Translations under genes and position numbers: made by a program | The notes under the pieces: model-generated | What the model saw: the letters and a program-made list of their open reading frames with translations, nothing else | Database searches by the model: none | What the model was told of the DNA's origin: nothing | NCBI GenBank assembly: GCA_026184295.1 | Contig: JAHCJK010000004.1 | Location: forward strand, 1-64,000 | Direction: 5' to 3' | Source: Planctomycetota bacterium | GTDB taxonomy: Bacteria; Planctomycetota; SZUA-567; H5-PLA8 | DNA: 64,000 nucleotides | Shown here: in pieces, positions 1 to 64,000 of the stretch | Layout of the letters: each line of letters starts with the position of its first letter | Numbering within the stretch: the stretch's first letter is position 1

Positions 1-1161
1 GAGAACGTAACCGGCGTCGTGATGATCGACCCGGCGCGCCCGACCGCGGGCCGGCCGGCCTTCCCGACCAACGTCGGCCTCTTCTCGCGCACGGGCGTGA
101 CGGCCACCTACAGCGGCGACGTTAGCAGCCCTGCCAACAACGCGGGCCTGCGCATGTTCCAGGACGCCTACATCAACTACCACGGCGTGGTCCCGCACCA
201 CGACTTCCAGATCGGCCAGTACAAGCCGTTCCTGGGCGAAGAAGGCATCCGCTCCTCCGCCGCGCTGGACTTCGTGGAACGCTCGATGATCGGGCAGCTC
301 GGCGACAAGCGCGACCTGGGCCTGACCGCGCACGGCACCTGGTGGGACGACCGCTTTCAGTACTGGCTCGGCGTCTTCAACGGCGCGGGCGACTACTTCG
401 GCACCCGCGGCGCCGACTACCAGAACCGCGTGGACGACAACGACGACAAGGACTTCACCTTCCGCCTGCTCGTCCGCCCGCTGTGGAAGAACGAGACCTG
501 GGGCAGCCTGGAAATCGGCGGCTCGGGCCAGATGGGCATGAAGGGCGAAGCCGGCGGCATCAAGGGCCCCGGCGCGGCGACGACTTCGGACGGCCTGGGC
601 GTTCAGCGCAACTGGGCGAGCAAGTACCAGGGCTGGATCAGCTATGCCCCCGGCGGCCCGGCGCAGGGCTGGTGGATCAAGGGCGAATACGCCTGGTTCA
701 AGGATCGTCCGGGTCCCGGCACGGTGGCCACGTGGGGCGCGACGGGCTACGCGAACGGCGGCACGGTCGCGACCGATTACCGCAATCCGGTCGGCGCCGA
801 AGGCTTCTACATCGCGACGGGCTACAAGATCAGCGACAGCGTGTGGAAGGACAGCGCGCCGGGCTGGCTGAAGAACTTCGAAATCGTGCTCCGCTACGAA
901 CAGTTCGAGAACATCCTGGTCGCCGACATCGTCGATCCGCGCCGCAGGACCGACGTCTTCGCCACGGACGTCTGGACCGGCGGTTTCAACTACTACATCA
1001 AGGGCAACAACGCCAAGATCCAGGTCAACTACCATGTGGTGGACAGCCCGGATGCCGGATCGACCACCAGCCTGCAGGGCCGCACGCAGGCCACCGCGCC
1101 CCGCCACTTCCGCGGCGTGGACAACGACAGCCTGGTCGTGAACTTCCAGGTGGCTTGGTAA
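1..1161 (+). CDS. Phosphate-selective porin O/P-type outer-membrane protein, 5' end missing
   Basis: The reading frame is open from base 1, so the N-terminus and signal peptide lie outside the window. The visible 386 or so codons show beta-strand alternation with many Trp/Tyr/Phe residues. OprO/OprP-like landmarks are present: QIGQYKPF, then DFVERSM, then GVFNGAGD, then an Asp-rich turn followed by FTFRLLVRP. The last residue is Trp after VNFQVA, an aromatic C-terminus as recognised by the BAM machinery. The family forms trimeric anion or polyphosphate pores in the outer membrane; the actual substrate cannot be read here. A strong hairpin terminator follows at 1187-1212, so this is the end of its transcript. 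Confidence 0.8.
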   Translation, partial: ENVTGVVMIDPARPTAGRPAFPTNVGLFSRTGVTATYSGDVSSPANNAGLRMFQDAYINYHGVVPHHDFQIGQYKPFLGEEGIRSSAALDFVERSMIGQLGDKRDLGLTAHGTWWDDRFQYWLGVFNGAGDYFGTRGADYQNRVDDNDDKDFTFRLLVRPLWKNETWGSLEIGGSGQMGMKGEAGGIKGPGAATTSDGLGVQRNWASKYQGWISYAPGGPAQGWWIKGEYAWFKDRPGPGTVATWGATGYANGGTVATDYRNPVGAEGFYIATGYKISDSVWKDSAPGWLKNFEIVLRYEQFENILVADIVDPRRRTDVFATDVWTGGFNYYIKGNNAKIQVNYHVVDSPDAGSTTSLQGRTQATAPRHFRGVDNDSLVVNFQVAW

Positions 1162-1186
1162 GCTTCCATCTCTACCGGCTCGAAGG

Positions 1187-1217
1187 AAGGGCGCGGCGCA
1201 AGCCGCGCCCTTCTTAT
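1187..1217 (+). terminator. Intrinsic terminator after the porin gene
   Basis: An 11-bp GC-rich stem (1187-1197 with 1202-1212) and a GCAA loop are followed by a short pyrimidine/T stretch. It starts 26 bp after the porin stop codon. Confidence 0.75.
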
Positions 1218-1241
1218 TTGGCGAGCACGATCGCGCAGCAC

Positions 1242-1271
1242 AAAAAAGGGGCATGGCGAACGCCATGCCCC
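1242..1271 (-). terminator. Intrinsic terminator for the SDR gene
   Basis: A perfect 11-bp stem (1248-1258 with 1261-1271) has a six-A run on its left side. Read on the minus strand this is a hairpin followed by six T residues, 34 bp past the SDR stop codon. Confidence 0.85.
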
Positions 1272-1304
1272 TTCCCTTTTGCCGCCGAATGCGCCGCCGA
1301 AGGC

Positions 1305-2099
1305 CTACAGCACGCGCAGGTGGAAGCCCCCGTCCACGTCGAAGACCTGGCCCGTGCTGAACGGGAAGTCTCCGCGCAGGATCGCGGCCACGCAGCGCCC
1401 GATGTCCTCCGGCGTGCCCCAGCGGCGGATGGGCGAGAGCCCCTCGGCGATCAGCTTGTCGTACTTCTCCTTTACGGGCCCGGTCATGTCGGTGGCGATC
1501 ACGCCCGGGCGGACCTCGAAGACCCCGACGGCCTCCTGGGCCAGGCGGGCGGCAAAGAGCGCCGTGAGCATGCTCATGCCGGCCTTGCTGAGGCAGTATT
1601 CGCCGCGGTTGACGGAGGCCGTGTAGGCGCTGATCGAGGAGATGTTCACGATGTAGCCGCGCTCGATCGTGCCGGCCTTGCGCAGATCCAGCATGGTGCG
1701 CGCGGCAAGCTGGGTGAGAAAAAAGGGTCCCTTCAGGTTGATGTCCATGACGCGGTCGTAGCTGGCCTCGCCGGTCTCCAGCAGGTCGGCGCGCTTTTCG
1801 GGGGCCACGCCGGCGTTGTTGACCAGCGCGTCCAGGCGCCCGAAGGTTTGGAGCATGAAATCGACGAGGTACTTGCGGCTCGCGGTGGTGGCGATGTCGC
1901 CCTGCACGGCCTCGGCGCGGACGGCCGGGGCGGCCGCCTTGACCTCCTGGATGGCCTCCTGCGCGGCGGCGGCGTTGGACGAGTAGTTGATCCCGACGTC
2001 CCAGCCGGCGCGGGCGAGTTCCACGGCGATGCCGCGGCCGATGCCCCGGGAGCCCCCCGTCACCAGCGCGGCGGGTCGGTTGCTTCGAGTAGTGGCCAT
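1305..2099 (-). CDS. Short-chain dehydrogenase/reductase (FabG-like 3-oxoacyl reductase family)
   Basis: A 264-residue classical SDR with a Rossmann fold. The cofactor loop TGGSRGIG is at about residues 14-21 and NNAG at 94-97. The catalytic triad is Ser155, Tyr168 and Lys172 (YCLSK), and the C-terminus has the usual GGFHLRV ending. Family members reduce or oxidise carbonyl/alcohol groups with NAD(P)H in the cytoplasm. This one is annotated FabG-like by overall form, but it has no fatty-acid gene neighbours, so sugar or polyol substrates are just as likely. The ATG at 2097-2099 has a GGAGG just upstream. It is a single gene between a strong terminator and the divergent peptidase gene. Confidence 0.88.
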
Positions 2100-2220
2100 G
2101 CGTCCTCCGGATGCGTTTCGGAAATGGGGTTGAAGCCCACGTTACCGCCGCCGTCCGATTCTTGCCAGGACCGCGCGCGCGTCCTAAAGTGAGGTCCGGC
2201 GACGCGGGCCCGGATCCTTC

Positions 2221-3726
2221 ATGCGCATCCCCTTCGACTTGATGGCGGCGTTGATCGGCCTCCAGGCCGTGCAGCAGCTCGTCGCGCAAGCCTACCCCCA
2301 CGACGTCCCCATGCCCGGGGAAGAACGCTACACGGCCGCGGCCGTCGCGGTGCTCGGCTACTGGCTGGCGGTCTGGCTCTTCCACGAGGCCCTCGCGCGG
2401 CGGTACCTGTGGGCGACGCGCTTCGGGCACCATCCGGGCGGGCTGCCGGCCCCGGCCGGCGCCCCCGCCCCGGCGCATCCGCTGGAACGCCACGCCCGCG
2501 GCGAGGCGCTCGGGCAGGCCCTGGCGGTGCTTGGCTACGTCCTGTTGATCTGGCGCTTCGACTGGACGATGCTGATGCTCTTCTGGCCCGAGGCCCTGGG
2601 CCTGGACGCCCTGTTCGCGCAGGCGACCCTGGACAAGCTGGCCCGCAGCGAACTGGTGGGCACGACGCTGAACCTGGTCCCGTTCCTCGGCGCGATGGTG
2701 CTCTCCTGGCTGCCGCGGCGGCGCATGCTCCAGGCCTCGCTGGGCCGGGCGATCCCGCGCCGGCGCTGGCTGGCGCTGGAAGCGCGCATGACCTTCATGC
2801 CCCTCTGCGCGTGGTTCGCGATCAACCTCGTCTACGACGCCCTGAACCTGTCCGGCGTGGTGGACCTGAACGCGGCGCTGAACCAGACCGCGCAGGATTC
2901 CGGCGGGCCCGCCGGCACGCCGATGCTGGTCGGCGGCTTTCTGCTGATCCTGTTCTCCGCCGTGGTGCTGATGCCCTGGATGGTCCTGAAGCTCTTCCGC
3001 TGCCGCCCGATGCCCGAGGGCGAACTGAAGGACCGCATGAACGCCGTGGTGGCGCGCTCGGGCGTGAAGGTGCGCGCGATCATGGCCTGGGGCCCGCGGG
3101 GCTCCGGCCTGGCCAACGCCTGCGTGCTGGGGCCGTGGTCGCGCTTCCGCTACGTGCTGATCAGCCCGGGCCTGACCGACATGCTCACGCCGGAAGAATG
3201 CGAGGCCGTCGTGGCGCACGAACTCGGGCACGCCCGCCACGGGCACCTGTACATGCTCGTCGCGGCGGTGCTGTTCCTCGCGGGGCTCTCCGCGCTGCTC
3301 GCGCGCTTCATGCCGTTCAGCCACCCGCTGGCGCAGGCCGCGGTCTTCGTGGCGCTGATCGTGCTGTACCTGCGCTACTTCTTCGGCGCGCTGATGCGCA
3401 TGTGGGAACGCGAGGCCGACCTGGCCAGCTCGGAGATCGTCGGATCGCCGCTCCCGCTCGCGCACGCGCTGGAAAAGCTGGCCCGCTGCTCCGGCGGCAT
3501 TCGCGACGTCTACTCCTGGCACCACGGGTCCATCGCCTCGCGCGTACACGCGCTGCTCGAAGACGGGCTCGATCCCGAACGCATGGCGCGGTATCATCGG
3601 CGCATGAACCGCCTGCGCGCCGGGTTCCTGGCCTTCGCGAGCCTGACGCTTTTCGTGGTGGTGGCGCTTACGGCGCTGGACGACCGGGCCGCCGCGGCGC
3701 AGGCCCGGACCGAACACCGGAAGTGA
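2221..3726 (+). CDS. M48-family integral-membrane zinc metallopeptidase
   Basis: A 501-residue polytopic membrane protein. The zinc site HELGH lies at about residues 333-337, followed by RHGHLYM. The third ligand is probably the Glu of WEREAD near residue 398. Hydrophobic segments occur at roughly 40-60, 98-125, 148-165, 190-210, 235-257, 343-362 and 370-392, and there is a last one near the C-terminus. The layout resembles Ste24/HtpX-type peptidases, which cleave membrane proteins or CAAX-like peptides. The first 330 residues are longer than in HtpX and closer to the Ste24 layout. It is followed 26 bp later by a CMD-fold gene, probably in the same transcript. Confidence 0.85.
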   Translation: MRIPFDLMAALIGLQAVQQLVAQAYPHDVPMPGEERYTAAAVAVLGYWLAVWLFHEALARRYLWATRFGHHPGGLPAPAGAPAPAHPLERHARGEALGQALAVLGYVLLIWRFDWTMLMLFWPEALGLDALFAQATLDKLARSELVGTTLNLVPFLGAMVLSWLPRRRMLQASLGRAIPRRRWLALEARMTFMPLCAWFAINLVYDALNLSGVVDLNAALNQTAQDSGGPAGTPMLVGGFLLILFSAVVLMPWMVLKLFRCRPMPEGELKDRMNAVVARSGVKVRAIMAWGPRGSGLANACVLGPWSRFRYVLISPGLTDMLTPEECEAVVAHELGHARHGHLYMLVAAVLFLAGLSALLARFMPFSHPLAQAAVFVALIVLYLRYFFGALMRMWEREADLASSEIVGSPLPLAHALEKLARCSGGIRDVYSWHHGSIASRVHALLEDGLDPERMARYHRRMNRLRAGFLAFASLTLFVVVALTALDDRAAAAQARTEHRK

Positions 3727-3752
3727 CCGCCCAAGCCCCTGGAGGCCCCCGC

Positions 3753-4118
3753 ATGGCCCGCCCCGCCCCGCGCAAGATTCCGCGCCGCTACCTGGAAGCC
3801 CGCGAACGCTATCCCGCCGTGCTGGAAGCCTACGAACGCTTCGGCGCCGCGCTGGAAAAGGCCGGGCCGCTCAGCCGCCGCGAACAGCGCCTGGTCAAAC
3901 TCGGCCTCGCCTTCGGCGCGAAGATGGAAGGCGCGAGCCATTCCGCCGTGCGCAAGGGCCTCGACGCGGGCCTGACGCCGCACGACCTGGAACACGCCGC
4001 GCTGCTGGCGATGAACTCGCTGGGGTTTTCGAGCGGCATGACCTGCCTCTGCTGGGTGCGCGACATCACGGAATCGTCCGGAAAGCCGTCCCGCAAGCGG
4101 GAGCGGAAGCCGTCCTAA
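3753..4118 (+). CDS. Carboxymuconolactone decarboxylase (CMD/AhpD-fold) family protein
   Basis: A 121-residue all-helical protein. The pattern YPAVLEAYERFGAALEKAGPL, then a basic LVKLGLAFGAKMEG, then ASHSAVRKGLDAGLT is typical of the CMD fold, where an AhpD-type CxxC near the first Glu/His would carry the redox site. The usual cysteines are absent there (EGASH), and only a CLC pair remains near the C-terminus. The peroxidase chemistry of AhpD is therefore unlikely at the normal position. ATG 3753 has GGAGG at 3741-3745. The C-terminal tail is basic (KPSRKRERKPS). It is probably co-transcribed with the upstream peptidase. Confidence 0.72.
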   Translation: MARPAPRKIPRRYLEARERYPAVLEAYERFGAALEKAGPLSRREQRLVKLGLAFGAKMEGASHSAVRKGLDAGLTPHDLEHAALLAMNSLGFSSGMTCLCWVRDITESSGKPSRKRERKPS

Positions 4119-4147
4119 AGGAACACGGAAACGCCCGGAGGAATTCC

Positions 4148-4636
4148 ATGAACGGCACGCGCGGTAGGCTCCTGGCCCTGGTCATGCTCGCGGCGATCCT
4201 GGCCGGCACGGCGCACGGCGTGGAAGAACGCATCCGCGGGGTGCTCGAAAAGACCGCCCGCCCGGACGCCTGCGCGCAGATCAAGGACGCGCTGAACGAA
4301 ACGTATTACATCAGCAAGAGCGAGCCGGCGGAGAAGATGATCGCGGAGCTGATGGGCAAGCGCGTGCTGATCACCGGGATCGTCGAACAGCACCCGGGCG
4401 ACCCGGCGTACTACTTCGTGCTCAAGAAGGCCGAACCGTACGCGGCCAAGCTCCCCGCCGCGCCGAAGACGACCGACGGCAAGACCGAATCGCCTCTGCC
4501 GCTCCCGCCGCTGGAGAGCAAGCCGCTGCCGCTGCCGCTGCCGAAGGAAGAGAAGCCCGCCGCCGCGCCGGACGAAGCCAAGAAGACGGCGAAGACGGAA
4601 GCAAAGAGCGAATTGGAGAAGGCCGAGAAGAAGTAG
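4148..4636 (+). CDS. Small secreted protein with a Lys/Glu/Pro-rich tail, unknown function
   Basis: A 162-residue protein. A signal peptide is obvious (basic MNGTRGR, then LLALVMLAAILAG, cleavage near AHG). The mature part has an 80-residue globular segment containing GKRVLITGIVEQHP, which has the look of a small beta-barrel or OB-like strand pattern. After it comes a low-complexity tail with repeated PLPLP units and charged EK/KK runs. I do not recognise a family. The start is supported by a GGAGG-type site just before ATG 4148. It follows the CMD gene by 29 bp and may be the last gene of that transcript. Confidence 0.65.
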   Translation: MNGTRGRLLALVMLAAILAGTAHGVEERIRGVLEKTARPDACAQIKDALNETYYISKSEPAEKMIAELMGKRVLITGIVEQHPGDPAYYFVLKKAEPYAAKLPAAPKTTDGKTESPLPLPPLESKPLPLPLPKEEKPAAAPDEAKKTAKTEAKSELEKAEKK

Positions 4637-4644
4637 ACGGCCCG

Positions 4645-5571
4645 TCACTCGTCCAGCGTATCCCGGCCCGTGATCTGCTTGAAGGCCTCGAGGTATTTCT
4701 CGCGCGTCTTCTGCACGACCTTTTCGGGAAGTTCGGGGCCCGGGGCCATCTTGTTCCAGCCCAGGCCTTCCAGGTAATCGCGGACGAACTGCTTGTCGAA
4801 GCTGAGCTGCACCTTGCCGGGCGTCCACGCGTCCTTGGGCCAGAAGCGCGAACTGTCCGGCGTCAGCACCTCGTCCACGAGGATGATGCCGTCCTGGAAG
4901 ATGCCGAATTCGAGCTTGGTGTCGGCGATGATGATGCCGCGCGAGAGCGCGTGCTCGTACGCCTTCGTGTACACCGCGATGCTCAGCTCTTTCAGCTTCT
5001 GCATGTGGGCGCGGGCGGTCTCGAGCGGCAGGGCCATCAGTTCGACCAGGCGCGCGACGGCAAAGTCGTAGGTGATGTTCTCGTCGTGGCCGGTGTTGTT
5101 CTTCGTCGCGGGCGTGAAGATGACCTCGGGGAGCTTGTCGCCGTTCTTCAGGCCGCGCGGGAGCTGGATGCCGCAGACGGTGCCGTTCTTGTCGTTGTAT
5201 TCCTTCCAGCCCGAACCCATCAGGTAGCCGCGGACCACGCATTCGATGGGAAAGACCTGCGCCTTATGGCAGAGCATGCTGCGGCCGGCCAGCGTCGCCG
5301 CGTGCTGCGCCAGCCCGTGGCCCATCTCGCGAACGTCGCACGTGATCACGTGGTTCTTGACCGTCTCGCCCAGGAACTTGAACCAGAAGCGCGAGAGCCC
5401 GTTCAGCACGCAGCCCTTGTCGGGGATCGGCGTCGGCAGGACCACGTCGAAGGCGCTCAGCCGGTCGGTGCTGACGATCAGCAGTTGGTCGCCCAGATCG
5501 TAGACGTCGCGAACCTTGCCGCGCGCTTTCAGCTTCAGGCCGGGCAGATTCGTCTCGAAAACACTCGACAT
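4645..5571 (-). CDS. purC: Phosphoribosylaminoimidazole-succinocarboxamide synthase (SAICAR synthetase)
   Basis: PurC ligates CAIR with aspartate in the eighth step of IMP synthesis. The protein (308 residues) has the family N-terminus GKVRDVYDL followed by LLIVSTDRLSAFDVVLPTPI. Later it has the segment ECVVRGYLMGSGWKEY and the metal/aspartate region LVDEVLTPDSSRFWP. This is the longer eukaryote/planctomycete-like PurC length rather than the 240-residue E. coli type. The frame is open further upstream, but the Met at 5569-5571 starts exactly where PurC proteins start and has GGGAGG about 9 bp before it. It converges on the secreted-protein gene, with 8 bp between the stops. Confidence 0.95.
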   Translation of the reverse strand: MSSVFETNLPGLKLKARGKVRDVYDLGDQLLIVSTDRLSAFDVVLPTPIPDKGCVLNGLSRFWFKFLGETVKNHVITCDVREMGHGLAQHAATLAGRSMLCHKAQVFPIECVVRGYLMGSGWKEYNDKNGTVCGIQLPRGLKNGDKLPEVIFTPATKNNTGHDENITYDFAVARLVELMALPLETARAHMQKLKELSIAVYTKAYEHALSRGIIIADTKLEFGIFQDGIILVDEVLTPDSSRFWPKDAWTPGKVQLSFDKQFVRDYLEGLGWNKMAPGPELPEKVVQKTREKYLEAFKQITGRDTLDE

Positions 5572-5774
5572 ACGGAAAAGCCTCCCAAATTCGACGTGCG
5601 GCCATCGTGCGGCCACCGCATGCTATACCTTTCCACCGGCCAATTAAACAGGCGAATTCGCCGCGCGCCCGCCGCCGCCGTTTCCGCACGCGTTCCTGGG
5701 AAGTTTCTCGGCCCAAAAACCACCGCGCAAACGTATGAGGCTGCGGCGGTTGCAAATTCACCCGCGGTGCGTGG

Positions 5775-5826
5775 TTGACTTCGCCGGTTTCCTGTGTAAG
5801 TTTCCTTCAAGGAAACAAAAGTTTCC
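5775..5826 (+). promoter_or_regulatory. Promoter with overlapping GTTTCC operator for the XRE-cupin operon
   Basis: TTGACT at 5775-5780 and TAAGTT at 5797-5802 are spaced 16 bp apart. Overlapping the -10 is a near-palindrome, GTTTCCTT-C-AAGGAAAC, at 5800-5816. Extra direct GTTTCC copies lie at 5787-5792 and 5821-5826. The array covers the expected start of transcription, as an autorepression site for the regulator encoded just downstream would. The promoter hexamers and repeats are read directly; the link to this regulator is inference. Confidence 0.6.
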
Positions 5827-5848
5827 TCCTTCCGCTAGGAGATTCCGC

Positions 5849-6487
5849 TTGGCCGACGCCGCCGCCCTGGGCCCCCTGATCCGCAACCTGCGCACGCGCC
5901 GCGGCCTGCGTCTGGAAGACGTCGCCAAACGCTCCGGCTACACCAAAGGGTTCCTCAGCAAGATCGAGAACGGGCGCGCCTCGCCGCCCATCGCAACCCT
6001 GATGCGCCTGGCCGAAGCCCTGAACGTCGATCCCACGGTCTTCTTCCACGCCAACGGCAACGGGTCGAACGGCGCGGGCGCCGATCCGCACGCGACCGTG
6101 CACATCACGCCCGACCGCCGCACCAAGGTGCTGAACGCGGGCGCGGGACCGGGCTATACGTACTGGTCGCTGGCCGCGCAGCGCACGCACAAGGCCATGG
6201 AACCCTTCCTGCTCACCGTCCATCCCGGCGAGTTCGACCCGAAGAAGACCTTCCAGCATCCGGGCGAGGAGTTCCTGTACGTGCTCGAAGGCGCGATGGA
6301 TTACCGCGTCGGCAGCGAGACCTTCAGCCTCGGGCCGGGCGACAGCCTGTATTTCGATTCGACGCGCCCGCACGCGCCGCACCCCAAGGGCGGCCCGGTG
6401 ACGTTCCTGGCGATGTTCTACGCCCCGCCCCGCCCGGAAGCCCCCGCGAAGCGCCGCGCGCCGCGCGCCAAGGCCCGGAAGAAATAG
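5849..6487 (+). CDS. XRE-type helix-turn-helix regulator with C-terminal cupin domain
   Basis: About 212 residues. The N-terminal HTH (RNLRTRRGLRLEDVAKRSGY, then KGFLSKIENGRASPPIATL) is a classic Cro/C1-type DNA-binding domain. The C-terminal half is a small cupin with the HPGEEFLYVLEG strand and the SLGPGDSLYF and RPHAPHP segments, where a sugar or metabolite ligand would bind. The best start is TTG 5849, which has AGGAG seven bases upstream and begins at the HTH. The frame is open further upstream, but that would translate the operator repeats. It has a basic tail. It is the first gene of the oxidoreductase operon (8 bp to the next gene) and is probably its ligand-responsive repressor. Confidence 0.85.
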   Translation: MADAAALGPLIRNLRTRRGLRLEDVAKRSGYTKGFLSKIENGRASPPIATLMRLAEALNVDPTVFFHANGNGSNGAGADPHATVHITPDRRTKVLNAGAGPGYTYWSLAAQRTHKAMEPFLLTVHPGEFDPKKTFQHPGEEFLYVLEGAMDYRVGSETFSLGPGDSLYFDSTRPHAPHPKGGPVTFLAMFYAPPRPEAPAKRRAPRAKARKK

Positions 6488-6495
6488 GAGCAGCC

Positions 6496-7623
6496 ATGCG
6501 CATCAACTTTCACGGACGCTTGAGCGACGAGCCGCAGATCCGCGCCGGGTTCATCGGCTGCGGCTCGCACGCCTTCCGCAACGTCTACCCGGTCTTTCAG
6601 TTCGCGCCGGTCAACCTGGTTGCGACCTGCGACCTGGACCTGCCCCGCGCGCAGGCCTTCGCCCAACAGTTCGGCGCCGAGCGCGCGTACGCGAACCACC
6701 GCGAGATGCTCGAGAAGGAGCAGTTGGACGCGCTCTTTATCGTCACGCCCTACGACGCCGCGGGCCGACCCATGTACCCGAAGCTCGCCGCCGACGGCCT
6801 GGCCGCCGGCTGCCACGTCTGGATCGAGAAGCCGCCCGCGGGCTGCTGCGAGGACCTCGAACGGCTGCGCGAGGCCGCGAAAGCCGCGGACCGCCAGGTG
6901 CTCTGCGGCCTGAAGAAGATGTTCATGCCCGCCAACGAACATCTGAAGGACCTGATCGCGCGCCCGGACTTCGGGAAGGTCTCGCAGGCGCTGGTGCAGT
7001 ATCCGCAGCACATCCCCGAGGCCGGCGTGCTGCGCGCGTACCTGCGCGGCGAACGCAGCGGCGAGGCCATCAGCTTCCTCGACCATCTCTGCCATCCGGC
7101 CTCGCTGATCGTCTTCCTCTTCGGCATGCCCGAGAGCCTGTGGTACGACCGCGCGCGCAACGGCGGCGGCGTGGCGCACCTGCGCTACCCCGGCGGCGAA
7201 CTCGTCACCCTCGCGCTCACCCACGGCCAGGCGTACGACGGCGGGCTCGAACGGACCACGGTGATCGGCGAACGCGGGCACCACGCCGTCGTCGAGAACA
7301 ACCTGCGCGTGCGCTACCACCGTTCGCCGCCCGCGCCCGAGGGCCAGGGCTACGGCGCGCGGCCCAGCGTCTTTCACGGCTCGCCCGAGGACGCCACCGC
7401 GAGCTGGGAACCCGAGTTCTCGCTCGGGCAGCTTTACAACAAGGGCCTCTTCCTGCTCGGCTACTACAACGAAGTGAACGAGTTCGCGCGCGCGATCCTC
7501 GACCGCCGCCCGCTCGCCAAGGGCACGCTCGAACAGGCCTGGCAGATCACGCGGCTCTTCGAGGCCTTCGCCGAAGGTCCGCGCAAAGAGATCGCGCTGG
7601 CCCCGTGCGCCGCGCAGGCCTGA
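6496..7623 (+). CDS. Gfo/Idh/MocA family NAD(P)-dependent oxidoreductase (paralogue A1)
   Basis: A 375-residue protein with an N-terminal Rossmann fold, GFIGCGSHAFRN at about residues 18-29. The hallmark EKPP (in WIEKPPAG) contributes the catalytic Lys, and LCGLKKMFMP follows. The C-terminal alpha/beta domain carries a candidate catalytic His in DHLCHPASL. Family members oxidise or reduce hydroxyls of sugars, cyclitols or amino sugars. It lacks a signal peptide, so it should be cytosolic. By motif similarity it pairs with the gene at 9452 (both have G-KK-FMP and a VVENN/LCENN block). Second gene of the operon; the substrate is unknown. Confidence 0.9.
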   Translation: MRINFHGRLSDEPQIRAGFIGCGSHAFRNVYPVFQFAPVNLVATCDLDLPRAQAFAQQFGAERAYANHREMLEKEQLDALFIVTPYDAAGRPMYPKLAADGLAAGCHVWIEKPPAGCCEDLERLREAAKAADRQVLCGLKKMFMPANEHLKDLIARPDFGKVSQALVQYPQHIPEAGVLRAYLRGERSGEAISFLDHLCHPASLIVFLFGMPESLWYDRARNGGGVAHLRYPGGELVTLALTHGQAYDGGLERTTVIGERGHHAVVENNLRVRYHRSPPAPEGQGYGARPSVFHGSPEDATASWEPEFSLGQLYNKGLFLLGYYNEVNEFARAILDRRPLAKGTLEQAWQITRLFEAFAEGPRKEIALAPCAAQA

Positions 7624-7653
7624 GCCCGAATCGAACTTAAAAAAGGAGCCACC

Positions 7654-8394
7654 GTGCCGATCCAACTTGCCACCAGCGCCTGCTGCCTCCCCACCCTCTC
7701 GCGCGACGAACTGCTCGAGGCCTCCGCGCGCGCGGGCTACACCGGCGTGGAACTCTTCTGCACCTGGACGAGCGCCAAGGCGGAGGTCGCGGGCGAACCG
7801 GCCAACGCGTTCCTCGGCCACGGCGTGCGCGTGAGCGCGCTCCATCTGCCCGGCAAGGTCGAGGAAGGCCTGAAGGCCGTCGATCTGGCCGCCTCCGCCG
7901 GCGTGCCGCAGGTGGTCGCGCACGGCGCGGGCAAGCCCGAAGACGCCGGCACGTGGCTCGCCCCGGTCGTGCGCCACGCGCGGACGAAGGGCGTCGAAGT
8001 CGTCGTCACCAACCACAAAGGCCAGAGCATCGAGACCGCGGAGCAGGTCGAAGCTGTGCTGGAAGCCTGCGGCGACGCGCGCCCGTGGGTGCTGCTCGAG
8101 GCCGGGCAGTACTGGGCCGCGGGGCTGGACGCGTTCGCGGCGCTGGAACGCTTTCGCGACCTCGTGCGCCTCGTCCACATCAAGGATCTCGACGAGCAGG
8201 GCCGCTCGGTGCCCTTCGGCACGGGCGTCTCGCCCTGGCGCGAGTTCATGCGCGCGCTCGACGCCGCCGGCTACGCCGGGCGGGTGGTGGTGGAACTGGA
8301 ACTGAAAGGTACGCCGCCGGAGGAGGTCGAGCGCTTGCTCGCCGACGCGCGGCAGAAACTGGAAGCCGTCCTGGAAGCCTGCGCGCAGCGCTGA
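7654..8394 (+). CDS. Sugar phosphate isomerase/epimerase (xylose-isomerase-like TIM barrel)
   Basis: A 246-residue AP-endonuclease-2/IolE-like barrel. Metal-ligand segments appear in order: GYTGVELF (Glu), VVVTNHKGQ (His), WVLLEAGQYW, VRLVHIKDLDE (His and Asp) and VVVELELKG (last Glu). Enzymes of this fold isomerise or epimerise ketoses and keto-inositols, or dehydrate 2-keto-inositol, with Mn or Co. Translation starts at GTG 7654 with AAGGAG upstream. It is placed between the first two oxidoreductases of the operon, which fits an oxidise-isomerise-reduce scheme for one sugar. Confidence 0.85.
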   Translation: MPIQLATSACCLPTLSRDELLEASARAGYTGVELFCTWTSAKAEVAGEPANAFLGHGVRVSALHLPGKVEEGLKAVDLAASAGVPQVVAHGAGKPEDAGTWLAPVVRHARTKGVEVVVTNHKGQSIETAEQVEAVLEACGDARPWVLLEAGQYWAAGLDAFAALERFRDLVRLVHIKDLDEQGRSVPFGTGVSPWREFMRALDAAGYAGRVVVELELKGTPPEEVERLLADARQKLEAVLEACAQR

Positions 8395-8425
8395 AGCGCT
8401 TCGCACGCACCCCATTGGAGAACCC

Positions 8426-9442
8426 ATGAGCGCCGTAACGCCCGAAGAAGAAAATCTGGTCCGCCTGGCCGTGATCGGCTGCGGAAGCCTTTCGACCAAG
8501 CGCATCTTCCCCTGCTTTCCGCGCCTGCCGGTGCGCCTAGTCGGCGTCTGCGACCTGGACGAAGCCAAGGCCAGGCAGAACGCGCGGCGGCACGGCGGCG
8601 AGGCCGTGTACAGCGACGCGCTGAAGATGCTCGACGAGACCAAGCCCGACGGCCTGGTGGTCTGCATCGGGCCCGAGATGCACGCGAAGCTGGCCAAGGA
8701 GGCGCTCGCGCGCGGCATCCCGGTCTACACCGAAAAGCCGCCCGCGCCGACGGCGACGGAAGCCTGGGCCGTCGCGCAGGCCGCGCGCAAGGCCGGCAAG
8801 CTGTGCATGACGGCCTTCAAGTACCGCTACGCGCCCGCGCAGGCGAAGGCGCGCGCGATCATCCAGTCGCCGGAATTCGGCGGGCTTTCGAACCTGAGCA
8901 TCGTGCGCGCCAGCGGCCCGTACAAGAACCTGCCCGGCAACGCGCGCACCGAGTTCCTCCTCGATTTCTGCATCCACCCCATCGACCAGACGCTCTTTCT
9001 CGCCGGCGACCTGGACGAGGTCTTCGCGGTTGCGCCGACGATGGACAACTACGCGATCAGCGTGCGCTTCGCTTCCGGCGCGGTGGGCTCGCTGGCGTTC
9101 TCGTGCCGCGGCTCGTGGAGCCAGCCGCTCGACCGTGCGGAAATCTTCGGCGCGGCCGGCCAGCAGATTCAGCTCGTGGACCAGATTTTCCTGCGCTACC
9201 ACGCCGACGGGGTGAACAAGCAGACCAACGAGCCGCGCTTCTGCACCGCCGGCGGGGACTCGCTGGTCGAGACCGGCTTCTTCCCCGAAGTCGAAGCGTT
9301 CGTCGCGCACCTGCAGGGGAAACGCCCCGTCGAACAGATCCCCAGCCGCATCGAGGAGTCCGTGAAGTCGCTGGCGTTTTACGAAGCGATCAAGGCATCC
9401 GCCGCGTCGGGCAAGCCGGTCAAGCCCGCGCGCTTTGAATAG
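8426..9442 (+). CDS. Gfo/Idh/MocA family oxidoreductase (paralogue B1)
   Basis: A 338-residue protein. RLAVIGCGSLSTKRIFPCF forms the dinucleotide-binding turn and YTEKPPAPTA carries the catalytic Lys. MTAFKYRYAPAQAKARAII is the substrate-side segment and CIHPIDQTLF has the likely catalytic His. No secretion signal is present. It is clearly the sister of the gene at 10963: both have EKPDG/TKPDG-L-VCIG, MTA-K-R-APA and IIQSPEFG/IVQSPEFG. It lies 31 bp after the epimerase and 9 bp before the next oxidoreductase, so it is translated from the same mRNA. The substrate is not predictable from sequence. Confidence 0.9.
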   Translation: MSAVTPEEENLVRLAVIGCGSLSTKRIFPCFPRLPVRLVGVCDLDEAKARQNARRHGGEAVYSDALKMLDETKPDGLVVCIGPEMHAKLAKEALARGIPVYTEKPPAPTATEAWAVAQAARKAGKLCMTAFKYRYAPAQAKARAIIQSPEFGGLSNLSIVRASGPYKNLPGNARTEFLLDFCIHPIDQTLFLAGDLDEVFAVAPTMDNYAISVRFASGAVGSLAFSCRGSWSQPLDRAEIFGAAGQQIQLVDQIFLRYHADGVNKQTNEPRFCTAGGDSLVETGFFPEVEAFVAHLQGKRPVEQIPSRIEESVKSLAFYEAIKASAASGKPVKPARFE

Positions 9443-9451
9443 GAAACGGAC

Positions 9452-10534
9452 ATGGCCATCGTTTTCGCGCACGAGGAGGTCCGCCGCCTGAAGGTGGCCG
9501 TGGTCGGCTGCGGCAACCACGCGTACCGGAGCATCTTTCCATGCTTCGACTACCTCGCGGCCGAGGTCGTCGCGGTCTGCGACCTGGACCTGGCGCGCGC
9601 GCAGAAATACGCGAAGCACTTCGGCGCCGGGCAGGCTTGCGCGTCGCTCAAGGAAGTGATCGCGCGCGGCGAAGCCGAGGCCGTGGTGCTCGCCGTGGGC
9701 CCGAAGCAGCACCCGGACCTCGCGGCCGAGGCGCTCGACGCCGGGCTGCACGTCTGGCTCGAGAAGCCGCCCAGCGCCGACGTCGCGGGCGTCGAGAAGA
9801 TGATCGCGGCGCGCGATCGCAGCGGCAAGCAGGTGGTCGTCGGGTTCAAGAAGGCCTTCATGCCGGCGACGCGGCGGATGATGGAAGCGCTTGCGACCGG
9901 GCACTACGGCAAGCTGCGCACCGTCTCCGGGCGCTTCCCGCTCGGCTTCCCCGAAGACGGGCCGAAGGTGCTGGCCGAAGGCCGCGGCACGAACTGGCTC
10001 GGCAACGGCGTCCACCCGCTCAGCTTTTTCGTCCACGTCGCGGGCCGGCCGGACGCGCTGACGGTGCATCGCGCGAAGAACGGCGGCGCGTTCATCGTCA
10101 TGGAATTTCCCAGCGGCGCGATGGGCTGCCTGCACGACGCCGCGGGCGCCACGGCCGCCAGTTCGATGGAGCGCTACGAACTCGTCTGCGAAAAGGGCCA
10201 CATGCTCTGCGAGAACAACACGCGCCTGACGCTCTTCCGGCCCGGCGCGCCGTTCGACTACGGGCGCGGCCACGACTACACGCTGGGCAGCGACGAGGCG
10301 GCGGCGGTCACCTACGACATCCAGCACACGCTCTCGACGCTCTACAACAAGGCCATCTTCGTGCAAGGCTTCGTGCAGGAACTCGAACACTTCGTCGCCT
10401 GCGCGCTGGAAAATGTTCCGCCGAAGATCGGCACGCTGGAAGAAGCCAAGGCCGTGATGGAATGCTACGAAGCCGCGCTGCTGAGCGAAGGCAAGCCCGT
10501 GCGCCTCGACGACGTGAAGGCCCTTCGCGCGTGA
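9452..10534 (+). CDS. Gfo/Idh/MocA family oxidoreductase (paralogue A2)
   Basis: A 360-residue protein. Rossmann loop VVGCGNHAYRSIFPCF, catalytic WLEKPPSAD, then VVGFKKAFMPATRRM, and a candidate His in NGVHPLSFFVH. It shares with the gene at 6496 the FKKAFMP/LKKMFMP block, the EKGHMLCENN/ERGHHAVVENN strand and the LYNKAIFVQGF/LYNKGLFLLGY segment near the C-terminus. The two look like products of an old duplication. The cytosolic NAD(P) oxidoreductase role is from the family; the operon position is directly visible. It is 38 bp from the cupin gene downstream. Confidence 0.9.
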   Translation: MAIVFAHEEVRRLKVAVVGCGNHAYRSIFPCFDYLAAEVVAVCDLDLARAQKYAKHFGAGQACASLKEVIARGEAEAVVLAVGPKQHPDLAAEALDAGLHVWLEKPPSADVAGVEKMIAARDRSGKQVVVGFKKAFMPATRRMMEALATGHYGKLRTVSGRFPLGFPEDGPKVLAEGRGTNWLGNGVHPLSFFVHVAGRPDALTVHRAKNGGAFIVMEFPSGAMGCLHDAAGATAASSMERYELVCEKGHMLCENNTRLTLFRPGAPFDYGRGHDYTLGSDEAAAVTYDIQHTLSTLYNKAIFVQGFVQELEHFVACALENVPPKIGTLEEAKAVMECYEAALLSEGKPVRLDDVKALRA

Positions 10535-10572
10535 AAACCTTTCAGGACGAGCCACCACCAGGAGCCCATGCC

Positions 10573-10944
10573 ATGACCGAACCGAAGATCGCCCCGATGC
10601 GCAAAGGCGAAGCCCCCGCGGAGAAATACGCCTGGGGCGACATCCACTGGCTGGCCAGCAAGACGGCCAACGGCGCGCGCGAACTCACGCTCGGCAGCAC
10701 CGTCGTCGAGCCCGGCGGGCGCAATCCGCTGCACCGCCACCCCAACTGCGAGGAAGTGCTGTATGTCGTGGCGGGCGAGATCGAACACATCGTCGAAGGC
10801 GCGCCCACGGTGCGCATGAAGGCCGGCGAAGCGATCCTGATTCCGCGCAACCTGAAGCACCAGGCGATCAACGTGGGCGGGGTCCCCGCCGAACTGCTGG
10901 TCGCCTTCAGCAGCGCCGAACGCGAGACCGTGATCGAGCAGTAA
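10573..10944 (+). CDS. Single-domain cupin protein
   Basis: A 123-residue protein built around one cupin barrel. Motif 1 is NPLHRHPNCEEVLYVVAGE (two His and one Glu as metal ligands), and motif 2 is KAGEAILIPRNLKHQAIN (His). ATG 10573 has GGAG eight bases before it; the nearer ATG at 10568 opens only a two-codon frame. Small cupins in sugar operons act as isomerases (for example KdgF-type or ulosonate cyclising enzymes) or as binding proteins. Its ligand set is complete, so an enzymatic role with a metal is likely. It sits between two oxidoreductase genes, 18 bp before the next. Confidence 0.82.
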   Translation: MTEPKIAPMRKGEAPAEKYAWGDIHWLASKTANGARELTLGSTVVEPGGRNPLHRHPNCEEVLYVVAGEIEHIVEGAPTVRMKAGEAILIPRNLKHQAINVGGVPAELLVAFSSAERETVIEQ

Positions 10945-10962
10945 CCCGAACCGGGAGGACGC

Positions 10963-11955
10963 ATGCCGGACCTGAGACTCTGCATGATCGGCGCGGGCCA
11001 GCACGCGTCGAAGAACATGTACCCCAACTTTCCGCTGCTGAACGGCGCGCGCGTCGTCGCCAACGCGGACCTGGACGAGAACCGCGCGCGGGAGATCGCC
11101 GGGCGCTACGGCATCGCCAAGTCCTACGCCGACCCGCGCCGGATGCTCGAGGCGGAGAAGCCCGACGGCGTGCTGATCTGCATCGGCAGCACGCTGCACG
11201 AAAAGCTTGCGCCGGAAATCCTCGGCCTCGGCTATCCCGTCTACGTCGAAAAACCCGGCTGCGACACGCTGGAAGGCGCGCGCCGCATCGCCCAGGCTTC
11301 GGAACGCAGCGGGAAGATTTTCATGACCGCGTACAAGAAGCGCTTCGCGCCCGCGTACGTGAAGGCGAAGAAGATCGTCCAGAGCCCTGAGTTCGGCCGG
11401 CCTTCCCTGCTGACCGCGCTCCGCACCAAGGGGCCCTCGGCCGAGCGCGATCCGTCGAAGTCGGGCTCCTGCTACCTGCTGCAGTGGGGCTGCCACATCC
11501 TCGACCTGCTCCCCTTCCTGTTCGGCAACGTCGCGGAAGTGGAAGTCTTCCGCGCAGGGACCGGCCCGGAAGCGATCGCGGCGAACCTGCGCTTCGCCAA
11601 CGGCGCGCTCGGGCAGCTCGCGATCAGTTCCGCGATGGCCCGCAGCCGCATTCGCGAGGAAGTCATGGTGATCGGCAGCGGCGGCATCCGCGTGAACATC
11701 GACAACTCGACGACCATGCTCGCGCTGAACGGCGACCAGCCTTTCGCGCTGCACCAGCCCGACTGGACCAACGGCGCGAACTTCTCGAACATCGAGCAGG
11801 GCTTTCTCGGGGAACTTCAGGAGTTCGCCAACGCCATCCGCGAGAAGCGCCAGCCCGAGGCCAACGCGCGCCAGTGCCTGCACACGATGGCGCTTTACGA
11901 CGCGATCGTGCGCTCCTGGGACGACGGCGGCATCGTGCGCGTGGAGGAATCATGA
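10963..11955 (+). CDS. Gfo/Idh/MocA family oxidoreductase (paralogue B2)
   Basis: A 330-residue protein with MIGAGQHASKNMYPNF as cofactor turn, YVEKPGCDTLEGAR as catalytic Lys segment, MTAYKKRFAPAYVKAKKIV as substrate segment, and QWGCHILDLLPF with the candidate catalytic His. It is the sister of the gene at 8426. A canonical GGGAGG lies just before ATG 10963. The stop codon overlaps the start of the next gene (ATGA at 11952-11955), a strong sign of translational coupling with the last epimerase. Confidence 0.9.
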   Translation: MPDLRLCMIGAGQHASKNMYPNFPLLNGARVVANADLDENRAREIAGRYGIAKSYADPRRMLEAEKPDGVLICIGSTLHEKLAPEILGLGYPVYVEKPGCDTLEGARRIAQASERSGKIFMTAYKKRFAPAYVKAKKIVQSPEFGRPSLLTALRTKGPSAERDPSKSGSCYLLQWGCHILDLLPFLFGNVAEVEVFRAGTGPEAIAANLRFANGALGQLAISSAMARSRIREEVMVIGSGGIRVNIDNSTTMLALNGDQPFALHQPDWTNGANFSNIEQGFLGELQEFANAIREKRQPEANARQCLHTMALYDAIVRSWDDGGIVRVEES

Positions 11956-12698
11956 AGCTCGCGTTCTCGATCCCCAACCGCGACGAGGCCGCGCGCCGCG
12001 CGTGCTTCGCGCAGTTTCGCGAGTACGGCTTCGCCGGCCTGCAACTGAAGGGCGATTACCGCCCGTACCTGGACGAACCCAAACGCTTTTTCGAGATGTA
12101 TCCGCAGATGCGCGGCGCGATGAGCGGGCTGATTCTGGGTGCGAAGCTGGACGAGGCCGGCCGCGAACTCCTTCGCCGGACCATCCGCTTTGCCGGCGCC
12201 ACGCAGTCCGCGCTGGTGATCCTGTGCCTTTCGGAACCGCGCGATGGTCAGACGGCGGAGACGCTGCGCGCGAACGCGCGGTCGCTCTCGGAACTCGGCC
12301 GCGAGGCCCTCGACGCCGGCACCAAGCTCTCGCTGCACAACCACGCCGACCAGCCCGTGATGACCCGCGCGGACGCGGAGGTCTTCTTCGAGGCCGCCGC
12401 GCCCGGGACCGTGGGGCTGACCGTGGACACCGCGCACTTCGCCAAGGGCGGCGAGCGCGACCTCGCGGGCATCGTGCGCGCTTTCCGCGGCGTGATCGAC
12501 AACTTTCACGTGAAGGATTTCGACGGCGAACGCTTCCGCATGCTGGGCGAAGGCGCCATCGACTTCGCGCCGCTCTTCGCGGCCATCCGCGAGACTGGCT
12601 ACGACGGCTGGATCAGCGCCGACGAAGAAAGCGGCGCGGAACTGGGTCTGGCGCTGAAGACGACGGCGCGGTTCCTGAACGAATCGCTAAGCGGTTGA
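11952..12698 (+). CDS. Sugar phosphate isomerase/epimerase, last gene of the operon
   Basis: A 248-residue TIM-barrel protein of the xylose-isomerase-like superfamily. Ligand segments are SLHNHADQPV (two His), GLTVDTAHFAKGG (Asp, His), NFHVKDFDGERF (His, Asp) and WISADEESG (Glu). The block resembles the IolE/YcjR type more than the epimerase at 7654 does, so the two are unlikely to be redundant. Its ATG overlaps the preceding stop by four bases. The gene ends two bases from the stop of the convergent transposase gene, so there is no room for a normal terminator between them. Confidence 0.85.
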   Translation: MKLAFSIPNRDEAARRACFAQFREYGFAGLQLKGDYRPYLDEPKRFFEMYPQMRGAMSGLILGAKLDEAGRELLRRTIRFAGATQSALVILCLSEPRDGQTAETLRANARSLSELGREALDAGTKLSLHNHADQPVMTRADAEVFFEAAAPGTVGLTVDTAHFAKGGERDLAGIVRAFRGVIDNFHVKDFDGERFRMLGEGAIDFAPLFAAIRETGYDGWISADEESGAELGLALKTTARFLNESLSG

Positions 12699-12699
12699 C

Positions 12700-13374
12700 T
12701 CATAAAAGATGGAAGTTGCGCATGGCTCTCGCCAAAGTCATCAAGTTTGAAAATTGCCCAAGCCTCTCCCAGTAGCCATGGTTTCCCCAGTGCGGCTCCG
12801 CCGCCTGCTGTGCGGAAAGGCTATGCCTTTCCGAAGCGAGGACCCACAATGAACGAGGATACGCCTCGCCTAACGCCCTGCGCCTCCATGCAATCTCTTC
12901 TTTGTCGACGCACAGAGGCTCTTCCAAATCTGGAATCTCCTCCCACTGCCTGGCACTCGACCAGCGGTAATCGCGCGCTCGATCACATAGCCGCGCCCGC
13001 ACCGGATTCAGATGGAGGTACCGAACGCGCTGTTCCCAGAGGGAGTGCTTGTACTTGCGCTGCTTCTCTTCCGTCCGAAGCTTGGCCAGCGACGACTCGA
13101 ACCCCCGCTCTTTCAGGTATCCAAGCACCCTTCGGCTGATGATGCCGTTGATGTAGCGCAAGGTCTCGGAAGGTTTACGCCTGCCATCGGTGATGATGTG
13201 GAGGTGATCCGGCATGAGCACGAAGGCGAACACACGAAACTCCCCAGATGTTCGCGCTTCGCTTATAGCCGCGCACGCGATCGACTTGATCTTGTCGGAT
13301 TGAAAAACAGGGAGCCGGTCCTTCGCCACCGAAGTGAAGAATTGCGCGGGCGAGTCGTTTGAGATACGGAACAT
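12700..13374 (-). CDS. REP-associated tyrosine transposase (RAYT, IS200-like Y1 family)
   Basis: About 224 residues. The family signature is clear: VFAFVLMPDHLHIITDG holds the HxH (HUH) metal site, and QRVRYLHLNPVRARLCDRARDYRWSSARQ is the conserved C-terminal block with candidate catalytic Tyr residues. RAYTs are domesticated single-strand transposases that nick and move REP hairpins. The Met at 13372-13374 (MFRISNDSPAQ) is the likely start. The open frame continues 28 codons upstream, but through the hairpin repeat. The C-terminal 40 residues likewise read through the other repeat arm and are not family-like, so the ancestral stop may have been lost. Confidence 0.8.
   Translation of the reverse strand: MFRISNDSPAQFFTSVAKDRLPVFQSDKIKSIACAAISEARTSGEFRVFAFVLMPDHLHIITDGRRKPSETLRYINGIISRRVLGYLKERGFESSLAKLRTEEKQRKYKHSLWEQRVRYLHLNPVRARLCDRARDYRWSSARQWEEIPDLEEPLCVDKEEIAWRRRALGEAYPRSLWVLASERHSLSAQQAAEPHWGNHGYWERLGQFSNLMTLARAMRNFHLL
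12792..12868. repeat. Left REP-like arm (three hairpins) of the RAYT element
   Basis: Three short hairpins in a row: GCGGC-TCC-GCCGC (12792-12804), CGGAAAGGC-TAT-GCCTTTCCG (12813-12833) and CGAGG-ATACG-CCTCG (12854-12868). Between the first two lies the linker CCTGCTGTG. The same three hairpins, in inverted order, form the right arm at 13387-13465. This arm overlaps the 3' end of the transposase reading frame. Confidence 0.8.
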
Positions 13375-13386
13375 TTGGAGCCTTTG

Positions 13387-13465
13387 TCGAGGCGTAGCCT
13401 CGACTATATTAGAGCGCGCCTGCGGAAAGGCAGAGCCTTTCCGCACAGCAGGCGGCATAGCCGCC
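13387..13465. repeat. Right REP-like arm (three hairpins) of the RAYT element
   Basis: TCGAGGC-GTA-GCCTCGA (13387-13403), CGGAAAGGC-AGA-GCCTTTCCG (13423-13442, with the linker CACAGCAGG after it) and GGCGGC-ATA-GCCGCC (13451-13465). This is the inverted counterpart of the left arm, with loop and compensating base changes. It lies just upstream of the transposase start. Between here and the next gene (13466-13599) the DNA is AT-richer, and I see nothing else in it. Confidence 0.8.
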
Positions 13466-13599
13466 CTTCACCACCAACTGCTTTATGAACGGCCTCACGC
13501 TCAATGGAAGTAAGGAAGAAGTAATTTCTATAAACAGAAAATCCCACTCATTCATTCACCTGAGTCGTGATGTTGTCAGACCCGGGCGGTTGATACCGC

Positions 13600-13938
13600 C
13601 TACCGGCCCCGGATGCCCAGGAGTTCCACCTCAAACACCAGGACGGCGTTGGGGGGGATCACGCCGCCGGCGCCGCTCGCGCCGTAGCCCATCTCGGGCG
13701 GGATGGTCAGCTTGCGCTTGCCGCCGATCTTCATGCCGGCAAAACCCTGGTCCCAGCCTTTGATCACGCGGCCCTTGCCGAGGGGAAAAGAGAACGGTTC
13801 GTTGCGGTCCACGCTGCTGTCGAACTTCTTGCCGTTCGTCAGCCAGCCGGTGTAATGGACGACGATGGTCTCGCCCGCGTTGGGCGACGCGCCCGTGCCG
13901 ACCACCAGGTCCTCGATCACGAAACCGGCTGCGCTCAT
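13600..13938 (-). CDS. FKBP-type peptidyl-prolyl cis-trans isomerase
   Basis: A 112-residue single FKBP domain. The FK506-site landmarks are visible: VVHYTGWL, the KKFDSS turn, [33 protein letters not shown] and [14 protein letters not shown]. It catalyses proline isomerisation during folding. No signal peptide is present, so it acts in the cytoplasm. ATG 13938 has GGGAG six bases upstream. It lies 27 bp downstream of the kinase-FGE gene on the same strand and is probably co-transcribed with it. Confidence 0.93.
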
Positions 13939-13965
13939 GCGTGCTCCCTTGGCTGGACTGCGGGT

Positions 13966-16185
13966 TCAGGTGTCCTTCTTCGGCACCAGCACCAGCCGGA
14001 AGCCGATGTTGAAAAAGCGCGCGTCCCGCTGGCTCTGATACCGCTTGGCCGAGCGGCAGTACTTGTCGCTGTAATTCCAGCTCCCGCCGCGCAGGACGTG
14101 CAGATTGCTCTCCTCGGTGTTCACCGGGTCGAGGGCGGGTTCGCGGTGGTAGAAATCGGGGTGGTAGTAGTCCTCGCACCATTCCCACACGTTGCCGTGC
14201 ATGTCGTACAGGCCGAACGCGTTGGGCGGGAAGACGCCGACCTCGAGCGTCTCCGGCCAGGCTTCGCCCGGGCGCAGCGACGAAAGCCGGCTCGTGGACG
14301 GCTTCTTCATGATGTACGTGTCGCCCGTGCGGTGCGAACTGTCCCACTTGAAGAGCGCCTGGCGGCTGTTGAGCTTGGGCCCGAAGAAATACGCTTCGGC
14401 GCTGCCCGCGCGGCAGGCGTACTCCCATTCGGCTTCCGTCGGGAGGCGGTAGAACCAGCCCTGCGGCGCGAACGGCTGGATCGCCGGCAGGAACTTCTCG
14501 CGGATTTCCTTCCACGAGACGCGTTCGACCGGGCGGCGCGGGCTGTCGGTTTCGCCCTTGAAGCGGCTCGGGTTCGTCCCGGTCACGGCCTCGTACTGCG
14601 CCTGCGTCACGGGGTAGATGCCCATGTAGAAGGGCTTGGTGAGCCGCACGTAGTGGGTCAGTTCGTCCTTGTCGCGCCCGTCTTCGTCGTGCGGGCTGCC
14701 CATGACGAACTTGGCCGCCGGCAGCAGCGCGAACTCCAGGCTCACGTTGCCCGGCAGCGCGATGGACTTCTTTTCCGGCAGGCCGGTGGCCTCGGCGGTC
14801 TCCTGCATGCGGCGCGGCATGTCGCCCGCGGCGACGGGCCAGTCTTCGTAGACGCGGTGCTTCCAGTCCGCTTCGAGCGAACCGGCCTGCGACACCATGG
14901 TCGTCGGCAGCGCGCTGGAACTCTGCGACGCCCGCCCGGACCGGGACTTGGACGAGGCTTCCTTCATCTCGGGCGGCTTGATCTCTTTCGACGAAGGCGG
15001 CGGCGTGGCCACCGAAAGGCGCGCCGAAGACTTGGCCGCCGGCTTTTTGGGGATGATCACGGTCTTCGAGACCGCCGCGCGCAGGCGTTCGGAGTCGAGC
15101 TTGCGCACGGTGGGGATGCGGTTCGGGCGCGCGGCCTTCAGGGATTCGAGCAGGTCGTCGGCCGACTGGAAGCGCTTGGCGGCGTCCTTGGCCAGGCAGC
15201 GGTCCACCACGGCCTCGGTTTCCAGCGAGATGTCGTTGCGAATCCTGGTGATCGGCGCGTGCGGCTGCTCGACGGTGTACATCAGGACTTCCATCGAGGT
15301 CCGTCCGGTAAAGGGCGCGCGGCCGGCCAGCAGCGCGTACAACGTCGCGCCCATGCCCCACACGTCGGCGGGTTTGCCGGCGCTCTTGGCGTCCTGCACC
15401 TGCTCGGGCGCCATGTAGCCCGGCGTGCCCATCACCTGGAACGACGTCGTCAGGCCCGCGGAACTTTCCTGCCGCGCCAGGCCCAGGTCGGCGAGCTTGG
15501 CCTGGTTGTAGTCGTGGCCGGGCTTCCCGTCCTTGCGGTTGGGCAGCATGATGTTGGCGGGCTTCACGTCGCGGTGAACGATGCCTTCGGCATGCGCGGC
15601 GGCCAGGCCCTTGGCCGCGGCGATGCAGATGTCCAAGGCGTCGTTTTCGGTGACTCCGGGCTTGCCGGAGGCCACGGCGTCCTTGATCAACTGCGCCGCG
15701 CTGATGCCCGTGACGTACTCCATAACGATGTAGAAGAGGCCGTTGTCTTCGTCGACGTCGCTGACGTGGACGAGGTGCGGCGAACGCACCGCGGCGGCCG
15801 TCTGCGCTTCGCGGAAGAAGCGTTCGATCAGCACCGGGTCCTTTTCGGCCATCGAGAGCGGCAGGACCTTGACCGCGACTTCCACCTTCAGGTTCGGGTG
15901 GATGCCGTAGTACACGGCGCTCATCCCGCCCGTGCCCAGCCGCGCGAGCAACGGAATCTTGCCCAGGCGGGGGACGCTGCGGCCATCCACTTCGGCGCGC
16001 GGCGCGAAGGAGAGCAGCTTGTCTTCGGTCAGGTCCTGGATCGGCACCGAGAGCGATTTATTGACCATCAGGTGCGAACGCAACCCGCGCCCGCCCGGAG
16101 TGATCCCCGTGCCGCCGTGGTTGATGCCCGTGCCGCCGCCCGGCATGGTCGGAGGCAACGGGTTGTTGTCGAATGATTTGCTCAC
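13966..16185 (-). CDS. Ser/Thr protein kinase fused to a formylglycine-generating-enzyme-like (SUMF1) domain
   Basis: 739 residues. A Hanks-type kinase occupies about 75-345: Gly loop GTGGMSAV (84-91), AVKV Lys106, HRDVKPAN with Asp206, DLG in place of DFG at 233, and APE at 259-261. A Ser/Pro/Lys-rich linker follows (355-475). A C-type-lectin/FGE-sulfatase fold then runs from 480 to 739, with MGSPHDED, YPVTQAQYEAVTG, RLPTEAEWEYACRAG, DMHGNVWEWCEDYY and RGGSWNYS. No membrane helix is seen, unlike many PASTA kinases. In this family the FGE-like part usually serves as a binding or sensor domain; the copper-binding cysteine pair of true FGE is not apparent. First of a kinase-FKBP pair. Confidence 0.92.
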   Translation of the reverse strand: MSKSFDNNPLPPTMPGGGTGINHGGTGITPGGRGLRSHLMVNKSLSVPIQDLTEDKLLSFAPRAEVDGRSVPRLGKIPLLARLGTGGMSAVYYGIHPNLKVEVAVKVLPLSMAEKDPVLIERFFREAQTAAAVRSPHLVHVSDVDEDNGLFYIVMEYVTGISAAQLIKDAVASGKPGVTENDALDICIAAAKGLAAAHAEGIVHRDVKPANIMLPNRKDGKPGHDYNQAKLADLGLARQESSAGLTTSFQVMGTPGYMAPEQVQDAKSAGKPADVWGMGATLYALLAGRAPFTGRTSMEVLMYTVEQPHAPITRIRNDISLETEAVVDRCLAKDAAKRFQSADDLLESLKAARPNRIPTVRKLDSERLRAAVSKTVIIPKKPAAKSSARLSVATPPPSSKEIKPPEMKEASSKSRSGRASQSSSALPTTMVSQAGSLEADWKHRVYEDWPVAAGDMPRRMQETAEATGLPEKKSIALPGNVSLEFALLPAAKFVMGSPHDEDGRDKDELTHYVRLTKPFYMGIYPVTQAQYEAVTGTNPSRFKGETDSPRRPVERVSWKEIREKFLPAIQPFAPQGWFYRLPTEAEWEYACRAGSAEAYFFGPKLNSRQALFKWDSSHRTGDTYIMKKPSTSRLSSLRPGEAWPETLEVGVFPPNAFGLYDMHGNVWEWCEDYYHPDFYHREPALDPVNTEESNLHVLRGGSWNYSDKYCRSAKRYQSQRDARFFNIGFRLVLVPKKDT

Positions 16186-16314
16186 GGTTGTGGTTCCTGC
16201 ACAGGAGGTGCCCCAACGAGCATAGCGCGAATCCCGCTCTTGCTCATATCAAAAAAGACGAAGGAGGGCAAAGCGCTATTCGGGATTCCCGCCGCCAGGC
16301 CGCGCCGGGAGCGC

Positions 16315-17421
16315 TTACCGCACGCTGCGGCGGCGGTTCTTGATGTAATCGACGAGCAGGAACTGGCCGAGCTTCCCCAAGCTCGTGTAGAACGCGCGGC
16401 CCTGGTTGATCTTGGTCAGGTCTTCGACGAACGAGATCAGGGTCGGATCGTCGGTGACCATGAAGGTTGTGATCGGGATGCCCTTGCGGCGGCACTGCGC
16501 GCCTTCCTGGAGGGTCGCGTTCACGATCTTCGGGTTCAGCCACGGGCCCGAATCCATCATGCGCCGCGCGCCCTCGTCGAGCACCGTCGGCTTGCCGTCG
16601 GTGATCAGGAAGACCTGCCGGTTCGGGCACTTCGAACGCAGCAGAATCTTGCGCGCCATCTCCAGCGCGGCCTTCGTGTTCGTGTGGTACGGGCCGTAGC
16701 TGAGGTACGGGACCTCCTTCAGCGGCACCTCGACGGCGTCGTCGCCGAAGGCGATCACGTGCAGGCGGTCCTTGGGGTAGCGCGTCTGGATCAGTTCGAC
16801 CAGGCCCATCGCGACCTTGCGCGCGGGCGTCATGCGGTCTTCGCCGTACAGCACCATCGAGTGGCTGCAATCGACGAGCAGCGCCGTCGCGCAGCTCGTG
16901 CTGTACTCCGTCTCGTAGACCGCGAGGTCCTCCTCGGTCATGGTGATCTCGGCATGGCCTTCCGAAAGCGAGCGGCGCACGGCGTTGTTCAGGCTGTCGG
17001 TGGCGGAGATGTTCCAGAGTTCGTCGCCGAAGACGTACGGGCGGACCTCGGGCTGGCGCTCGAACCCCTGCCCCGTGTCGCGGGAACGGTGTTCGCCCGG
17101 CGCGGACTTGTCGAGGTCGCGGAAGATTTCGTTGAGGGCCTCGTGGCGCAGGGACTTTTCGCCTTTGGGCGTGAGCGTGACCTGCCCCGCCCCGTCGGTG
17201 CGCACCTGGCCGTCTTTTTCGAGCAGCTTCTTGAACTTCTCGAGGTCCATGTCCTCGTTCCAGAGGCCGTACTTGTTGGCGATCTGGTCGAGCCACTCGA
17301 GCGCCTGTTCGGCGTCCCCCGCGGTCTTGCCCAACAGGAGCTTGAAGAGCTTGAACAGGTCCTCCAGGAGCCGCTCCGCGCGCTCCTTCTTATGATCCCA
17401 GCCGGCGTATTCGAACTTCAT
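16315..17421 (-). CDS. von Willebrand factor type A domain protein
   Basis: 368 residues. The first 150 are helical and charged, with FGDELWNISATDSL near residues 130-145. A VWA domain follows: ALLVDCSHSM supplies the DxSxS part of the MIDAS metal site, and later come HTNTKAALEMAR, VFLITDGKPT and PITTFMVTDDPTL. No signal or membrane segment is seen. Proteins of this build usually pair with MoxR-type AAA ATPases as metal-dependent assembly factors, but no MoxR gene is present in this window. It lies between the protease gene (75 bp upstream) and the kinase gene (129 bp downstream). Confidence 0.82.
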   Translation of the reverse strand: MKFEYAGWDHKKERAERLLEDLFKLFKLLLGKTAGDAEQALEWLDQIANKYGLWNEDMDLEKFKKLLEKDGQVRTDGAGQVTLTPKGEKSLRHEALNEIFRDLDKSAPGEHRSRDTGQGFERQPEVRPYVFGDELWNISATDSLNNAVRRSLSEGHAEITMTEEDLAVYETEYSTSCATALLVDCSHSMVLYGEDRMTPARKVAMGLVELIQTRYPKDRLHVIAFGDDAVEVPLKEVPYLSYGPYHTNTKAALEMARKILLRSKCPNRQVFLITDGKPTVLDEGARRMMDSGPWLNPKIVNATLQEGAQCRRKGIPITTFMVTDDPTLISFVEDLTKINQGRAFYTSLGKLGQFLLVDYIKNRRRSVR

Positions 17422-17496
17422 GGAAGAGATCCCAGGAGGCCACGCGTCACACGCATTCTAATTCGAGATATGCGCATGGGCAGCAAATATTGCCCC

Positions 17497-20040
17497 TTAG
17501 AATTTGACCTCGATGGTCCACGCCAACACCGGAAGTTGCGCCCCATCCACGTCCGCCACGATCTCGACATCGTACTTTCCAATATAAACGTCCGTGGGCG
17601 TCCAGCTCAGCTTGCCAGTGGCGGGATCGACCACGATCGTCTCGGGGCCCTTCTTCAGCTTGAAGACTATCTTCTTCGCGTTATCCGGCCTCTTGAACTG
17701 AGGCGTGAAGGAAACGGCGGTGCCGACCGTCGCGACCGCAGGCGGATTATTGGCCACGGAAATGTTCGGATCGGCGGACACGGCCCCTTTGCCGATTGGA
17801 CCGCACTTGATCACAATCAGCTTGCCGCGATCGGAATCGCGGGGAGGCACCAGAAAGAGTTCGTGCCCGGGCACAAACACGACCGACTTGTTCGCGGAGA
17901 CGTTCAAGAAAGCCGCGGGATGCATATACCCGCCGCTGGCAGCCTCGAAATCCCTCTTATTGATGGAAATCCTGCGGATAACCCGCCCGGTGGAACGGCT
18001 CGCATAGAAAATCTCCGCGGGTTGCTCGCGCTTATCGATGTATGTAAGTCCCCACGAGACGAAATAATTCTCGTTCGGCACTTCCGCCACGCATATGCCG
18101 GGAAAATCGAACGCCATTCGGCTCAAGTCCACGTTCGCGACGTAGGTTCGCGTGGGATATCCATACTCTTCGTTGATGGAATTGGTGGGCAGGACAATGC
18201 TACGCCGATCGTTCGTAATGAACACATGCGCGAACGATCGATGCCACCCGGCCTTGGATCCAAACAGTTTGTTGTTGAACAATCGATTCGTATTTTCCGT
18301 CTCGCCAGGCACCAGCAGGGCGGCCACGCCGGAAGGACTTCCGCCAAAATTGTGCTGCGCAAACAAGGTCTTTCCCTGGTCCAGCCAAACGGCAAAGTCC
18401 ACGGCGCCTTTGAGCATCTTTCGCGCCGTTCCCGTTTCTGTGACATGATAAAGCCAGATATCCCACCAGGCGCCGCCTTCGGGAACCCAGGTGGTCATGA
18501 TGCTGCCGTCTGGGGCGAGTCCCAGAATGCGCGTGGGTTTCAAGTCCGGCGCATCGCGCAGCGGGATCGATTTGGTCGGCTTCAAAGTAGCCGCGTCGAA
18601 AATCGAGACGACCTTGGATTCCGTGCATGCAACCACGATCCGCTTTTCGTCGCACCAGATGCTGACAGGGCAACGCGCGGTGGATATCTCGCTCGTAATC
18701 TTGAACGTCGCTGGATCGACTACCTTGATCGCAGCCGTGTTCGAAAAAATGGCGTACAGCGCCCTTCCGGAAGGCGCCGAAACGATCTGCAGCAGGCCTT
18801 TGCCCAAATCCACGCTCGATATCTTCCCGGCCACGCGCGTGAACGCCTGCCCCTGCGGGTCGCGTTCTTCGACGCCTGTCAGAAGTTCAAGACCGGGCTT
18901 TACCGGCTTCACCACCTCGCCGGGGGCCAAGGGCGGACCATTCTGCTCGGCCGCAACCGTGGCCTCGGCCGATTCCGAATCGAGCAGGTTGCCCGCCAGG
19001 CTGCTGGCCTCAGTCATCCGTTCCGGAGCATCGGTCGTGTATCCAATATGGCGCCAGATTTCCTTGCCATTCGGCTGTTGGCATCCCTTGATGGAGCCCT
19101 TCCACGTGCCGGTCGCGGGGTCGCGCGTGAGTTTCAGGCACATCCGCGGACTATCGCCGGGCGCTCCGTACTTCGCGACCTTCCTCTCGGAATCGACGGG
19201 CCGCGCCTCGCCGGGCGTGGCCGTCCAGTAGTAATACGATACGTCGCGAACCTTCTGGAGCGGATCGAACACCGCCACTTCAAGGTCGAACGAATATGCA
19301 TCGCCCTTTCTCGATTTGTTGTACAGCGTCTCGCTCGCGATGCGCCCTTCCAGGTTCCGGCGGACCATGTCGCAAGGAATTGAGAAGCTGACCTGCGTGC
19401 CAAGGATGGTCGCCACGGAAACCGCCACAACCCGGCCCTGCGCGTCCACAATCGGGCCGCCGCTGTTCCCCGGATTCAAATTGCCGTCGATCTGGATCAA
19501 TTCCAGCAATCCCGACTTGTCCATCCGCAGGCTCGAGACCGATCCCTTGCCGATGGTGACCGCAGGGTTGTCGCGTGCCCCGGCCAGGGCATCGCCGAAC
19601 GGGAAGCCCGCGATAAAAACCGGTAACGTCTCCCGAATCTCGTCGGCCTTCGCAAGCACCAACGGCGGAGGAAGGCTTGCCTCCAACTTCGCATCGGCAT
19701 TGAATCCCAGGAACGCCAGGTCCGAATGCGTATCGCAGGCCAGCAGTTTGGCCATGAAGACCTTTTCGGTCGTCGGATTGCCGCTGTTCAACACGACTCG
19801 AATGATCTGCGGGCGAGCGCCTCTGTCCTTCTTCATGCCCAATACGTGGGCGTTGGTAACAAGTACGCTCTTATCGACGAAAAATCCGGAGCCCTGGGAA
19901 GCACCTTGCTCCGTGACCACTTTCAAAAATACCGTCGCCTGCTTCACCTTATCGAGCACTTCCTTGTCGAGCGACTCGCCCGACGAAGCCCGAAGGCACG
20001 CGCCAAGCAACAGCAACCCGATGCTCACCGTTCGAATCAT
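17497..20040 (-). CDS. Secreted trypsin-like (S1C) protease with beta-propeller and Ig-like C-terminal domain
   Basis: 847 residues. The N-terminus is a signal sequence with a possible lipobox ending at Cys15 (LLLLGAC). A trypsin-like domain covers about 30-220, with triad His65 (VTNAHVLG), Asp107 (THSDLAFLG) and Ser193 (NPGNSGGPIV). It is DegP/HtrA-like, but no PDZ domain follows. Residues of about 400-720 look like a YVTN/WD-type propeller (VDPATFKITSEIST, KIVVAC-type strands). The last 90 residues form a putative Ig/cadherin-like module with VDPATGKLSWTPTDVY. Its codon and base usage is noticeably more AT-rich than its neighbours. It probably cleaves or senses envelope proteins. Confidence 0.85.
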   Translation of the reverse strand: MIRTVSIGLLLLGACLRASSGESLDKEVLDKVKQATVFLKVVTEQGASQGSGFFVDKSVLVTNAHVLGMKKDRGARPQIIRVVLNSGNPTTEKVFMAKLLACDTHSDLAFLGFNADAKLEASLPPPLVLAKADEIRETLPVFIAGFPFGDALAGARDNPAVTIGKGSVSSLRMDKSGLLELIQIDGNLNPGNSGGPIVDAQGRVVAVSVATILGTQVSFSIPCDMVRRNLEGRIASETLYNKSRKGDAYSFDLEVAVFDPLQKVRDVSYYYWTATPGEARPVDSERKVAKYGAPGDSPRMCLKLTRDPATGTWKGSIKGCQQPNGKEIWRHIGYTTDAPERMTEASSLAGNLLDSESAEATVAAEQNGPPLAPGEVVKPVKPGLELLTGVEERDPQGQAFTRVAGKISSVDLGKGLLQIVSAPSGRALYAIFSNTAAIKVVDPATFKITSEISTARCPVSIWCDEKRIVVACTESKVVSIFDAATLKPTKSIPLRDAPDLKPTRILGLAPDGSIMTTWVPEGGAWWDIWLYHVTETGTARKMLKGAVDFAVWLDQGKTLFAQHNFGGSPSGVAALLVPGETENTNRLFNNKLFGSKAGWHRSFAHVFITNDRRSIVLPTNSINEEYGYPTRTYVANVDLSRMAFDFPGICVAEVPNENYFVSWGLTYIDKREQPAEIFYASRSTGRVIRRISINKRDFEAASGGYMHPAAFLNVSANKSVVFVPGHELFLVPPRDSDRGKLIVIKCGPIGKGAVSADPNISVANNPPAVATVGTAVSFTPQFKRPDNAKKIVFKLKKGPETIVVDPATGKLSWTPTDVYIGKYDVEIVADVDGAQLPVLAWTIEVKF

Positions 20041-20188
20041 ACGTGGTCCTCACGAGTTGGGATGTTTTTGCGCTGAATAGCCGGCTACTTCCAGAATCCT
20101 ACCTACATATAGGTGTAAGGGGAATTAAAATAGGCGCAAAAACCAATGAAACAGCGCGCTTCGTTGCTCTTGTGCAGTATGAAAGCTA

Positions 20189-20566
20189 TTACTGCGCCGG
20201 CTCGATGCTGGCGCTCATGCCGCCGGGGGAGCCTTCGATCAGCGGGTCGGGGCCGAAGGCGCGGATCTGGTCGGCTTTCAGTTCGGCGCGTTCGAGCGGG
20301 CAGGTGTCCACGATCGTCACGCCGGTGCTGTCCACTTCCTTGGCGTGCTCGTAGGCGCGTTCGGGCGTCTTGCGGAAGAGCTGCATCAGCATCACGATCA
20401 CGTATTCGTAGGAATGCTTGTCGTCGTCGTGCAGGATGACGTGATAAAGCGGCGCGTGCTTCTGCGTCACCTCCACGTCGAGTTCGGGAACGACCTGCGT
20501 GCCCGGGGCGCCCGTGCCGGGGGCCTTCTGCGGTCCGATTGCGTTAAAGATGTCCGTCGTCAGCAT
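20189..20566 (-). CDS. clpS: ClpS-like adaptor of the Clp protease
   Basis: 125 residues. The core LYHVILHDDDKHSYEYVIVM, then LFRKTPERAYEHAKEVDSTG, matches the ClpS fold, which feeds N-degron substrates to ClpA/ClpC. The C-terminal segment CPLERAELKADQIRAFGPDPL followed by MSASIEP is of the form I associate with planctomycete ClpS. Compared with E. coli ClpS, the Asn-Asp pocket reads DDD and the pocket His of the second helix is replaced by Asp (KEVDSTG), so substrate choice may differ. The ATG sits six bases after a perfect TATAAT. No clpA or clpP is nearby. Confidence 0.8.
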   Translation of the reverse strand: MLTTDIFNAIGPQKAPGTGAPGTQVVPELDVEVTQKHAPLYHVILHDDDKHSYEYVIVMLMQLFRKTPERAYEHAKEVDSTGVTIVDTCPLERAELKADQIRAFGPDPLIEGSPGGMSASIEPAQ

Positions 20567-20572
20567 GCCTCG

Positions 20573-20578
20573 ATTATA
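20573..20578 (-). promoter_or_regulatory. -10 element of clpS, placed for a leaderless transcript
   Basis: On the minus strand, TATAAT is followed by six bases and then the clpS ATG, so the expected transcription start is at or next to the start codon. No Shine-Dalgarno fits in the remaining six bases. I do not see a good -35. Confidence 0.5.
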
Positions 20579-20657
20579 GGAGAGCCGGGGGCAAAGGGAA
20601 GTGGGATGTCGCCGCCGCCGGTCAACTCTGTTGCAATCGGTTCAACGGCGCCGGAAA

Positions 20658-20666
20658 TGGTAGAAT
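20658..20666 (+). promoter_or_regulatory. Extended -10 promoter for the 20693 gene
   Basis: TGGTAGAAT has the TGn-TAnAAT form of an extended -10. It lies 26 bp before ATG 20693, which leaves a leader of about 20 bases containing GGAG. Confidence 0.4.
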
Positions 20667-20692
20667 ACCCGGACCATCGCCCGGAGCTTCGC

Positions 20693-21172
20693 ATGGGCAG
20701 ACCGCAGATTCACCTGAGCGCGCTCATCCTGTGGACCTTCGCGGCCGCGTTGTTCCTGATGGCCAACCTACGGGTCACGGTTAAAGGATGCTGGAACCCA
20801 AGACCTTTTACGTCCCAAGTAGCCATGTATGAGCGTGGATTCCCGTTCACCATTCAGTACGTCGAACGATACGCGGGCGTGCCCGTGAAATTCGGCGATC
20901 AGCTACTCACGGAATATATCCAGACCGGCAACTACGAACTGCTTTTTCACAAAGGATTCCCAGGCCGGGAAATATGGCAGGATGAGATGGAGAAACTGTT
21001 GGAAAGGCCCAGCCTAAACGAAGAACACTTTCCTTGGAAGATCAGGTATGCGCTGCTGAATTTTCTTATCTTCTTCCTATGTCCCCTGCTGGTGTCGTAC
21101 TCAATTTCATTCCTTCGGCGCCGATTTTCGCGACGGGGCGCCTCGTCCGAGTCTTCCGGGGGCCGAGCCTAG
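20693..21172 (+). CDS. Small membrane protein with two predicted helices, unknown function
   Basis: 159 residues. One hydrophobic segment is near the N-terminus (LSALILWTFAAALFLMANL) and a second near residues 118-140 (LLNFLIFFLCPLLVSYSI). Between them is a soluble loop of about 90 residues, with GFPFTIQYVERYAGVPVKFG. The end is basic, then Ser/Gly-rich. I do not recognise a family. ATG 20693 was chosen because it has GGAG six bases upstream; an in-frame ATG at 20657 would overlap the apparent promoter. Codon use is less GC-rich than the surroundings, like the protease gene at 17497. Confidence 0.55.
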   Translation: MGRPQIHLSALILWTFAAALFLMANLRVTVKGCWNPRPFTSQVAMYERGFPFTIQYVERYAGVPVKFGDQLLTEYIQTGNYELLFHKGFPGREIWQDEMEKLLERPSLNEEHFPWKIRYALLNFLIFFLCPLLVSYSISFLRRRFSRRGASSESSGGRA

Positions 21173-21187
21173 TCCCGAGGATTTTCC

Positions 21188-21231
21188 TTGACCCATATTC
21201 TATATTTGGTACGTTGTTCCATATATGGAAC
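21188..21231 (+). promoter_or_regulatory. Promoter and 16-bp palindromic operator over the IclR-type start codon
   Basis: TTGACC (21188-21193) and TACGTT (21210-21215) are spaced 16 bp apart. Directly after them lies the perfect palindrome GTTCCATATATGGAAC (21216-21231), which contains the ATG of the regulator gene (21225-21227). Transcription would start at about 21222. A palindrome of this form is typical of IclR-family sites, so autoregulation is likely. Confidence 0.6.
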
Positions 21232-21998
21232 TTCACTGCGACCCCGCCTCCGATCCTTCCCCGGCCCTTACCCGCGGGCTGCTGCTGCTCAAGCGGCTCT
21301 GCGCGGACGGGCCGTCTTCCCTGGAGATGCTCGCCAAGGCCACGGGCTGGCCCAAGTCGTCCGTCTTCCGCCTGCTGGCCTCGCTGGAAGCCTTCGGCGC
21401 CGTCGAACGCGATCCGGCCGACCGGCGCTACCGTGCGGCCCTGCGCCTGGTTCCGTTCACGCCGGTGGCCGAGGGCCTGCGCGCCCGCGCGCTGCCGGTG
21501 ATGAAGGACCTCTGCCGCGCCTCCGGGCACACGGTGGAACTCTTTTCCTGGAACGCCGGGCGGCTGACGATGATCGACCGCTGCGAGCCCGAAGGTCAGG
21601 ACGTGACGGTGCGCGCGCGGATCGGCTGGAACCCCGATCCGGTCGAAGCCTTCGCGCTGACCGTCGGCGCGCTGGCCTGGCCGGAAGACGCGAAGCCTGC
21701 CAAAGAACGCTACTGGTACTGGAAGTTCGGGGAACGCGTGCCGGTGACGCAGCGCGAACTGCGCGGCATGGTCGCCGAAGCGCGCGACAAAGGCCTCGCG
21801 GTCTGCCTGTTTCCCAACGCGCACGGCGTCCGGCGCTACGCGATACCGCTGCACGACGCCCAGGGCGAATTGTGGGGCGTGCTGGCGCTCGCCGCCGTCC
21901 CCGCGCCGCTGAAAGGCCCCGCGCACGAACATCTGATTCGCCTCGCCTGCGACGCCGCCGCTACGTTCAAGCGCGCCGCAGCCGCGAAGGCCTCGTAA
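21225..21998 (+). CDS. IclR-family transcriptional regulator
   Basis: 257 residues. The N-terminal winged HTH (GLLLLKRLCADGPSSLEMLA, then GWPKSSVFRLLASLEAFGAV) is followed by the GAF-like IclR effector domain (DLCRASGHTVELFSWN, and later CLFPNAHGVRRYAIPL and LWGVLALAAVP). The HTH begins about 15 residues in, which fits ATG 21225; no later start is suitable. The start codon lies inside a palindromic operator and has no Shine-Dalgarno, so the mRNA is probably leaderless. The sulfatase gene starts 57 bp after its stop and is the probable regulated partner. Confidence 0.88.
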   Translation: MELHCDPASDPSPALTRGLLLLKRLCADGPSSLEMLAKATGWPKSSVFRLLASLEAFGAVERDPADRRYRAALRLVPFTPVAEGLRARALPVMKDLCRASGHTVELFSWNAGRLTMIDRCEPEGQDVTVRARIGWNPDPVEAFALTVGALAWPEDAKPAKERYWYWKFGERVPVTQRELRGMVAEARDKGLAVCLFPNAHGVRRYAIPLHDAQGELWGVLALAAVPAPLKGPAHEHLIRLACDAAATFKRAAAAKAS

Positions 21999-22055
21999 CG
22001 GACGGAGAACGGTCCGGCTTTTGACCTGGAACGATTGGCCTAGGGGGAGCAAACC

Positions 22056-23540
22056 ATGCGCGTCCTGTACATCGATATCGACAGCCTGCGGCCCGACCAT
22101 CTGGGCTGCTACGGCTACCACCGCAAGACGTCGCCCAACATCGACGCCCTGGCGGCGGAAGGCGTCCACTTCACCAATTATTACGCGACGGACACGCCCT
22201 GCCTGCCCTCGCGCACGGCGCTCTTCAGCGGGCAGTTCGGCATCCACACCGGCGTGGTCAACCACGGCGGATACCGCGCCGACCTGCGCCCGCAGGGCCC
22301 CGACCGCAACTTCCGCAGCGTGCATTGCAGCAACGCGCTGGCCGAAGTGCTGCGCAACGCCGGCGCTTACACGGCGCAGATCTCGCCCTTCCCGCACCGC
22401 CACACCGCGTACCAGACGATGTACGGCTTCCACGAGACCTTCGACACCGGCGGCAACGGGCTGGAAGGCGCGCACGTCGTCTGGCCGTACGTCGAACGCT
22501 GGCTCGAGAACAACCAGTCCCGCGACAAGTGGTTCCTGCACGTCAACGTCTGGGATCCGCACACGCCCTACGACGTGCCGCTCGGCTACGGCGAACCGTT
22601 CAAGGACGAACCGCCGCCCGCGTGGCTGACGCAGGAACGCATCGACAAGCAGCGCGCCAGCTACGGGCCGCACGACGCCGTGGCTCCGCACGGGCGCTAC
22701 GACCTGAAGTTCACCTGGCCGCGCGGCGTGGACAGCATCCGCACGCTGGCCGACTGGAAGAAATGGATCGACGGCTACGACACGGGCATCCACTACGCCG
22801 ACCACTACGTCGGCAAGATCGTGGCCAAGCTCAAGGCCCTGGGGCTGTACGAAGACACCGCCATCGTCATCTCGGCCGACCACGGCGAAAACCACGGCGA
22901 ACTGAACGTCTACGGCGACCACCAGACCGCGGACCAGGTGTGCAACAATGTGCCGCTGGTGATCAAGTGGCCCGGCGTCACGCAGGACAAGGGCGGGCAG
23001 GTCTTCAAGGGCCTGCACTACAACATCGACCTGGCCGCGACGCTGTGCGAGATGTTCGGGGGCAAGAAGCCGGAGGCCTGGGACGGCGTCAGCTTTGCCG
23101 AATCCCTGACCCGAGGCGCGGACAAGGGCCGCCCGTTCCTGGTGCTCAGCCAGGGCGCGTGGAGCTGCCAGCGCAGCGTGCGCTGGGGCGACCACATCCT
23201 GATTCGCACCTACCACACCGGCTACAAGGACTACCCGTCGCTGATGCTCTTCAACCTCAAGGACGATCCGCACGAGCAGCACAACCTGGCGAACGCGCGC
23301 TCGGACCTGGTGGGCGAAGGTCTGCGGATGATGGACGGCTGGGTCGCCGAACAGCTCCGCCGCAGCGGCCAGCCGGACCCGCTCTTCGACGTCATCGCCG
23401 AAGGCGGCCCGCTGCACGCGCACAAGGACGACCTGGAGAACTTCTGCGGGTACCTGCGCCGCACGGGGCGCGTGGAACACGCCGAATGGATGGCGGCGAA
23501 CGGGGGCAAGCCGCGCGACACGGGTTCGCTGCACGCCTGA
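22056..23540 (+). CDS. Type I sulfatase (formylglycine-dependent)
   Basis: A 494-residue alkaline-phosphatase-superfamily hydrolase of sulfate esters. The modification motif CLPSR starts at Cys49, the residue converted to formylglycine. Metal ligands are supplied by YIDIDSLRPDH (Asp7/Asp9 area) and by VISADHGENHGE. Other family blocks are NYYATDTPCLPSRTALFSG and LINLKDDP-like FNLKDDPHEQHNLA near the C-terminus. No signal peptide is visible, although most planctomycete sulfatases are exported, so either it acts inside the cell or the start differs. GGGGAG precedes ATG 22056. A sulfatase-maturation enzyme is not in the window. Likely under control of the IclR regulator just upstream. Confidence 0.92.
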   Translation: MRVLYIDIDSLRPDHLGCYGYHRKTSPNIDALAAEGVHFTNYYATDTPCLPSRTALFSGQFGIHTGVVNHGGYRADLRPQGPDRNFRSVHCSNALAEVLRNAGAYTAQISPFPHRHTAYQTMYGFHETFDTGGNGLEGAHVVWPYVERWLENNQSRDKWFLHVNVWDPHTPYDVPLGYGEPFKDEPPPAWLTQERIDKQRASYGPHDAVAPHGRYDLKFTWPRGVDSIRTLADWKKWIDGYDTGIHYADHYVGKIVAKLKALGLYEDTAIVISADHGENHGELNVYGDHQTADQVCNNVPLVIKWPGVTQDKGGQVFKGLHYNIDLAATLCEMFGGKKPEAWDGVSFAESLTRGADKGRPFLVLSQGAWSCQRSVRWGDHILIRTYHTGYKDYPSLMLFNLKDDPHEQHNLANARSDLVGEGLRMMDGWVAEQLRRSGQPDPLFDVIAEGGPLHAHKDDLENFCGYLRRTGRVEHAEWMAANGGKPRDTGSLHA

Positions 23541-23551
23541 GCCTAAAAATT

Positions 23552-23579
23552 CGCCGGAGCGCGCACGGGCGCTCCGGCG
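23552..23579 (+). terminator. Hairpin after the sulfatase gene
   Basis: An 11-bp stem (23552-23562 with 23569-23579) starts 12 bp after the sulfatase stop. The T-run is on the minus-strand side (AAAAATT before the stem), so termination on the plus strand may be incomplete. Confidence 0.5.
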
Positions 23580-23588
23580 TGCTATGCT
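23580..23588 (+). promoter_or_regulatory. Extended -10 directly before the 23595 gene
   Basis: TGCTATGCT (TGn plus TATGCT) is followed by six bases and the ATG, the same spacing as at clpS. A leaderless transcript is implied. The -35 region falls inside the preceding hairpin and is not convincing. Confidence 0.4.
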
Positions 23589-23594
23589 GAAGGC

Positions 23595-24275
23595 ATGAAC
23601 GGCCCAGCTTCTCCGCGACGCGCCCCCCTGGCGATTCTGACCGCGATAGGCATCGTGGGTGCGATTTTGCTCGTCGGGCTGCCGCAAGGCGCCCTGCGCG
23701 CGTCGAACGAGGCCTCGCAGCCCTTCACGTCGTGGGAGAACCTCCTCGAAGGCCCGCCGGGCAAATCCGTGAAGCTGCGGGGACGCATCCTCTCGTCGCT
23801 CGCGCCGTCGCACGCGGGCTTCGCGGCCTACCACAAGCTCGAAGCGCACGAAGACGACGAAGGCCACACCGAGTGGGAGGTCGTCCTGGCCGACGTGCCC
23901 GAATTCCTGCTCGAACTCTCGCGCGACGGCCCCAGCGCCCGCGTCGAGGCCGGGTATCCGTTCGAGCATCCGTACACGAAGGACATCGGCGCGTACCGCT
24001 ACGACTACCTCCCCCTCGATGCCGACGTCTGGCTGCTGGGCACGCTGACGGGCTACGACGAGGTCCCGCTGGAATCCGAGCGCGTGGACGCTTCCGCCGG
24101 CGCGGGCCCCGCGCAGCGCATTCCGCGGGTGAAGGCCACGTTCGTCGCGGCGTGCTCCGTGGAAGATTACGTTTCGTCCAAACGCTGGACCGCGGGCTTG
24201 TGCGTGCTGCCGGGCCTGGCGCTACTTATTTTCTCGGCGCTGATGCTGCGGCTGGCGCTGAAGCGTTCGCTCTGA
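23595..24275 (+). CDS. Bitopic membrane protein, unknown function
   Basis: 226 residues. There is an N-terminal hydrophobic helix (LAILTAIGIVGAILLVGL) and a C-terminal one (AGLCVLPGLALLIFSALML), and between them a soluble domain of about 150 residues. The domain begins with a strand pattern GKSVKLRGRIL. A Pro/Tyr-rich middle follows (GYPFEHPYTKDIGAYRYDYL) and then WLLGTLTGYDEVPL. This topology, with short ends and a large loop, resembles E3-like or GIDE-type membrane proteins only superficially, and I assign no function. The start is placed by the length of the first helix and by the promoter geometry just upstream. Confidence 0.6.
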   Translation: MNGPASPRRAPLAILTAIGIVGAILLVGLPQGALRASNEASQPFTSWENLLEGPPGKSVKLRGRILSSLAPSHAGFAAYHKLEAHEDDEGHTEWEVVLADVPEFLLELSRDGPSARVEAGYPFEHPYTKDIGAYRYDYLPLDADVWLLGTLTGYDEVPLESERVDASAGAGPAQRIPRVKATFVAACSVEDYVSSKRWTAGLCVLPGLALLIFSALMLRLALKRSL

Positions 24276-24579
24276 AGCCGAACGGTTGAAGTCCCCTCCT
24301 GTTCCGGACGATACCGGCTCCGGGGGGACCTCATGGACGCACGCAACGCCCGGCGGCTCAGTTACCTGCTCTTTCCCGCCTACTACCTGACCACGTTTTT
24401 AACGATGAATCCGCCCGAATGGCCCGCGGAGCCGGCGGCTCCCATGACGAGTTCCAAGTGGGTGGCCTGCGGCCAGGAACCCGCTGTCCCGTTGGATTCT
24501 TCGGAAGGCATTCCAGAGCAGTCTCTCCAAATCAACCTCGCCTCTTGTCGTTCAAGATAAGAGATTCGACGCGAAGTGC

Positions 24580-24735
24580 GGCTTAAGCCCTCGGAATCGT
24601 GGAAGCAGGCTGAAGCCTGCTGAAGCTCGCGTGCGTGGGCCTCTGCTCCACCAGCTAAAAGCTGGTGGCAAGCAACAGATCGACGGCAAGTTTCGTCCGC
24701 GCTGAAGCGCGGACAACGATGCTCGACCCTCGAGC
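24580..24735. repeat. Cluster of five short hairpins in a 541-bp gene-free stretch
   Basis: GGCTTAAGCC (24580-24589); GCAGGCT-GA-AGCCTGC (24605-24620); CCACCAGCT-AAA-AGCTGGTGG (24648-24668); GTCCGCGCT-GA-AGCGCGGAC (24695-24714); GCTCGA-CCC-TCGAGC (24721-24735). Three of them share the core GCT-(GA or AAA)-AGC with different flanks. The rest of 24276-24816 holds no convincing gene: a 75-codon frame at 24333 has no recognisable features. Confidence 0.75.
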
Positions 24736-24751
24736 ATTTCAATAGAGCAGA

Positions 24752-24777
24752 AAGGGGCGAACGCGCGTTCGCCCCTT
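24752..24777 (-). terminator. Perfect 26-bp palindrome, terminator of ftsK
   Basis: A 13-bp self-complementary arm on each side, rich in G/C with an AA/TT edge, lies 39 bp beyond the ftsK stop. On the minus strand it is followed by TTCTGCTCT, a weak T-tract. Confidence 0.7.
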
Positions 24778-24816
24778 CCCTATTCGTGCCGATTCGTGCG
24801 TATTCGTGGATCGCAG

Positions 24817-27711
24817 TCAGTCCGCGGCCGTCGGTTCCTTGTCGAGCTGCCCGACGAGGCCCGTGTCGATCTTGGCTTCGCCGTCCTCGCCCGCGTCGCT
24901 GCGGTCGCCGTGCTCGTCCCCGCGCGTGCCGTCCACGTTGTCGAGCACCTCGGTGGCGGCGACGACCGGAACGATCTTTTCGGCGACGGCCTTGCGGTCG
25001 CCCCAGGTCGCGGCGTGGGCCTTGTCGCTGAGCATGCCCTTCTTGTAGCTGTCCCAGGCTTCGACGGTGATGAGCAGTTCGCGGCCCTTGGCGCCGCGGT
25101 CGGGGCCCACGATGCCGCGCTGTTCCATCTGGTCGCACAGCTTGGCCGCGCGCGTGTAGCCCAGGCCCATGCGGCGCTGCAGCAGGCTGGTGCTCGCGCG
25201 CCCCACGGCCAGGAAGCATTCGACGCCTTCCTCGAACTTCTCGTCGAGCGGCAACTGGTCCACCTGCGCGGGCTCGCCGTCCTCGTTGGTGTTGGCCATG
25301 GCGTGCGCGGCCTTCTCGATCTCGTCGCTGTAGATCGGCGCGGCCTGCTTCTTGCAGAAGTCCACGACGGCCTTGATCTCGTGGTCGGCGATGAAGACGC
25401 CCTTGGCGCGGACAAGCTGCGAAGTGCCCGGCGGAACGAAGAGCATGTCGCCCTTGCCGGCCAGTTTGTCGGCGCCGCCGGTGTCGAGCACGATGCGGCT
25501 GTCGATCTTGCTCTTCACCTGGAAGCAGATGCGGCAGGGCAGGTTGGTCTTGATCAGGCCGGTCACGACGTCGGCGCTGGGGCGCTGCGTGGCCAGGATC
25601 ACGTGGATGCCGGCCGCGCGGGCCTTCTGCGCCAGGCGGGCGATCGCCTGTTCGATCTCCTTGCCGCTGGTCATCATCAGGTCGGCGAACTCGTCCACGA
25701 TGATCACGATGTACGGCATCGGGTCGATGTACTGGTCGGGTGCCTCGTCCTGCGGCAGGCGCGCCAGGCGTTCTTCCTGGGTCAGCTTGTTGAAGGTCGC
25801 GATGTTGCGCACGCCGACCTTGCTCATGCGTTCGTAGCGGTCTTCCATCTTCTGGACGGCCCAGGTGAGCACGCCGGCGGCGAGCTTCATGTCGCTCACG
25901 ACCGGGCTGAGCAGGTGCGGGATGCCCTTGAAGTCGGTCATTTCCACCTGCTTGGGATCGACGAGGATCAGCTTCACCTCGTGCGGCCGGCGCAGGATCA
26001 TCAGCGAAAGAATGATCGAGTTGACGCAGACCGACTTGCCGGAGCCCGTCGTGCCGGCGATCAGCAGGTGCGGCATGCGCGCCAGGTCCGCGACCAGCGG
26101 GTTGCCGGTGGCGTCGCGGCCGAGGATGAGCGGGAGGGTCCAGTTGCCGCTGCGGAACTGCGTCGATTCCATGATCGGGCGCATGCGGACGACGTAGTCT
26201 TCCACGTTGGGGATTTCGATGCCGATGGTGTCGCGACCGGGGATCGGCGCGATGATGCGCACGCCGTTCTCGGCCTTCATGGCCATGGCCAGGTTGTCCG
26301 AGAGGTTGATCACGCGCTGGACCTTGATGCCGGGGTCGAGCGAGAGTTCGTACATCGTCACCGCCGGGCCGTGGTGGATGCCCACCAGCCGCGAGCCGAT
26401 CTTGAATTCCCACAGGGTCTCGATCAGCTTCGCGCCGCGGTCCTTCAGCGTGTCGCTGGAGACCTCGACGGCGATGTCCTTCGCTTCCAGCGAACCGTAG
26501 TCGGGCAGTTTGTAGTCGTCGGGCAGCTTGGGCTTGGGAACGGGGGGCTCGGCGGCCTCGTCCTTTTCGCCTTCGCCGGCGGGCTTGTCCTTGTCCTGCT
26601 TCTCCTGCATCGCGGCCATGAACTTCTGGCGCGCCTTCTCCTTTTCGCGCTCCTGGACGGCGCGCTCCTTCTCGAGCTTCTCCAGCGCCTTGCATTCCTT
26701 CTCGGCGCGCTCGCGCGCGTCCTTCTCGCGCTCGATGCGCTCCTTCTCGGCCAGGTCCGCCTGGCGGATGGCTTCCTCGCGGCGCGCCTTGGCCTCGTCC
26801 TCTTCCTTGACCGGTTCGGCCTTTTTGGCTTCCACCTTCGGCAGCGAACGCTTCTTCGCCTCGGGGGCCTCGGATTCGGCCTCGTCGCCGGCTTCCTCGG
26901 GCAGCGCCTGGCGGAGCTTCTTGGTCGAAGGCAGCTCCTTCTCGCGGAACTCCTTCGTCTCCTTGGTCTCGCGCGCCTCCTTCGGCAGCGCCATGAAGTC
27001 GTTCTTCAGCGGCGGCGCTTCGGGGACGGGAGCCTTCAGGGCCGGCAGGCGCACGCTGGCGCTGTGGCCGCTCGTGGCCGCCGCGGGCGCCAGGTTCGGG
27101 GCCGGCGTCGCCGATTCCTTGATCTTGCCGATGGCCGCGTCCCAGGCCATGCGGCTCAGCTTCACCGCGCCTCGGCCGACGAGCCCCAGGAGGAATTCCG
27201 TGACGTCCTGCGCGATCAGCAGGCCCGAGAGCAGCAGGGCCGTGACCAGCACCATGTACACGCCGTACGGCCCGAAGTACTGGACCAGCGGCGGGGCGAG
27301 GTAGTAGCTGCCCACCAGCCCGCCGCGCCCGGCGGGAAAGCTGCTCGCGTCCGCGACGCCGACGCTCGGCACGCTGACCCACGCGCAGACGATCGCGACC
27401 AGCAGCAGCGAGCCCAGGCTGCGCAGGAGCATGCCCGCGGCCGAACGCGCCGCGCACATCATCGCGCCGAAGACCAGCAGGCAGAGCACGATCACCCACG
27501 AGCCCACGCCGTACAGGCAGAGCAGATGGTGGGCGACCTTGGCGCCGATGAGCCCGCAGAGGTTCTGGGTGTGGCCCGCCGCGGCGGCCTCGAAGTCCAT
27601 CACGTCCGAGGGCGCCTGGGAGTACAGGCTGAGCCCGCAGAAGACCGCGAGCACCACCAGGACCAGCCCGGTGGCGATGGCCGTCGTTTCTTTCTGCCGT
27701 TCGTTTTCCAT
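24817..27711 (-). CDS. ftsK: FtsK/SpoIIIE-type DNA translocase
   Basis: 964 residues. Four or so N-terminal membrane helices (TAIATGLVLVVLAVFCGLSL, then VGSWVIVLCLLVFGAMM, SLGSLLLVAIVCAWV and VYMVLVTALLLSGLLI) anchor it at the septum. A long charged linker (about 230-430) is rich in Glu/Lys/Arg and probably coiled-coil. The alpha and beta motor domains follow, with Walker A IAGTTGSGKSVCVNS and Walker B IVIIVDEFADLMM. A C-terminal winged-helix gamma domain (LLQRRMGLGYTRAAKLCDQM) reads KOPS polarity. It pumps chromosomal DNA and activates XerCD at division. ATG 27711 has GGAGG upstream; the frame is open far beyond it, but without homology. It ends the minus-strand run and is followed by the palindromic terminator. 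Confidence 0.95.
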   Translation of the reverse strand: MENERQKETTAIATGLVLVVLAVFCGLSLYSQAPSDVMDFEAAAAGHTQNLCGLIGAKVAHHLLCLYGVGSWVIVLCLLVFGAMMCAARSAAGMLLRSLGSLLLVAIVCAWVSVPSVGVADASSFPAGRGGLVGSYYLAPPLVQYFGPYGVYMVLVTALLLSGLLIAQDVTEFLLGLVGRGAVKLSRMAWDAAIGKIKESATPAPNLAPAAATSGHSASVRLPALKAPVPEAPPLKNDFMALPKEARETKETKEFREKELPSTKKLRQALPEEAGDEAESEAPEAKKRSLPKVEAKKAEPVKEEDEAKARREEAIRQADLAEKERIEREKDARERAEKECKALEKLEKERAVQEREKEKARQKFMAAMQEKQDKDKPAGEGEKDEAAEPPVPKPKLPDDYKLPDYGSLEAKDIAVEVSSDTLKDRGAKLIETLWEFKIGSRLVGIHHGPAVTMYELSLDPGIKVQRVINLSDNLAMAMKAENGVRIIAPIPGRDTIGIEIPNVEDYVVRMRPIMESTQFRSGNWTLPLILGRDATGNPLVADLARMPHLLIAGTTGSGKSVCVNSIILSLMILRRPHEVKLILVDPKQVEMTDFKGIPHLLSPVVSDMKLAAGVLTWAVQKMEDRYERMSKVGVRNIATFNKLTQEERLARLPQDEAPDQYIDPMPYIVIIVDEFADLMMTSGKEIEQAIARLAQKARAAGIHVILATQRPSADVVTGLIKTNLPCRICFQVKSKIDSRIVLDTGGADKLAGKGDMLFVPPGTSQLVRAKGVFIADHEIKAVVDFCKKQAAPIYSDEIEKAAHAMANTNEDGEPAQVDQLPLDEKFEEGVECFLAVGRASTSLLQRRMGLGYTRAAKLCDQMEQRGIVGPDRGAKGRELLITVEAWDSYKKGMLSDKAHAATWGDRKAVAEKIVPVVAATEVLDNVDGTRGDEHGDRSDAGEDGEAKIDTGLVGQLDKEPTAAD

Positions 27712-27751
27712 CCCATCCTCCCGCGCGGGTAAAAAGCGGAGGTCCCACGTC

Positions 27752-27841
27752 GCCTCGACCGAGGCAACAGACGACTGAACTCGGCCGAAGTGCCGAGGGT
27801 GCACGATGCCTTTTAGGTATCGGCTAGGAGCCCCGGGGGCT
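27752..27841. repeat. Three hairpins in the ftsK leader region
   Basis: GCCTC-GACC-GAGGC (27752-27765), CTCGGC-CGAAGT-GCCGAG (27780-27797) and AGCCCC-G-GGGGCT (27829-27841). They lie in the gap 27712-28007 between the double hydrolase and ftsK. The rest of that gap (27842-28007) shows purine-rich blocks, but I could not match it to any RNA I know. Confidence 0.5.
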
Positions 27842-28007
27842 GGACGGAATTTGCCGCGCAAAGCGCGCCGCGAACGCACCTGTAACTGCGGCCAAGGAAA
27901 GGGTTTTAGGAGTCGAAACGAAGCGAAGCAAAAGACCCGGGAAGCAAAGCCGGTTCTGCGGCTGAGGTCCGCCGGCGGCCTGCTGCTTTTTTCCGGTTCC
28001 GGTCCCG

Positions 28008-30140
28008 TTACTCGGGGAAGGTTTCCTGCTGCGCGGCGTTTTCGGCCGGGGTGACGCCCAGGGCCGCGGCGAGGGCGAGCAGGGTCTCGCGCTGGCAGTC
28101 GGTGGTCACGACGCGGAATTCGCCCGCGGCCCCGAAGCGCTTGTAGATTTCCTGCGTCAGGGCGTACTCGCGTTCGGCCTGCTGCGCGGGCAGGCGTTCG
28201 CGGCGCTGGTTGACCGCGTTCACCAGCGTCACCGGGCGCGGCGCGGCGCAGGCGGCGACGTGCGGCAGGTCGAAGTCCTTCAGCGCGCCGGGCAGGCTGA
28301 TGCTGAAGTGGTGGTTCGCGCGGCGACGCACCGCCAGCGACTTGTAGTTGCTCAGGCCGCGCAGGAGCGCCGTGCGGGCGACCTTTTCGTCCAGGGCGGC
28401 GGCGTAAAGCGCCCACAGCGCGCCGCGGCCGATGCCAACGACCGAGATGCGTTCGGGCTTTACGTCCCAGCGCGTGCGCAGGTACTGCAGGGTGCGCAGG
28501 GCGTCGAAGACGCGCCCGCCGAAGAGGTTCAGGCCCACGTTCAGCGTGCGCCGCGACCAGCTCGCCTCGCTGCCCAGCAGCAGCGCGTCGTAGGGGTCGC
28601 CGTCGTCGCGGGCGGGTTCGACGCGGGTCTCGCCGCGCGCGCGCACGTCCACGGCCATGATGTTGAAGCCGCCGCCGGCCATCAGCGCCATCCAGCGCCC
28701 CTGCGCGGCGATGGCCGAGAGCCCGCGTTCGTGCAGCGCGAGCACCGTCGGGCGGGCCACGCGGCCTTCGGGGCCGTCGGGCGCGCTGTAGAAGGAATAC
28801 GGGAGGTAGATGCCCTCTTCGACGACCAGGCGGCCCTTCTCGACGGCCAGGCCCCAGTCGGTGCCGTGCCCTTCCACCAGGCCTTCGACGGGCGCCTGCG
28901 GTTCGGTAAAGCGCAGGTGCGGGCGAATCTTCTCGCGCAGGGATTCCTGAAGGTCGCGGGCCTGCTTCTCGTTCGACGGCAGCGCGATGGCCGGGGGCCA
29001 GTCCTTGATGCGTTCGCGGTGGTAGGTGAACAGGTCCACGCTGTTGAGCGAGGTGAGCACCTGGCCGGTCTCGGTCGCGTTGAGCGCCTCGGCCGGTTCC
29101 AGCGGCGTGGTCGGTTCCGCGGGCATCTCGCCCGGAAGCCCGAAGGCCTTGGCGAAGAATTCCGCCGAGCGCGTGCGGATCGCCTTCAGGTAGCCGTGGG
29201 GGCCCTCGGCGATGAAGGCATCGACGTTCGCGCGCGCGCCGAAGCGGTCGTACCACGCGCCGACCTCGGCCAGGTTGTCCTTGCAGCGCTGCTCGGCCTT
29301 GTCCCCCGTGCAGTAGGCCAGCAGGAGCGGCTTGGGCGCGAAGGCCATGAGCATGTCGAGCGCGATCACGCCGCGCGCGATGGACCCAAAGAGGTTCTGT
29401 TCGGCGTCGCCGCCGCCCAGCGAGTCCGCCTGGTAATTGTCGGCCACGGTGCAGACGGCGCTCAGGCGCGGTTCCATGCAGGCGAGGTACCGAGAGAGCG
29501 ACCCGCCGCCGCTCGCCCCGGTCGCGCCCAGGCGCTTGGGGTCGATCTCGGGGCGTTCGCAGAGCAGGTCGAGCCCGCGCATCGCGTCCCACATCATGTA
29601 CAGGCCCAGGTGGTGCCCGGTCAGGAAGAGCGCGTTGCCGAGAATGGTGTGTTCGTCGGTGACGGACTTGCCGACCCAGGAACGGCGCAGCACGACGTCG
29701 AAGTTCTGGACGCGTTCGCCCTGGCCGACGCCGTCGAAGATCAGCGTCGCGATGCCGCGGCGCGCAAAGAGCTGCCCGAGCCGCTGGTGTTCCTCGTGCG
29801 CCTTGCCCGCCACCCAGTGCCCGATCGGCACCACCACGCCCGGGTGCGGCCCGGAGCCGCTCGGCAGGTACAGGTTGGCCGTCACCGGCATCCCCGGCAG
29901 GCTCTCGTAGGTCAGGATTTCAAGCTGGTAGCCGTCGCAGGCGCGCTTCTCGACCTGCTTGACGTTCAGCGGGGCGCGTTCGGGCCAGGCGCCGAAGATC
30001 TCGCCGCAGATCGCGCGGACTTCGGCCTGGCGCGCCTCGGCGTCCTCGCGCGTCTGGATCTTCGCGATCCGTTCGGCGCGCGCGGCGAAATGGCGCGCTC
30101 CGACGCTGGTGATGTAGGTTTCGTACATGCCGGCGGGCAT
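28008..30140 (-). CDS. Two-domain alpha/beta hydrolase (acetyl-xylan-esterase-like), second domain degenerate
   Basis: 710 residues built as two alpha/beta-hydrolase halves. The first (about 60-340) has FDGVGQGER, the nucleophile elbow GATGASGGGSL with Ser210, and a His in AEGPHGYLK; it resembles AXE1/DLH-type esterases. The second half (about 430-700) keeps the fold signature VLALHERGLSA, IMAVDVRARGET and VVGIGRGALWALYAA. At the elbow, Ser is replaced by Gly (GIGRG), so it should be inactive and structural. No signal peptide is present. Cytosolic deacetylation or ester cleavage of carbohydrate derivatives is the family-based guess. GAGGAG precedes ATG 30140. Confidence 0.8.
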   Translation of the reverse strand: MPAGMYETYITSVGARHFAARAERIAKIQTREDAEARQAEVRAICGEIFGAWPERAPLNVKQVEKRACDGYQLEILTYESLPGMPVTANLYLPSGSGPHPGVVVPIGHWVAGKAHEEHQRLGQLFARRGIATLIFDGVGQGERVQNFDVVLRRSWVGKSVTDEHTILGNALFLTGHHLGLYMMWDAMRGLDLLCERPEIDPKRLGATGASGGGSLSRYLACMEPRLSAVCTVADNYQADSLGGGDAEQNLFGSIARGVIALDMLMAFAPKPLLLAYCTGDKAEQRCKDNLAEVGAWYDRFGARANVDAFIAEGPHGYLKAIRTRSAEFFAKAFGLPGEMPAEPTTPLEPAEALNATETGQVLTSLNSVDLFTYHRERIKDWPPAIALPSNEKQARDLQESLREKIRPHLRFTEPQAPVEGLVEGHGTDWGLAVEKGRLVVEEGIYLPYSFYSAPDGPEGRVARPTVLALHERGLSAIAAQGRWMALMAGGGFNIMAVDVRARGETRVEPARDDGDPYDALLLGSEASWSRRTLNVGLNLFGGRVFDALRTLQYLRTRWDVKPERISVVGIGRGALWALYAAALDEKVARTALLRGLSNYKSLAVRRRANHHFSISLPGALKDFDLPHVAACAAPRPVTLVNAVNQRRERLPAQQAEREYALTQEIYKRFGAAGEFRVVTTDCQRETLLALAAALGVTPAENAAQQETFPE

Positions 30141-30246
30141 GATGGGCTCCTCTGGAAGTAGGCGCGAGGTCGAGCGGCGAACTGCACGTGCAACCGGCGT
30201 TCTTTGACTGCCACCGCGACCGCGCGACGAATCAAAGAACTGCTTC

Positions 30247-31659
30247 TTATATTACCACATCGCCGCCCGGCTTGATCTTCAGATCTTTGTGTTTCGCCAA
30301 TCCTTCGCCGAAAAGCGAGGTCGCCGGGGCCAGTTCGATGCGCGCGTCCACGCTGCCGTCGGCCTTGCGCGGCACCTTGCAGCCCGCGGCTTCCAGCCAG
30401 CGCGCGTACTGGTCGGTAAGCATCGCGCGGGCGCTCGCGGGCGAGTCCTCCCCTTCCGCGTTCTTGACCGGGCCGAAGTCGTCTTCGCGCGGGGTCTCCA
30501 TGGTCAGGGCGGTGCGCGCGAGCGGCAGGGCGTCGAAGACGAAGGTCTCGAACTTCACGCCGTTCTTCTCCCCGGCCTTCAGCTTGACCGGCTGGCCGTC
30601 GGCGCCGACGCAGGGGACCGCCTTCTTCGCCTTGTGGTACGGGAGCTGGAAGCCGCCCTTGTTCAGGCGTTCGACGAAGCCGACGTCGAGCACGTGAATG
30701 GCGATGCTCCCGGCCCAGAAGCGCAGCGAACCGTCCGGCAGCGTGGCCTTGGCCATGTCCTCGGGCAGGTCGCTGTACTCGATCACGCCCAGCTTGCCGT
30801 TGTTGAAACCGATGACGCCGACGGGTTCCTTCCAGTCGCGCTTGCGCACGACCTTGCTGGACATCTCCGCGCCCGCGCGCAGGTGGTAGCCGATAAAGGC
30901 CGGATCGCAGAGCCGGTTCAGGCCGTTGTCCACCTGGAAGTAGAAGACCGTGTCCACGCCCATGCCGCGCAGCCACTTCAGCGCGCCGCTGTCGTTCAAG
31001 GCCTTGATCGAACCGCCGTGACCGTTGGGCGCCAGGGCCAGGCTGGCGGGCGTCTCGAGCAGCAGTTTGCCCTCGGGCGTGACCGCCGGCATGTTCTCCT
31101 GCACGCAGAACATGACCGAGTCCGCGCCGAGCCCGAAAAAGCCCTTCTCCTGGAAATACTTGCGCGTATCCGCGTCGTTGGCGTCGGAGGTCATCACGAT
31201 CCACGGCACCTTGGCGCCGTACTGCGCGCGCAGTGCCGCAATCTTTTCGGCGTGGAGCTGAAAGAGCGAGCGCTTGCCGACCGGGCCGATCTCGAAACAG
31301 CCTTTGGGACCCTTGAGGCCCAGGCGCGTCCCCTGCCCGCCCGCGACCAGAAAACACCCGACGCGACCGGCGCGCAGAGCCTTTTCGCCCTCGGCCCACG
31401 CGGCCGCGTACGCCTTGCGGTCGTTCTCGTCCTTGGGCGTGACGATGACGGGCGAGGGTTCCAGTTTGGCCTTGGCCGCCGGAGCCGCCGCGCCGGCCTC
31501 GAGGAATTCCTTCTTGAGCCGGTCGATGAGCGCGAAATCCACGGCTTCGGCCTGCGCCGCCAGGCTGGCGCGTTCGGCCTCGCCGAGTTTGTCCCAGAAG
31601 GCGAAGACGTGGTCCTGGCCGTGCGCCTTGGCGCGCTTGCGGAGTTCGGAGAAGTCCAT
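30247..31659 (-). CDS. UTP-dependent UDP-sugar pyrophosphorylase (UAP/UGP2 family)
   Basis: A 470-residue nucleotidyltransferase of the eukaryote-like UDPGP family. The UTP-binding loop LVAGGQGTRLGLKGPKGC is intact. Then come PWIVMTSDAND, GHGGSIKALNDSGAL and a Lys/Asp-containing VFYFQVDNGLN. The length and segment order match UDP-N-acetylglucosamine pyrophosphorylase (UAP1) better than bacterial GalU (about 300) or GlmU. It would make UDP-GlcNAc or UDP-glucose for envelope polysaccharides. The frame is open upstream, but ATG 31659 begins at the usual helical cap (MDFSELRKRA) and follows GAGAGG. The HEAT gene ends 18 bp upstream; the two are probably co-transcribed. Confidence 0.85.
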   Translation of the reverse strand: MDFSELRKRAKAHGQDHVFAFWDKLGEAERASLAAQAEAVDFALIDRLKKEFLEAGAAAPAAKAKLEPSPVIVTPKDENDRKAYAAAWAEGEKALRAGRVGCFLVAGGQGTRLGLKGPKGCFEIGPVGKRSLFQLHAEKIAALRAQYGAKVPWIVMTSDANDADTRKYFQEKGFFGLGADSVMFCVQENMPAVTPEGKLLLETPASLALAPNGHGGSIKALNDSGALKWLRGMGVDTVFYFQVDNGLNRLCDPAFIGYHLRAGAEMSSKVVRKRDWKEPVGVIGFNNGKLGVIEYSDLPEDMAKATLPDGSLRFWAGSIAIHVLDVGFVERLNKGGFQLPYHKAKKAVPCVGADGQPVKLKAGEKNGVKFETFVFDALPLARTALTMETPREDDFGPVKNAEGEDSPASARAMLTDQYARWLEAAGCKVPRKADGSVDARIELAPATSLFGEGLAKHKDLKIKPGGDVVI

Positions 31660-31676
31660 CGCGTGCGTTCCTCTCG

Positions 31677-32249
31677 TCAGGCCTGCGCCATGCCGGCCAG
31701 CGCGTTGCTCGCGGCCTTGGCCACGCAGGCGCGGGCGTCCTTCGCGGCGGCCGCCAGCGCCTTCGCCGCGCGCCGGTCGCCGAGCGCGCCCAGCGCTTCC
31801 GCGGCGGCCTGCCGCACGTACCATTCCTTGTCGCGCAAGGCCCGGATCAGCGCGGGGGACGCGGCCCGGGCGCGCAGGGTCCGCAGGAGTTCCGCCGCCA
31901 GCACGCGCACGCCGCCGGATTCGTCCTTAAGCGCCGGCAGAATCGCGCGCGCCGCCTTGGGCCCGCCGGCCTGCGCGAGGGTCGCCAGCGCCACGCGCCG
32001 CACCGACATATGCGGATCGCGGAGATACTTCAGCGCCAGCGCGCGCGCCGCCGGATCGCCGCGCCGCCGCAGGACCTCGAAGGCGCAGCGCCGTTCGACC
32101 ACGTGGGGCGAGGACGCCGCGAGTTTGCGGAGCAGCGGCAGCGGCGGCTTCTTGAGCGCCGCCAGTTTGGGGATGGCGCGTTCGCGTTCCGCGACCTTGC
32201 GGCTGCGGAAGCACGCGAGCAGACGGGCGGCTTGTTCGGCTTCGGTCAT
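31677..32249 (-). CDS. HEAT-repeat protein
   Basis: 190 residues made almost entirely of about five alpha-helical HEAT-like repeats. Each has the pattern of hydrophobic residues around DP-VRR-AL (for example DPHMSVRRVALATLAQAGG and DKEWYVRQAAAEALGALGD). Such solenoids are protein-binding scaffolds. Related short HEAT proteins in other bacteria bind phycobilin or act as lyase-like or scaffold factors, but nothing here specifies a partner. No signal or membrane segment is seen. It lies 21 bp after fabI and 17 bp before the pyrophosphorylase, so it is an internal gene of the envelope-biosynthesis transcript. Confidence 0.78.
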   Translation of the reverse strand: MTEAEQAARLLACFRSRKVAERERAIPKLAALKKPPLPLLRKLAASSPHVVERRCAFEVLRRRGDPAARALALKYLRDPHMSVRRVALATLAQAGGPKAARAILPALKDESGGVRVLAAELLRTLRARAASPALIRALRDKEWYVRQAAAEALGALGDRRAAKALAAAAKDARACVAKAASNALAGMAQA

Positions 32250-32270
32250 GGTTCGCGCGGGCTCGTCCGG

Positions 32271-33177
32271 TCAGGCCTGCTTGGCCGCGTCGAGCGCGCC
32301 CGGTTCCATGCCCATCGAGTGGTAGCCCTTGTCCACGTACACGGTCGTCCCGGTGATGCCGGCGCCGAGCGCGGAGCAGAGGAACGCGGCGGTGTTGCCC
32401 ACATCGCCCGCGGTGTTGACCTCGGGCAGCGCGGAATTCTTCTGGTAGTAGTTCACCATCAGCTCGATCGTGCCGATGGCCTTGGCCGCGCGGCTGGGCA
32501 GCGGGCCGGCGCTGATCACGTTCACGCGGATGCCGAACTTGCGCCCGGCCTCGAAGGCCAGAACCCGCGTGTCGCTCTCCAGCGCGGCCTTCGCGGAACT
32601 CATGCCGCCGCCGTAGCCGGGGATGACGCGTTCGCTGGCCATGTAGGTGAGCGAGACCGCCGCGCCGCCGGGGCGCATCAGCGGGCCGAAGCGCTGGATC
32701 AGGCTCACGTTCGAGTATGCGCTGGCGCTCACCGCCGCGAGGTACCCCTTGCGGCTGGTCTCGAGCAGCGGCTTCTTCACTTCCGGGCCGTTGGCCAGCG
32801 AGTGCACCAGGATGTCGAGACCCTGCTCGCCGTAGTCCTTCTTGAAGGCCTCGGCCGCTTCGGCCAGCGTGTAGCCGCTCAGGTCCTTGTAGCGCTTGTC
32901 CTCGCGGAGTTCGGCCGGGACGTCCTCGGGCGTATCGAAGGACGCGTCGAGCGGGTAGACCTTGGCGATCTTCATCTCGCCGCCGCCCGGCAGGGCCACG
33001 TCGAGCTTCTGGCGTTCGAGGCTTTTCGTGAAGAGACCGAGCACCGGGGGCCACGTGCCGACGGTGATTTCAGGCGCCGGCGGCCGCGAGGGCTTTGCAG
33101 ATGGCCCAGCCGTAGCCGTTGTCGTCGGCGATGCCCGCGACGAAGGCGCGCTTGCCGGTCAGATCGATGGGAAGCAT
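32271..33177 (-). pseudogene. fabI: Enoyl-ACP reductase I with a single-base frameshift
   Basis: The last step of fatty-acid elongation, in the long plant/chlamydia-type FabI form (about 301 residues once repaired). The 5' part starts at ATG 33177 ([19 protein letters not shown], then [15 protein letters not shown]) and hits a stop after 35 codons. The rest continues in another frame from [22 protein letters not shown] to the end. It includes [12 protein letters not shown] and the catalytic YGGGMSSAK segment. Deleting one A at 33072 on the plus strand joins both parts exactly. An internal GTG (33044) could only make an N-truncated protein lacking the NAD-binding loop. Sequencing or assembly error is a serious alternative, because the gene is usually essential. 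Confidence 0.85.
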
Positions 33178-33271
33178 GCGGTTGCGTCTCCTTGCGCGAA
33201 TGGTTCAAGCAAGGACGCAGCTTATTAGGAAATCCCGAAACTAAAATTCAAAATCCAGCGGACGGAAGGTT

Positions 33272-33398
33272 GGCTGGTTCGCTGGTTTTCTCGTTCGCTG
33301 GTTGCACGCCAAGCAGGTAACCAGCGAACTAGCGAACAAGCAAACCAGCCAACAAGCAAACTAGCCAACTAGCCAACCAGCCAACTAGCCAACTAGCC
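33272..33398. repeat. 8-bp-period inverted repeat
   Basis: The right arm 33319-33398 is exactly ten 8-bp units of the form AAC(C/T/A)AGC(G/A/C). The left arm 33272-33303 has four units of the complementary form, (G/C)GCTGGTT with one variant. A 15-bp spacer separates them. The array ends two bases before the stop codon of the minus-strand gene. Just to its right (33178-33271) is the fabI leader, which also carries an AT-rich AAATCCCGAAACTAAAATTC stretch. Confidence 0.9.
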
Positions 33399-33400
33399 GT

Positions 33401-35011
33401 TTACTCCTTCACGCCCGGCTCCTTCTCCTTCACCACCTTCTCCGGCGCGCTCCACTGCTCGTACGTATCCACCAATTCGAAGTAGCGCTTCAGGTGCTTG
33501 TAGTCGTTCGTCCAGGTCGTGTACATGAAGCCGAGGATGCCCGGCTGGCCGGCGGAGACCTTCATCCAGTTGCCGATGTTGTTCTTCATCTTCTGATCGG
33601 TTTTGCCGTCGTAGAAGCCGCAGAGCACCTGCGGATTGCCGCGGTCGGCGAAGAACTTGATGCTTTCGGCCTTGGGCGCGTACCAGTTGAGAATGATCAC
33701 GTCTTTCGGCAGGGCTTCCCAGGAGCCGTCCCAGTTGCCGTTGACGAGGTAGTAGTAGCCCTTTTCGCCGAACGGCCGGGCGTTGTGGTGCGGCGTGAAC
33801 ATGTCCGACCAGGTGTAGACCTTCGCCTCCGGCGCCGCGGCGCGCACTTTTTCGTACATGACCTTGAAGTGCTTCGCGAGCATCTCGCCCGGCTTGAGCG
33901 GCTTGCCGTCGGGCATCGGTTCCCAGCCCGCGATGCGCATCTCGTCGTAGTTCAGGAAAATCCCCGCCGGCTGCCAGACCTTGATGCAGTTCTTCAGTTC
34001 CATCTCGAGGATTTCCATCGCCTTGGGGTCTTCCAGCGACATGATGTCCTGGTCGCTGCCGACGCGGTAGCCGTGCCAGAAGGTCAGGAGCAGCTTCTCG
34101 CCGTCCTTGATGCGCGAGCCTTCCGCCAGTTCCAGGTCGGCGGGCGCGCGGTCGATGGTGAATTCCCCGTCGAAAGGCTTCTTGAGCATGTCCGCGTCGT
34201 GGAGCGACTTGAAGTCCTTGCCTTCCTCGTAGACGGTCTGGCCGTCCTCGCTGGTCACGGTCAGCGGAACGAGCGGGCGGCGCACGATCATCAGCGTGCC
34301 CGCGAGTTCGATCTTCACGTTCTCGATCTTCGCGTCGCGCGGCAGGATTTGGGCGCGGACTTCGCTGTTGTCGAGGCTGTTGAAGCAGTAGACGACGGTC
34401 TGTTCGTCGGCGTCCTTCAGCACCGGGGTCGCGCGCGAGATCCAGCGCTTGGCGTCGGGAGACATCACGCGCAGCAGATCGTCGCGGTCGCCTTCGTACT
34501 TCCCTTTCAGCGTAAAGGTGATCTTGTACTGCTGGAAGGGCTTCACCTTCAGCATCCCGCGCAGGCCGTTGCCGTCGGGCTTCAGCGTGCCGAGGTCCAG
34601 CGCGCCGGCGGGGTCGGCGGAGGCCTTGCCGTTCTTGACGATAAAGGGCATCTGCTTGACCGGCAGGCCGGCCATCAGGTTCGGGTCGAAGTGGAAGTAG
34701 CGCCCGGAATAGCCCGTCGAGCAGATGTTCGGGACGAGCGTGATGCCTTCGGCCTTCGCGGCGGCCTTGGCCTTTTCCACGCGCGCGAGGTACGTCGCGT
34801 CCTCGGACCAGCGCAGGAAACGCCCTTCGATCAGCAGCGCGTGGGTGCAGCCGCTGGCCTTGGACTCCTTCATTAAGGAGACGAAGGTCTCGAGGCCCGC
34901 GTCGCTGCCGAGGTCGGCTTTGGCGTAGACCCAGCGTTCGGGCAGCTTCTCCGCCGCGGAAACCATCGAGAGCATCGTCATCGCCGAGAGCAGGACCGGA
35001 ATCGCGCGCAT
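33401..35011 (-). CDS. Secreted TIM-barrel protein resembling glycoside hydrolases
   Basis: 536 residues. The signal peptide is clear (IPVLLSAMTMLSMVS, then AAEKLP). The N-terminal 120 residues (RWVYAKADLGSD, ALLIEGRFLRW, LVPNICSTGYSG) and the C-terminal half form barrel-like strands. A beta-sandwich-like insert lies at about 140-290. Candidate catalytic acids occur in IFLNYDEMRIAGWEP, the Asp-Glu position of GH20-type hexosaminidases, and in KVYTWSDMF. I do not recognise an exact family, so the glycosidase call rests on the barrel and DE motif. It is exported to the periplasm or surface. Its 3' end abuts the 8-bp repeat. Confidence 0.6.
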   Translation of the reverse strand: MRAIPVLLSAMTMLSMVSAAEKLPERWVYAKADLGSDAGLETFVSLMKESKASGCTHALLIEGRFLRWSEDATYLARVEKAKAAAKAEGITLVPNICSTGYSGRYFHFDPNLMAGLPVKQMPFIVKNGKASADPAGALDLGTLKPDGNGLRGMLKVKPFQQYKITFTLKGKYEGDRDDLLRVMSPDAKRWISRATPVLKDADEQTVVYCFNSLDNSEVRAQILPRDAKIENVKIELAGTLMIVRRPLVPLTVTSEDGQTVYEEGKDFKSLHDADMLKKPFDGEFTIDRAPADLELAEGSRIKDGEKLLLTFWHGYRVGSDQDIMSLEDPKAMEILEMELKNCIKVWQPAGIFLNYDEMRIAGWEPMPDGKPLKPGEMLAKHFKVMYEKVRAAAPEAKVYTWSDMFTPHHNARPFGEKGYYYLVNGNWDGSWEALPKDVIILNWYAPKAESIKFFADRGNPQVLCGFYDGKTDQKMKNNIGNWMKVSAGQPGILGFMYTTWTNDYKHLKRYFELVDTYEQWSAPEKVVKEKEPGVKE

Positions 35012-35123
35012 GAAAGGCCTCCCATTGGTACCCCTTGTGTACCCGCTATGAAGCGGCTTCTAGCAGGGTATACACCGCAGGGAACCTTCAGGCGATAAAA
35101 GACCCATCTAAAATCATAAGTAG

Positions 35124-35152
35124 AGGAGCGCCCAGACCTTCCGGGCGCTCCT
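35124..35152 (-). terminator. Hairpin terminator of the VOC gene
   Basis: A 10-bp GC-rich stem (35124-35133 with 35143-35152) and a 9-base loop lie 38 bp beyond the VOC stop. The minus-strand T-tract is weak. Confidence 0.65.
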
Positions 35153-35190
35153 TATGTACACGGCTTGCAACCAAAGGGCGAACGCAGGGC

Positions 35191-35718
35191 TTATTGCGTG
35201 GCGTCCTGGTTTTTCACAACGCCCCAAAGTCGCAGCGCGACGCCGTTAGGCGTACGCAGTGTACCTTGGTAGAGCCCCGAGTTTGGGCCACCGTGGGGCG
35301 CGGGCGGATTCTCGAACTTCAAGCCGCGCGCTTCGAGTTTCTTACCAACCTCCAGGATGTCCTCGACCATGAACTCAAGGCGGATCGTCTCGGGCGGCGT
35401 AAGCGGGTTCTCCTCCGAGGCCGGCGTCACCGAAAAGTAGAAGCCGTGCTCCGGGCTGGTAAACATCGCGTACTCGCCGCCGAGGGCGTTGGTGGGGAAA
35501 CCCATCACATCGAGGAAGAAGCCGACCTCGGCGGGGAAATCCTTCACGTGGTACTCGACGCAATGCGTCCAGCAGGGGCCCAGTTTGAACGGGAACGGAT
35601 GCTTCGGCTCGACCCAGCGTTCCTTCCAATCCTGCGGCGTCTTGCACGACGAAGCCAGCTTGATGCGCTCCAGCCCCAGGGCATGACAGGTTTCCACGGC
35701 CGATGCGGTCTGAATCAC
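35191..35718 (-). CDS. VOC-family (glyoxalase/bleomycin-resistance fold) protein
   Basis: About 175 residues. There is an N-terminal extension of 50 residues (ALGLERIKLASSCKTPQDW), then one VOC module pair: HCVEYHVKDFPAEVGFFLDVMG, EYAMFTSPEHGFYFSVT, IRLEFMVEDILEV and GLYQGTLRTPNGVALRLWGV. Metal ligands may be His and Glu in the first and second strands. The family includes dioxygenases, glyoxalases and isomerases; the substrate is unknown. Start GTG 35718 is chosen because a strong GGGAGG lies just upstream, while the frame before it has no ATG in a good place. It is transcribed alone. Confidence 0.75.
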   Translation of the reverse strand: MIQTASAVETCHALGLERIKLASSCKTPQDWKERWVEPKHPFPFKLGPCWTHCVEYHVKDFPAEVGFFLDVMGFPTNALGGEYAMFTSPEHGFYFSVTPASEENPLTPPETIRLEFMVEDILEVGKKLEARGLKFENPPAPHGGPNSGLYQGTLRTPNGVALRLWGVVKNQDATQ

Positions 35719-35941
35719 AATCTTCTCCTCCCTTTTGGGCTTCGTGCGCGCTGCATGTCGCATTCAACGCGAACTTCGTAGCGCGCGACCCGGGATGGAC
35801 AGCGTTGAACTTTTCTATCTTAGGCACCACTTGGCCAGATTCGCGATCTTATGCCGCTCGGAAAACATCCGGCCCCCTTGCACCTTGAAGCGCCTCCTCC
35901 TGCATGTGCTCGCATGTAATTTTCGTGCGTGCGGCCAATGG

Positions 35942-38758
35942 CTAGGCCTTGCCCTTGGCCTTCTTGACCAGTTCGTCGAGCTTCGCCAGGGCCTGGATCG
36001 GGGAGAGCGCGTTCGCGTCGGTGCCGCGCAGGTCGTCGAGGAGTTCCTTCACGCGCGGATCGATTTCCTTCTCGGTGGGTTCGAAGAGCATCATCTGGCC
36101 GTCTTCGTGCTTCGGCTGAATGCGGCGGCGCTTGGGCTTGGCCGAGGCCGGCACGTTCACGTTCGCGACGCGGTCCTGCGCCTCGGCCTCGAGTTCCTGC
36201 AGGATCGCGCGGGCGCGTTCGATCACTGGACCCGGAATCCCGGCCAGCCGCGCGACGTGGAGCCCGAAGCTGCGTTCGCTCGGTCCCGTCACGATGCGGT
36301 GCAGGAAGGTGATCTCGCCCTGCCACTCCTTCACCACCGCGCTGGCGTTGCGGACGCGCGGGAGTTCCTGTTCGAGCCCGCAGAGTTCGTGGTAGTGCGT
36401 GGCGAAGAGCGTGCGCGGCTTGGCCTCGCCCTGGTGGAGGTGCTCGACGATCGCCCACGCCAGGCTCACGCCGTCGTAGGTGCTCGTCCCGCGCCCGACC
36501 TCGTCGAGGATCACCAGCGACCGGTCCGACGCGTGCGCGAGAATCTCGGCGACCTCGGCCATCTCGACCATGAACGTGCTGCGCCCGCCGAAGAGGTCGT
36601 CGGCCGCGCCGATGCGCGTGAAGATGCGGTCCACCAGGCCCACTTCGGCGGCCTGCGCGGGGACGTACGCGCCCATCTGCGCGAGAATCGTGCAGAGCGC
36701 CGCGCTGCGGATGTAGGTGCTCTTGCCGGCCATGTTGGGCCCGGTGAGCAGCAAAATCTGCGGCGCGCGGTCCTTCTCGTCCTTCGGGTCCTTGGCCGCG
36801 TCCTTGCCGTTGCCGGGCCTGGCGTCGAGCGAGAGGTCGTTGGGCACCAGGTCCCCGCGCGCGAGGGTCTCCTCGAGCACCGGGTGGCGCATCTGGTCGA
36901 AGAAGAGCTTCCGCGACTGGCTCAGCGCCGGGCGCACCTGCGCCTTCTTCACCGCCACTTCGGCCAGGCTGGCGAGCGCGTCGAGTTCCGCGAGGCCCGC
37001 GCCGGCGGCCTGGAGCCGCGGGACGGCCTGCGCGACCTCGTCGCGCAAGGCGTTGAAGAGGCGCGCCTCGATCGCGCGCAGCTTGTCTTCGGCGCCGAGC
37101 ACCTCCGCTTCGTACTTCTTGAGTTCCGGGGTCACGAAGCGTTCGGCGTTGGCGAGCGTCTGGCGGCGTTCGAAATCCTTGGGGACGTTGGCGAGGTTCG
37201 CCTTCGTCACCTCGATGTAGTAACCGAAGACCTGGTTGTAGCCGACCTTCAGGCTGGAGATGCCGGATTCTTCGCGCGCGCGCGTCTGGAAGTTGGCGAT
37301 CCACTGCTTGCCGCCGCTGGAGACTTCGCGCAGGCGGTCGAGTTCCGCGTCCACGCCGGCGCGGATCAGCCCGCCGTCGGCGACGCTGTTGGGGCAATCG
37401 TCGTTGAGCGTGCGCGCGATGCGTTCGGCCACGGGGCCCAGGCCTTCGAAGCGTTCGCGCAGGGCGGCCAGCACGCCCGCCTGGAAGTTGGCCAGCGCGT
37501 CCTGGAACTTCGGGAGCAGCAGGAGCGAGTTCTTGAGCCCGATCAGGTCGCGCGGCGTGGCGCGTCCCGCGGCCAGGCGCGCGGCGATGCGTTCCAGGTC
37601 CACGGTGTCCTTCAGGATTTCGCGGAGTTCCTCGCGGAGCAGCGCGTCGGTGACGAGCGTCGCGACGGCCTCCTGGCGGGCCTTCAGCGCCTCGAGCCCG
37701 CGCAGCGGACGGAGCATCCATTCGCGCAGGCGGCGCGCGCCGGCGCTGGTGCGCGTGCGGTCGAGCGTCCAGAGCAGCGAGCCTTCGTAGCCGCGGTCGC
37801 GCAGGGTCTCGACCAGTTCCAGGCTTCGAATGGCAACCTCGTCGAGTTCCAGAAAGGCCTCGGGGTCGATCGCGCGCGGGGCCTGCAGGTGCGCCGCCGC
37901 GCCGGGATGCATCTCCTCCAGGTAGCCGACGAGCGCGCCCGCGGCGCGCGCGGCCAGCGGCAGGGCCTGCGTCAGTTTTTTCATCTCCGCCGCGCCGGCT
38001 TTGCCCGAACCGAAGCGTTCGAGCACGCGCGCGTGCGCCTCGCGCGCCGAAAAGGCCTCGGGCTTGAGGTGCGAAAGCGCCGCGTGGATGCCGTGGGGGA
38101 GCGCCGGCGGGGCCTTGGCGCCCGGGGGCAGCGGCGCGGGCTCGGGGAGCAGGCATTCGCTGGGGGCCAGGCGCGCGAGTTCCGCGGCGAGTTCGTGCAC
38201 GCCGGCGGTCTCGCGGACGAAGATCGCGCCGCCGGACAGGTCCACGGCCGCGAGGCCGCAGGCGCCTTCGGGATCGCCCGGGCGTTCGGCCAGGACCGCG
38301 ACGAGGCGGTTGGGCTTGCGCGCGTCGAGCAGGTTGTCCTCGACGACGGTGCCAGGCGTGACGACGCGGGTGATCTCGCGCTTCACCAATCCCTTGGCCT
38401 GGCTGGCGTCCTCGGTCTGGTCGCAGATCGAGACGCTGAAGCCCATGCGCAGCAGCCGCCCGAGGTAGGTCTCGGCGTTGTGCACGGGCACGCCGGCCAT
38501 GGGGATCGCGTCGGGCCCCTTGCTGCGGCTGGTCAGGGTCAGGCCCAGGACGCGCGAGGCGACCTTGGCGTCCTCGAAGAAGAGTTCGTAAAAGTCGCCG
38601 AGCCGGAAGAAGAGCAGCGCGTGGGGATAGCGCTTCTTGGCGGCGTGGTACTGCCGCATCATGGGCGTGTCGTTGGGCGAACCGGGCTCGTCGGCGGCGA
38701 CGGAGGCGCCGTCGCCGGAGGCGTGAGCAGGTTCCGCCTGTTTGCGCTGGGAGGCCAT
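35942..38758 (-). CDS. mutS: DNA mismatch-repair protein MutS
   Basis: 938 residues. The mismatch-binding domain carries FFRLGDFYELFFEDA, with the Phe-x-Glu wedge. Connector, lever and clamp domains follow. The ATPase has Walker A LTGPNMAGKSTYIRS and Walker B SLVILDEVGRGTSTYDG, and the signature FATHYHELCGLE. MutS recognises mispairs and recruits MutL. It is longer than typical (850-880), with a 30-residue N-terminal extension rich in Ala/Gly/Asp and a charged insert before Walker A. An alternative start is the Met-Met pair near residue 33. The ATG used has no clear Shine-Dalgarno. Divergent from the sensor-kinase gene, with 98 bp between. Confidence 0.95.
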   Translation of the reverse strand: MASQRKQAEPAHASGDGASVAADEPGSPNDTPMMRQYHAAKKRYPHALLFFRLGDFYELFFEDAKVASRVLGLTLTSRSKGPDAIPMAGVPVHNAETYLGRLLRMGFSVSICDQTEDASQAKGLVKREITRVVTPGTVVEDNLLDARKPNRLVAVLAERPGDPEGACGLAAVDLSGGAIFVRETAGVHELAAELARLAPSECLLPEPAPLPPGAKAPPALPHGIHAALSHLKPEAFSAREAHARVLERFGSGKAGAAEMKKLTQALPLAARAAGALVGYLEEMHPGAAAHLQAPRAIDPEAFLELDEVAIRSLELVETLRDRGYEGSLLWTLDRTRTSAGARRLREWMLRPLRGLEALKARQEAVATLVTDALLREELREILKDTVDLERIAARLAAGRATPRDLIGLKNSLLLLPKFQDALANFQAGVLAALRERFEGLGPVAERIARTLNDDCPNSVADGGLIRAGVDAELDRLREVSSGGKQWIANFQTRAREESGISSLKVGYNQVFGYYIEVTKANLANVPKDFERRQTLANAERFVTPELKKYEAEVLGAEDKLRAIEARLFNALRDEVAQAVPRLQAAGAGLAELDALASLAEVAVKKAQVRPALSQSRKLFFDQMRHPVLEETLARGDLVPNDLSLDARPGNGKDAAKDPKDEKDRAPQILLLTGPNMAGKSTYIRSAALCTILAQMGAYVPAQAAEVGLVDRIFTRIGAADDLFGGRSTFMVEMAEVAEILAHASDRSLVILDEVGRGTSTYDGVSLAWAIVEHLHQGEAKPRTLFATHYHELCGLEQELPRVRNASAVVKEWQGEITFLHRIVTGPSERSFGLHVARLAGIPGPVIERARAILQELEAEAQDRVANVNVPASAKPKRRRIQPKHEDGQMMLFEPTEKEIDPRVKELLDDLRGTDANALSPIQALAKLDELVKKAKGKA

Positions 38759-38856
38759 GATTGGCGAGCCATTATGAAGCGATGAGCGCCAGTGGCAAGG
38801 ACCGCCGCACGGTGTGGCGTTGTTTCAAGCTCCGGATACACTAACGCTACTCCGTC

Positions 38857-41800
38857 ATGAAAACTCCGGACGGTCCGGTCACCAACGGCTTTGTACGGGA
38901 ACCCGGCCTGCGGCCCCTGCCCTGGCCCCCGCTCTCGACGCGCTCGAGCGTCGGCCGCACGCTCGTGCCGCTGGGCGCCGCCTGGGCGCTTTCGTGCGTG
39001 GCCGCGGTGGTGCTCGGATACCTCTCGGTCCGCTACCAGTGGTACAACTACCCCGTCGGCAGCGTGCGCCTGGGCTTCTACCCGCCGTGGACGATCGGCG
39101 TGCTGTGGGCGCTCTGGTTCGGCTGGGGGTACGGCGCGACGGTTACGTTCGTCTCCTGCCTGATCATCGCGCTCATCCACAGCCCCGGCGCCGCCAACCC
39201 GATCACGTTTCCCGGCGCGCTGCTGCTTTCCAGCGCCGACGCGGCGGGGTTGTACCTCTTCGTGCGCTTCCTCACCGGCTTCCCGCTCGACACCCGCATC
39301 CGTTCCCTGCGCGACGCGGGCGTCTTCTGCCTGGCCGTCTTCCTGGCAAGCGTCACCGGAGCCAACGGCTGCTTCGTGGTCGCCTCGGAACACGGCTGGA
39401 TCGCGCGCGGCGATTTCCGCGCCACGCTGATCGTCTGGGAAGGCTGGTGGCTGGGGCACTTCGTCGAATGTTTCCTCGTCATCGGGCCGCTCGCCACCCT
39501 GCTCGGCCCGGCCGTCGAACGCTGGAAGACCCGCCATTTCGAATGCCCGCCGCGCGAGGCGACCTTTCGGCGGCAGGCCGTCGCGGCCACGCTGGCCGGC
39601 CTTGCGCTGATCGTCTTCTATTCGATCCTCCTCCAGGCCCCCGGCCAGCGCATGCTGGAAGTGATCTCCAAGCTGGACATGAACGATTCCACGCGCGAGG
39701 CGCTGATCGCCGCCAAGCACGCCGCCGACTGGCAGCGCGGCATCGTGCTCGCCACGCTGCTGGGCCTCGGCGCGACCGGCATCTGGATCGCGCTGGCCCT
39801 GCGCCGCCGCTACGCGATGCAGTTGCGCCAGGAGTTCCAGCGCCACGGCGAGGACCTGCGGCGCGGCGCGGCCTGGAACCAGGCCATGACCGACCTCGCC
39901 GAGGACGGCCTTCAGCCGCTCGACACCGAGACCCGCGCGAAGCGCCTCGCCGAGAGCGTCCTGCGGGTGACGGGCGCGCGCGAAATCCGCGTGCTGGTCC
40001 GCGAACCCGGCCGCGCCGACGCGCTGCGCCTGGCCGCGCGCGCCGGGAGCCACGCCAACGGCGCGGAAGCGCGCTCCTTGCCGCTCCAGGGCAGCCTGCC
40101 CGGGCAGGCGGTGCTGGAAGGTTCGCCGCTGTACGTCGAACGGGATCCGCAGAACCATCCCGTCGGCAAGGCACACCTGCCCTACCTGGAGGCGCTGCAC
40201 GCCCACGCGTACCTGTGCGTGCCGCTGATGGGCCCCAACGGCGCGGCCGGCGCGCTGGAGATCCTTTCGGACCAGGCCATGCCGATGAACAGCGAGGGCC
40301 TGCGGCGCTTGCGCGCCATCGGGCGCATCGGCGGGGCCGCGCTGGCGCGCTCGAGCGGCGGCGAGCGCCAGCACCTCGACCAGGCCGAGACCGTGCGGCT
40401 TTCGCGCCTCGCCCAGGACCTGGCCGAAGAGAACGATTCACACCATCTGATGCAGCGCATCGCGGGCTCCGCGGCGCAGTTCCTGGGCGCGGGCGGCTAC
40501 GCGGTGCTGGTGGCCGAGGAAGGTTCCGGAGGGGACACGCGCCTGGTGGTGGCCGCCACGTCGGGCCTGGGCGAGGGCCTGCCCGCGCCGGGCATGGCCT
40601 TCCCGCTCGCCGAGGCCTGCCTGGCCGCCGAATGCGCGCGCGAGGGCCGCTCGCGCTCGGCGGGGCTGGAGCCTTCGGAGCCCGCCGAGACGCCGCTGGT
40701 CCCGGGCTGGAACGCGCGCGTGGCCCTGGCCGTTCCGTTCGCGCCGTTCGGCAAGCCTCCGCTGGGCGCGCTGGTCGCCGCCTTTCCGCCCGCGCGCAAG
40801 GCCGGCCAGGAAGAGGAAGCGCGCGCCGAGGAACTGGCGCGGCTGGCCGGCGCCGGCCTGCGCCGCCTGCGCCTGCTGGAAGACACGCGCCGCCAGGCGG
40901 CCGAGATCGCGCTCTTCGAACAGATCGGGCGCTCCTTCGCCGAACACCTGAGCGTCGAGGACACGCTGAACAACCTGGTGCGCAACGTCAGCAAGATCTT
41001 TCCCGCGCGCTGGGCCGCCGTCTTCGAGTACGACCCGAACCTCAAGGCGCTGGTCTCGCGCGCCACGAGCATCCCCCACCCCGACGCGGCCTCCATCCGC
41101 ATCCCGCCCGGGGCGCGTTCGCTGGTCGCCACCACCTACCGCGAAGGCAAGACGGCGGTCTCTAGCGATCTGGTCAACGACCCGCGCTCCAGCCCCGAAC
41201 TGAACGCGAAATACGGGTCGCGGTCGGGCGTTTCCGTGCCGCTGGGCCCCGCCGGGCAGATTCTGGGCGTGCTCTTCGCCTGCGACCCCGCGGAGATGCA
41301 CTACCGCGAGGACGACGTGCGGCGGCTGGAACAGATCGCCGCGCTGGCATCGGTGGCGCTGGAACGCGCCTACCTGCACGAGGAAGTGCGCCGCCGCGTC
41401 GAGGAACTCGCGATTCTTCACGAGGTCGGCAGCGTGCTCGTCGAGACCCTGCGCCTCGACACTTCCCTCAACCGCATCGCCGACATCGTCCGCCGCCATT
41501 TCCGCGCCGCGGGCGCCGGCTTTCTGCTCGCCGAACCCGGCGGCCAGGAACTGACCGTGCGCGGGGCCTCCGGTTCGTATTCCGACCGCCTGCTGGGCGC
41601 GCGGGTGAAAGCCAGCGAGCCCGGCATCATCCTCGACGCCTACCGCGAGCGGAAGGCGATGGTGGTGACCGACATCGGCTCCGACCCGCGCATCGGGAAA
41701 ATACTTTCGGCCGAGATGCCGACGGGGAAATCGGGCATCGTGGTGCCGCTCAACGCCTCCCACCATCCGATCGGCGTGCTGGGCATCTTCTACGAGGACC

Positions 41801-43392
41801 CGCGCGCGTTTTCGGAGAACGACATCCAGCGCCTGGACGCCGTAGCGCGCCTGGCGGCCTCGGCCGTCGAGCGCGAGCGGCTGGGGCAGGCGCTGCAGGC
41901 CAGCGAGGCGCGCATCAACGAAATCCTGAACAGCACCCCCGCGGTCGTGATCGGCCTCGACCTGAAGGGCGCGATCCTGACCTTCAACGCCACGGCCGAA
42001 CGCGTGACCGGCTACCGCGTGGAGGAGGCGATGGGCAAGGACTGCCTGACGCTGCTCTACCCCGACCCGATCGAACGCGTGCGCGTCAGCAAGATGCTCC
42101 GCGATGCCTTCGCCGCCGACGGGCGCGGCAAAGGCGAGATCACCGCCATCACGCGCAAGGACGGCAAGCTGCGCAAGATCCGCTGGACCGGCGAGGCCCT
42201 GCGCGACGCCAAGGGCGAACTGAGCGGCATCGTGGGCATGGGCCTGGACGTGACCGAACAACTGGAACTCGAGGCCCAGTTCCTGCAGGCGCAGAAGATG
42301 GAATCCGTCGGCGCGCTGGCCGGCGGCATGGCCCACGACTTCAACAACCTGCTCGGCGGCATCCTGGGCCAGTCGGCGCTCGCGCACGCCCAGTTGCGCC
42401 CCGGCGATCCCGTCCACAAGATTCTCAAGAAGATCGAGTCGGCCGCGCAGCGCGGCGCGGACCTGACCAGCAAACTGCTCGCCTTCGCGCGGCGTTCGGT
42501 GATTCAGCCCATGCCGGTGGACATCGGCCTGCTGCTGCGCGAGACCGCGGAACTGCTGGCGGGCTCCCTCCCGCGCGAGATCACCGTGATCTCGCACGTG
42601 ACCCCCAACATGCCGCCCGTCGAGGGCGATCCCACGCAGTTGCAGCAGGTGATCCTCAACCTGTGCGTGAACGCGCGCGACGCGATGCCGCACGGCGGCA
42701 CCTTGAACCTGCGCGCCGCGCCGGGCGAGGCCGGCTGGGTGCGGCTCGAGATCGCCGATTCGGGCACCGGCATGACCGAGGACGTGAAGGCGCATCTCTT
42801 CGAGCCCTTCTTCACCACCAAGGAAAAGGGCAAGGGCACCGGCCTGGGCCTCGCCGTCGTCTTCGGCATCGTGCGCAGCCACCGCGGGCGCATCGAAGTG
42901 GACAGCACGGTCGGAAAAGGCACCTGCTTCCTGCTGCACTTCCCCTTCATGACCGCCAAGCCCGCGCCGCCGCCGGCGGCCCCCGCCGGCCTTGCCGAGC
43001 CCGACGCCATCACCGGCACCGAAGAACTGCTGCTCATCGACGACGAAGCGATCATGCGCGAGACCACCCAGAAGCTGCTCGAAAGCCTCGGCTACCGCGT
43101 GCACGTGGCCTCGGGCGGCGAGGAAGGCCTGAACCTGATCGACGTCCAGGGCGTGCAGCCGCGCGTCATCGTGCTCGACGTGATGATGCCCGGGCTCGCC
43201 GGCGTCCCGCTCTTTCACGAACTGCGCAAGCGCCTGCCGCGCGTGCCCGTGATCCTGATCAGCGGGTTCAGCCGCGAACGCGAGGTCCAGAACATGCTCC
43301 AGGCGGGCGCGCAGGAACTGATCCAGAAGCCCTTCCGCCTGGAAGAACTGGCCACCGCCATCCGCCGCGCCCTGCAAGTGGCCGTACGCTGA
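38857..43392 (+). CDS. Hybrid histidine kinase: MASE1-like membrane sensor, multiple GAF, PAS, HisKA, HATPase, receiver
   Basis: 1511 residues. The N-terminus (about 20-330) has eight or so membrane helices with MASE1-like blocks (YPPWTIGVLWALWFGWGYG). Next come about four GAF-type modules (about 345-1025), with recurring SVPLGPAGQILGVLF and VVPLNASHHPIGVLG. A PAS domain follows at about 1035-1145. The HisKA H-box GGMAHDFNNLLGG has its phospho-acceptor at His1160. The ATPase has DSGTGM and EKGKGTGLGLAVV. The C-terminal receiver has LIDDE and its phospho-Asp at 1441 (VLDVMMPG). It senses a signal at the membrane and passes phosphate to its own receiver. No separate response regulator is adjacent. 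Confidence 0.9.
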   Translation: MKTPDGPVTNGFVREPGLRPLPWPPLSTRSSVGRTLVPLGAAWALSCVAAVVLGYLSVRYQWYNYPVGSVRLGFYPPWTIGVLWALWFGWGYGATVTFVSCLIIALIHSPGAANPITFPGALLLSSADAAGLYLFVRFLTGFPLDTRIRSLRDAGVFCLAVFLASVTGANGCFVVASEHGWIARGDFRATLIVWEGWWLGHFVECFLVIGPLATLLGPAVERWKTRHFECPPREATFRRQAVAATLAGLALIVFYSILLQAPGQRMLEVISKLDMNDSTREALIAAKHAADWQRGIVLATLLGLGATGIWIALALRRRYAMQLRQEFQRHGEDLRRGAAWNQAMTDLAEDGLQPLDTETRAKRLAESVLRVTGAREIRVLVREPGRADALRLAARAGSHANGAEARSLPLQGSLPGQAVLEGSPLYVERDPQNHPVGKAHLPYLEALHAHAYLCVPLMGPNGAAGALEILSDQAMPMNSEGLRRLRAIGRIGGAALARSSGGERQHLDQAETVRLSRLAQDLAEENDSHHLMQRIAGSAAQFLGAGGYAVLVAEEGSGGDTRLVVAATSGLGEGLPAPGMAFPLAEACLAAECAREGRSRSAGLEPSEPAETPLVPGWNARVALAVPFAPFGKPPLGALVAAFPPARKAGQEEEARAEELARLAGAGLRRLRLLEDTRRQAAEIALFEQIGRSFAEHLSVEDTLNNLVRNVSKIFPARWAAVFEYDPNLKALVSRATSIPHPDAASIRIPPGARSLVATTYREGKTAVSSDLVNDPRSSPELNAKYGSRSGVSVPLGPAGQILGVLFACDPAEMHYREDDVRRLEQIAALASVALERAYLHEEVRRRVEELAILHEVGSVLVETLRLDTSLNRIADIVRRHFRAAGAGFLLAEPGGQELTVRGASGSYSDRLLGARVKASEPGIILDAYRERKAMVVTDIGSDPRIGKILSAEMPTGKSGIVVPLNASHHPIGVLGIFYEDPRAFSENDIQRLDAVARLAASAVERERLGQALQASEARINEILNSTPAVVIGLDLKGAILTFNATAERVTGYRVEEAMGKDCLTLLYPDPIERVRVSKMLRDAFAADGRGKGEITAITRKDGKLRKIRWTGEALRDAKGELSGIVGMGLDVTEQLELEAQFLQAQKMESVGALAGGMAHDFNNLLGGILGQSALAHAQLRPGDPVHKILKKIESAAQRGADLTSKLLAFARRSVIQPMPVDIGLLLRETAELLAGSLPREITVISHVTPNMPPVEGDPTQLQQVILNLCVNARDAMPHGGTLNLRAAPGEAGWVRLEIADSGTGMTEDVKAHLFEPFFTTKEKGKGTGLGLAVVFGIVRSHRGRIEVDSTVGKGTCFLLHFPFMTAKPAPPPAAPAGLAEPDAITGTEELLLIDDEAIMRETTQKLLESLGYRVHVASGGEEGLNLIDVQGVQPRVIVLDVMMPGLAGVPLFHELRKRLPRVPVILISGFSREREVQNMLQAGAQELIQKPFRLEELATAIRRALQVAVR

Positions 43393-43478
43393 GGCCTTGC
43401 ATCTTCGGCACCTTTGGAAAAGCCTCTAAGAAAACAGGCCGCGCCACCCTCTTAAGAGGTAGCGGAGGAGACCCTGCG

Positions 43479-44069
43479 ATGCGATGGATCGTGTGTGCTT
43501 GCGCGGTGCTGGCGTGGCGTGCGTGCGCGGCCGACGCGCCGGCTCCGAAGGTGGAGAAAGCGGATGCCGCCGACGCGGCGCAAACCGAGAACCTCGTGAT
43601 CGCGCCGAAATCGGCCCTCGTGCTGCGCTCGGGCGTCGTGACGCCCGGTGGCGAAACGGCCGCGAAGCCGGTGATCGTGTACGAGCGAAACCCGCTGACC
43701 ATCGGCCCGGTCGTCGCGAAGACCGAACCCGATGCGAAGCCCGCCGCCGGCCAGCCCGCGCAGGCGCCGAAGAAAGAAACGAAGCAGGAACCGAAGCCCA
43801 CGCCCGAGGATGGCGCGCAGGCCGAGGCCTACCGCATGCCCATCCTGCGCCTGCCGATCCAGTTCCCGTCCACGTCGATCGCCTCGGCGGGCGGGCCGAA
43901 CATGCGCTTCCAGACGACCGGCGACGCGAAGCTCGAGACGCGCGAGATCGTCGCGCCGCTCCCGCTGGGCGCCTCGTACGGGCCGCCGGCCTACTCCACG
44001 CGCATCCCGTTCGCCTACGGCCAGGGCAGCGCGTACGAGAAAGCTAAGCAGGCCGAGCCCAAGAAGTAG
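43479..44069 (+). CDS. Secreted protein of low complexity, unknown function
   Basis: 196 residues. The signal peptide is short (MRWIVCACAVLAWRACA, cut near ADA). The mature part alternates Ala/Lys/Pro-rich stretches (KKETKQEPKPTPED) with a more ordered C-terminal half containing YRMPILRLPIQFPS and SYGPPAYSTRIPF. I do not recognise a family. A strong GGAGGAG precedes ATG 43479. It follows the kinase gene by 86 bp and converges on the epimerase gene, whose stop is 10 bp away. Confidence 0.6.
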   Translation: MRWIVCACAVLAWRACAADAPAPKVEKADAADAAQTENLVIAPKSALVLRSGVVTPGGETAAKPVIVYERNPLTIGPVVAKTEPDAKPAAGQPAQAPKKETKQEPKPTPEDGAQAEAYRMPILRLPIQFPSTSIASAGGPNMRFQTTGDAKLETREIVAPLPLGASYGPPAYSTRIPFAYGQGSAYEKAKQAEPKK

Positions 44070-44078
44070 CGCGCGCGG

Positions 44079-44849
44079 TCAGGCGTTTTCGACGTACAGT
44101 TCCCAGATGCGGCGGTAGCACTTCATCACGAAGACGGGATCGCTGCTGCCCGGGCCTTCGTAGCTCGTCCAGCCCGTGTACCCGATGCCCTTCAAGAGCG
44201 TGAAGACTTCCTGCCACGGGTAGCGCTTGGTATCCCAGAGTTCCTGGATGTGCACGCAGCCGATGGCGTGCTTGAGCAGGTCGAAGTTGGCCTTCACGCT
44301 GCCGTTCGCGTCGGCCTCGCCGCCGTTGCAGTTCCAGGTGACGAAGGCGTTCGAGTGGTCGGCGTGGTCGAGAATCTTGCGCATGCGGTCGGGGCGGCAG
44401 GTGTCCTTACCGTGCACTTCCATCCACACCTTCAGGCCCAGGTCCTTGCCCGCCGCGGCGACTTCGCGCAGGCTGTGGCCAATCTGTTCCAGCGTCTTCG
44501 CCTCGGGCACTTCGGGCGGCAGCGCGTTGGGGCGGATCTTGATGCCTTCGCAGCCGATGTCCTTCGCAAGTTCCAGGTAGCGCTTGCTGGCCTCGATGTC
44601 GGCGCGCAGCTTGCCTGCGTCGGGCGTGTGGTAGTCGAAGGCCGTTCCTAGACCGTAGGGCACGATGCCGCCGTCCTCGAACTTTTTGCGCACCGCCGCG
44701 CGTTCGGCCTTGGTGAGGTTCTCCTCGACCTTGTGCGCGTGGGTCGTGCGCAGTTCGACGCCCTGAAAGCCGCCTTCGCGGCAGTTCTTGACGATCGTCT
44801 CCACGTCCCACTGCGCGGCCATCTGGTACGTCACGAGTCCCAGCTTCAT
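44079..44849 (-). CDS. Sugar phosphate isomerase/epimerase, last gene of the second catabolic operon
   Basis: 256 residues, xylose-isomerase-like TIM barrel. Ligand segments: FQGVELRTTHAHK, VWMEVHGKDT (Glu, His), FVTWNCNGGEAD, CVHIQELWDTKRYPW (His, Glu) and WTSYEGPGSSDPVF (Glu). Enzymes of this group act on ketose phosphates or 2-keto-inositol derivatives. It lies 45 bp after the Gfo/Idh gene, forming the usual oxidoreductase-epimerase pair, and is the end of the transcript running from 51031. Confidence 0.85.
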   Translation of the reverse strand: MKLGLVTYQMAAQWDVETIVKNCREGGFQGVELRTTHAHKVEENLTKAERAAVRKKFEDGGIVPYGLGTAFDYHTPDAGKLRADIEASKRYLELAKDIGCEGIKIRPNALPPEVPEAKTLEQIGHSLREVAAAGKDLGLKVWMEVHGKDTCRPDRMRKILDHADHSNAFVTWNCNGGEADANGSVKANFDLLKHAIGCVHIQELWDTKRYPWQEVFTLLKGIGYTGWTSYEGPGSSDPVFVMKCYRRIWELYVENA

Positions 44850-44894
44850 CGTCGTTCTCCTGAGGAATGGGTCGGCCTGTGAATTTCTGCTGCG

Positions 44895-46025
44895 CTACGC
44901 GGTAAAGGCGCGGTGAAGGCGCATCTTGCCCGCGGCCAGCGCGTCGAAGACCTCGTCCACCTGCGCGGGGTCCAGCGGCAGGCGCATCGGCTTTTCGAGG
45001 AAATGGCTGAGCACCAGCGCGTTGAAGAAGTGCACGGCCTCGCGGGCGCCTTCGGCATCGACCAACGGCGCGCGGCCGTCGCGAACGGCCTGCGCGAAGT
45101 CGCGCACCAAGCTGCCGGGCGCGAAGGGTTCTTCCGCCGGCAGATCCTGCCACTGGGTCTCGGGTTTCTTCGCGAACATCGGCGCGTCGTCGCCGGCGTC
45201 GTAGAAGTCGTACGCGCCGCCGCCCGGCAGGCGCCCCAGGCGGCTGGTCTTGCCGCAGACGAGCACCGCGCGGTCGCCTTCGAACTCGCAGACGTTGCTG
45301 GGCGAAAAGCTGGAGATGTTGACGGCGAACGTGCCGGTCGCGCCGTTGGGGTATTCCAGCGCGGCGGTGCAACTGTCCTCCACTTCGTGGTCGTGGAAAA
45401 GGTTCGCGAGCTTGGCGCGCACTTCGGCCACCTGCCCGCCGGTGTGCACGAACGCGTCGATGTCGTGAATGCACTGATTCACCAGCACGCCGCCGCCCTC
45501 GTACTTCCAGGTGCCGCGCCACTTGCCGGTGCGGTAATACTTGTTGTTGCGCACGCCGTTTTGCAGATAGGTCGCGCGGACGAGTTTGCCGATGCCGCCT
45601 TCGCGGACGAGCCGCCGGCGCCCGTCGATCCCGATACGGCGCTGGTGGTGGACGGTCAGAATCTTCCCGGCCTTGCGCGCCTCGGCGAGCATCGCGTCGC
45701 ATTCGCCGATGCGGATCGCCATCGGCTTCTCGACGAGCACGTTCAGGCCCGCCTGCAGCGCGGCGACGGCGAAGGGCTTGTGGAGAAAGTGCGGGACGTT
45801 GAGCAGGACGGCCTCGCAGAGGCCGCTGGCGAAGAGCTTCTCCGCGTCGGAAAAGGTCTTCGCGTTCGGAGCTTTTTCGGCGCCGGCCTTCAGGTTGGCC
45901 TCGCTGGCATCGCAGATCGCGGCGACCTCGGCCTCCGGCGCGGCCAGCGCTTCGTCCAGCCGCCCGGCGCCCACGCCGCCGACGCCCACCAGTCCCAGCC
46001 GAATCTTTCTCTGCTCCGTGCCCAT
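44895..46025 (-). CDS. Gfo/Idh/MocA family oxidoreductase of the ABC-transporter operon
   Basis: 376 residues. Rossmann turn LVGVGGVGAGRL, catalytic VEKPMAIRIGEC, then LTVHHQRRIGIDGRR, and a candidate His in QCIHDIDAFVHTGG. The motif set is the common myo-inositol-dehydrogenase-like kind and differs from the four paralogues at 6496-11955. The frame extends 12 codons further, but the Met at 46025 has GGAGGG upstream and begins the conserved part. It is presumably the first enzymatic step on whatever the ABC importer brings in. Confidence 0.88.
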   Translation of the reverse strand: MGTEQRKIRLGLVGVGGVGAGRLDEALAAPEAEVAAICDASEANLKAGAEKAPNAKTFSDAEKLFASGLCEAVLLNVPHFLHKPFAVAALQAGLNVLVEKPMAIRIGECDAMLAEARKAGKILTVHHQRRIGIDGRRRLVREGGIGKLVRATYLQNGVRNNKYYRTGKWRGTWKYEGGGVLVNQCIHDIDAFVHTGGQVAEVRAKLANLFHDHEVEDSCTAALEYPNGATGTFAVNISSFSPSNVCEFEGDRAVLVCGKTSRLGRLPGGGAYDFYDAGDDAPMFAKKPETQWQDLPAEEPFAPGSLVRDFAQAVRDGRAPLVDAEGAREAVHFFNALVLSHFLEKPMRLPLDPAQVDEVFDALAAGKMRLHRAFTA

Positions 46026-46146
46026 GCCGTTCCGCCCTCCGGTTCCGCGCGTGTCCTGCACGGTCCTTATTTGACCGGATGCGCCGGGTGCATGAAATGG
46101 GCGGGGGTGTTGAAGGGATGTGTTTTTCTGCTGAATCCGGCCGCTT

Positions 46147-47055
46147 TCAGAGCTTTTCCACCGTGCGGCGGTAGTCGCTGGGCGCGATCTTCACGTGACG
46201 CTTGAACTGCGCGGAGAAGTGGTACGGATCGCTGAAGCCGCAGGCGGCCGCGATCTCCTTGATCGGCAGCGCCTCGTTGCCCACCAGCAGCGCGCAGGCG
46301 CGTTCCATGCGCTTGCGCATCAGCAGCTTCATCGGCGGGAGCCCGAAGTAGCGCCGGAACTGATGCGCGAACTGCGAGGGCGAGAGGTGCGCGGCGCGGG
46401 CGAGGTGCGGGACGTCCAGGTCCGGCTGCGCCATGCGCCGGTCCATCTCGGCCAGCACCTGCCACAGCCACGGCGGGCCGACGCGGCGCGGATCGAACTG
46501 CAGCTTGCGCTTCTGCATCGCGGCTTCCAGCAGCATCGCGAGCAGTTCCAGCAGTTCGGCTTTGCCGTGCAGCATCGACCAGGGATCGCCTTCGCGGACG
46601 GCGTGCGAATGCGCCGAGAGCCGCCGCCACAGCGCCTCGGCGGCGATCGGGTCGATCGCGCGGACTTTCACCGGCAGGTCGAGCGTCTGGAGCGGGTCGG
46701 GCCCGTCGCCCAGCGGCATGAAGTGCGCGAAGAAGAGCGCCACGCCGGCGTTGACCCCGCGGGCCTCGCGCTGCACGAACGGCTTGCCCGGCGGGAGCAG
46801 GACGAAGTGCTTCTCGTCCGCGCGGACGGCGCGGTCGTCGAAGACGTACTCCATCGCGCCCTTCTGGACGTAATGGATGTCGTAGTCGCGGAAGATGCGC
46901 GGCTTGGTCTCGTGCCCCGGCGCATGCGTGGCCAGGCCGGCCTGCGAGGTGAGTTCGATGCGCGAGCGCACGAGCTGTTCGCACAGCCAGCGCGCGGGAT
47001 ACGGCGGACGCCCGCCGGCCGGGGGCCGAAGATCGTCCGGCGCGGCTTGCGCCAT
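46147..47055 (-). CDS. AraC-family transcriptional regulator
   Basis: 302 residues. An N-terminal cupin-like effector domain (IHYVQKGAMEYVFDD, HFVLLPPGKPFV) is followed by the two-HTH AraC DNA-binding domain (DVPHLARAAHLSPSQFAHQF and IKEIAAACGFSDPYHFSAQF, ending FKRHVKIAPSDYRR). It likely senses the imported sugar or its product and controls this operon. ATG 47055 has GGGAGGG just upstream. It lies 20 bp after the permease gene, inside the operon rather than divergent from it. Confidence 0.88.
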   Translation of the reverse strand: MAQAAPDDLRPPAGGRPPYPARWLCEQLVRSRIELTSQAGLATHAPGHETKPRIFRDYDIHYVQKGAMEYVFDDRAVRADEKHFVLLPPGKPFVQREARGVNAGVALFFAHFMPLGDGPDPLQTLDLPVKVRAIDPIAAEALWRRLSAHSHAVREGDPWSMLHGKAELLELLAMLLEAAMQKRKLQFDPRRVGPPWLWQVLAEMDRRMAQPDLDVPHLARAAHLSPSQFAHQFRRYFGLPPMKLLMRKRMERACALLVGNEALPIKEIAAACGFSDPYHFSAQFKRHVKIAPSDYRRTVEKL

Positions 47056-47075
47056 GATCCTGCCCTCCCGCTCCG

Positions 47076-47975
47076 CTACTTGAGCGCCTTCGGGTCCAGC
47101 GCGTCGCGCAGGCTGTCGCCGAAGAGGTTGAAGGCCAGCACGGTGATCACGATGGCCGTGCCGGGAAAGACCGCCTGCCACCAGAACGTATCGACGTAGT
47201 TGCGCGCGTCGGCCAGCATCCCGCCCCAGCTCGGGAAAGGCGCCTGCACGCCCAGGCCGAGGAACGAGAGGCCGGCCTCGCCGAGGATGTTGCCGCCGAT
47301 GGCCAGCGTCGCGACGACGATGATCGGCGAGACGCAGTTGGGCAGGACGTGGCGCAGGATGATGTGGCGGTCCTCCGCGCCCAGGGCCCGCGCGGCGTTC
47401 ACGTAATCTTCGCCCTTGATCGTCAGCACCTGCGACCGCACCAGCCGCGCCATGCCGGTCCAGCCGACGATGCCGAGCGCGAAGATCAGCACCGCGATGC
47501 GTTCGGCCATCGTCTGGTGCGGCCGGTCGTAGACGGCGGTGATCGCCATCGCCAGGAGCAGGCTCGGAAAGGCCGCGATCGTGTCGGTGAAGCGCATCAG
47601 CACCGAATCGGCCCAGCCGCCGAAGTACCCGCTCAGCAGCCCGACCGCCACGCCGATCAGCATCGAGACGAGGGTGGCGCAGAGCCCTACTGCGAGCGAG
47701 ACCTGCGCGCCGTACATCATGCGCGAGAGGATGTCGCGGCCCAGGTCGTCGGTGCCCAGCAGGTACGCGCCCGGCGCGAGGTTCTCTTCGCCGCGGTACT
47801 GGTCCTTGTAGCCGTGCGGCGCGAGCCACGGGGCGCAGAGCGCCATGGCGAGCGTGAGCAGGATCACCGCCAGCGCCGCGATCGTGCGCGGGTTGCGCAG
47901 GGCCTTGGCCCAGCGCGGCGCGGGGCGCGGCGCGAGCCGTTCGGCGGCGGTGAGGATCGCGGCGTCAGTCGCCAT
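47076..47975 (-). CDS. ABC transporter permease, DppC/OppC type
   Basis: 299 residues with about six membrane helices. The N-terminal cytosolic extension and first helix (RTIAALAVILLTLAMALCAPW) are typical of DppC. The EAA loop that contacts the ATPase is AARALGAEDRHIILRHVLPN. The domain imports peptides, nickel or oligosaccharides together with a DppB partner. Its start lies 11 bp inside the end of the upstream DppB-like gene, so the two are translationally coupled. No ATPase gene (DppD/F) follows in the operon. Confidence 0.92.
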   Translation of the reverse strand: MATDAAILTAAERLAPRPAPRWAKALRNPRTIAALAVILLTLAMALCAPWLAPHGYKDQYRGEENLAPGAYLLGTDDLGRDILSRMMYGAQVSLAVGLCATLVSMLIGVAVGLLSGYFGGWADSVLMRFTDTIAAFPSLLLAMAITAVYDRPHQTMAERIAVLIFALGIVGWTGMARLVRSQVLTIKGEDYVNAARALGAEDRHIILRHVLPNCVSPIIVVATLAIGGNILGEAGLSFLGLGVQAPFPSWGGMLADARNYVDTFWWQAVFPGTAIVITVLAFNLFGDSLRDALDPKALK

Positions 47976-48894
47976 AGCGGATCCGCGGGTCCAGGAAGGA
48001 GTACGAAAGGTCCACGAGCAGGTTCGCCACGACGAAGATGAGCGAGAGCACCACGCACGCGCCCATCACCACCGGCAGGTCGTGCGAGAAGATCGCGCGG
48101 CTGAGCTTCAAGCCGATGCCCGGCAGGCCGAAGACCGTCTCCGTCAGCACCGCGCCGGTGAGCAGGCTCGCGAAGTCGTTGCCGATGACGGTGATGACCG
48201 GCACGAGCGCGTTGGTCAGCGCGTGATGCAGCACCGCCGACCACTCGCTCACGCCCTTGGCGCGCGCCAGCCGCACGAAATCCTTCGAGAGCGCCTCGAT
48301 CATGCAGTTGCGCGTCAGCCGCGCGATCGAGGCCGTGCTGATCAGCCCCAGGCTTACGCAGGGCAGAATCAGGTACTTCACCTGGCCTTCCTCGTAGCCG
48401 CCGATGGGCAGCAGCTTCAGGCGCACGGAAAAGACCATGATCAGCAGAATGCCCAGAAAGAAGGCCGGGAACGAGACGCCCACCGACGCGAAGATGCTCG
48501 CGCCGTAGTCGATCAGCGAGTTCGGACGCCGCGCCGCCAGGATGCCCAGCGAGACTCCCAGCACGATGGCGATGAAGATCGCGCCCAGCGCCAGCTTGGC
48601 CGTCACCGCCAGCCCGCCCAGCAGCAGCTTGGTGACGGGTTCGCCGTTCTGGACGATCGAGACGCCCAGGTCGCCTTTGCTCAGCCGCTGCATATAGTTG
48701 AGAAATCGTTCGGGGCGCGACTTGTCGAAGCCGTAGTAGGCCTCGACCTTCCGGCGGATGTCCTCGCTGGTGCTCTGCCCCAGCAGCCCGCGGATGGGGC
48801 TACCGGCCAACTCGGAGAAGACGAAGGCGATCAGGGCGACGCCGACCAGCACCGGCAGCGTCTGGAGAATGCGGCGCAGAAGGTACGTATGCAT
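47965..48894 (-). CDS. ABC transporter permease, DppB/OppB type
   Basis: 309 residues, about six membrane helices. N-terminal family pattern LLRRILQTLPVLVGVALIAFV. The first periplasmic loop includes YGFDKSRPERFLNYMQRL. The EAA-like coupling loop is LARAKGVSEWSAVLHHALTN. It forms the heterodimeric pore with the DppC-like partner. The substrate-binding-protein gene lies 52 bp upstream. Substrates of such transporters in planctomycete sugar loci may be oligosaccharides rather than peptides, as the neighbouring oxidoreductase suggests. Confidence 0.92.
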   Translation of the reverse strand: MHTYLLRRILQTLPVLVGVALIAFVFSELAGSPIRGLLGQSTSEDIRRKVEAYYGFDKSRPERFLNYMQRLSKGDLGVSIVQNGEPVTKLLLGGLAVTAKLALGAIFIAIVLGVSLGILAARRPNSLIDYGASIFASVGVSFPAFFLGILLIMVFSVRLKLLPIGGYEEGQVKYLILPCVSLGLISTASIARLTRNCMIEALSKDFVRLARAKGVSEWSAVLHHALTNALVPVITVIGNDFASLLTGAVLTETVFGLPGIGLKLSRAIFSHDLPVVMGACVVLSLIFVVANLLVDLSYSFLDPRIRYGD

Positions 48895-48946
48895 GCTACG
48901 GGTGCAAGGTAACCGTTTTCACCCAGAGACAACGGCAAAAAGCCCG

Positions 48947-50590
48947 CTATTCGATATCGACCAGGTGGAAGTCGATCTGCGGGAATTCCGTGCCCGTGTC
49001 GAAGGGCGTGATGTGCTCGCGGATGCCTTTGACCTCCTTGCGCAGCAGCACCACGTTGCGCACGTGGTACGTCGGCACCCAGGGCATCTCGTCGAGGATG
49101 ATGCTCTCGGCTTCGTGGTACAGCGGCGCGCGGTCCGTCATCGCCGCCAGGCCGCGGGCCTTTTCGACCAGTTCGTCCACCTTGGGATTCGAGAAGCGCG
49201 TGTTGTTGCCGGCTTCGCCCCACTGCTTGGTGTGGAAGAGCACGAACAGGAAGTTGTCGGGATCGCCGTAGTCCGCGACCCAGCCGAGCACGTACATCGG
49301 CTGCGGGTTGTCGTCCACCTGCGAGAGGAAGGCGTTCCAGTCGCGCGCCTGGAGTTCGACGGGGACGCCGATCTTTTCCATGTCCTGCTGCAGGGCCTGG
49401 ACGATCATCTTGGTGTTCTCGTCGTTGCGGTGGAGCAGCGTGATCTTGGGCAGGCCCTTGCCTTCGGGATAGCCGGCCTCGGCGAGCAGCGCCTTGGCCT
49501 TTTCCAGGTCGTGCGGCCAGCCAGGGCGGCCTTCCTTGAACGCCGGCATGCCCGGCGGGAGGATGCCCTTTGCGGGCACGCCGCGGCCTTCCAGGACTTT
49601 CGTGCAGAGGTACTCGCGGTCGATGGCGTACGAGATCGCCTGGCGCAGGAGCTTGTTGCTGCCGTAGGGCTGAAGTTCCTTGTGGTCGGCGTACTTCCCG
49701 TTGGGCATGCCGAAGCCGATGTAATTGGTGCGCCAGGTCGTGTATTCGAGCACATTTTCCGGGCCGGCCTTGGCGGTGGCTTCCTTCACCTTGCCGTTGG
49801 GGATGTCGGTCGCGTGCAGTTCGCCGTTCTCGTACTTGCGCAGGCGCGTGATCGGTTCCTTGACGATCAGGAAGGCCACGCCGTCCAGCTTCGGGCGGCC
49901 CTTGAAGTAGTCGTCGAAGCGCCGCAGCACGACGCGCTCGCTGTCTTTCCATTCGGAGAACTTGAACGGTCCCGTGCCCACCGGGTTGCGCGCGAACGGC
50001 TTGCTCTTGTCATCGGCGCACTCTTTCGGCACGACGCTCAGGTTGACCGTGCAGAGGTGCTGGATGAACGGCGCGAAGGGCTTTTCGAGTTCGATCTCGA
50101 GCGTGTAGTCGTCCACGGCCTTGACGCCCAGCGGCGCGGTGGGGTCTTTGAAGAAGGCCTCGCTGCCTTTCACGAAGGGTTTGACCCAGTCGGCGCGCGT
50201 GCTGCCGGGGCCGAGCAACCGGCCGATGCTGTAGACGAAGTCGGAGGCCTTCACCTCGCGCCCGTTGTGGAACTTCACGCCCTTGCGCAGCCAGAAGGTG
50301 TAGCGCGTGCCGTCGGGGGAGATCTCGAACTTTTCGGCCAGGTCGCCGGTGGGAACGTAGGCGTCGCCGTCCTTCTTCAGCTTCACCAGCCCGTTAAAAA
50401 CCTTGCGCGCGAGCCCGTCGCTGATGGTGTCGGTGATGGAGATCGGATCGAGGGTCTTCGGGTCGGTGTCGATGGCCAGGCGCAGGAACTTCCCGTCCAG
50501 CGAATCGGACGAGAACCCCGTGATCGCCAGATACAGGAAAAGCCCGGCCACGCCGAGCACGATCGCCGCCAGCACGCCAATGCGATTCAT
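48947..50590 (-). CDS. Family-5 (Dpp/Opp-type) extracellular substrate-binding protein
   Basis: 547 residues of the SBP_bac_5 fold. Typical blocks: LRLAIDTDPKTLDPI, ISPDGTRYTFWLRKGVKFHNG, SDFVYSIGRL and NPVGTGPFKFSEW. The N-terminus has one hydrophobic segment (IGVLAAIVLGVAGLFLYLAI) and no Cys, so it is not a lipoprotein; it is anchored by a membrane helix or cleaved. The Met at 50590 (MNRIG) has GGAGG upstream; the eight extra codons before it are unlikely. It delivers the ligand to the DppB/DppC-like permeases downstream. Confidence 0.9.
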   Translation of the reverse strand: MNRIGVLAAIVLGVAGLFLYLAITGFSSDSLDGKFLRLAIDTDPKTLDPISITDTISDGLARKVFNGLVKLKKDGDAYVPTGDLAEKFEISPDGTRYTFWLRKGVKFHNGREVKASDFVYSIGRLLGPGSTRADWVKPFVKGSEAFFKDPTAPLGVKAVDDYTLEIELEKPFAPFIQHLCTVNLSVVPKECADDKSKPFARNPVGTGPFKFSEWKDSERVVLRRFDDYFKGRPKLDGVAFLIVKEPITRLRKYENGELHATDIPNGKVKEATAKAGPENVLEYTTWRTNYIGFGMPNGKYADHKELQPYGSNKLLRQAISYAIDREYLCTKVLEGRGVPAKGILPPGMPAFKEGRPGWPHDLEKAKALLAEAGYPEGKGLPKITLLHRNDENTKMIVQALQQDMEKIGVPVELQARDWNAFLSQVDDNPQPMYVLGWVADYGDPDNFLFVLFHTKQWGEAGNNTRFSNPKVDELVEKARGLAAMTDRAPLYHEAESIILDEMPWVPTYHVRNVVLLRKEVKGIREHITPFDTGTEFPQIDFHLVDIE

Positions 50591-50641
50591 CGAGGAACCT
50601 CCAAGCCAGGCCATGCCACCCCGGGCCGCGCCTGGCGCATG

Positions 50642-51031
50642 CTACCCGCGGCGAACGGCCACGACTTCGATCTCGACCCGCGCGCCCGCGGGCAGTTTGG
50701 CCACCTGCACGGTGGATCGCGCCGGTTTGTGCGCACCGAAAAATTCGCTGAAGACCCCGTTCATCCCCTGGAAGTCGTTCAGGTCGATCAGGAAGACCGT
50801 GGCCTTGATCACGTCGGGAAAGCCGCAGCCCGCCGCCGCCAGCACCGCGCGGACGTTGCAGAGCACCTGCCGCGTGGCGGCCTCGATGCTCTCGCTGACC
50901 AGGTCCTTGGTGCCGGGCACGAGCGGAATCTGCCCCGAGCAGAAGACCAGGTTGCCGTAGGCCAGCGCCTGCTGGTACGGACCGATGGCTTCCGGGGCCT
51001 GCGGCGAACGGATGATCTCGAAATCGGCCAT
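50642..51031 (-). CDS. RidA (YjgF/YER057c/UK114) family protein
   Basis: 129 residues. Family pattern: AIGPYQQALAYGNLVFCSGQIPL near the N-terminus, QVLCNVRAVLAAAGCGFPDV in the middle, and KATVFLIDLNDF, then RSTVQVAKLPAGARVEIEVVA at the end. The Arg of RSTVQV is the residue that holds the carboxylate of the imine substrate. RidA forms trimers and hydrolyses reactive enamines/imines to keto acids. It is the first gene of the operon, 51 bp before the binding-protein gene. This hints that the degraded compound contains nitrogen (amino sugar, amino acid or peptide-like). Confidence 0.92.
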   Translation of the reverse strand: MADFEIIRSPQAPEAIGPYQQALAYGNLVFCSGQIPLVPGTKDLVSESIEAATRQVLCNVRAVLAAAGCGFPDVIKATVFLIDLNDFQGMNGVFSEFFGAHKPARSTVQVAKLPAGARVEIEVVAVRRG

Positions 51032-51189
51032 GAACAGGCTCCTCGTGGGCGCGGCGCGCGTGTGTGGGTTCGTAAGCGGGCGACGCGCATAACCTACGTT
51101 GTCGCGGGAAGTACGTAAACGCCATTTCCGCAGATCACGCGCCGGCCGCGGCGGCCGCCGGCGGATGCTTGCTTTACGACTACGCGCGC

Positions 51190-52512
51190 TTAGCGCTTCT
51201 CGTACTTCGCCTCGGGCGAGGCCGACGGGGACATCGTGGAGAGGTCGTTCGTGATCTTGGGGTTGTCCTCGTTGGTGCGCGTGAGCACCAGCAGGTTGCC
51301 CTGGACGGAGACCTTGAAGCTGCGTTCGACCTCGCCGGCCTTCAGGTGCAGGACGCCGCGGTCCAGCGCCGCCGTGCCGCTCACCTTGGCTCCGTTGCTG
51401 TCGCTGTAATCGAACGTGCCGCCGGCCTTCAGGACCCAGGTCTCGGTCACCAGCGGGTTGGGGCGGAAGACGTAGGACCCGGCCATGGCCTCGAGCGACG
51501 CGGGCGCGTTGGCGGCGGGTTCGGGCGGCTTGGGCTTTTCGGCTTCGGGCACCTTGCCGACGGCTTCCGGCGGCTTGGGCGCGGGTTTCTCTTCCGGCTG
51601 GACGACCGGCAGCGGAGCCGGCGGGATGGGCTTGACCTCTGTGGTCACCGGGTCGGGCACGGGCGCGACGACGGGCGGCGGCGCGGCGTTTTCGCGCTTC
51701 CGGTAGGTCAGGCTCACGCGTTCCTGCGGCGGCATCTCGCCCAGCGGGTCGCCGGGCTTGAGGACATCGGTGTCGCGGCGCGTCATCAGCACGCCGCCGG
51801 GGGTCTCGGCCAGGTCGAAGTGCCTGCGGTGGAAGCCCGAATCGAGGGTGATCTCGCCGTTCAGGTAGACATACGTTCCGTTGGCCTTGCGCCCGTCCGG
51901 GCCCTGGTATTCGAAGGTGCCGCCTTCGGTCAGGCTGAGGCGGTGTTCGCGCTGCTGCGGGTCGGCGTAGGCGTAGCCGCCGGCGACCTTCGCGGCCGCG
52001 ACGGGGCGCGCCTGGACCTGCGCGGCGATGACGGGGTTTTCAGGCAGCGGCGCGGGCGGCTGCGGCTGGCGTTCGGGTTCCTTGGGCGGCTCGGCAACAA
52101 CCTTGGGCGGCGTGGCGTCGCGCCCCATCTTCTGCCACGACTGCGCCGAATAGAACTTGGCTTTCTGGCTGCGGTCGCGCGGCGGCAACTCGCTTAAGAT
52201 CCCGGCGCCGGCGCCGTCTTTTTCGGTGGGCGTAAAGGTGACGTCGGAACTCTGGAACTTGTACTGAAAGTGCCGCCCCGCGATGTAAATCTCCTTGTCG
52301 CTGGCGACGAACTGGCCGGTGGCCTTGCGGCCGTCCGGCGAGATGATCTCGAAGCTGCGGTCGGCGCGGAAGACCAGGTACCAGGTGACCGAGTCGCCTT
52401 CCAGGAAGAAGGTGTTGAAGAGGCGCGCCTTGTCTTTGTCCTCGGCGAACGCGCCGGCGCTGAGGCCAAGCAAAAGCGCGGCAAGCGCGCCCAGGCGGCA
52501 ACCCCGAACCAT
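51190..52512 (-). CDS. Secreted protein with three tandem beta-rich repeats, unknown function
   Basis: 440 residues. Signal peptide MVRGCRLGALAALLLGLSAG, cut near AFA. Three modules of about 70 residues share the pattern (F/Y)-L-(A/E)GG-TF-Y-(S/P)-DGRKA-GTY, then a hydrophobic strand and a LTR/MTRRDTD-like end. The first is at about 30-100, the second at about 175-245 and the third at about 350-420. Pro/Glu/Lys-rich linkers join them (EPERQPQPPAPLPENP; PIPPAPLPVVQPEEKPAPK). Each looks like a small lipocalin-like or META-type barrel. The start Met 52512 has GGGAGG upstream. It is transcribed alone, upstream of the RidA operon. Confidence 0.6.
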   Translation of the reverse strand: MVRGCRLGALAALLLGLSAGAFAEDKDKARLFNTFFLEGDSVTWYLVFRADRSFEIISPDGRKATGQFVASDKEIYIAGRHFQYKFQSSDVTFTPTEKDGAGAGILSELPPRDRSQKAKFYSAQSWQKMGRDATPPKVVAEPPKEPERQPQPPAPLPENPVIAAQVQARPVAAAKVAGGYAYADPQQREHRLSLTEGGTFEYQGPDGRKANGTYVYLNGEITLDSGFHRRHFDLAETPGGVLMTRRDTDVLKPGDPLGEMPPQERVSLTYRKRENAAPPPVVAPVPDPVTTEVKPIPPAPLPVVQPEEKPAPKPPEAVGKVPEAEKPKPPEPAANAPASLEAMAGSYVFRPNPLVTETWVLKAGGTFDYSDSNGAKVSGTAALDRGVLHLKAGEVERSFKVSVQGNLLVLTRTNEDNPKITNDLSTMSPSASPEAKYEKR

Positions 52513-52693
52513 GGCATCCTCCCTTCCTGCGTGGCAATGGTAATCTATCATCTAGGACGCAGGTGCACCAACCCGAATTCAAGCGTTCGCGGACGCGTAA
52601 TTTCCGCACATTGCGCGCAAAGTTCTTGAGCTTAACCGCGTTTGGGGGTATCAAGGAGTTCTCGGAAGCACTCATGTTATAAGGAGGACCGCG

Positions 52694-53500
52694 ATGCCTT
52701 TCGTACGACGCTCGGCCCGGCTCTCCAACGGCCAGAAAGCCCCCGCCACCGAAGCCCCCGACCGCGAAATTCGCCAGAAGATTCTCGCGCATATCCCTTC
52801 CAGTTCCTCGAACGGGCACGGGCAGGCGCTCGGCGTCGAAGTGAAGGACGGCCTGGTCAAGATCGAAGGCACCGTGCGCACCTTCCACGAAAAAGAACGC
52901 CTGCACCGCTTCGTGATGGGCCTGCGCGGCGTCCGCGCCCTGAAGGACCTGGTCCGCGTGGACCCGCTGGAATCGCTCGCCGACCGCCAGGTCGCGCTGC
53001 TCGTCCGCCAGGCGCTCGACGCGCGTTCGGAACTGCCGCCGGGCACCGTGAGCGTGCACTGCCGCTCCGGGGTCTGCTCGCTGGTGGGCCACGTGCGCAC
53101 GGCCGAAGAGAGCATGATCGCGGAAAAGGTCGCGCGCCACACCCGCGGCGTGAAGGAATGCGTCAACGAACTGACCGTGGACCCGCTCGACGAGGTCAGC
53201 GACGAGGCCACCGCGAAGGCGGTCAAGAGCGCGCTCTCGTACTGCACCGACTTCGACATCGATTCGATCGCGGTCTCCTGCGCCGACGGCAAGGTGGTCC
53301 TGCGCGGAGTCGTGCCTTCGATCCTGGACCGCTCCCTGGCCGAAGAAGTGACGCGCATCCAGAACGGCGTCCGCGCCGTCGAAAACCACATCCAGGTCGC
53401 GACCCACGCGAAGCTCGATCCGATCACCGTCTGCGACAACAGCCGCCGCAACACCCGCCGCATCGCGCGGGCCTCGGTGCGCCGCAGCCAGCGCAGGTAA
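52694..53500 (+). CDS. Triple BON-domain protein
   Basis: 268 residues with three BON-like modules: REIRQKILAHIPSS, then LVKIEGTVRTFHEKERL; LLVRQALDARSELPPG, then VCSLVGHVRTAEESMIAEKV; and AVKSALSYCTDFDIDSI, then VVLRGVVPSILDRSLAEEVTR. Each ends with the GV(R/K) turn. BON domains bind phospholipid or other ligands and occur in periplasmic OsmY-like proteins. Here there is no signal peptide, and the C-terminal tail is basic (RRNTRRIARASVRRSQRR), suggesting a nucleic-acid or membrane surface contact. An excellent AAGGAGG site precedes ATG 52694. The ribBA gene begins 16 bp later. Confidence 0.75.
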   Translation: MPFVRRSARLSNGQKAPATEAPDREIRQKILAHIPSSSSNGHGQALGVEVKDGLVKIEGTVRTFHEKERLHRFVMGLRGVRALKDLVRVDPLESLADRQVALLVRQALDARSELPPGTVSVHCRSGVCSLVGHVRTAEESMIAEKVARHTRGVKECVNELTVDPLDEVSDEATAKAVKSALSYCTDFDIDSIAVSCADGKVVLRGVVPSILDRSLAEEVTRIQNGVRAVENHIQVATHAKLDPITVCDNSRRNTRRIARASVRRSQRR

Positions 53501-53516
53501 GCGCGACGCGCCACGC

Positions 53517-54824
53517 ATGGCCACGACCAAGAAACGCGCCAAGTCCTCCCGTCCCGTTGCTTCGGAACTGCTGAAGGCCGCGGGCAGCGCCCTGCCCGAC
53601 CCGGCCAACACGCCCTTCTCCACGATCCCCGAAGCGATCGAGGAACTGCAGGCCGGGCGCATGATCATTCTCGTGGACGACAAGGACCGCGAGAACGAAG
53701 GCGACCTGGTCTTCGCCGCCGAAAAAGTCACCAAGGAAGCGATCGCCTTCATGGCCGTCAAGGGCCGCGGGCTCGTCTGCCTGGCCATGACCGAAGGCGA
53801 CTGCGACCGCCTTCAGCTCCCGCTCCAGTCCCAGGCGAACTCTTCCAAGTTCGGCACGGCCTTTACCGTCTCCATCGAAGCGCGCGATGGCGTCACCACC
53901 GGCATCAGCGCCGCCGACCGCGCCCACACCATCCGCACCGCCATCGACCCGAAGAGCCGCCCCGAGGACCTCGCGCGGCCGGGGCACGTCTTTCCCCTGC
54001 GCGCGCGCGCCGGCGGCGTGCTCGTGCGCGCCGGGCAGACCGAAGGCAGCGTGGACCTGTGCCGCCTGGCCGGCCTGCGCCCGAGCGCCGTGATCTGCGA
54101 GATCATGAACGACGACGGCACGATGTCGCGCCTCAGCCAGCTCGAACTCTTCGCCGCCGAACACAAGCTCAAGATCGTCAGCGTCGCCGACCTGATCGAA
54201 TACCGCCGCGACCACGAAAAGCTCGTCGAGCACGTCGTGGACGTCGCGATGCCGACCAAGTTCGGCGAGTTCCGCCTGCACGTCTACCAGTCGAAGGTCG
54301 GCGACGAGCACCACCTTGCGCTGGTCAAAGGCGACATCCATCCCGGCAAGACGCAGCGCGACGCGGTGCTCGTGCGCGTGCACAGCGAATGCCTGACGGG
54401 CGACGCCTTCGCCAGCCTGCGCTGCGACTGCGGCGCGCAGTTGCACGCCGCGATGGCGCAGATCGCCGAGGCCGGCCGCGGCGTGGTGCTGTACATGCGC
54501 CAGGAAGGCCGCGGCATCGGGCTGGTGAACAAACTCAAGGCGTACAAGCTGCAGGAGGAAGGCAAGGACACCGTCGAGGCCAACCAGGCGCTGGGCTTCA
54601 AGCCCGACCTGCGCAAGTACGGCATCGGCGCGCAGATCCTCTTCGACCTCGGCCTGCGCAAGCTGAAACTGCTCACCAACAACCCGCGCAAGATCGTAGG
54701 CCTGAGTTCCTTCGGCCTTGAGGTCGTGGACCGCGTGCCGCTGCAATCGAAGGCCGTGAAGCAGAACAAGAATTATCTGAAGGCGAAGAAGGAAAAGCTG
54801 GGGCACTTCCTGCACGACATCTAG
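53517..54824 (+). CDS. ribBA: Bifunctional 3,4-dihydroxy-2-butanone-4-phosphate synthase / GTP cyclohydrolase II
   Basis: 435 residues. The N-terminal RibB half (about 35-235) has [43 protein letters not shown] and [11 protein letters not shown]. The C-terminal RibA half (about 240-435) has the zinc ligands in [18 protein letters not shown] and [18 protein letters not shown], and ends with [12 protein letters not shown]. Together they make both riboflavin precursors. The usual fusion order and length are kept, plus a 20-residue basic N-terminal extension. No FMN riboswitch is upstream, since the BON gene ends only 16 bp earlier. Confidence 0.96.
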
Positions 54825-54835
54825 GCGCGGCGCGT

Positions 54836-55103
54836 ATTCACCACAGAGATCGCAGAGCACGCAGAGAACTGCCTACAACATTTTGGATTTTCGATTGGGG
54901 ATTTTCAATTTTAGATTCACGCTGCGCGCTATCTTTTCCTACCGCACCACAATGCCCAACCACTTCAATGCCCAACCACTTCGTTCCACTCTCCGCGCCT
55001 CCGCTGCGAATTGCCCTCATAATCGGAAATCCGAAATCGAAATCGAAAATCAAAAATGCCGTTCGTAGTTCTCCGTGTCCTCTGTGCTCTCTGTGGTGAA
55101 TAA
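54836..55103. repeat. Composite inverted-repeat element
   Basis: Left arm 54836-54915 and right arm 55020-55103 are imperfect inverted copies. The outer part is ATTCACCACAGAG with further CAGAG units at 10-12-bp spacing (GCAGAGCACGCAGAGAACT on one side). The inner part is made of GATTTTCGATT-type AT-rich repeats. The middle holds a tandem 16-bp direct repeat, AATGCCCAACCACTTC, at 54951-54966 and 54967-54982. This explains the whole 285-bp gap between ribBA and the next gene. Confidence 0.85.
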
Positions 55104-55109
55104 TGGCAG

Positions 55110-56393
55110 TCACGCCCGCGGCGCCCCCATCTTGCGGTACACCTGCTTGCCCCAATCCAGATCGTCCACCATGTAGATCGACGCGCCCATCAGCCAGTCC
55201 TTGCCGCGCTTCATGTGTTCCACGATCGCGCGCTGGACGCTGGACTTCTGCGGGTTTGCGGCGAGGTTCTCGCGGTCGAACTTCTCGTCGAAGACGCGCT
55301 GGATGTGCTGGAAGTCGCTCGCGCCCCGGTGCGGATAGAGGAACCATTCGCGCAGCCACTGGACGATGTTCGCGTCCGGCTTCAGGTAGTCCTCGAACTG
55401 CGCGTCCAGCAGCCACGACGAACAGACGAAGGCTTTGAATGGCCGTTCGGGGAAATGCTTGGGGAAAAATTCCGCCGCGCGCCGGAACGACGCGCCGCAT
55501 TCCTCGAAGGTCATCGGCCCCGTCGCGGCGATGTGCACGCCCAGCGTCGGATCGAACTGCGCGAGCACGCAAGTCCATTCGGCGGCGGGCAGTTCGAGCA
55601 ACTCCTTCTTCAACACGCCGCGCACGGGATCGACGGGGTTGCCGCGGATCGTCTTCGTGTCGCAGGTGAACGTGCTCTCCCAGGCGTTGGGATCGTGGCG
55701 GCCGTTGGCGCCGTCGAAGTAGCCGTCGCTCCGGAAGCGCAGCCCGGGGCTCGCGAACATCGCCACGCGGCGGTCGCGCTTGTTGCGGAAGACGTAAAAG
55801 CGCCCGCTGAACGGGTGCGTCTCGAACTGCAGCCGCCCGAGCTTGAAGAGTTTTCCGCCGAAGTGGTTGGAGAGCCAGCCGCGGTGCTCGCAGCCCCACT
55901 TGCCGTTCAGGCGCTTGTATTCGTTCGTCCAGAGTTCCAGGTCGCTGAGCGTATCGAGCGAGACGTCGTCGGGGATGCCGCGTTCGGCGTGGAACTTCCG
56001 GATCGCGGGGACGCAGGTGAGCAGCACCGCCGCGTAAAAGAGCCGCCCGGGTTCGCCGAGCGCCTCCGGCAGGTTCGGCCAGTGGCTCACTTCGCACGCG
56101 CCGCCCCACGGGCTGGACGACATCTGCGCGTGGCAGTGCCACGCCAGGCGCATCAGCGCAGGGTTCTTCCGCAATTCGGGCAGAACGCCCGTAATGGCCG
56201 CCCCGGCCTCGCTCTTGAAAAGCCCCAGGCGTACCGCGGCGCTGATGTCCGCGAGCTGTTCGGCGCCAAAGGCTGAACGGTAACTCCTCTGCGTCTCCGC
56301 CCACTCCTTCTTGAAGGAGTCGGTAGGCGCGGGCAACCCCAGCGAGGCAAACGCCAGCACCGGATCGGCCATCGTCGTGTCGTGTTCGCTCAT
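55110..56393 (-). CDS. Acyltransferase-like protein with GNAT-like C-terminal domain (tentative)
   Basis: 427 residues, no signal peptide. An N-terminal helical domain (about 1-120) is followed by a second domain with IPDDVSLDTLSDLELWTNEY, WGCEHRGWLSNHFGGKLFKL and GRLQFETHPFSGRFYVFR. The L-W-x9-G-W-x4-HGWL-x-HF-G-LF-LGRLQF pattern is what I recall for bacterial proteins with an N-acyltransferase N-terminal domain plus a GNAT-like C-terminal domain, found in several PVC genomes. Catalysis is not established. It has a strong GWLSN/CVLAQFDP beta-sheet signature, but no DUF number can be confirmed here. Monocistronic, between two repeat elements. Confidence 0.6.
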   Translation of the reverse strand: MSEHDTTMADPVLAFASLGLPAPTDSFKKEWAETQRSYRSAFGAEQLADISAAVRLGLFKSEAGAAITGVLPELRKNPALMRLAWHCHAQMSSSPWGGACEVSHWPNLPEALGEPGRLFYAAVLLTCVPAIRKFHAERGIPDDVSLDTLSDLELWTNEYKRLNGKWGCEHRGWLSNHFGGKLFKLGRLQFETHPFSGRFYVFRNKRDRRVAMFASPGLRFRSDGYFDGANGRHDPNAWESTFTCDTKTIRGNPVDPVRGVLKKELLELPAAEWTCVLAQFDPTLGVHIAATGPMTFEECGASFRRAAEFFPKHFPERPFKAFVCSSWLLDAQFEDYLKPDANIVQWLREWFLYPHRGASDFQHIQRVFDEKFDRENLAANPQKSSVQRAIVEHMKRGKDWLMGASIYMVDDLDWGKQVYRKMGAPRA

Positions 56394-56576
56394 GCCGAAC
56401 GTGTTACCGCAAATCGCCGTGGGCGCAACGCGCGAGGCCCTTTACGCCGGCCGCGCACGGAGCCTTCGTTATGGAAAGCGAACGGGGGCAACAGGGAACA
56501 GTGGACAGAGAACTGCGGACGGCGGAGGACATGCCGTAGCATGCGTGGCTGGTTCCGGAATTCTTCAGGATCGACA

Positions 56577-56777
56577 GATGGACGAGCCGCGGAGCGGCGG
56601 AAGAGGTTAGCCCACGGCGTAAGCCGTGGGAGCGAGGCACCCCCCGTGGTCGAGCCCCGGAGGGGCGAAAGATCGCGCCGCTGTCGCCCCTCCGGGGCTG
56701 GCACCTGAATAATCGCCTGGTTCCCACGGCTTACGCCGTGGGCTAAATACTTTCGCCCGCTCCGCGGGCTCGTCCAC
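56577..56777. repeat. Symmetric five-hairpin inverted-repeat element
   Basis: Arms 56577-56640 and 56712-56777 are inverted copies, each with two hairpins: CCGC-GGA-GCGG and CCCACGGC-GTAA-GCCGTGGG on the left, mirrored as CCCACGGC-TTAC-GCCGTGGG and CCCGC-TCC-GCGGG on the right. The centre is a 16-bp perfect stem (56653-56668 with 56684-56699) around a 15-base loop. The rest of the 537-bp gap (56394-56930) has no gene I can support. Confidence 0.88.
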
Positions 56778-56842
56778 GGATTCCTCGTCCGCCCACCAAG
56801 AGTTGGCTCGGCGAGCGGCAGCAGCGGCTTCGCCGCCATTCT

Positions 56843-56875
56843 TTAAAAGAAAAGAGCAGCGCTTGCGCGCTGCTC
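56843..56875 (-). terminator. Intrinsic terminator of the 56931 gene
   Basis: GAGCAGCGC-TTGC-GCGCTGCTC (56854-56875). Read on the minus strand it is followed by a TTTTCTTTTAAAG tract (56841-56853). It lies 55 bp past the stop codon. Confidence 0.85.
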
Positions 56876-56930
56876 CTTCCCTGACCCCTGAATCCTGATC
56901 CCTGATCCCTGCCGTTCGCCGCCGCGAACA

Positions 56931-58043
56931 TCAATCGTCCAGCGCCATCGGCCCCAGCCCGGCGGGAAGCGGCTCGGGGCGCCTGTAGGGCGCGGCGATC
57001 TTCACGAAGGCGCCCTTCTTGCCGCTGCCGAGGAAGGCGTGCATGATCTCGAGGACGTGGAGCGCGTTTTCGCCCGTCGCGCGGTGCGGGCGGCCGCTGC
57101 GAATCGCGTAGGCCATGTCCACGACGCCGATGCCCCACTTGCCGCCGCCGTCGTGGCCATGGGTGAGCTTCACCTCCTGCCACTCCTTCTCGCCGGCCTT
57201 GCGCAGCTTTACCGGGCCGCCCAGGCTGTTCGGGTCGGGCATGCTCAGCGTGCCTTCGGTGCCGTACACTTCGATGCGCGGCAGGTTGGCGTGCCAGACG
57301 GCGAAGCTCGTCACCATCGTCGCCACCGCGCCGCTCTTGAATTCCACGATGCCGGTCACGTGATCGGGCGTCTCGACCTTGATCGTCGTGCCCTTCTTCG
57401 GTTCGCTGGTGATGGTGCGTTCTGGGCGCTGGATCGTGGCCGAACCCGCGACGCGCCTGGCCGGCCCGAGCATGTTCAGCAGCGCGGTCAGGTAGTACGG
57501 CCCCATGTCGAACATCGGCCCGCCGCCAACCTTGTAGTAGAACTCCGGATCGGGATGCCAGCTCTCGTGCCCGGGGCTCATCATGAACGCGGTGGCGCTG
57601 AGCGGCTGGCCGATGGCGCCTTCGTCGATCAGCTTGCGGCAGGTCTGCAGGCCGCCGCCGAGGAACGTGCCCGGCGCGCAGCCGGTGCGGACCTTGGCCT
57701 TCTTCGCTTCGGCGACCATCTTCTGGCCGTCGGCGAGCTTCACCGCGAAGGGCTTTTCGTTGAAGAAGTGCTTCTTGGCCTTGATCGCCTGGAGCGCGAC
57801 TTCGGCGTGCGCGGCCGGAATCGTCAGGTTCACGACGATCTCGATCTCGGGATCGGCGAGCAGGTCCTTCACCGTGCAGGCCTTGGGGACGAAGTATTCG
57901 TCGGCGCGGGCCTGGGCGCGCTTGAGGTCGATGTCCGCGACGGCGGCGACTTCGAGGATGGGAAAGGACTGCGCGGTCATGAGGTACGCGCGGCTGATGT
58001 TGCCGCACCCGACGATGCCGATCTTGACGCGTTGCTTGCCCAT
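56931..58043 (-). CDS. Gfo/Idh/MocA family oxidoreductase, stand-alone
   Basis: 370 residues. IGIVGCGNISRAYLM is the cofactor turn and FFNEKPFAVKLADG the catalytic Lys segment; TGCAPGTFLGGGLQTCRKLI, and a GPYYLTALLNMLG segment where other members have their His. This set is the type common in planctomycete sugar degradation. It is monocistronic with its own terminator. It has no transporter, regulator or epimerase next to it, unlike the other Gfo/Idh genes in the window. ATG 58043 is preceded by an AGGAG-like site. Substrate unknown. Confidence 0.88.
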   Translation of the reverse strand: MGKQRVKIGIVGCGNISRAYLMTAQSFPILEVAAVADIDLKRAQARADEYFVPKACTVKDLLADPEIEIVVNLTIPAAHAEVALQAIKAKKHFFNEKPFAVKLADGQKMVAEAKKAKVRTGCAPGTFLGGGLQTCRKLIDEGAIGQPLSATAFMMSPGHESWHPDPEFYYKVGGGPMFDMGPYYLTALLNMLGPARRVAGSATIQRPERTITSEPKKGTTIKVETPDHVTGIVEFKSGAVATMVTSFAVWHANLPRIEVYGTEGTLSMPDPNSLGGPVKLRKAGEKEWQEVKLTHGHDGGGKWGIGVVDMAYAIRSGRPHRATGENALHVLEIMHAFLGSGKKGAFVKIAAPYRRPEPLPAGLGPMALDD

Positions 58044-58194
58044 GATGAAGGGTTTCTCCTGGGGTCTGGTTGGAAGGGGAAAAGCCTAGCGCAATTCGGT
58101 CGGTGGAAAACGGAAGAATCCGGGGCGCGCCCGGATAGCATGACGACTGGATGTACACGGATGTACGCCGGTATCGAGGCGCGAAACGGTGGCC

Positions 58195-58419
58195 ATGCCG
58201 CGGTATCAGTTCACGCTCACGACGGCCCTGATCGTCCTGGTCGGGACGGCCGCCGGCATCGGCGCGCTCGCGCTCTACTACGAACAGTTCACGCCGCAGC
58301 CGAAGAACATCGTACTGACGCTGACGGTAGGCGCGCTGGTCCTGGGCTTGAGCGAGTACCTCCGCGCGCGCCGTAGGCCGCCCTCCAACGACCACGACAA
58401 GCCCCCCGCCCCTCGGTAA
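58195..58419 (+). CDS. Small double-helix membrane protein
   Basis: 74 residues with two hydrophobic helices, TALIVLVGTAAGIGALALYY and NIVLTLTVGALVLGLSEYL, and a basic, Pro-rich tail (RARRRPPSNDHDKPPAPR). The helices span nearly the whole protein. ATG 58195 is chosen; a GTG two codons earlier with GAGG nine bases upstream is an equally possible start. It may be functionally unrelated to the ECF sigma gene 47 bp downstream. No family recognised. Confidence 0.45.
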   Translation: MPRYQFTLTTALIVLVGTAAGIGALALYYEQFTPQPKNIVLTLTVGALVLGLSEYLRARRRPPSNDHDKPPAPR

Positions 58420-58466
58420 CATGCAGCAATTGGCGTCCGTTTGGGCTCAAGGATAGCGTGCACACG

Positions 58467-59090
58467 ATGGCTGCCGAGGCCCATCGCGAGGACCCCGCCA
58501 CCGCCCGCACGCCCGCGGCCGCGGACGGTTCCGCACGCCCCGACGCGCCCGCCCTGCCCTACTCCTACGAAGCCGACGCCGCCTGCGTGCTGGCCGTCCG
58601 CGCCGGGCAGCAGGAACGCTTCGAAGAACTCGTCGAACGCTACCAGAAGGCCGTCTACGCGGTGACGCTCTCCTATATAAAGGATGCGCAGCGCGCCGAG
58701 GACCTCGCGCAGGAAGTCTTCGTCAACGCCTTCACCAACCTGGCGCAGCTCCGCGAACCGAACCGCTTCTTCCCGTGGCTCCTGCAGATCGCGCGCAACC
58801 GCAGCTACCGCGAAGCGCAGCGTTCGTCGGCGCGCCCCGAACAGCCGCTGGGCGAAGGCTTCGATCCGCCCGCGCCCGGCGCGGACCCCGACGCGCAGCG
58901 CGTGGCATGCGTCTTCGCGCTGGTGGAAGAACTGGAAGAGCCCTACCGCACGACGCTGCTCTGCAAGTACCAGCAGGGGCTGAGCTGCAAGGAGATCGCG
59001 GAGCGCGAAGGCGTGCCGATCGGGACGATCACCAGCCGCCTGACGCGCGCGCTGGCGGTCCTGCGCACGGCTCTGGGACAATCCTCATGA
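58467..59090 (+). CDS. ECF-type RNA polymerase sigma factor
   Basis: 207 residues. An N-terminal Ala/Pro-rich extension of about 40 residues precedes region 2 (FEELVERYQKAVYAVTLSYI, RAEDLAQEVFVNAFTNLAQL and FPWLLQIARNRSY), and region 4 follows (LEEPYRTTLLCKYQQGLS, CKEIAEREGVPIGTITSRL). The layout is that of sigma-E-like ECF factors. The upstream GTG 58458 may also start translation, since AAGGA is closer to it. The stop overlaps the start of a 34-codon ORF (ATGA), and the FecR-like gene follows. It likely controls an envelope-stress or uptake regulon. Confidence 0.9.
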   Translation: MAAEAHREDPATARTPAAADGSARPDAPALPYSYEADAACVLAVRAGQQERFEELVERYQKAVYAVTLSYIKDAQRAEDLAQEVFVNAFTNLAQLREPNRFFPWLLQIARNRSYREAQRSSARPEQPLGEGFDPPAPGADPDAQRVACVFALVEELEEPYRTTLLCKYQQGLSCKEIAEREGVPIGTITSRLTRALAVLRTALGQSS

Positions 59091-59191
59091 ACACGTGCAT
59101 CTCAGCCCCCGGGAACCGCTTGGAAGAACGCGCCGAGCCGCGATTCTTCCCAATTTCGTGCAGCAAAGGCCTCCGCCGGGGCTCTAGTTGA
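59087..59191 (+). CDS. 34-codon ORF coupled to the sigma factor stop codon
   Basis: ATG at 59087 overlaps the sigma TGA by ATGA, and the frame ends at TGA 59189-59191, just before the Shine-Dalgarno of the FecR-like gene. The peptide MNTCISAPGNRLEERAEP, then RFFPISCSKGLRRGSS, carries two Cys. Its position and MNxC start resemble the beginning of a small zinc-binding anti-sigma factor, but the HxxxCxxC signature is missing. It may be a remnant, a coupling leader or chance. Confidence 0.35.
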   Translation: MNTCISAPGNRLEERAEPRFFPISCSKGLRRGSS

Positions 59192-59205
59192 CCAAGAGGA
59201 CGGAC

Positions 59206-60414
59206 ATGAGCATTCGCGACCAAAACCCGAACCTGACGCCCGCCGAAGCGCGCTTGGCCGAGTTGCATCTGCGCAGAAAATGGGGCGAGGCGCTCAGCGA
59301 AGCCGAAGCCGCCGAACTTTCTGCGGCCGCGCCGGAAACCCTGCGTCTCCTCGAGGAACTCGACCGCGCCTCTGTGGCGCTCGAAACGGCCGCGAGCACG
59401 GCGAAGCCGTCCGCGAACTTTGCCAAGAAGGTGATGTCGGCGCTTCCGGCCAAGGCCGTGCCGGTGGGCGACGGAGCCCTTTTCGTGGCCCGGAAGTCCG
59501 GAGGCGGACACTTCTGGATGGCGACGGCCATCGCGGCGATGGTGGCGCTCGCGGTCACGGTCGCGCTGACGCTGTGGCGGACGCCCAGCGGCGGCGTCAC
59601 GGCGAAGAACGACGCGGGCCCGGTGCTGGTGAAGGGCCAGTTGACCGACGCCGGCGGCCGGGCGGTGACGCAGATCGCGGCCGGGCAGACGTACCGCACG
59701 GGCGCCAACGACGTGGTGCTGAAGGTGAGCGACCAGTCGCTGCTGCGGATCACGCCGCATACCGAATTCGAAGCGCTGCCGACGGAGAATCAGAGCGTCA
59801 AGCGCGGGCTGCATCTGCGCAAGGGCGCGCTGTACGCGAAGGAATCGGGCCCGCAGCCGCTGCTGGTGCGCGCGCCGGCCTTCGACACCGAAGTGGAAGA
59901 CGGCGTGGCCTGGGTGATGCAGGACGAACTCGAAGGGGAAAGCACGCTGCCGGCGCAGAGCGTGGTGCTGGTCTTCAAGGGCACGGCGCTGGTCCACGTC
60001 GCGGGCGAAGTCCTGACCGTCGGCGAGGGCGAACTGTACGTCGCGGGCGCGCCGGTCGAACCGCTGCACGTCTTCCTTGAAAACGCGCCGCAGGCCGCGG
60101 CGGCCGAAGAAGGCACGCCCGAGTCGATGCAGCAGCGCCGCAAGCGCTACCGCGAAGTGATCGACGGGTACCGCGCGGACTTGAAGCTGCTGGACAGCGA
60201 ACTGGAAAACGTCACCGATCCGGGCCGGCTGAAGGAGATCAAGGCGCGCCGCGAGCGCGTCCACGCGCTCCTGAAGGCCCACCGCGACCGGCTGGACACG
60301 ATGACCAGCGCCGGAGACGAGGAACGTCCCGCGAAGCAGCGTTCGCTGCGGCGCACGATCGAGAAAGTCAGGGAAGGCCAGCAGGGATTCACCGACCCGG
60401 CCACGTGGATGTGA
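59206..60414 (+). CDS. FecR-like membrane protein, likely anti-sigma or signal-transducing partner
   Basis: 402 residues. The cytosolic N-terminus (about 1-100) is charged and helical: LTPAEARLAELHLRRKWGEA, then LSEAEAAELSAAAPETLR. One membrane helix lies near residues 105-125 (MATAIAAMVALAVTVALTLW). A periplasmic FecR-type domain follows (about 140-290), with VLVKGQLTDAGG, TGANDVVLKVSDQSLLRI and LHLRKGALYAKES. The C-terminal 110 residues are strongly coiled-coil and basic/acidic (RYREVIDGYRADLKLLDSEL). ATG 59206 has AGAGGA upstream. The order sigma then FecR-type gene suggests that it holds and releases the ECF factor. Confidence 0.72.
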   Translation: MSIRDQNPNLTPAEARLAELHLRRKWGEALSEAEAAELSAAAPETLRLLEELDRASVALETAASTAKPSANFAKKVMSALPAKAVPVGDGALFVARKSGGGHFWMATAIAAMVALAVTVALTLWRTPSGGVTAKNDAGPVLVKGQLTDAGGRAVTQIAAGQTYRTGANDVVLKVSDQSLLRITPHTEFEALPTENQSVKRGLHLRKGALYAKESGPQPLLVRAPAFDTEVEDGVAWVMQDELEGESTLPAQSVVLVFKGTALVHVAGEVLTVGEGELYVAGAPVEPLHVFLENAPQAAAAEEGTPESMQQRRKRYREVIDGYRADLKLLDSELENVTDPGRLKEIKARRERVHALLKAHRDRLDTMTSAGDEERPAKQRSLRRTIEKVREGQQGFTDPATWM

Positions 60415-60470
60415 CCGCGGGCGGGCGGAACCGGGAGCCTTTTTTCAGGAAACCATAAGGGAGGTGTGCG

Positions 60471-61481
60471 ATGGGTTGGAAGCCGTGGGTTGGCGCCGGG
60501 CTGTGCGCGGCACTGGCGTTCGGGTATTCGGGGCTGCGCGCCGAAGAAGGCAAGGAAGCCAAGGAAGGGAACAAGGACGGCGCCAAACGCGAGCGCCCGC
60601 AGCGCGGCGGCGACAACAACGGCGGCGGCCGGCGCGGCGGTCCCGGCGGGCAGGGCGGATTCGGCGGCTTTGGCGGATTCGGCGGCGGCCCGGGTGGGTT
60701 CGGCGGGCGCGGCGGACTGGAACGCATGCTCGACGGTGCGCTGGGCATCGAGTCCGGCGTCAAGGTGGACCAGCTTTCGTACGGCGAATCGCGCCGCCTG
60801 GTCACGCGCGTGCCCGTCGGCGGCATCGACAGCCTGAACGACTTCGCCGACGGCTGGAAGGTCGAAGACATCTACACCGTCACCGACGAACAGTCGAAGG
60901 CCTTGACCGGCCTGCGCGACGAGTACAAGACGGAACTCGAGAAGCTCCAGAAGCAGCTCGACGAGGCCAACGCCGCGATCGCGACCCAGGTGAAGGCGCT
61001 GCGCGAGAAGTACGAACTGCGCGCCAACGACGTCCTGACCGGCGAAGCCAAGGGCGAGAAGGAAAAGCTCGACGCGCTGGCCAAGGAATACACCGGCAAG
61101 CACAAGGAACAGTCGGACGCGAAGAAGACCGAAGCCGAGGACCTGGTCAAGGAAGGCCAGAAGGCCATGACCGAGGCCCGCGAGCAGAACAACTGGAACC
61201 TGATCCAGGAATCGATGCGCAAGGGCGGCGAGTTCATGCGCGCGGTGCGCGAGAAGGCCGACGAGATCAACAAGGAGTACGCCGAGAAGATGAAGGCGAT
61301 TCCGACCGGCGATGCCAAGACGAAGCTGGAAGCCGAACTCCAGAAGCTTGAAAAGCGCGGCCAGCGCGGCGGCCCGGGCGGTCCCGGCGGCAACCAGGAT
61401 CGCGGCGGCCAGGGTAACGGCGGCGGCAACGGAGGCGGCGGCCAGCCGCAGAAGCCCGACGCTCCGCCCGACAACTTCTAA
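60471..61481 (+). CDS. Secreted Gly-rich, coiled-coil protein
   Basis: 336 residues. Signal peptide MGWKPWVGAGLCAALAFGYS with cleavage near LRA. A Gly/Arg/Asn-rich segment follows (RRGGPGGQGGFGGFGGFGGG). A central helical domain of about 200 residues (TDEQSKALTGLRDEYKTELE, KQLDEANAAIATQVKALREK and NWNLIQESMRKGGEFMRAV) has the length and charge pattern of a periplasmic coiled coil, somewhat like LTXXQ/CpxP or Spy proteins, but without their LTxxQ motif. The C-terminus is again Gly/Asn-rich. Strong terminator behind it. Probably an envelope protein controlled by the sigma unit upstream. Confidence 0.6.
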   Translation: MGWKPWVGAGLCAALAFGYSGLRAEEGKEAKEGNKDGAKRERPQRGGDNNGGGRRGGPGGQGGFGGFGGFGGGPGGFGGRGGLERMLDGALGIESGVKVDQLSYGESRRLVTRVPVGGIDSLNDFADGWKVEDIYTVTDEQSKALTGLRDEYKTELEKLQKQLDEANAAIATQVKALREKYELRANDVLTGEAKGEKEKLDALAKEYTGKHKEQSDAKKTEAEDLVKEGQKAMTEAREQNNWNLIQESMRKGGEFMRAVREKADEINKEYAEKMKAIPTGDAKTKLEAELQKLEKRGQRGGPGGPGGNQDRGGQGNGGGNGGGGQPQKPDAPPDNF

Positions 61482-61502
61482 CCGTCCGTAAGCCGAGAAA
61501 TA

Positions 61503-61536
61503 AAAACGGCGGCTGGGGAAACCCAGCCGCCGTTTT
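61503..61536. terminator. Bidirectional intrinsic terminator
   Basis: A perfect 15-bp stem with four A residues on the left and four T on the right, and a GAAA loop (61503-61517 with 61522-61536). It serves both converging genes (the 60471 gene and rplC), lying 22 and 30 bp from their stops. Confidence 0.92.
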
Positions 61537-61565
61537 AGTTGGCATCGAAAGAAGCGCGGGACGAA

Positions 61566-62249
61566 CTACTTCGCGGCCTTGCGCTTCGCTTCCTTGTCGA
61601 GGCGGACCTTTTCCTTCAGCGAGGTGCGGACGACGACGAACGAACCGTTCGCGCCCGGCACGGCGCCCTTGACCAGGAGCACGTTGTTTTCGGGGTCGAT
61701 CTTGACCAGGCGCAGGCCCAGCACCGTCTGGTTGTCGGTGCCCAGGTGGCCGGCCATCTTCTTGCCCTTCGGCACGCCCTTGTTGATCGACATGTGACGG
61801 CCCAGGCCGCCCGGCGCGCGGTGGCGCTTCGAACAGCCGTGGCTGGCGGGCAGGCCGCGGAAGTTCCAGCGCTTGACCACGCCGGTAAAGCCCTTGCCCT
61901 TGGTCACGCCCGAGACATCGACCTTCTGGACGCCTTCCAGGACCTTGACCGTCACGTCGTCGCCCGGCTTGTCGCTGGGGGCGGCGCCGAGGCGGATTTC
62001 GCGCACGAAGCGCTTGGGGCCCGAACCGGCCTTCTCGAAGTGCCCGATCAGGGGCAGCGAAGTATTCTTTTCGCGCTTGTCGCCGAAGCCGAGCTGCACG
62101 GCCGCGTAGCCGTCCTTTTCGGGGGTCTTGACCTGAAGGACCTTGCAGGGTCCGGCCTCGATCACGGTAACGCCGATGCGGAGACCCTTTTCGTCGAAAA
62201 CCTGGGTCATGCCGACCTTTCGGCCCAAAATGCCCGTCGCGGAAGACAT
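61566..62249 (-). CDS. rplC: 50S ribosomal protein L3, isolated from the S10 cluster
   Basis: 227 residues. ILGRKVGMTQVFDEKGLRIG, then VLQVKTPEKDGYAAVQLGFG, VSGVTKGKGFTGVVKRWNF, SHGCSKRHRAPGGLGRHMS and GKKMAGHLGTDNQTVLGLRL are all diagnostic of L3. It binds 23S rRNA early in assembly and forms part of the factor-binding surface. In most bacteria rplC lies between rpsJ and rplD; here neither is present. The gene is followed by a bidirectional terminator and preceded by its own promoter (62433-62460). AGGAG precedes ATG 62249. Confidence 0.97.
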   Translation of the reverse strand: MSSATGILGRKVGMTQVFDEKGLRIGVTVIEAGPCKVLQVKTPEKDGYAAVQLGFGDKREKNTSLPLIGHFEKAGSGPKRFVREIRLGAAPSDKPGDDVTVKVLEGVQKVDVSGVTKGKGFTGVVKRWNFRGLPASHGCSKRHRAPGGLGRHMSINKGVPKGKKMAGHLGTDNQTVLGLRLVKIDPENNVLLVKGAVPGANGSFVVVRTSLKEKVRLDKEAKRKAAK

Positions 62250-62432
62250 GGAGCAACTCCTTACGGATCAAGGCCTTCGGTCACGGGTGATTTGCCGGGC
62301 ACTCACTTGGAGGGCCTCGGCAGGACGTGCGTCGCGCGCACGAAAACCCGCAACTTCCCGGCTGGTCTGGGGCAGCGGTCCCGGCACGGCACGCACTCGG
62401 CCGACCCGGACATGCCCGGAACAAGGGGACAA

Positions 62433-62460
62433 AAGATACCGTGCAGCCCGGCGGAGTCAA
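62433..62460 (-). promoter_or_regulatory. Promoter of rplC with a long untranslated leader
   Basis: On the minus strand, TTGACT (62460-62455), a 16-bp spacer and TATCTT (62438-62433). Transcription should start near 62426, leaving a leader of about 175 bases before the rplC ATG. The gap 62250-62639 holds this promoter, the leader and the start of the divergent gene; no other gene is seen. The leader has several GC-rich self-complementary stretches (for example CCCGG/CCGGG pairs), but no structure I can name. Confidence 0.65.
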
Positions 62461-62639
62461 CTCGCGATCCACGCCGCCGCCCTGGAATTCCCGGGAAGGC
62501 AGGAACGCCCTTTGCACGCTGCAACCGGCTTTGGTAGAAGAAGTAATGCCAACGGAGAGACTCTTTTTTTCGCGCCGGAAGTCTGCGCCGACCGTCCTAT
62601 CATTCAGCATCGCGTAAAGCATGCACGGAGAACGAATAC

Positions 62640-64000
62640 ATGGGCGAACGGAACCTGTTACGCGACGTGGCCATCGGGTTTCTCCTGGTCGTCCTGGTCG
62701 TCGAACTGTACGTCCTGATCCGGCAGAACGAACACGATGTCGCCGGGCGGATGCAGGAGATCGTGAAGGCGCAGGGCAGCCAGGAAGCGTCCATCCGCGG
62801 GGTGCGCGAGACCGTCGGCGAACAGAACCGCGTCCTGAAGGACATCCTCGAGGAACTCAAGAAGGGCCAGCGCGTCGTCGTCACCGAGACCAAGACGACC
62901 GACCCGGTCGCGCCCGACGTTCCGCACGCGGCGGAGACCGGCCTGAAGCCGCCCCGGCTGCCGGAGGTTTCGCGCGCAGCGTTCAACAAGAAGTACGCCG
63001 ACCCCAAGGCCGAAGAAGGCGGCACCTTCTTCGACGTGCTCATTTCCGATCCCGGCACGCTGAACCCGCTGACCGAGAACGACGCGACCGTCAGCGACGT
63101 ACACCAGCACATCAGCGAAGGCCTGGCCACCCGCGACTACGCGAACCCCGACCAGTGGGTGCCCGAACTCGCGACCCACTGGGAAGAGACTCAGACGTCC
63201 TGGGGCTATCCCGTCAAGGCCAACGCGAAGGACCTGGCCGACCGCATCAACGCCGCGCGCTCCGACGACGCCAAGAAGTGGATGAAGGCCTCGGCCGAAG
63301 CCGACGGGCGCCTGCGCATCGAAAGCATCAAGCTCGGCGCCGGCTACATGAAGGAAGTCTTCAAGGCCGTAAAGCCCGAGGAACTCCAGCCGATCCAATG
63401 GGTCGGCACCCGTTTCAACCCCGCCGCGGGCGACAAGGACCTGCCCGAGCCCGCGAAGGTGATGGAACGCTTCCAGGCGCTGGTGAATGCCGCTCCGGCC
63501 TTGCAGTTGAAGCAGACGCAGGTCTGGCAGAACGACAGCGGCGGGTTCATCTTCTGCCTGCCGGGATCGAAGGAAGACGCGGAAGCCAAGGTCGCCGCGT
63601 TCCTGAAGGCCAAGGAGCAGCAGGGCCCGAACGGCCAGGTCTGGGACCTGGAGAAGACCGAGCCGTTCCAGTTCTGGGACACGCTCTACTTCACCTTCCA
63701 CCTGCGCCAGGGCGTGCGCTGGCACGACGGAACGCCGCTGACGCCCCAGGATTACCTCTTCTCCTTCAAGACGCTCAAGGATCCGGGCATCGACTGCCAG
63801 CCCAGCCGCAATTACTTCCAGGACTGCGAAAAGCTCGAGGCGCTGGACGCCGCGACCATCCGCTTCACCTGGCGCAAGCTCTTTGCCGGGGCCTTTACCG
63901 CGTCGGCCGGCCTGACGCTGGTGCCCGAACACATCTACCGCTACGAGACGGCCAACCAGTTCAACACCCACCCGCGCAATAAGGAAGCCTTCGGCACCGG
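62640..64000 (+). CDS. Membrane-anchored family-5 substrate-binding protein, 3' end missing
   Basis: 453 codons visible, open at the right edge. One N-terminal membrane helix at about 9-26 (VAIGFLLVVLVVELYVLI) is not a lipoprotein signal. A coiled-coil-like segment follows (VRETVGEQNRVLKDILEELK). The SBP_bac_5 fold starts at FFDVLISDPGTLNPLTENDA and includes YFTFHLRQGVRWHDGTPL, DYLFSFKTLKD and TLVPEHIYRY. Between HWEET and that strand lies an insert of about 140 residues that I do not recognise. It would bind peptides or oligosaccharides outside the inner membrane. GGAG lies nine bases before ATG 62640. Confidence 0.85.
   Translation, partial: MGERNLLRDVAIGFLLVVLVVELYVLIRQNEHDVAGRMQEIVKAQGSQEASIRGVRETVGEQNRVLKDILEELKKGQRVVVTETKTTDPVAPDVPHAAETGLKPPRLPEVSRAAFNKKYADPKAEEGGTFFDVLISDPGTLNPLTENDATVSDVHQHISEGLATRDYANPDQWVPELATHWEETQTSWGYPVKANAKDLADRINAARSDDAKKWMKASAEADGRLRIESIKLGAGYMKEVFKAVKPEELQPIQWVGTRFNPAAGDKDLPEPAKVMERFQALVNAAPALQLKQTQVWQNDSGGFIFCLPGSKEDAEAKVAAFLKAKEQQGPNGQVWDLEKTEPFQFWDTLYFTFHLRQGVRWHDGTPLTPQDYLFSFKTLKDPGIDCQPSRNYFQDCEKLEALDAATIRFTWRKLFAGAFTASAGLTLVPEHIYRYETANQFNTHPRNKEAFGT

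Follow-up and report, generated by a model that had tools for sequence, protein, structure and literature searches.

A planctomycete operon with four Gfo/Idh/MocA oxidoreductases shares a composite operator with a UPF0261/PEP_hydrolase operon: a probable XRE-cupin-controlled regulon for sugar or glycoside catabolism

In this study, the window (the whole stretch of 64,000 nucleotides analysed, from a Planctomycetota bacterium) was found to contain an eight-gene operon whose XRE-cupin regulator probably governs the catabolism of a sugar or glycoside through a regulon of two operons. The sequence itself shows the operon, how it is conserved, and the operator-promoter that it shares with a distant UPF0261/PEP_hydrolase operon. 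In our best reading, the pathway would work like the 3-keto routes (Lgd, Ycj and the A. tumefaciens O-glycoside pathway) and be a member of none of them.

The eight genes all lie on the + strand, almost without gaps (Table 1). The intergenic gaps measure 8, 30, 31, 9, 38 and 18 bases, and the last two genes, Gfo4 and TIM2, overlap by 4 bases (ATGA, 11952-11955), an arrangement that agrees with the single eight-gene operon proposed in an earlier note on this DNA. Pfam assigned the regulator to HTH_31/HTH_3 plus Cupin_2, four proteins to GFO_IDH_MocA, two to AP_endonuc_2 and one to Cupin_2. Thus, the four oxidoreductases, the cupin and the XRE-cupin regulator named in the earlier note were recovered, but its term "epimerase" holds as a superfamily label only; the xylose-isomerase-like TIM-barrel fold (AP_endonuc_2) also includes isomerases, dehydratases, eliminases and hydratases. 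The regulator start previously placed at 5775 is the TTGACT -35 box and falls inside the promoter, and the longest open reading frame starts at 5735, ahead of the promoter; the likely start is the TTG at 5849, seven bases past AGGAG. The starts of the cupin and TIM2 genes were corrected to 10573 and 11952. A single Gfo gene is unremarkable here because the whole genome has 74 PF01408 matches; four Gfo genes within 6 kb, in one operon, are not due to chance.

Table 1. Features of the operon and its control region (window positions)
Feature	Position	Strand	Details or basis
Promoter-like TTGACT-16-TAAGTT	5775..5802	+	Four-promoter comparison
Composite operator (predicted)	5787..5826	.	Perfect palindrome present twice in each of G000, G001 and G104
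XRE-type HTH + cupin transcriptional regulator	5849..6487	+	TTG start after AGGAG
Gfo1, Gfo/Idh/MocA oxidoreductase	6496..7623	+	Full catalytic set: K112 of EKP, D196, H200
TIM1, xylose-isomerase-like TIM barrel	7654..8394	+	GTG start
Gfo2, Gfo/Idh/MocA oxidoreductase	8426..9442	+	Full catalytic set: K104, D180, H184
Gfo3, sister clade to Gfo1	9452..10534	+	Catalytic Asp replaced by Gly (WLGNGVH)
Small Cupin_2 protein	10573..10944	+	Invariant metal-site residues H54, H56, E61, H96
Gfo4, sister clade to Gfo2	10963..11955	+	Catalytic Asp replaced by Gln (LLQWGCH)
TIM2, xylose-isomerase-like TIM barrel	11952..12698	+	ATG overlapping Gfo4 stop; partner of Gfo4

The operon promoter is overlapped by a composite palindromic operator, which consists of GTTTCC at 5787, the 17-bp palindrome GTTTCCTTCAAGGAAAC (5800-5816) and the overlapping GGAAACAAAAGTTTCC (5811-5826). 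This operator is new in this analysis, and nothing was found on it in the literature. Four promoters could be compared, as the same layout (TTGAC, 16 bases, TAxGTT or TAGTTT) was found upstream of the UPF0261 operon and of the two operons in the sister species. Generic sigma-70 and terminator scans returned nothing useful, the promoter being missed because its -10 box is weak, and Rfam detected no RNA element in positions 1-20000. The motif GTTTCCN5GGAAAC occurs exactly twice in the 6.4-Mb genome (G000), once ahead of the XRE operon and once ahead of a distant operon encoding UPF0261 (Tm-1-like, annotated as ATP-binding) and a PEP_hydrolase-like protein. It also occurs exactly twice, before the same two operons, in the sister species (G001) and in G104, a genome from a different family; elsewhere among the 392 genomes, only single, background-level matches were found. 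The chance expectation per genome is about 0.19 for this motif and about 7e-5 for the composite operator. Furthermore, the recognition helix of the regulator pairs with the operator class, KG(F/Y) with class A and (R/K)SL with class B (5 and 5 regulators). A regulon of the XRE operon and the UPF0261/PEP_hydrolase operon under a shared operator-promoter is a well-supported prediction from these data, but not a universal one, since the UPF0261 loci of G004 and G006 lack the operator.

The core of the cluster, namely the XRE regulator, cupin, TIM1, Gfo2 and usually Gfo1, is shared by several planctomycete families and Lentisphaerae, with Gfo2 in every core copy found within the phylum, while Gfo3 and the Gfo4-TIM2 pair are optional add-ons that are variably present. 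The order is XRE-Gfo1-TIM1-Gfo2-Gfo3-Cup, without Gfo4-TIM2, in the sister species; XRE-TIM1-Gfo2-Cup-TIM2like-Gfo1 in G004 and G006; XRE/Cup-TIM1-Gfo2-Gfo1 adjoining UPF0261 and PEP_hydrolase in G351; and XRE-Cup-TIM1-Gfo4-TIM2-Gfo2-(2 URO-D)-Gfo1 in Lentisphaerae GWF2_49_21. Further copies were present in G027 and G236, and a second copy in G351. The six genomes with Gfo1 all fall within the nine of 392 that have a strong Gfo2. The conserved cluster anticipated in the earlier note therefore exists as a core across families of the phylum and Lentisphaerae, but the full set of eight is not conserved as a unit. A literature search found nothing on this cluster or on the related pRL9 locus of Rhizobium.

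The Gfo1 and cupin genes also occur as a pair alone in Firmicutes, Actinobacteria and Rhizobium. The Rhizobium copies adjoin a sugar-uptake ABC transporter, and other cluster copies lie near GH95, GH116 and GH31 genes. The previous observation that no transporter, hydrolase or kinase is present is accurate for this locus, but not for the Rhizobium relatives, with their sugar ABC transporter, or for the second regulon operon, with its UPF0261 and PEP_hydrolase-like proteins. The sugar-uptake transporter and the GH genes also argue against a cluster that would make or modify an unusual sugar for a glycan or antibiotic. The Gfo paralogues KanD2 and a sugar 3-ketoreductase, which are biosynthetic, were among the matches, as were weak matches to UDP-GlcNAc 3-dehydrogenase; however, no aminotransferase, nucleotidyltransferase or glycosyltransferase was found within any cluster copy, and autoregulation through an operator placed on the promoter is a typical feature of catabolic systems. 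A biosynthetic role is thus highly improbable, and the evidence gives no support to the amino-sugar substrate suggested earlier.

The PF01408 Rossmann domain and the EKP lysine place these oxidoreductases in the Gfo/Idh/MocA superfamily. In the tree, the four are old paralogues forming two sister pairs, Gfo1 with Gfo3 and Gfo2 with Gfo4. An Asp stands four residues upstream of the catalytic His in Gfo1 and Gfo2, the position being Gly in Gfo3 and Gln in Gfo4; the latter two are without this catalytic Asp, so the four are not necessarily all classical dehydrogenases. In Gfo1 and Gfo2, an Asp after strand 2 favours NAD. No characterised-family model cut-off was reached by any of the four. The best score with the LgdA equivalog model NF052479 was 60.8 bits against a cut-off of 650, and the models of BT_2158/BT_2159-type glycoside 3-dehydrogenases, NF058561 (750 bits) and NF058563 (650 bits), gave at most 31.5 bits. 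Moreover, YcjS (26-31% identity to the four) lies outside a 98%-supported clade that contains them all. The expectation that these enzymes would stand apart from characterised relatives was borne out for those tested by family models and tree. DgpA, at the top of the phmmer list for Gfo3, was rejected as the parent family, as it ranked fifth with a 27-sequence Gfo1 profile and aligned in the Rossmann half alone; it is one among many Gfo1/Gfo3 matches. The structural matches of Gfo1 are generic, with only a few orders of magnitude separating many Gfo families, and PDB or fold neighbours were too generic to name a substrate.

A cyclitol route, in which the Gfo enzymes interconvert inositols or oxidise them to inososes, the TIM barrels serve as a dehydratase or isomerases of the IolE/IolI/IolH kind and the cupin as an IolB-like isomerase, would accord with the best NCBIfam matches of TIM1 and TIM2 (partial IolE) and with the top PDB match of the Gfo1 profile, a scyllo-inositol/L-glucose dehydrogenase (E 6.5e-24). 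However, the top PDB matches are a few orders of magnitude apart and include sugar enzymes, and the family matches fall far under their cut-offs (IolG, TIGR04380, 90.2 of 355 bits; IolE, TIGR04379, 58.3 of 290 bits). The canonical inositol route requires the hydrolase IolD, and a protein at the iolD cut-off was found in 0 of 6 cluster genomes and 3 of 14 control genomes. The canonical Iol pathway was rejected on these grounds, and a cyclitol route as outlined above is distinctly unlikely.

In profile or fold, TIM1 is nearest to sugar epimerases and to the 2-hydroxy-3-keto-glucal hydratase AtHYD (8ro4). The nearest solved folds are UlaE and AtHYD; AtHYD ranks second in similarity to the TIM1 fold and is also among the nearest profile matches. 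The fold match is generic (TM ~0.8 to dozens of sugar epimerases/isomerases), and the identity to AtHYD is 15-16%. The likeness to AtHYD would suit a true but diverged levoglucosan/O-glycoside pathway of four steps (oxidation, elimination, hydration and reduction), in which the two TIM barrels would serve as eliminase and hydratase, and one Gfo enzyme would catalyse the first step and another the last; the lgd operon of B. smithii and the A. tumefaciens and PUE operons use the same toolbox of a dehydrogenase, a pair of TIM barrels and a Gfo enzyme (PMC7676230, PMC10628242). Nevertheless, the LgdA-model score given above is far under its cut-off, and two TIM barrels are not required, because TIM2 is missing from the loci of the sister species, G351, G027 and L042, all of which keep the core. 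In addition, the conserved metal cupin and UPF0261/PEP_hydrolase are without counterparts in those operons, so that this pathway is an unlikely one here. The cupin family was found at 12 of 23 Gfo1-type loci versus 0 of 56 other Gfo loci, and TIM1 and the cupin are fused in G104. For C-glycoside deglycosylation (DgpA + DgpB/C), the small beta subunit that partners the TIM barrel of a C-glycoside eliminase was not found, the small protein here matching cupin-like Pfam families only.

Glycosides can be broken down without hydrolysis by oxidise-rearrange-reduce routes, of which only a few have been characterised. For a catabolic regulon of this kind, we infer the following substrate-related chemistry. 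The regulator would repress both promoters, seated on the -10 region, until a sugar-derived ligand in its cupin domain lifts the repression. Gfo1 and/or Gfo2, with the full Lys/Asp/His set, would oxidise a ring hydroxyl, most likely at C3, a position taken by analogy, as the best structural matches of both Gfo1 and TIM1 are generic. Acting on the keto-sugar, the TIM-barrel protein and the metal-binding cupin may then catalyse an isomerisation, epimerisation or elimination; the other Gfo would re-reduce the product, with UPF0261/PEP_hydrolase acting downstream. Gfo3 and the Gfo4-TIM2 pair may be add-ons that widen the substrate range or handle a stereoisomer.

The UPF0261/TBST pair co-occurs and co-evolves in bacteria, archaea and fungi and is fused in plants (PMC5028733); the literature found on the UPF0261 family gave no biochemical function. 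The second regulon operon has the same two families, here joined, unlike the pair described there, to a sugar oxidoreductase operon by a shared operator. Among 39 sampled UPF0261 loci, none had a Gfo neighbour and only 8 had a cupin; UPF0261 therefore has other partners too, and a general partnership with Gfo was ruled out. It is possible, and here offered tentatively, that UPF0261/PEP_hydrolase perform later steps on the Gfo/TIM/cupin product, in a previously undescribed catabolic pathway. If true, this would be the first biochemical role for a protein pair of bacteria, archaea and fungi that is fused in land plants and counts the tomato virus-resistance protein Tm-1 among its relatives, and the shared operator makes pathway and orphan pair testable together. 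With a conserved regulator, an operator and accessory enzymes of its own, the pathway would extend across several phyla, including culturable Rhizobium.

Among the systems compared, no characterised pathway matched gene for gene, as the earlier note had supposed, and its oxidise-epimerise-reduce route is plausible in view of precedents (PMC7676230, PMC10628242), the chemistry being inferred. The Lgd operon of Bacillus smithii (LgdA, LgdB1, LgdB2, LgdC; PMC7676230) likewise combines dehydrogenases with sugar-phosphate-isomerase-type proteins in an oxidise-rearrange-reduce logic, whereas the present system has an extra cupin, extra Gfo enzymes, XRE-cupin control and UPF0261/PEP_hydrolase in the regulon, and no ABC transporter in the operon. 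Like the operon here, the GlycDH-OGE-HYD-Gfo O-glycoside operon of A. tumefaciens combines a Gfo enzyme with two TIM barrels, but no cupin or UPF0261 has been reported in it (PMC10628242). E. coli ycjQRS (D-guloside 3-dehydrogenase, 4-epimerase and D-glucoside 3-dehydrogenase) also follows an oxidise-epimerise-reduce scheme with the Gfo enzyme YcjS and the TIM barrel YcjR; unlike the operon here, the ycj locus has phosphorylases and a transporter and no cupin. The nearest named culturable relative of the regulon is the pRL9 locus of Rhizobium johnstonii 3841 (RL_RS26775-26810), where Gfo1 and cupin relatives stand with UPF0261 and PEP_hydrolase, but with a GntR regulator, a sugar ABC transporter, a single Gfo and neither TIM1 nor Gfo2.

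The eight-gene operon described in the earlier note was borne out, with all eight genes found on the forward strand in the order XRE-cupin regulator (XRE), Gfo1, TIM1, Gfo2, Gfo3, cupin (Cup), Gfo4 and TIM2, where Gfo1 to Gfo4 are Gfo/Idh/MocA oxidoreductases, TIM1 and TIM2 are xylose-isomerase-like TIM barrels and Cup is a small Cupin_2 protein. The genes are separated by 8-38 bases, the last junction being a 4-base overlap, and most starts follow AGGAG-like ribosome-binding sequences as read from the sequence. However, the regulator start given at 5775 had to be moved, as this TTG is part of TTGACT, a sequence that lines up with the -35 box of this promoter when other genomes are compared; translation most likely begins at the TTG at 5849, preceded by AGGAG, and the regulator alignment concurs. 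With 74 PF01408 domains in the genome, Gfo genes are common here; unlike lone Gfo genes, four in a single operon are not.

All eight proteins fit known superfamilies, and none of the enzymes reached the cut-off of a curated family model: scores were 90 at best for IolG (cut-off 355 bits), 61 for levoglucosan dehydrogenase (650 bits), 32 for the glycoside 3-dehydrogenases (750 bits) and 58 for IolE (290 bits). In a quick tree of 79 proteins (the four Gfo sets, YcjS, ThuB and control Gfo from other loci picked by shared motifs), where relationships outside the four clades are not reliable, each window Gfo formed its own supported clade with orthologues of other genomes, Gfo1 was sister to Gfo3 and Gfo2 to Gfo4, and YcjS and ThuB lay outside. 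The pairwise identity of 25-35% marks the four, at the sequence level, as old paralogues rather than products of recent duplication. The catalytic Lys (EKP), Asp and His occur at the usual spacing in both Gfo1 and Gfo2, and the Asp is replaced by Gly in Gfo3 and Gln in Gfo4. Cupin residues H54, H56, E61 and H96 were kept in 17 of 17 relatives. The predicted structures were good for Gfo1 (pLDDT 91; generic Gfo as fold neighbours) and TIM1 (pLDDT 86), the latter nearest to UlaE and the hydratase AtHYD with dozens of sugar isomerases close behind.

Moreover, the operator elements upstream of the regulator surround the promoter TTGACT-16-TAAGTT, and a scan of the window's whole genome for GTTTCCN5GGAAAC returned exactly two sites, at the operon and on contig C200. 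The C200 site precedes a UPF0261 gene by approximately 30 bases, with PEP_hydrolase next in line, and is spaced from its promoter (TTGACG-16-TAGTTT) just as at the operon. Both sites recur in the sister species in front of the corresponding genes. G104, from another family, likewise has two sites and no more: one precedes XRE-[TIM1+cupin]-Gfo2, the other PEP_hydrolase-UPF0261, and behind each comes a further, imperfect copy (GTTTCATNATAGGAAAC). By chance approximately 0.19 palindromes and 7e-5 composites would be expected per genome. Two distinct GTTTCCTNNANGGAAAC sites occurred in only 3/392 genomes, namely these three; other matches were single and as frequent as in the reversed-pattern control, and the three of them that were inspected adjoined no regulon gene. 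Two same-family genomes (G004, G006) each had one 16-bp site, before XRE only. That the two operons form one regulon is well supported by these sequence patterns.

A second operator class (class B), ATTCAACTTTGTTGAAT, lies upstream of the regulator in G351, G027 (both from other planctomycete families) and L042 (Phycisphaerales UBA7800), with a variant in L037; in G351 it precedes both cluster copies and has no other sites. The recognition helix varies accordingly: five class A regulators have (T/S)KG(F/Y) and five of class B have T(R/K)SL. G027 is from the same taxonomic class as the window, but its helix and its operator are both of class B, so the match goes with the regulator rather than with the organism's taxonomic position.

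Coordinates and gene orders of the operon, other window features and related loci
Source	Position (strand)	Feature
Window	5787	GTTTCC
Window	5800-5816	Palindrome GTTTCCTTCAAGGAAAC
Window	5811-5826	GGAAACAAAAGTTTCC
Window	5849-12698 (+)	Eight-gene operon
Window	12700-13458 (-)	REP-associated tyrosine transposase directly behind operon (73.9 bits, cut-off 80)
Window	22056-23540 (+)	Sulfatase-like gene (translation judged by eye)
Window	44895-46061 (-)	Gfo/Idh/MocA gene, behind the genes of the next row
Window	46147-50614 (-)	AraC-type regulator; dipeptide-type ABC transporter with binding protein
Window	56931-58043 (-)	Gfo/Idh/MocA oxidoreductase gene, distant from the four in the Gfo tree
L153 (window's genome, C200)	3575-3982 (-)	Second, distant cupin-family member just upstream of UPF0261 and PEP_hydrolase, before operator
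L021	2769-4565 (-)	PEP_hydrolase domain fused to sigma-54 activator (AAA+, Fis HTH), beside UPF0261 locus
L035	16162-17904	ORF similar to L021 fusion
L156	3943-5703	ORF similar to L021 fusion
L191	5845-7554	ORF similar to L021 fusion
L211	2995-4752	ORF similar to L021 fusion
L037	7609-9820	URO-D proteins in or beside cluster
L041	7883-8995	URO-D proteins in or beside cluster
G351		XRE/Cup-TIM1-Gfo2-Gfo1, adjoining UPF0261 and PEP_hydrolase
G351, second copy		XRE/Cup-TIM1-Gfo2
G027		XRE-TIM1-Gfo2-Cup
G236		XRE-Cup-TIM-Gfo2-TIM2like
G104		XRE-[TIM1+cupin]-Gfo2 (fusion of 373 aa)
Lentisphaerae GWF2_49_21		XRE-Cup-TIM1-Gfo4-TIM2-Gfo2-two URO-D-Gfo1

The sister species, of the same genus, retains XRE-Gfo1-TIM1-Gfo2-Gfo3-Cup, and the downstream FKBP, kinase and VWA genes are common to both loci. 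It lacks the transposase as well as Gfo4-TIM2 with the genes beyond unchanged, and this add-on pair may therefore, judging from the two sequences, have been gained or lost at the transposase site. In two genomes of the same family the order is XRE-TIM1-Gfo2-Cup-TIM2like-Gfo1, and Gfo3 sits in a separate cluster, where its neighbours are UPF0261, PEP_hydrolase, a 2-hydroxyacid dehydrogenase-like protein and a TIM barrel. G351, G027, G236 and G104 belong to other planctomycete families; the assignment of the phylum to Planctomycetota rests on the 73% DNA identity that the G351 and L042 clusters share. Farther afield, Firmicutes, Actinobacteria, Armatimonadota and Rhizobiaceae have Gfo1 and the cupin side by side; a scan located the cupin at 12/23 Gfo1-type loci versus 0/56 other Gfo loci. 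Gfo1 was present in 6/392 genomes of the phylum, all within the nine with a strong Gfo2; being related, these genomes do not count as independent, but they represent three families. The URO-D proteins (uroporphyrinogen-decarboxylase/methyltransferase type), which belong to loci of Lentisphaerae and a Bacillota genome, make a methylated substrate conceivable.

The UPF0261 link is the part of the finding most worth following. This family, without known biochemical function, co-evolves with the PEP_hydrolase-type (TBST) proteins, and land plants carry the two as a fusion (PMC5028733). It was present in 91/392 genomes and in all six with Gfo1; among 39 sampled UPF0261 loci, PEP_hydrolase occurred at 31, a cupin of the operon's family at eight and Gfo at none. 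Rhizobium pRL9 holds UPF0261, PEP_hydrolase, Gfo1 and cupin in a single locus with a sugar ABC transporter. The distant cupin of C200 has counterparts at L155 and L156, and it lies in this position in the sister species as well as in the window's genome. The sigma-54 activator fusion, its Pfam domains taken from L021 and the other four being similar ORFs, suggests that a PEP_hydrolase-type domain can act as a ligand sensor.

Beyond the observed operon, co-conservation, TIM1-cupin fusion and shared operator, the enzyme families suggest a route in which Gfo1/Gfo2 would oxidize a ring hydroxyl in an NAD-linked manner, the TIM barrel and cupin would perform a metal-assisted rearrangement or elimination, the other Gfo would re-reduce the product, UPF0261/PEP_hydrolase would use it downstream, and a sugar-derived ligand would relieve repression. 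The lack of any protein above the iolD cut-off in six cluster-bearing genomes speaks against canonical inositol catabolism. A carbohydrate is a likelier substrate than a cyclitol, given the GH95, GH116 and GH31 glycoside hydrolases near some cluster copies and the sugar transporter of the Rhizobium locus. The stepwise oxidise-epimerise-reduce route of the earlier note was right in kind, and required a core/accessory split and the second operon. Similar logic has precedents in the four-step lgd route (PMC7676230), in the O-glycoside operon of A. tumefaciens (PMC10628242) and, from annotation, in E. coli ycjQRS, and the operon takes its place as a known kind of pathway with its own regulon.
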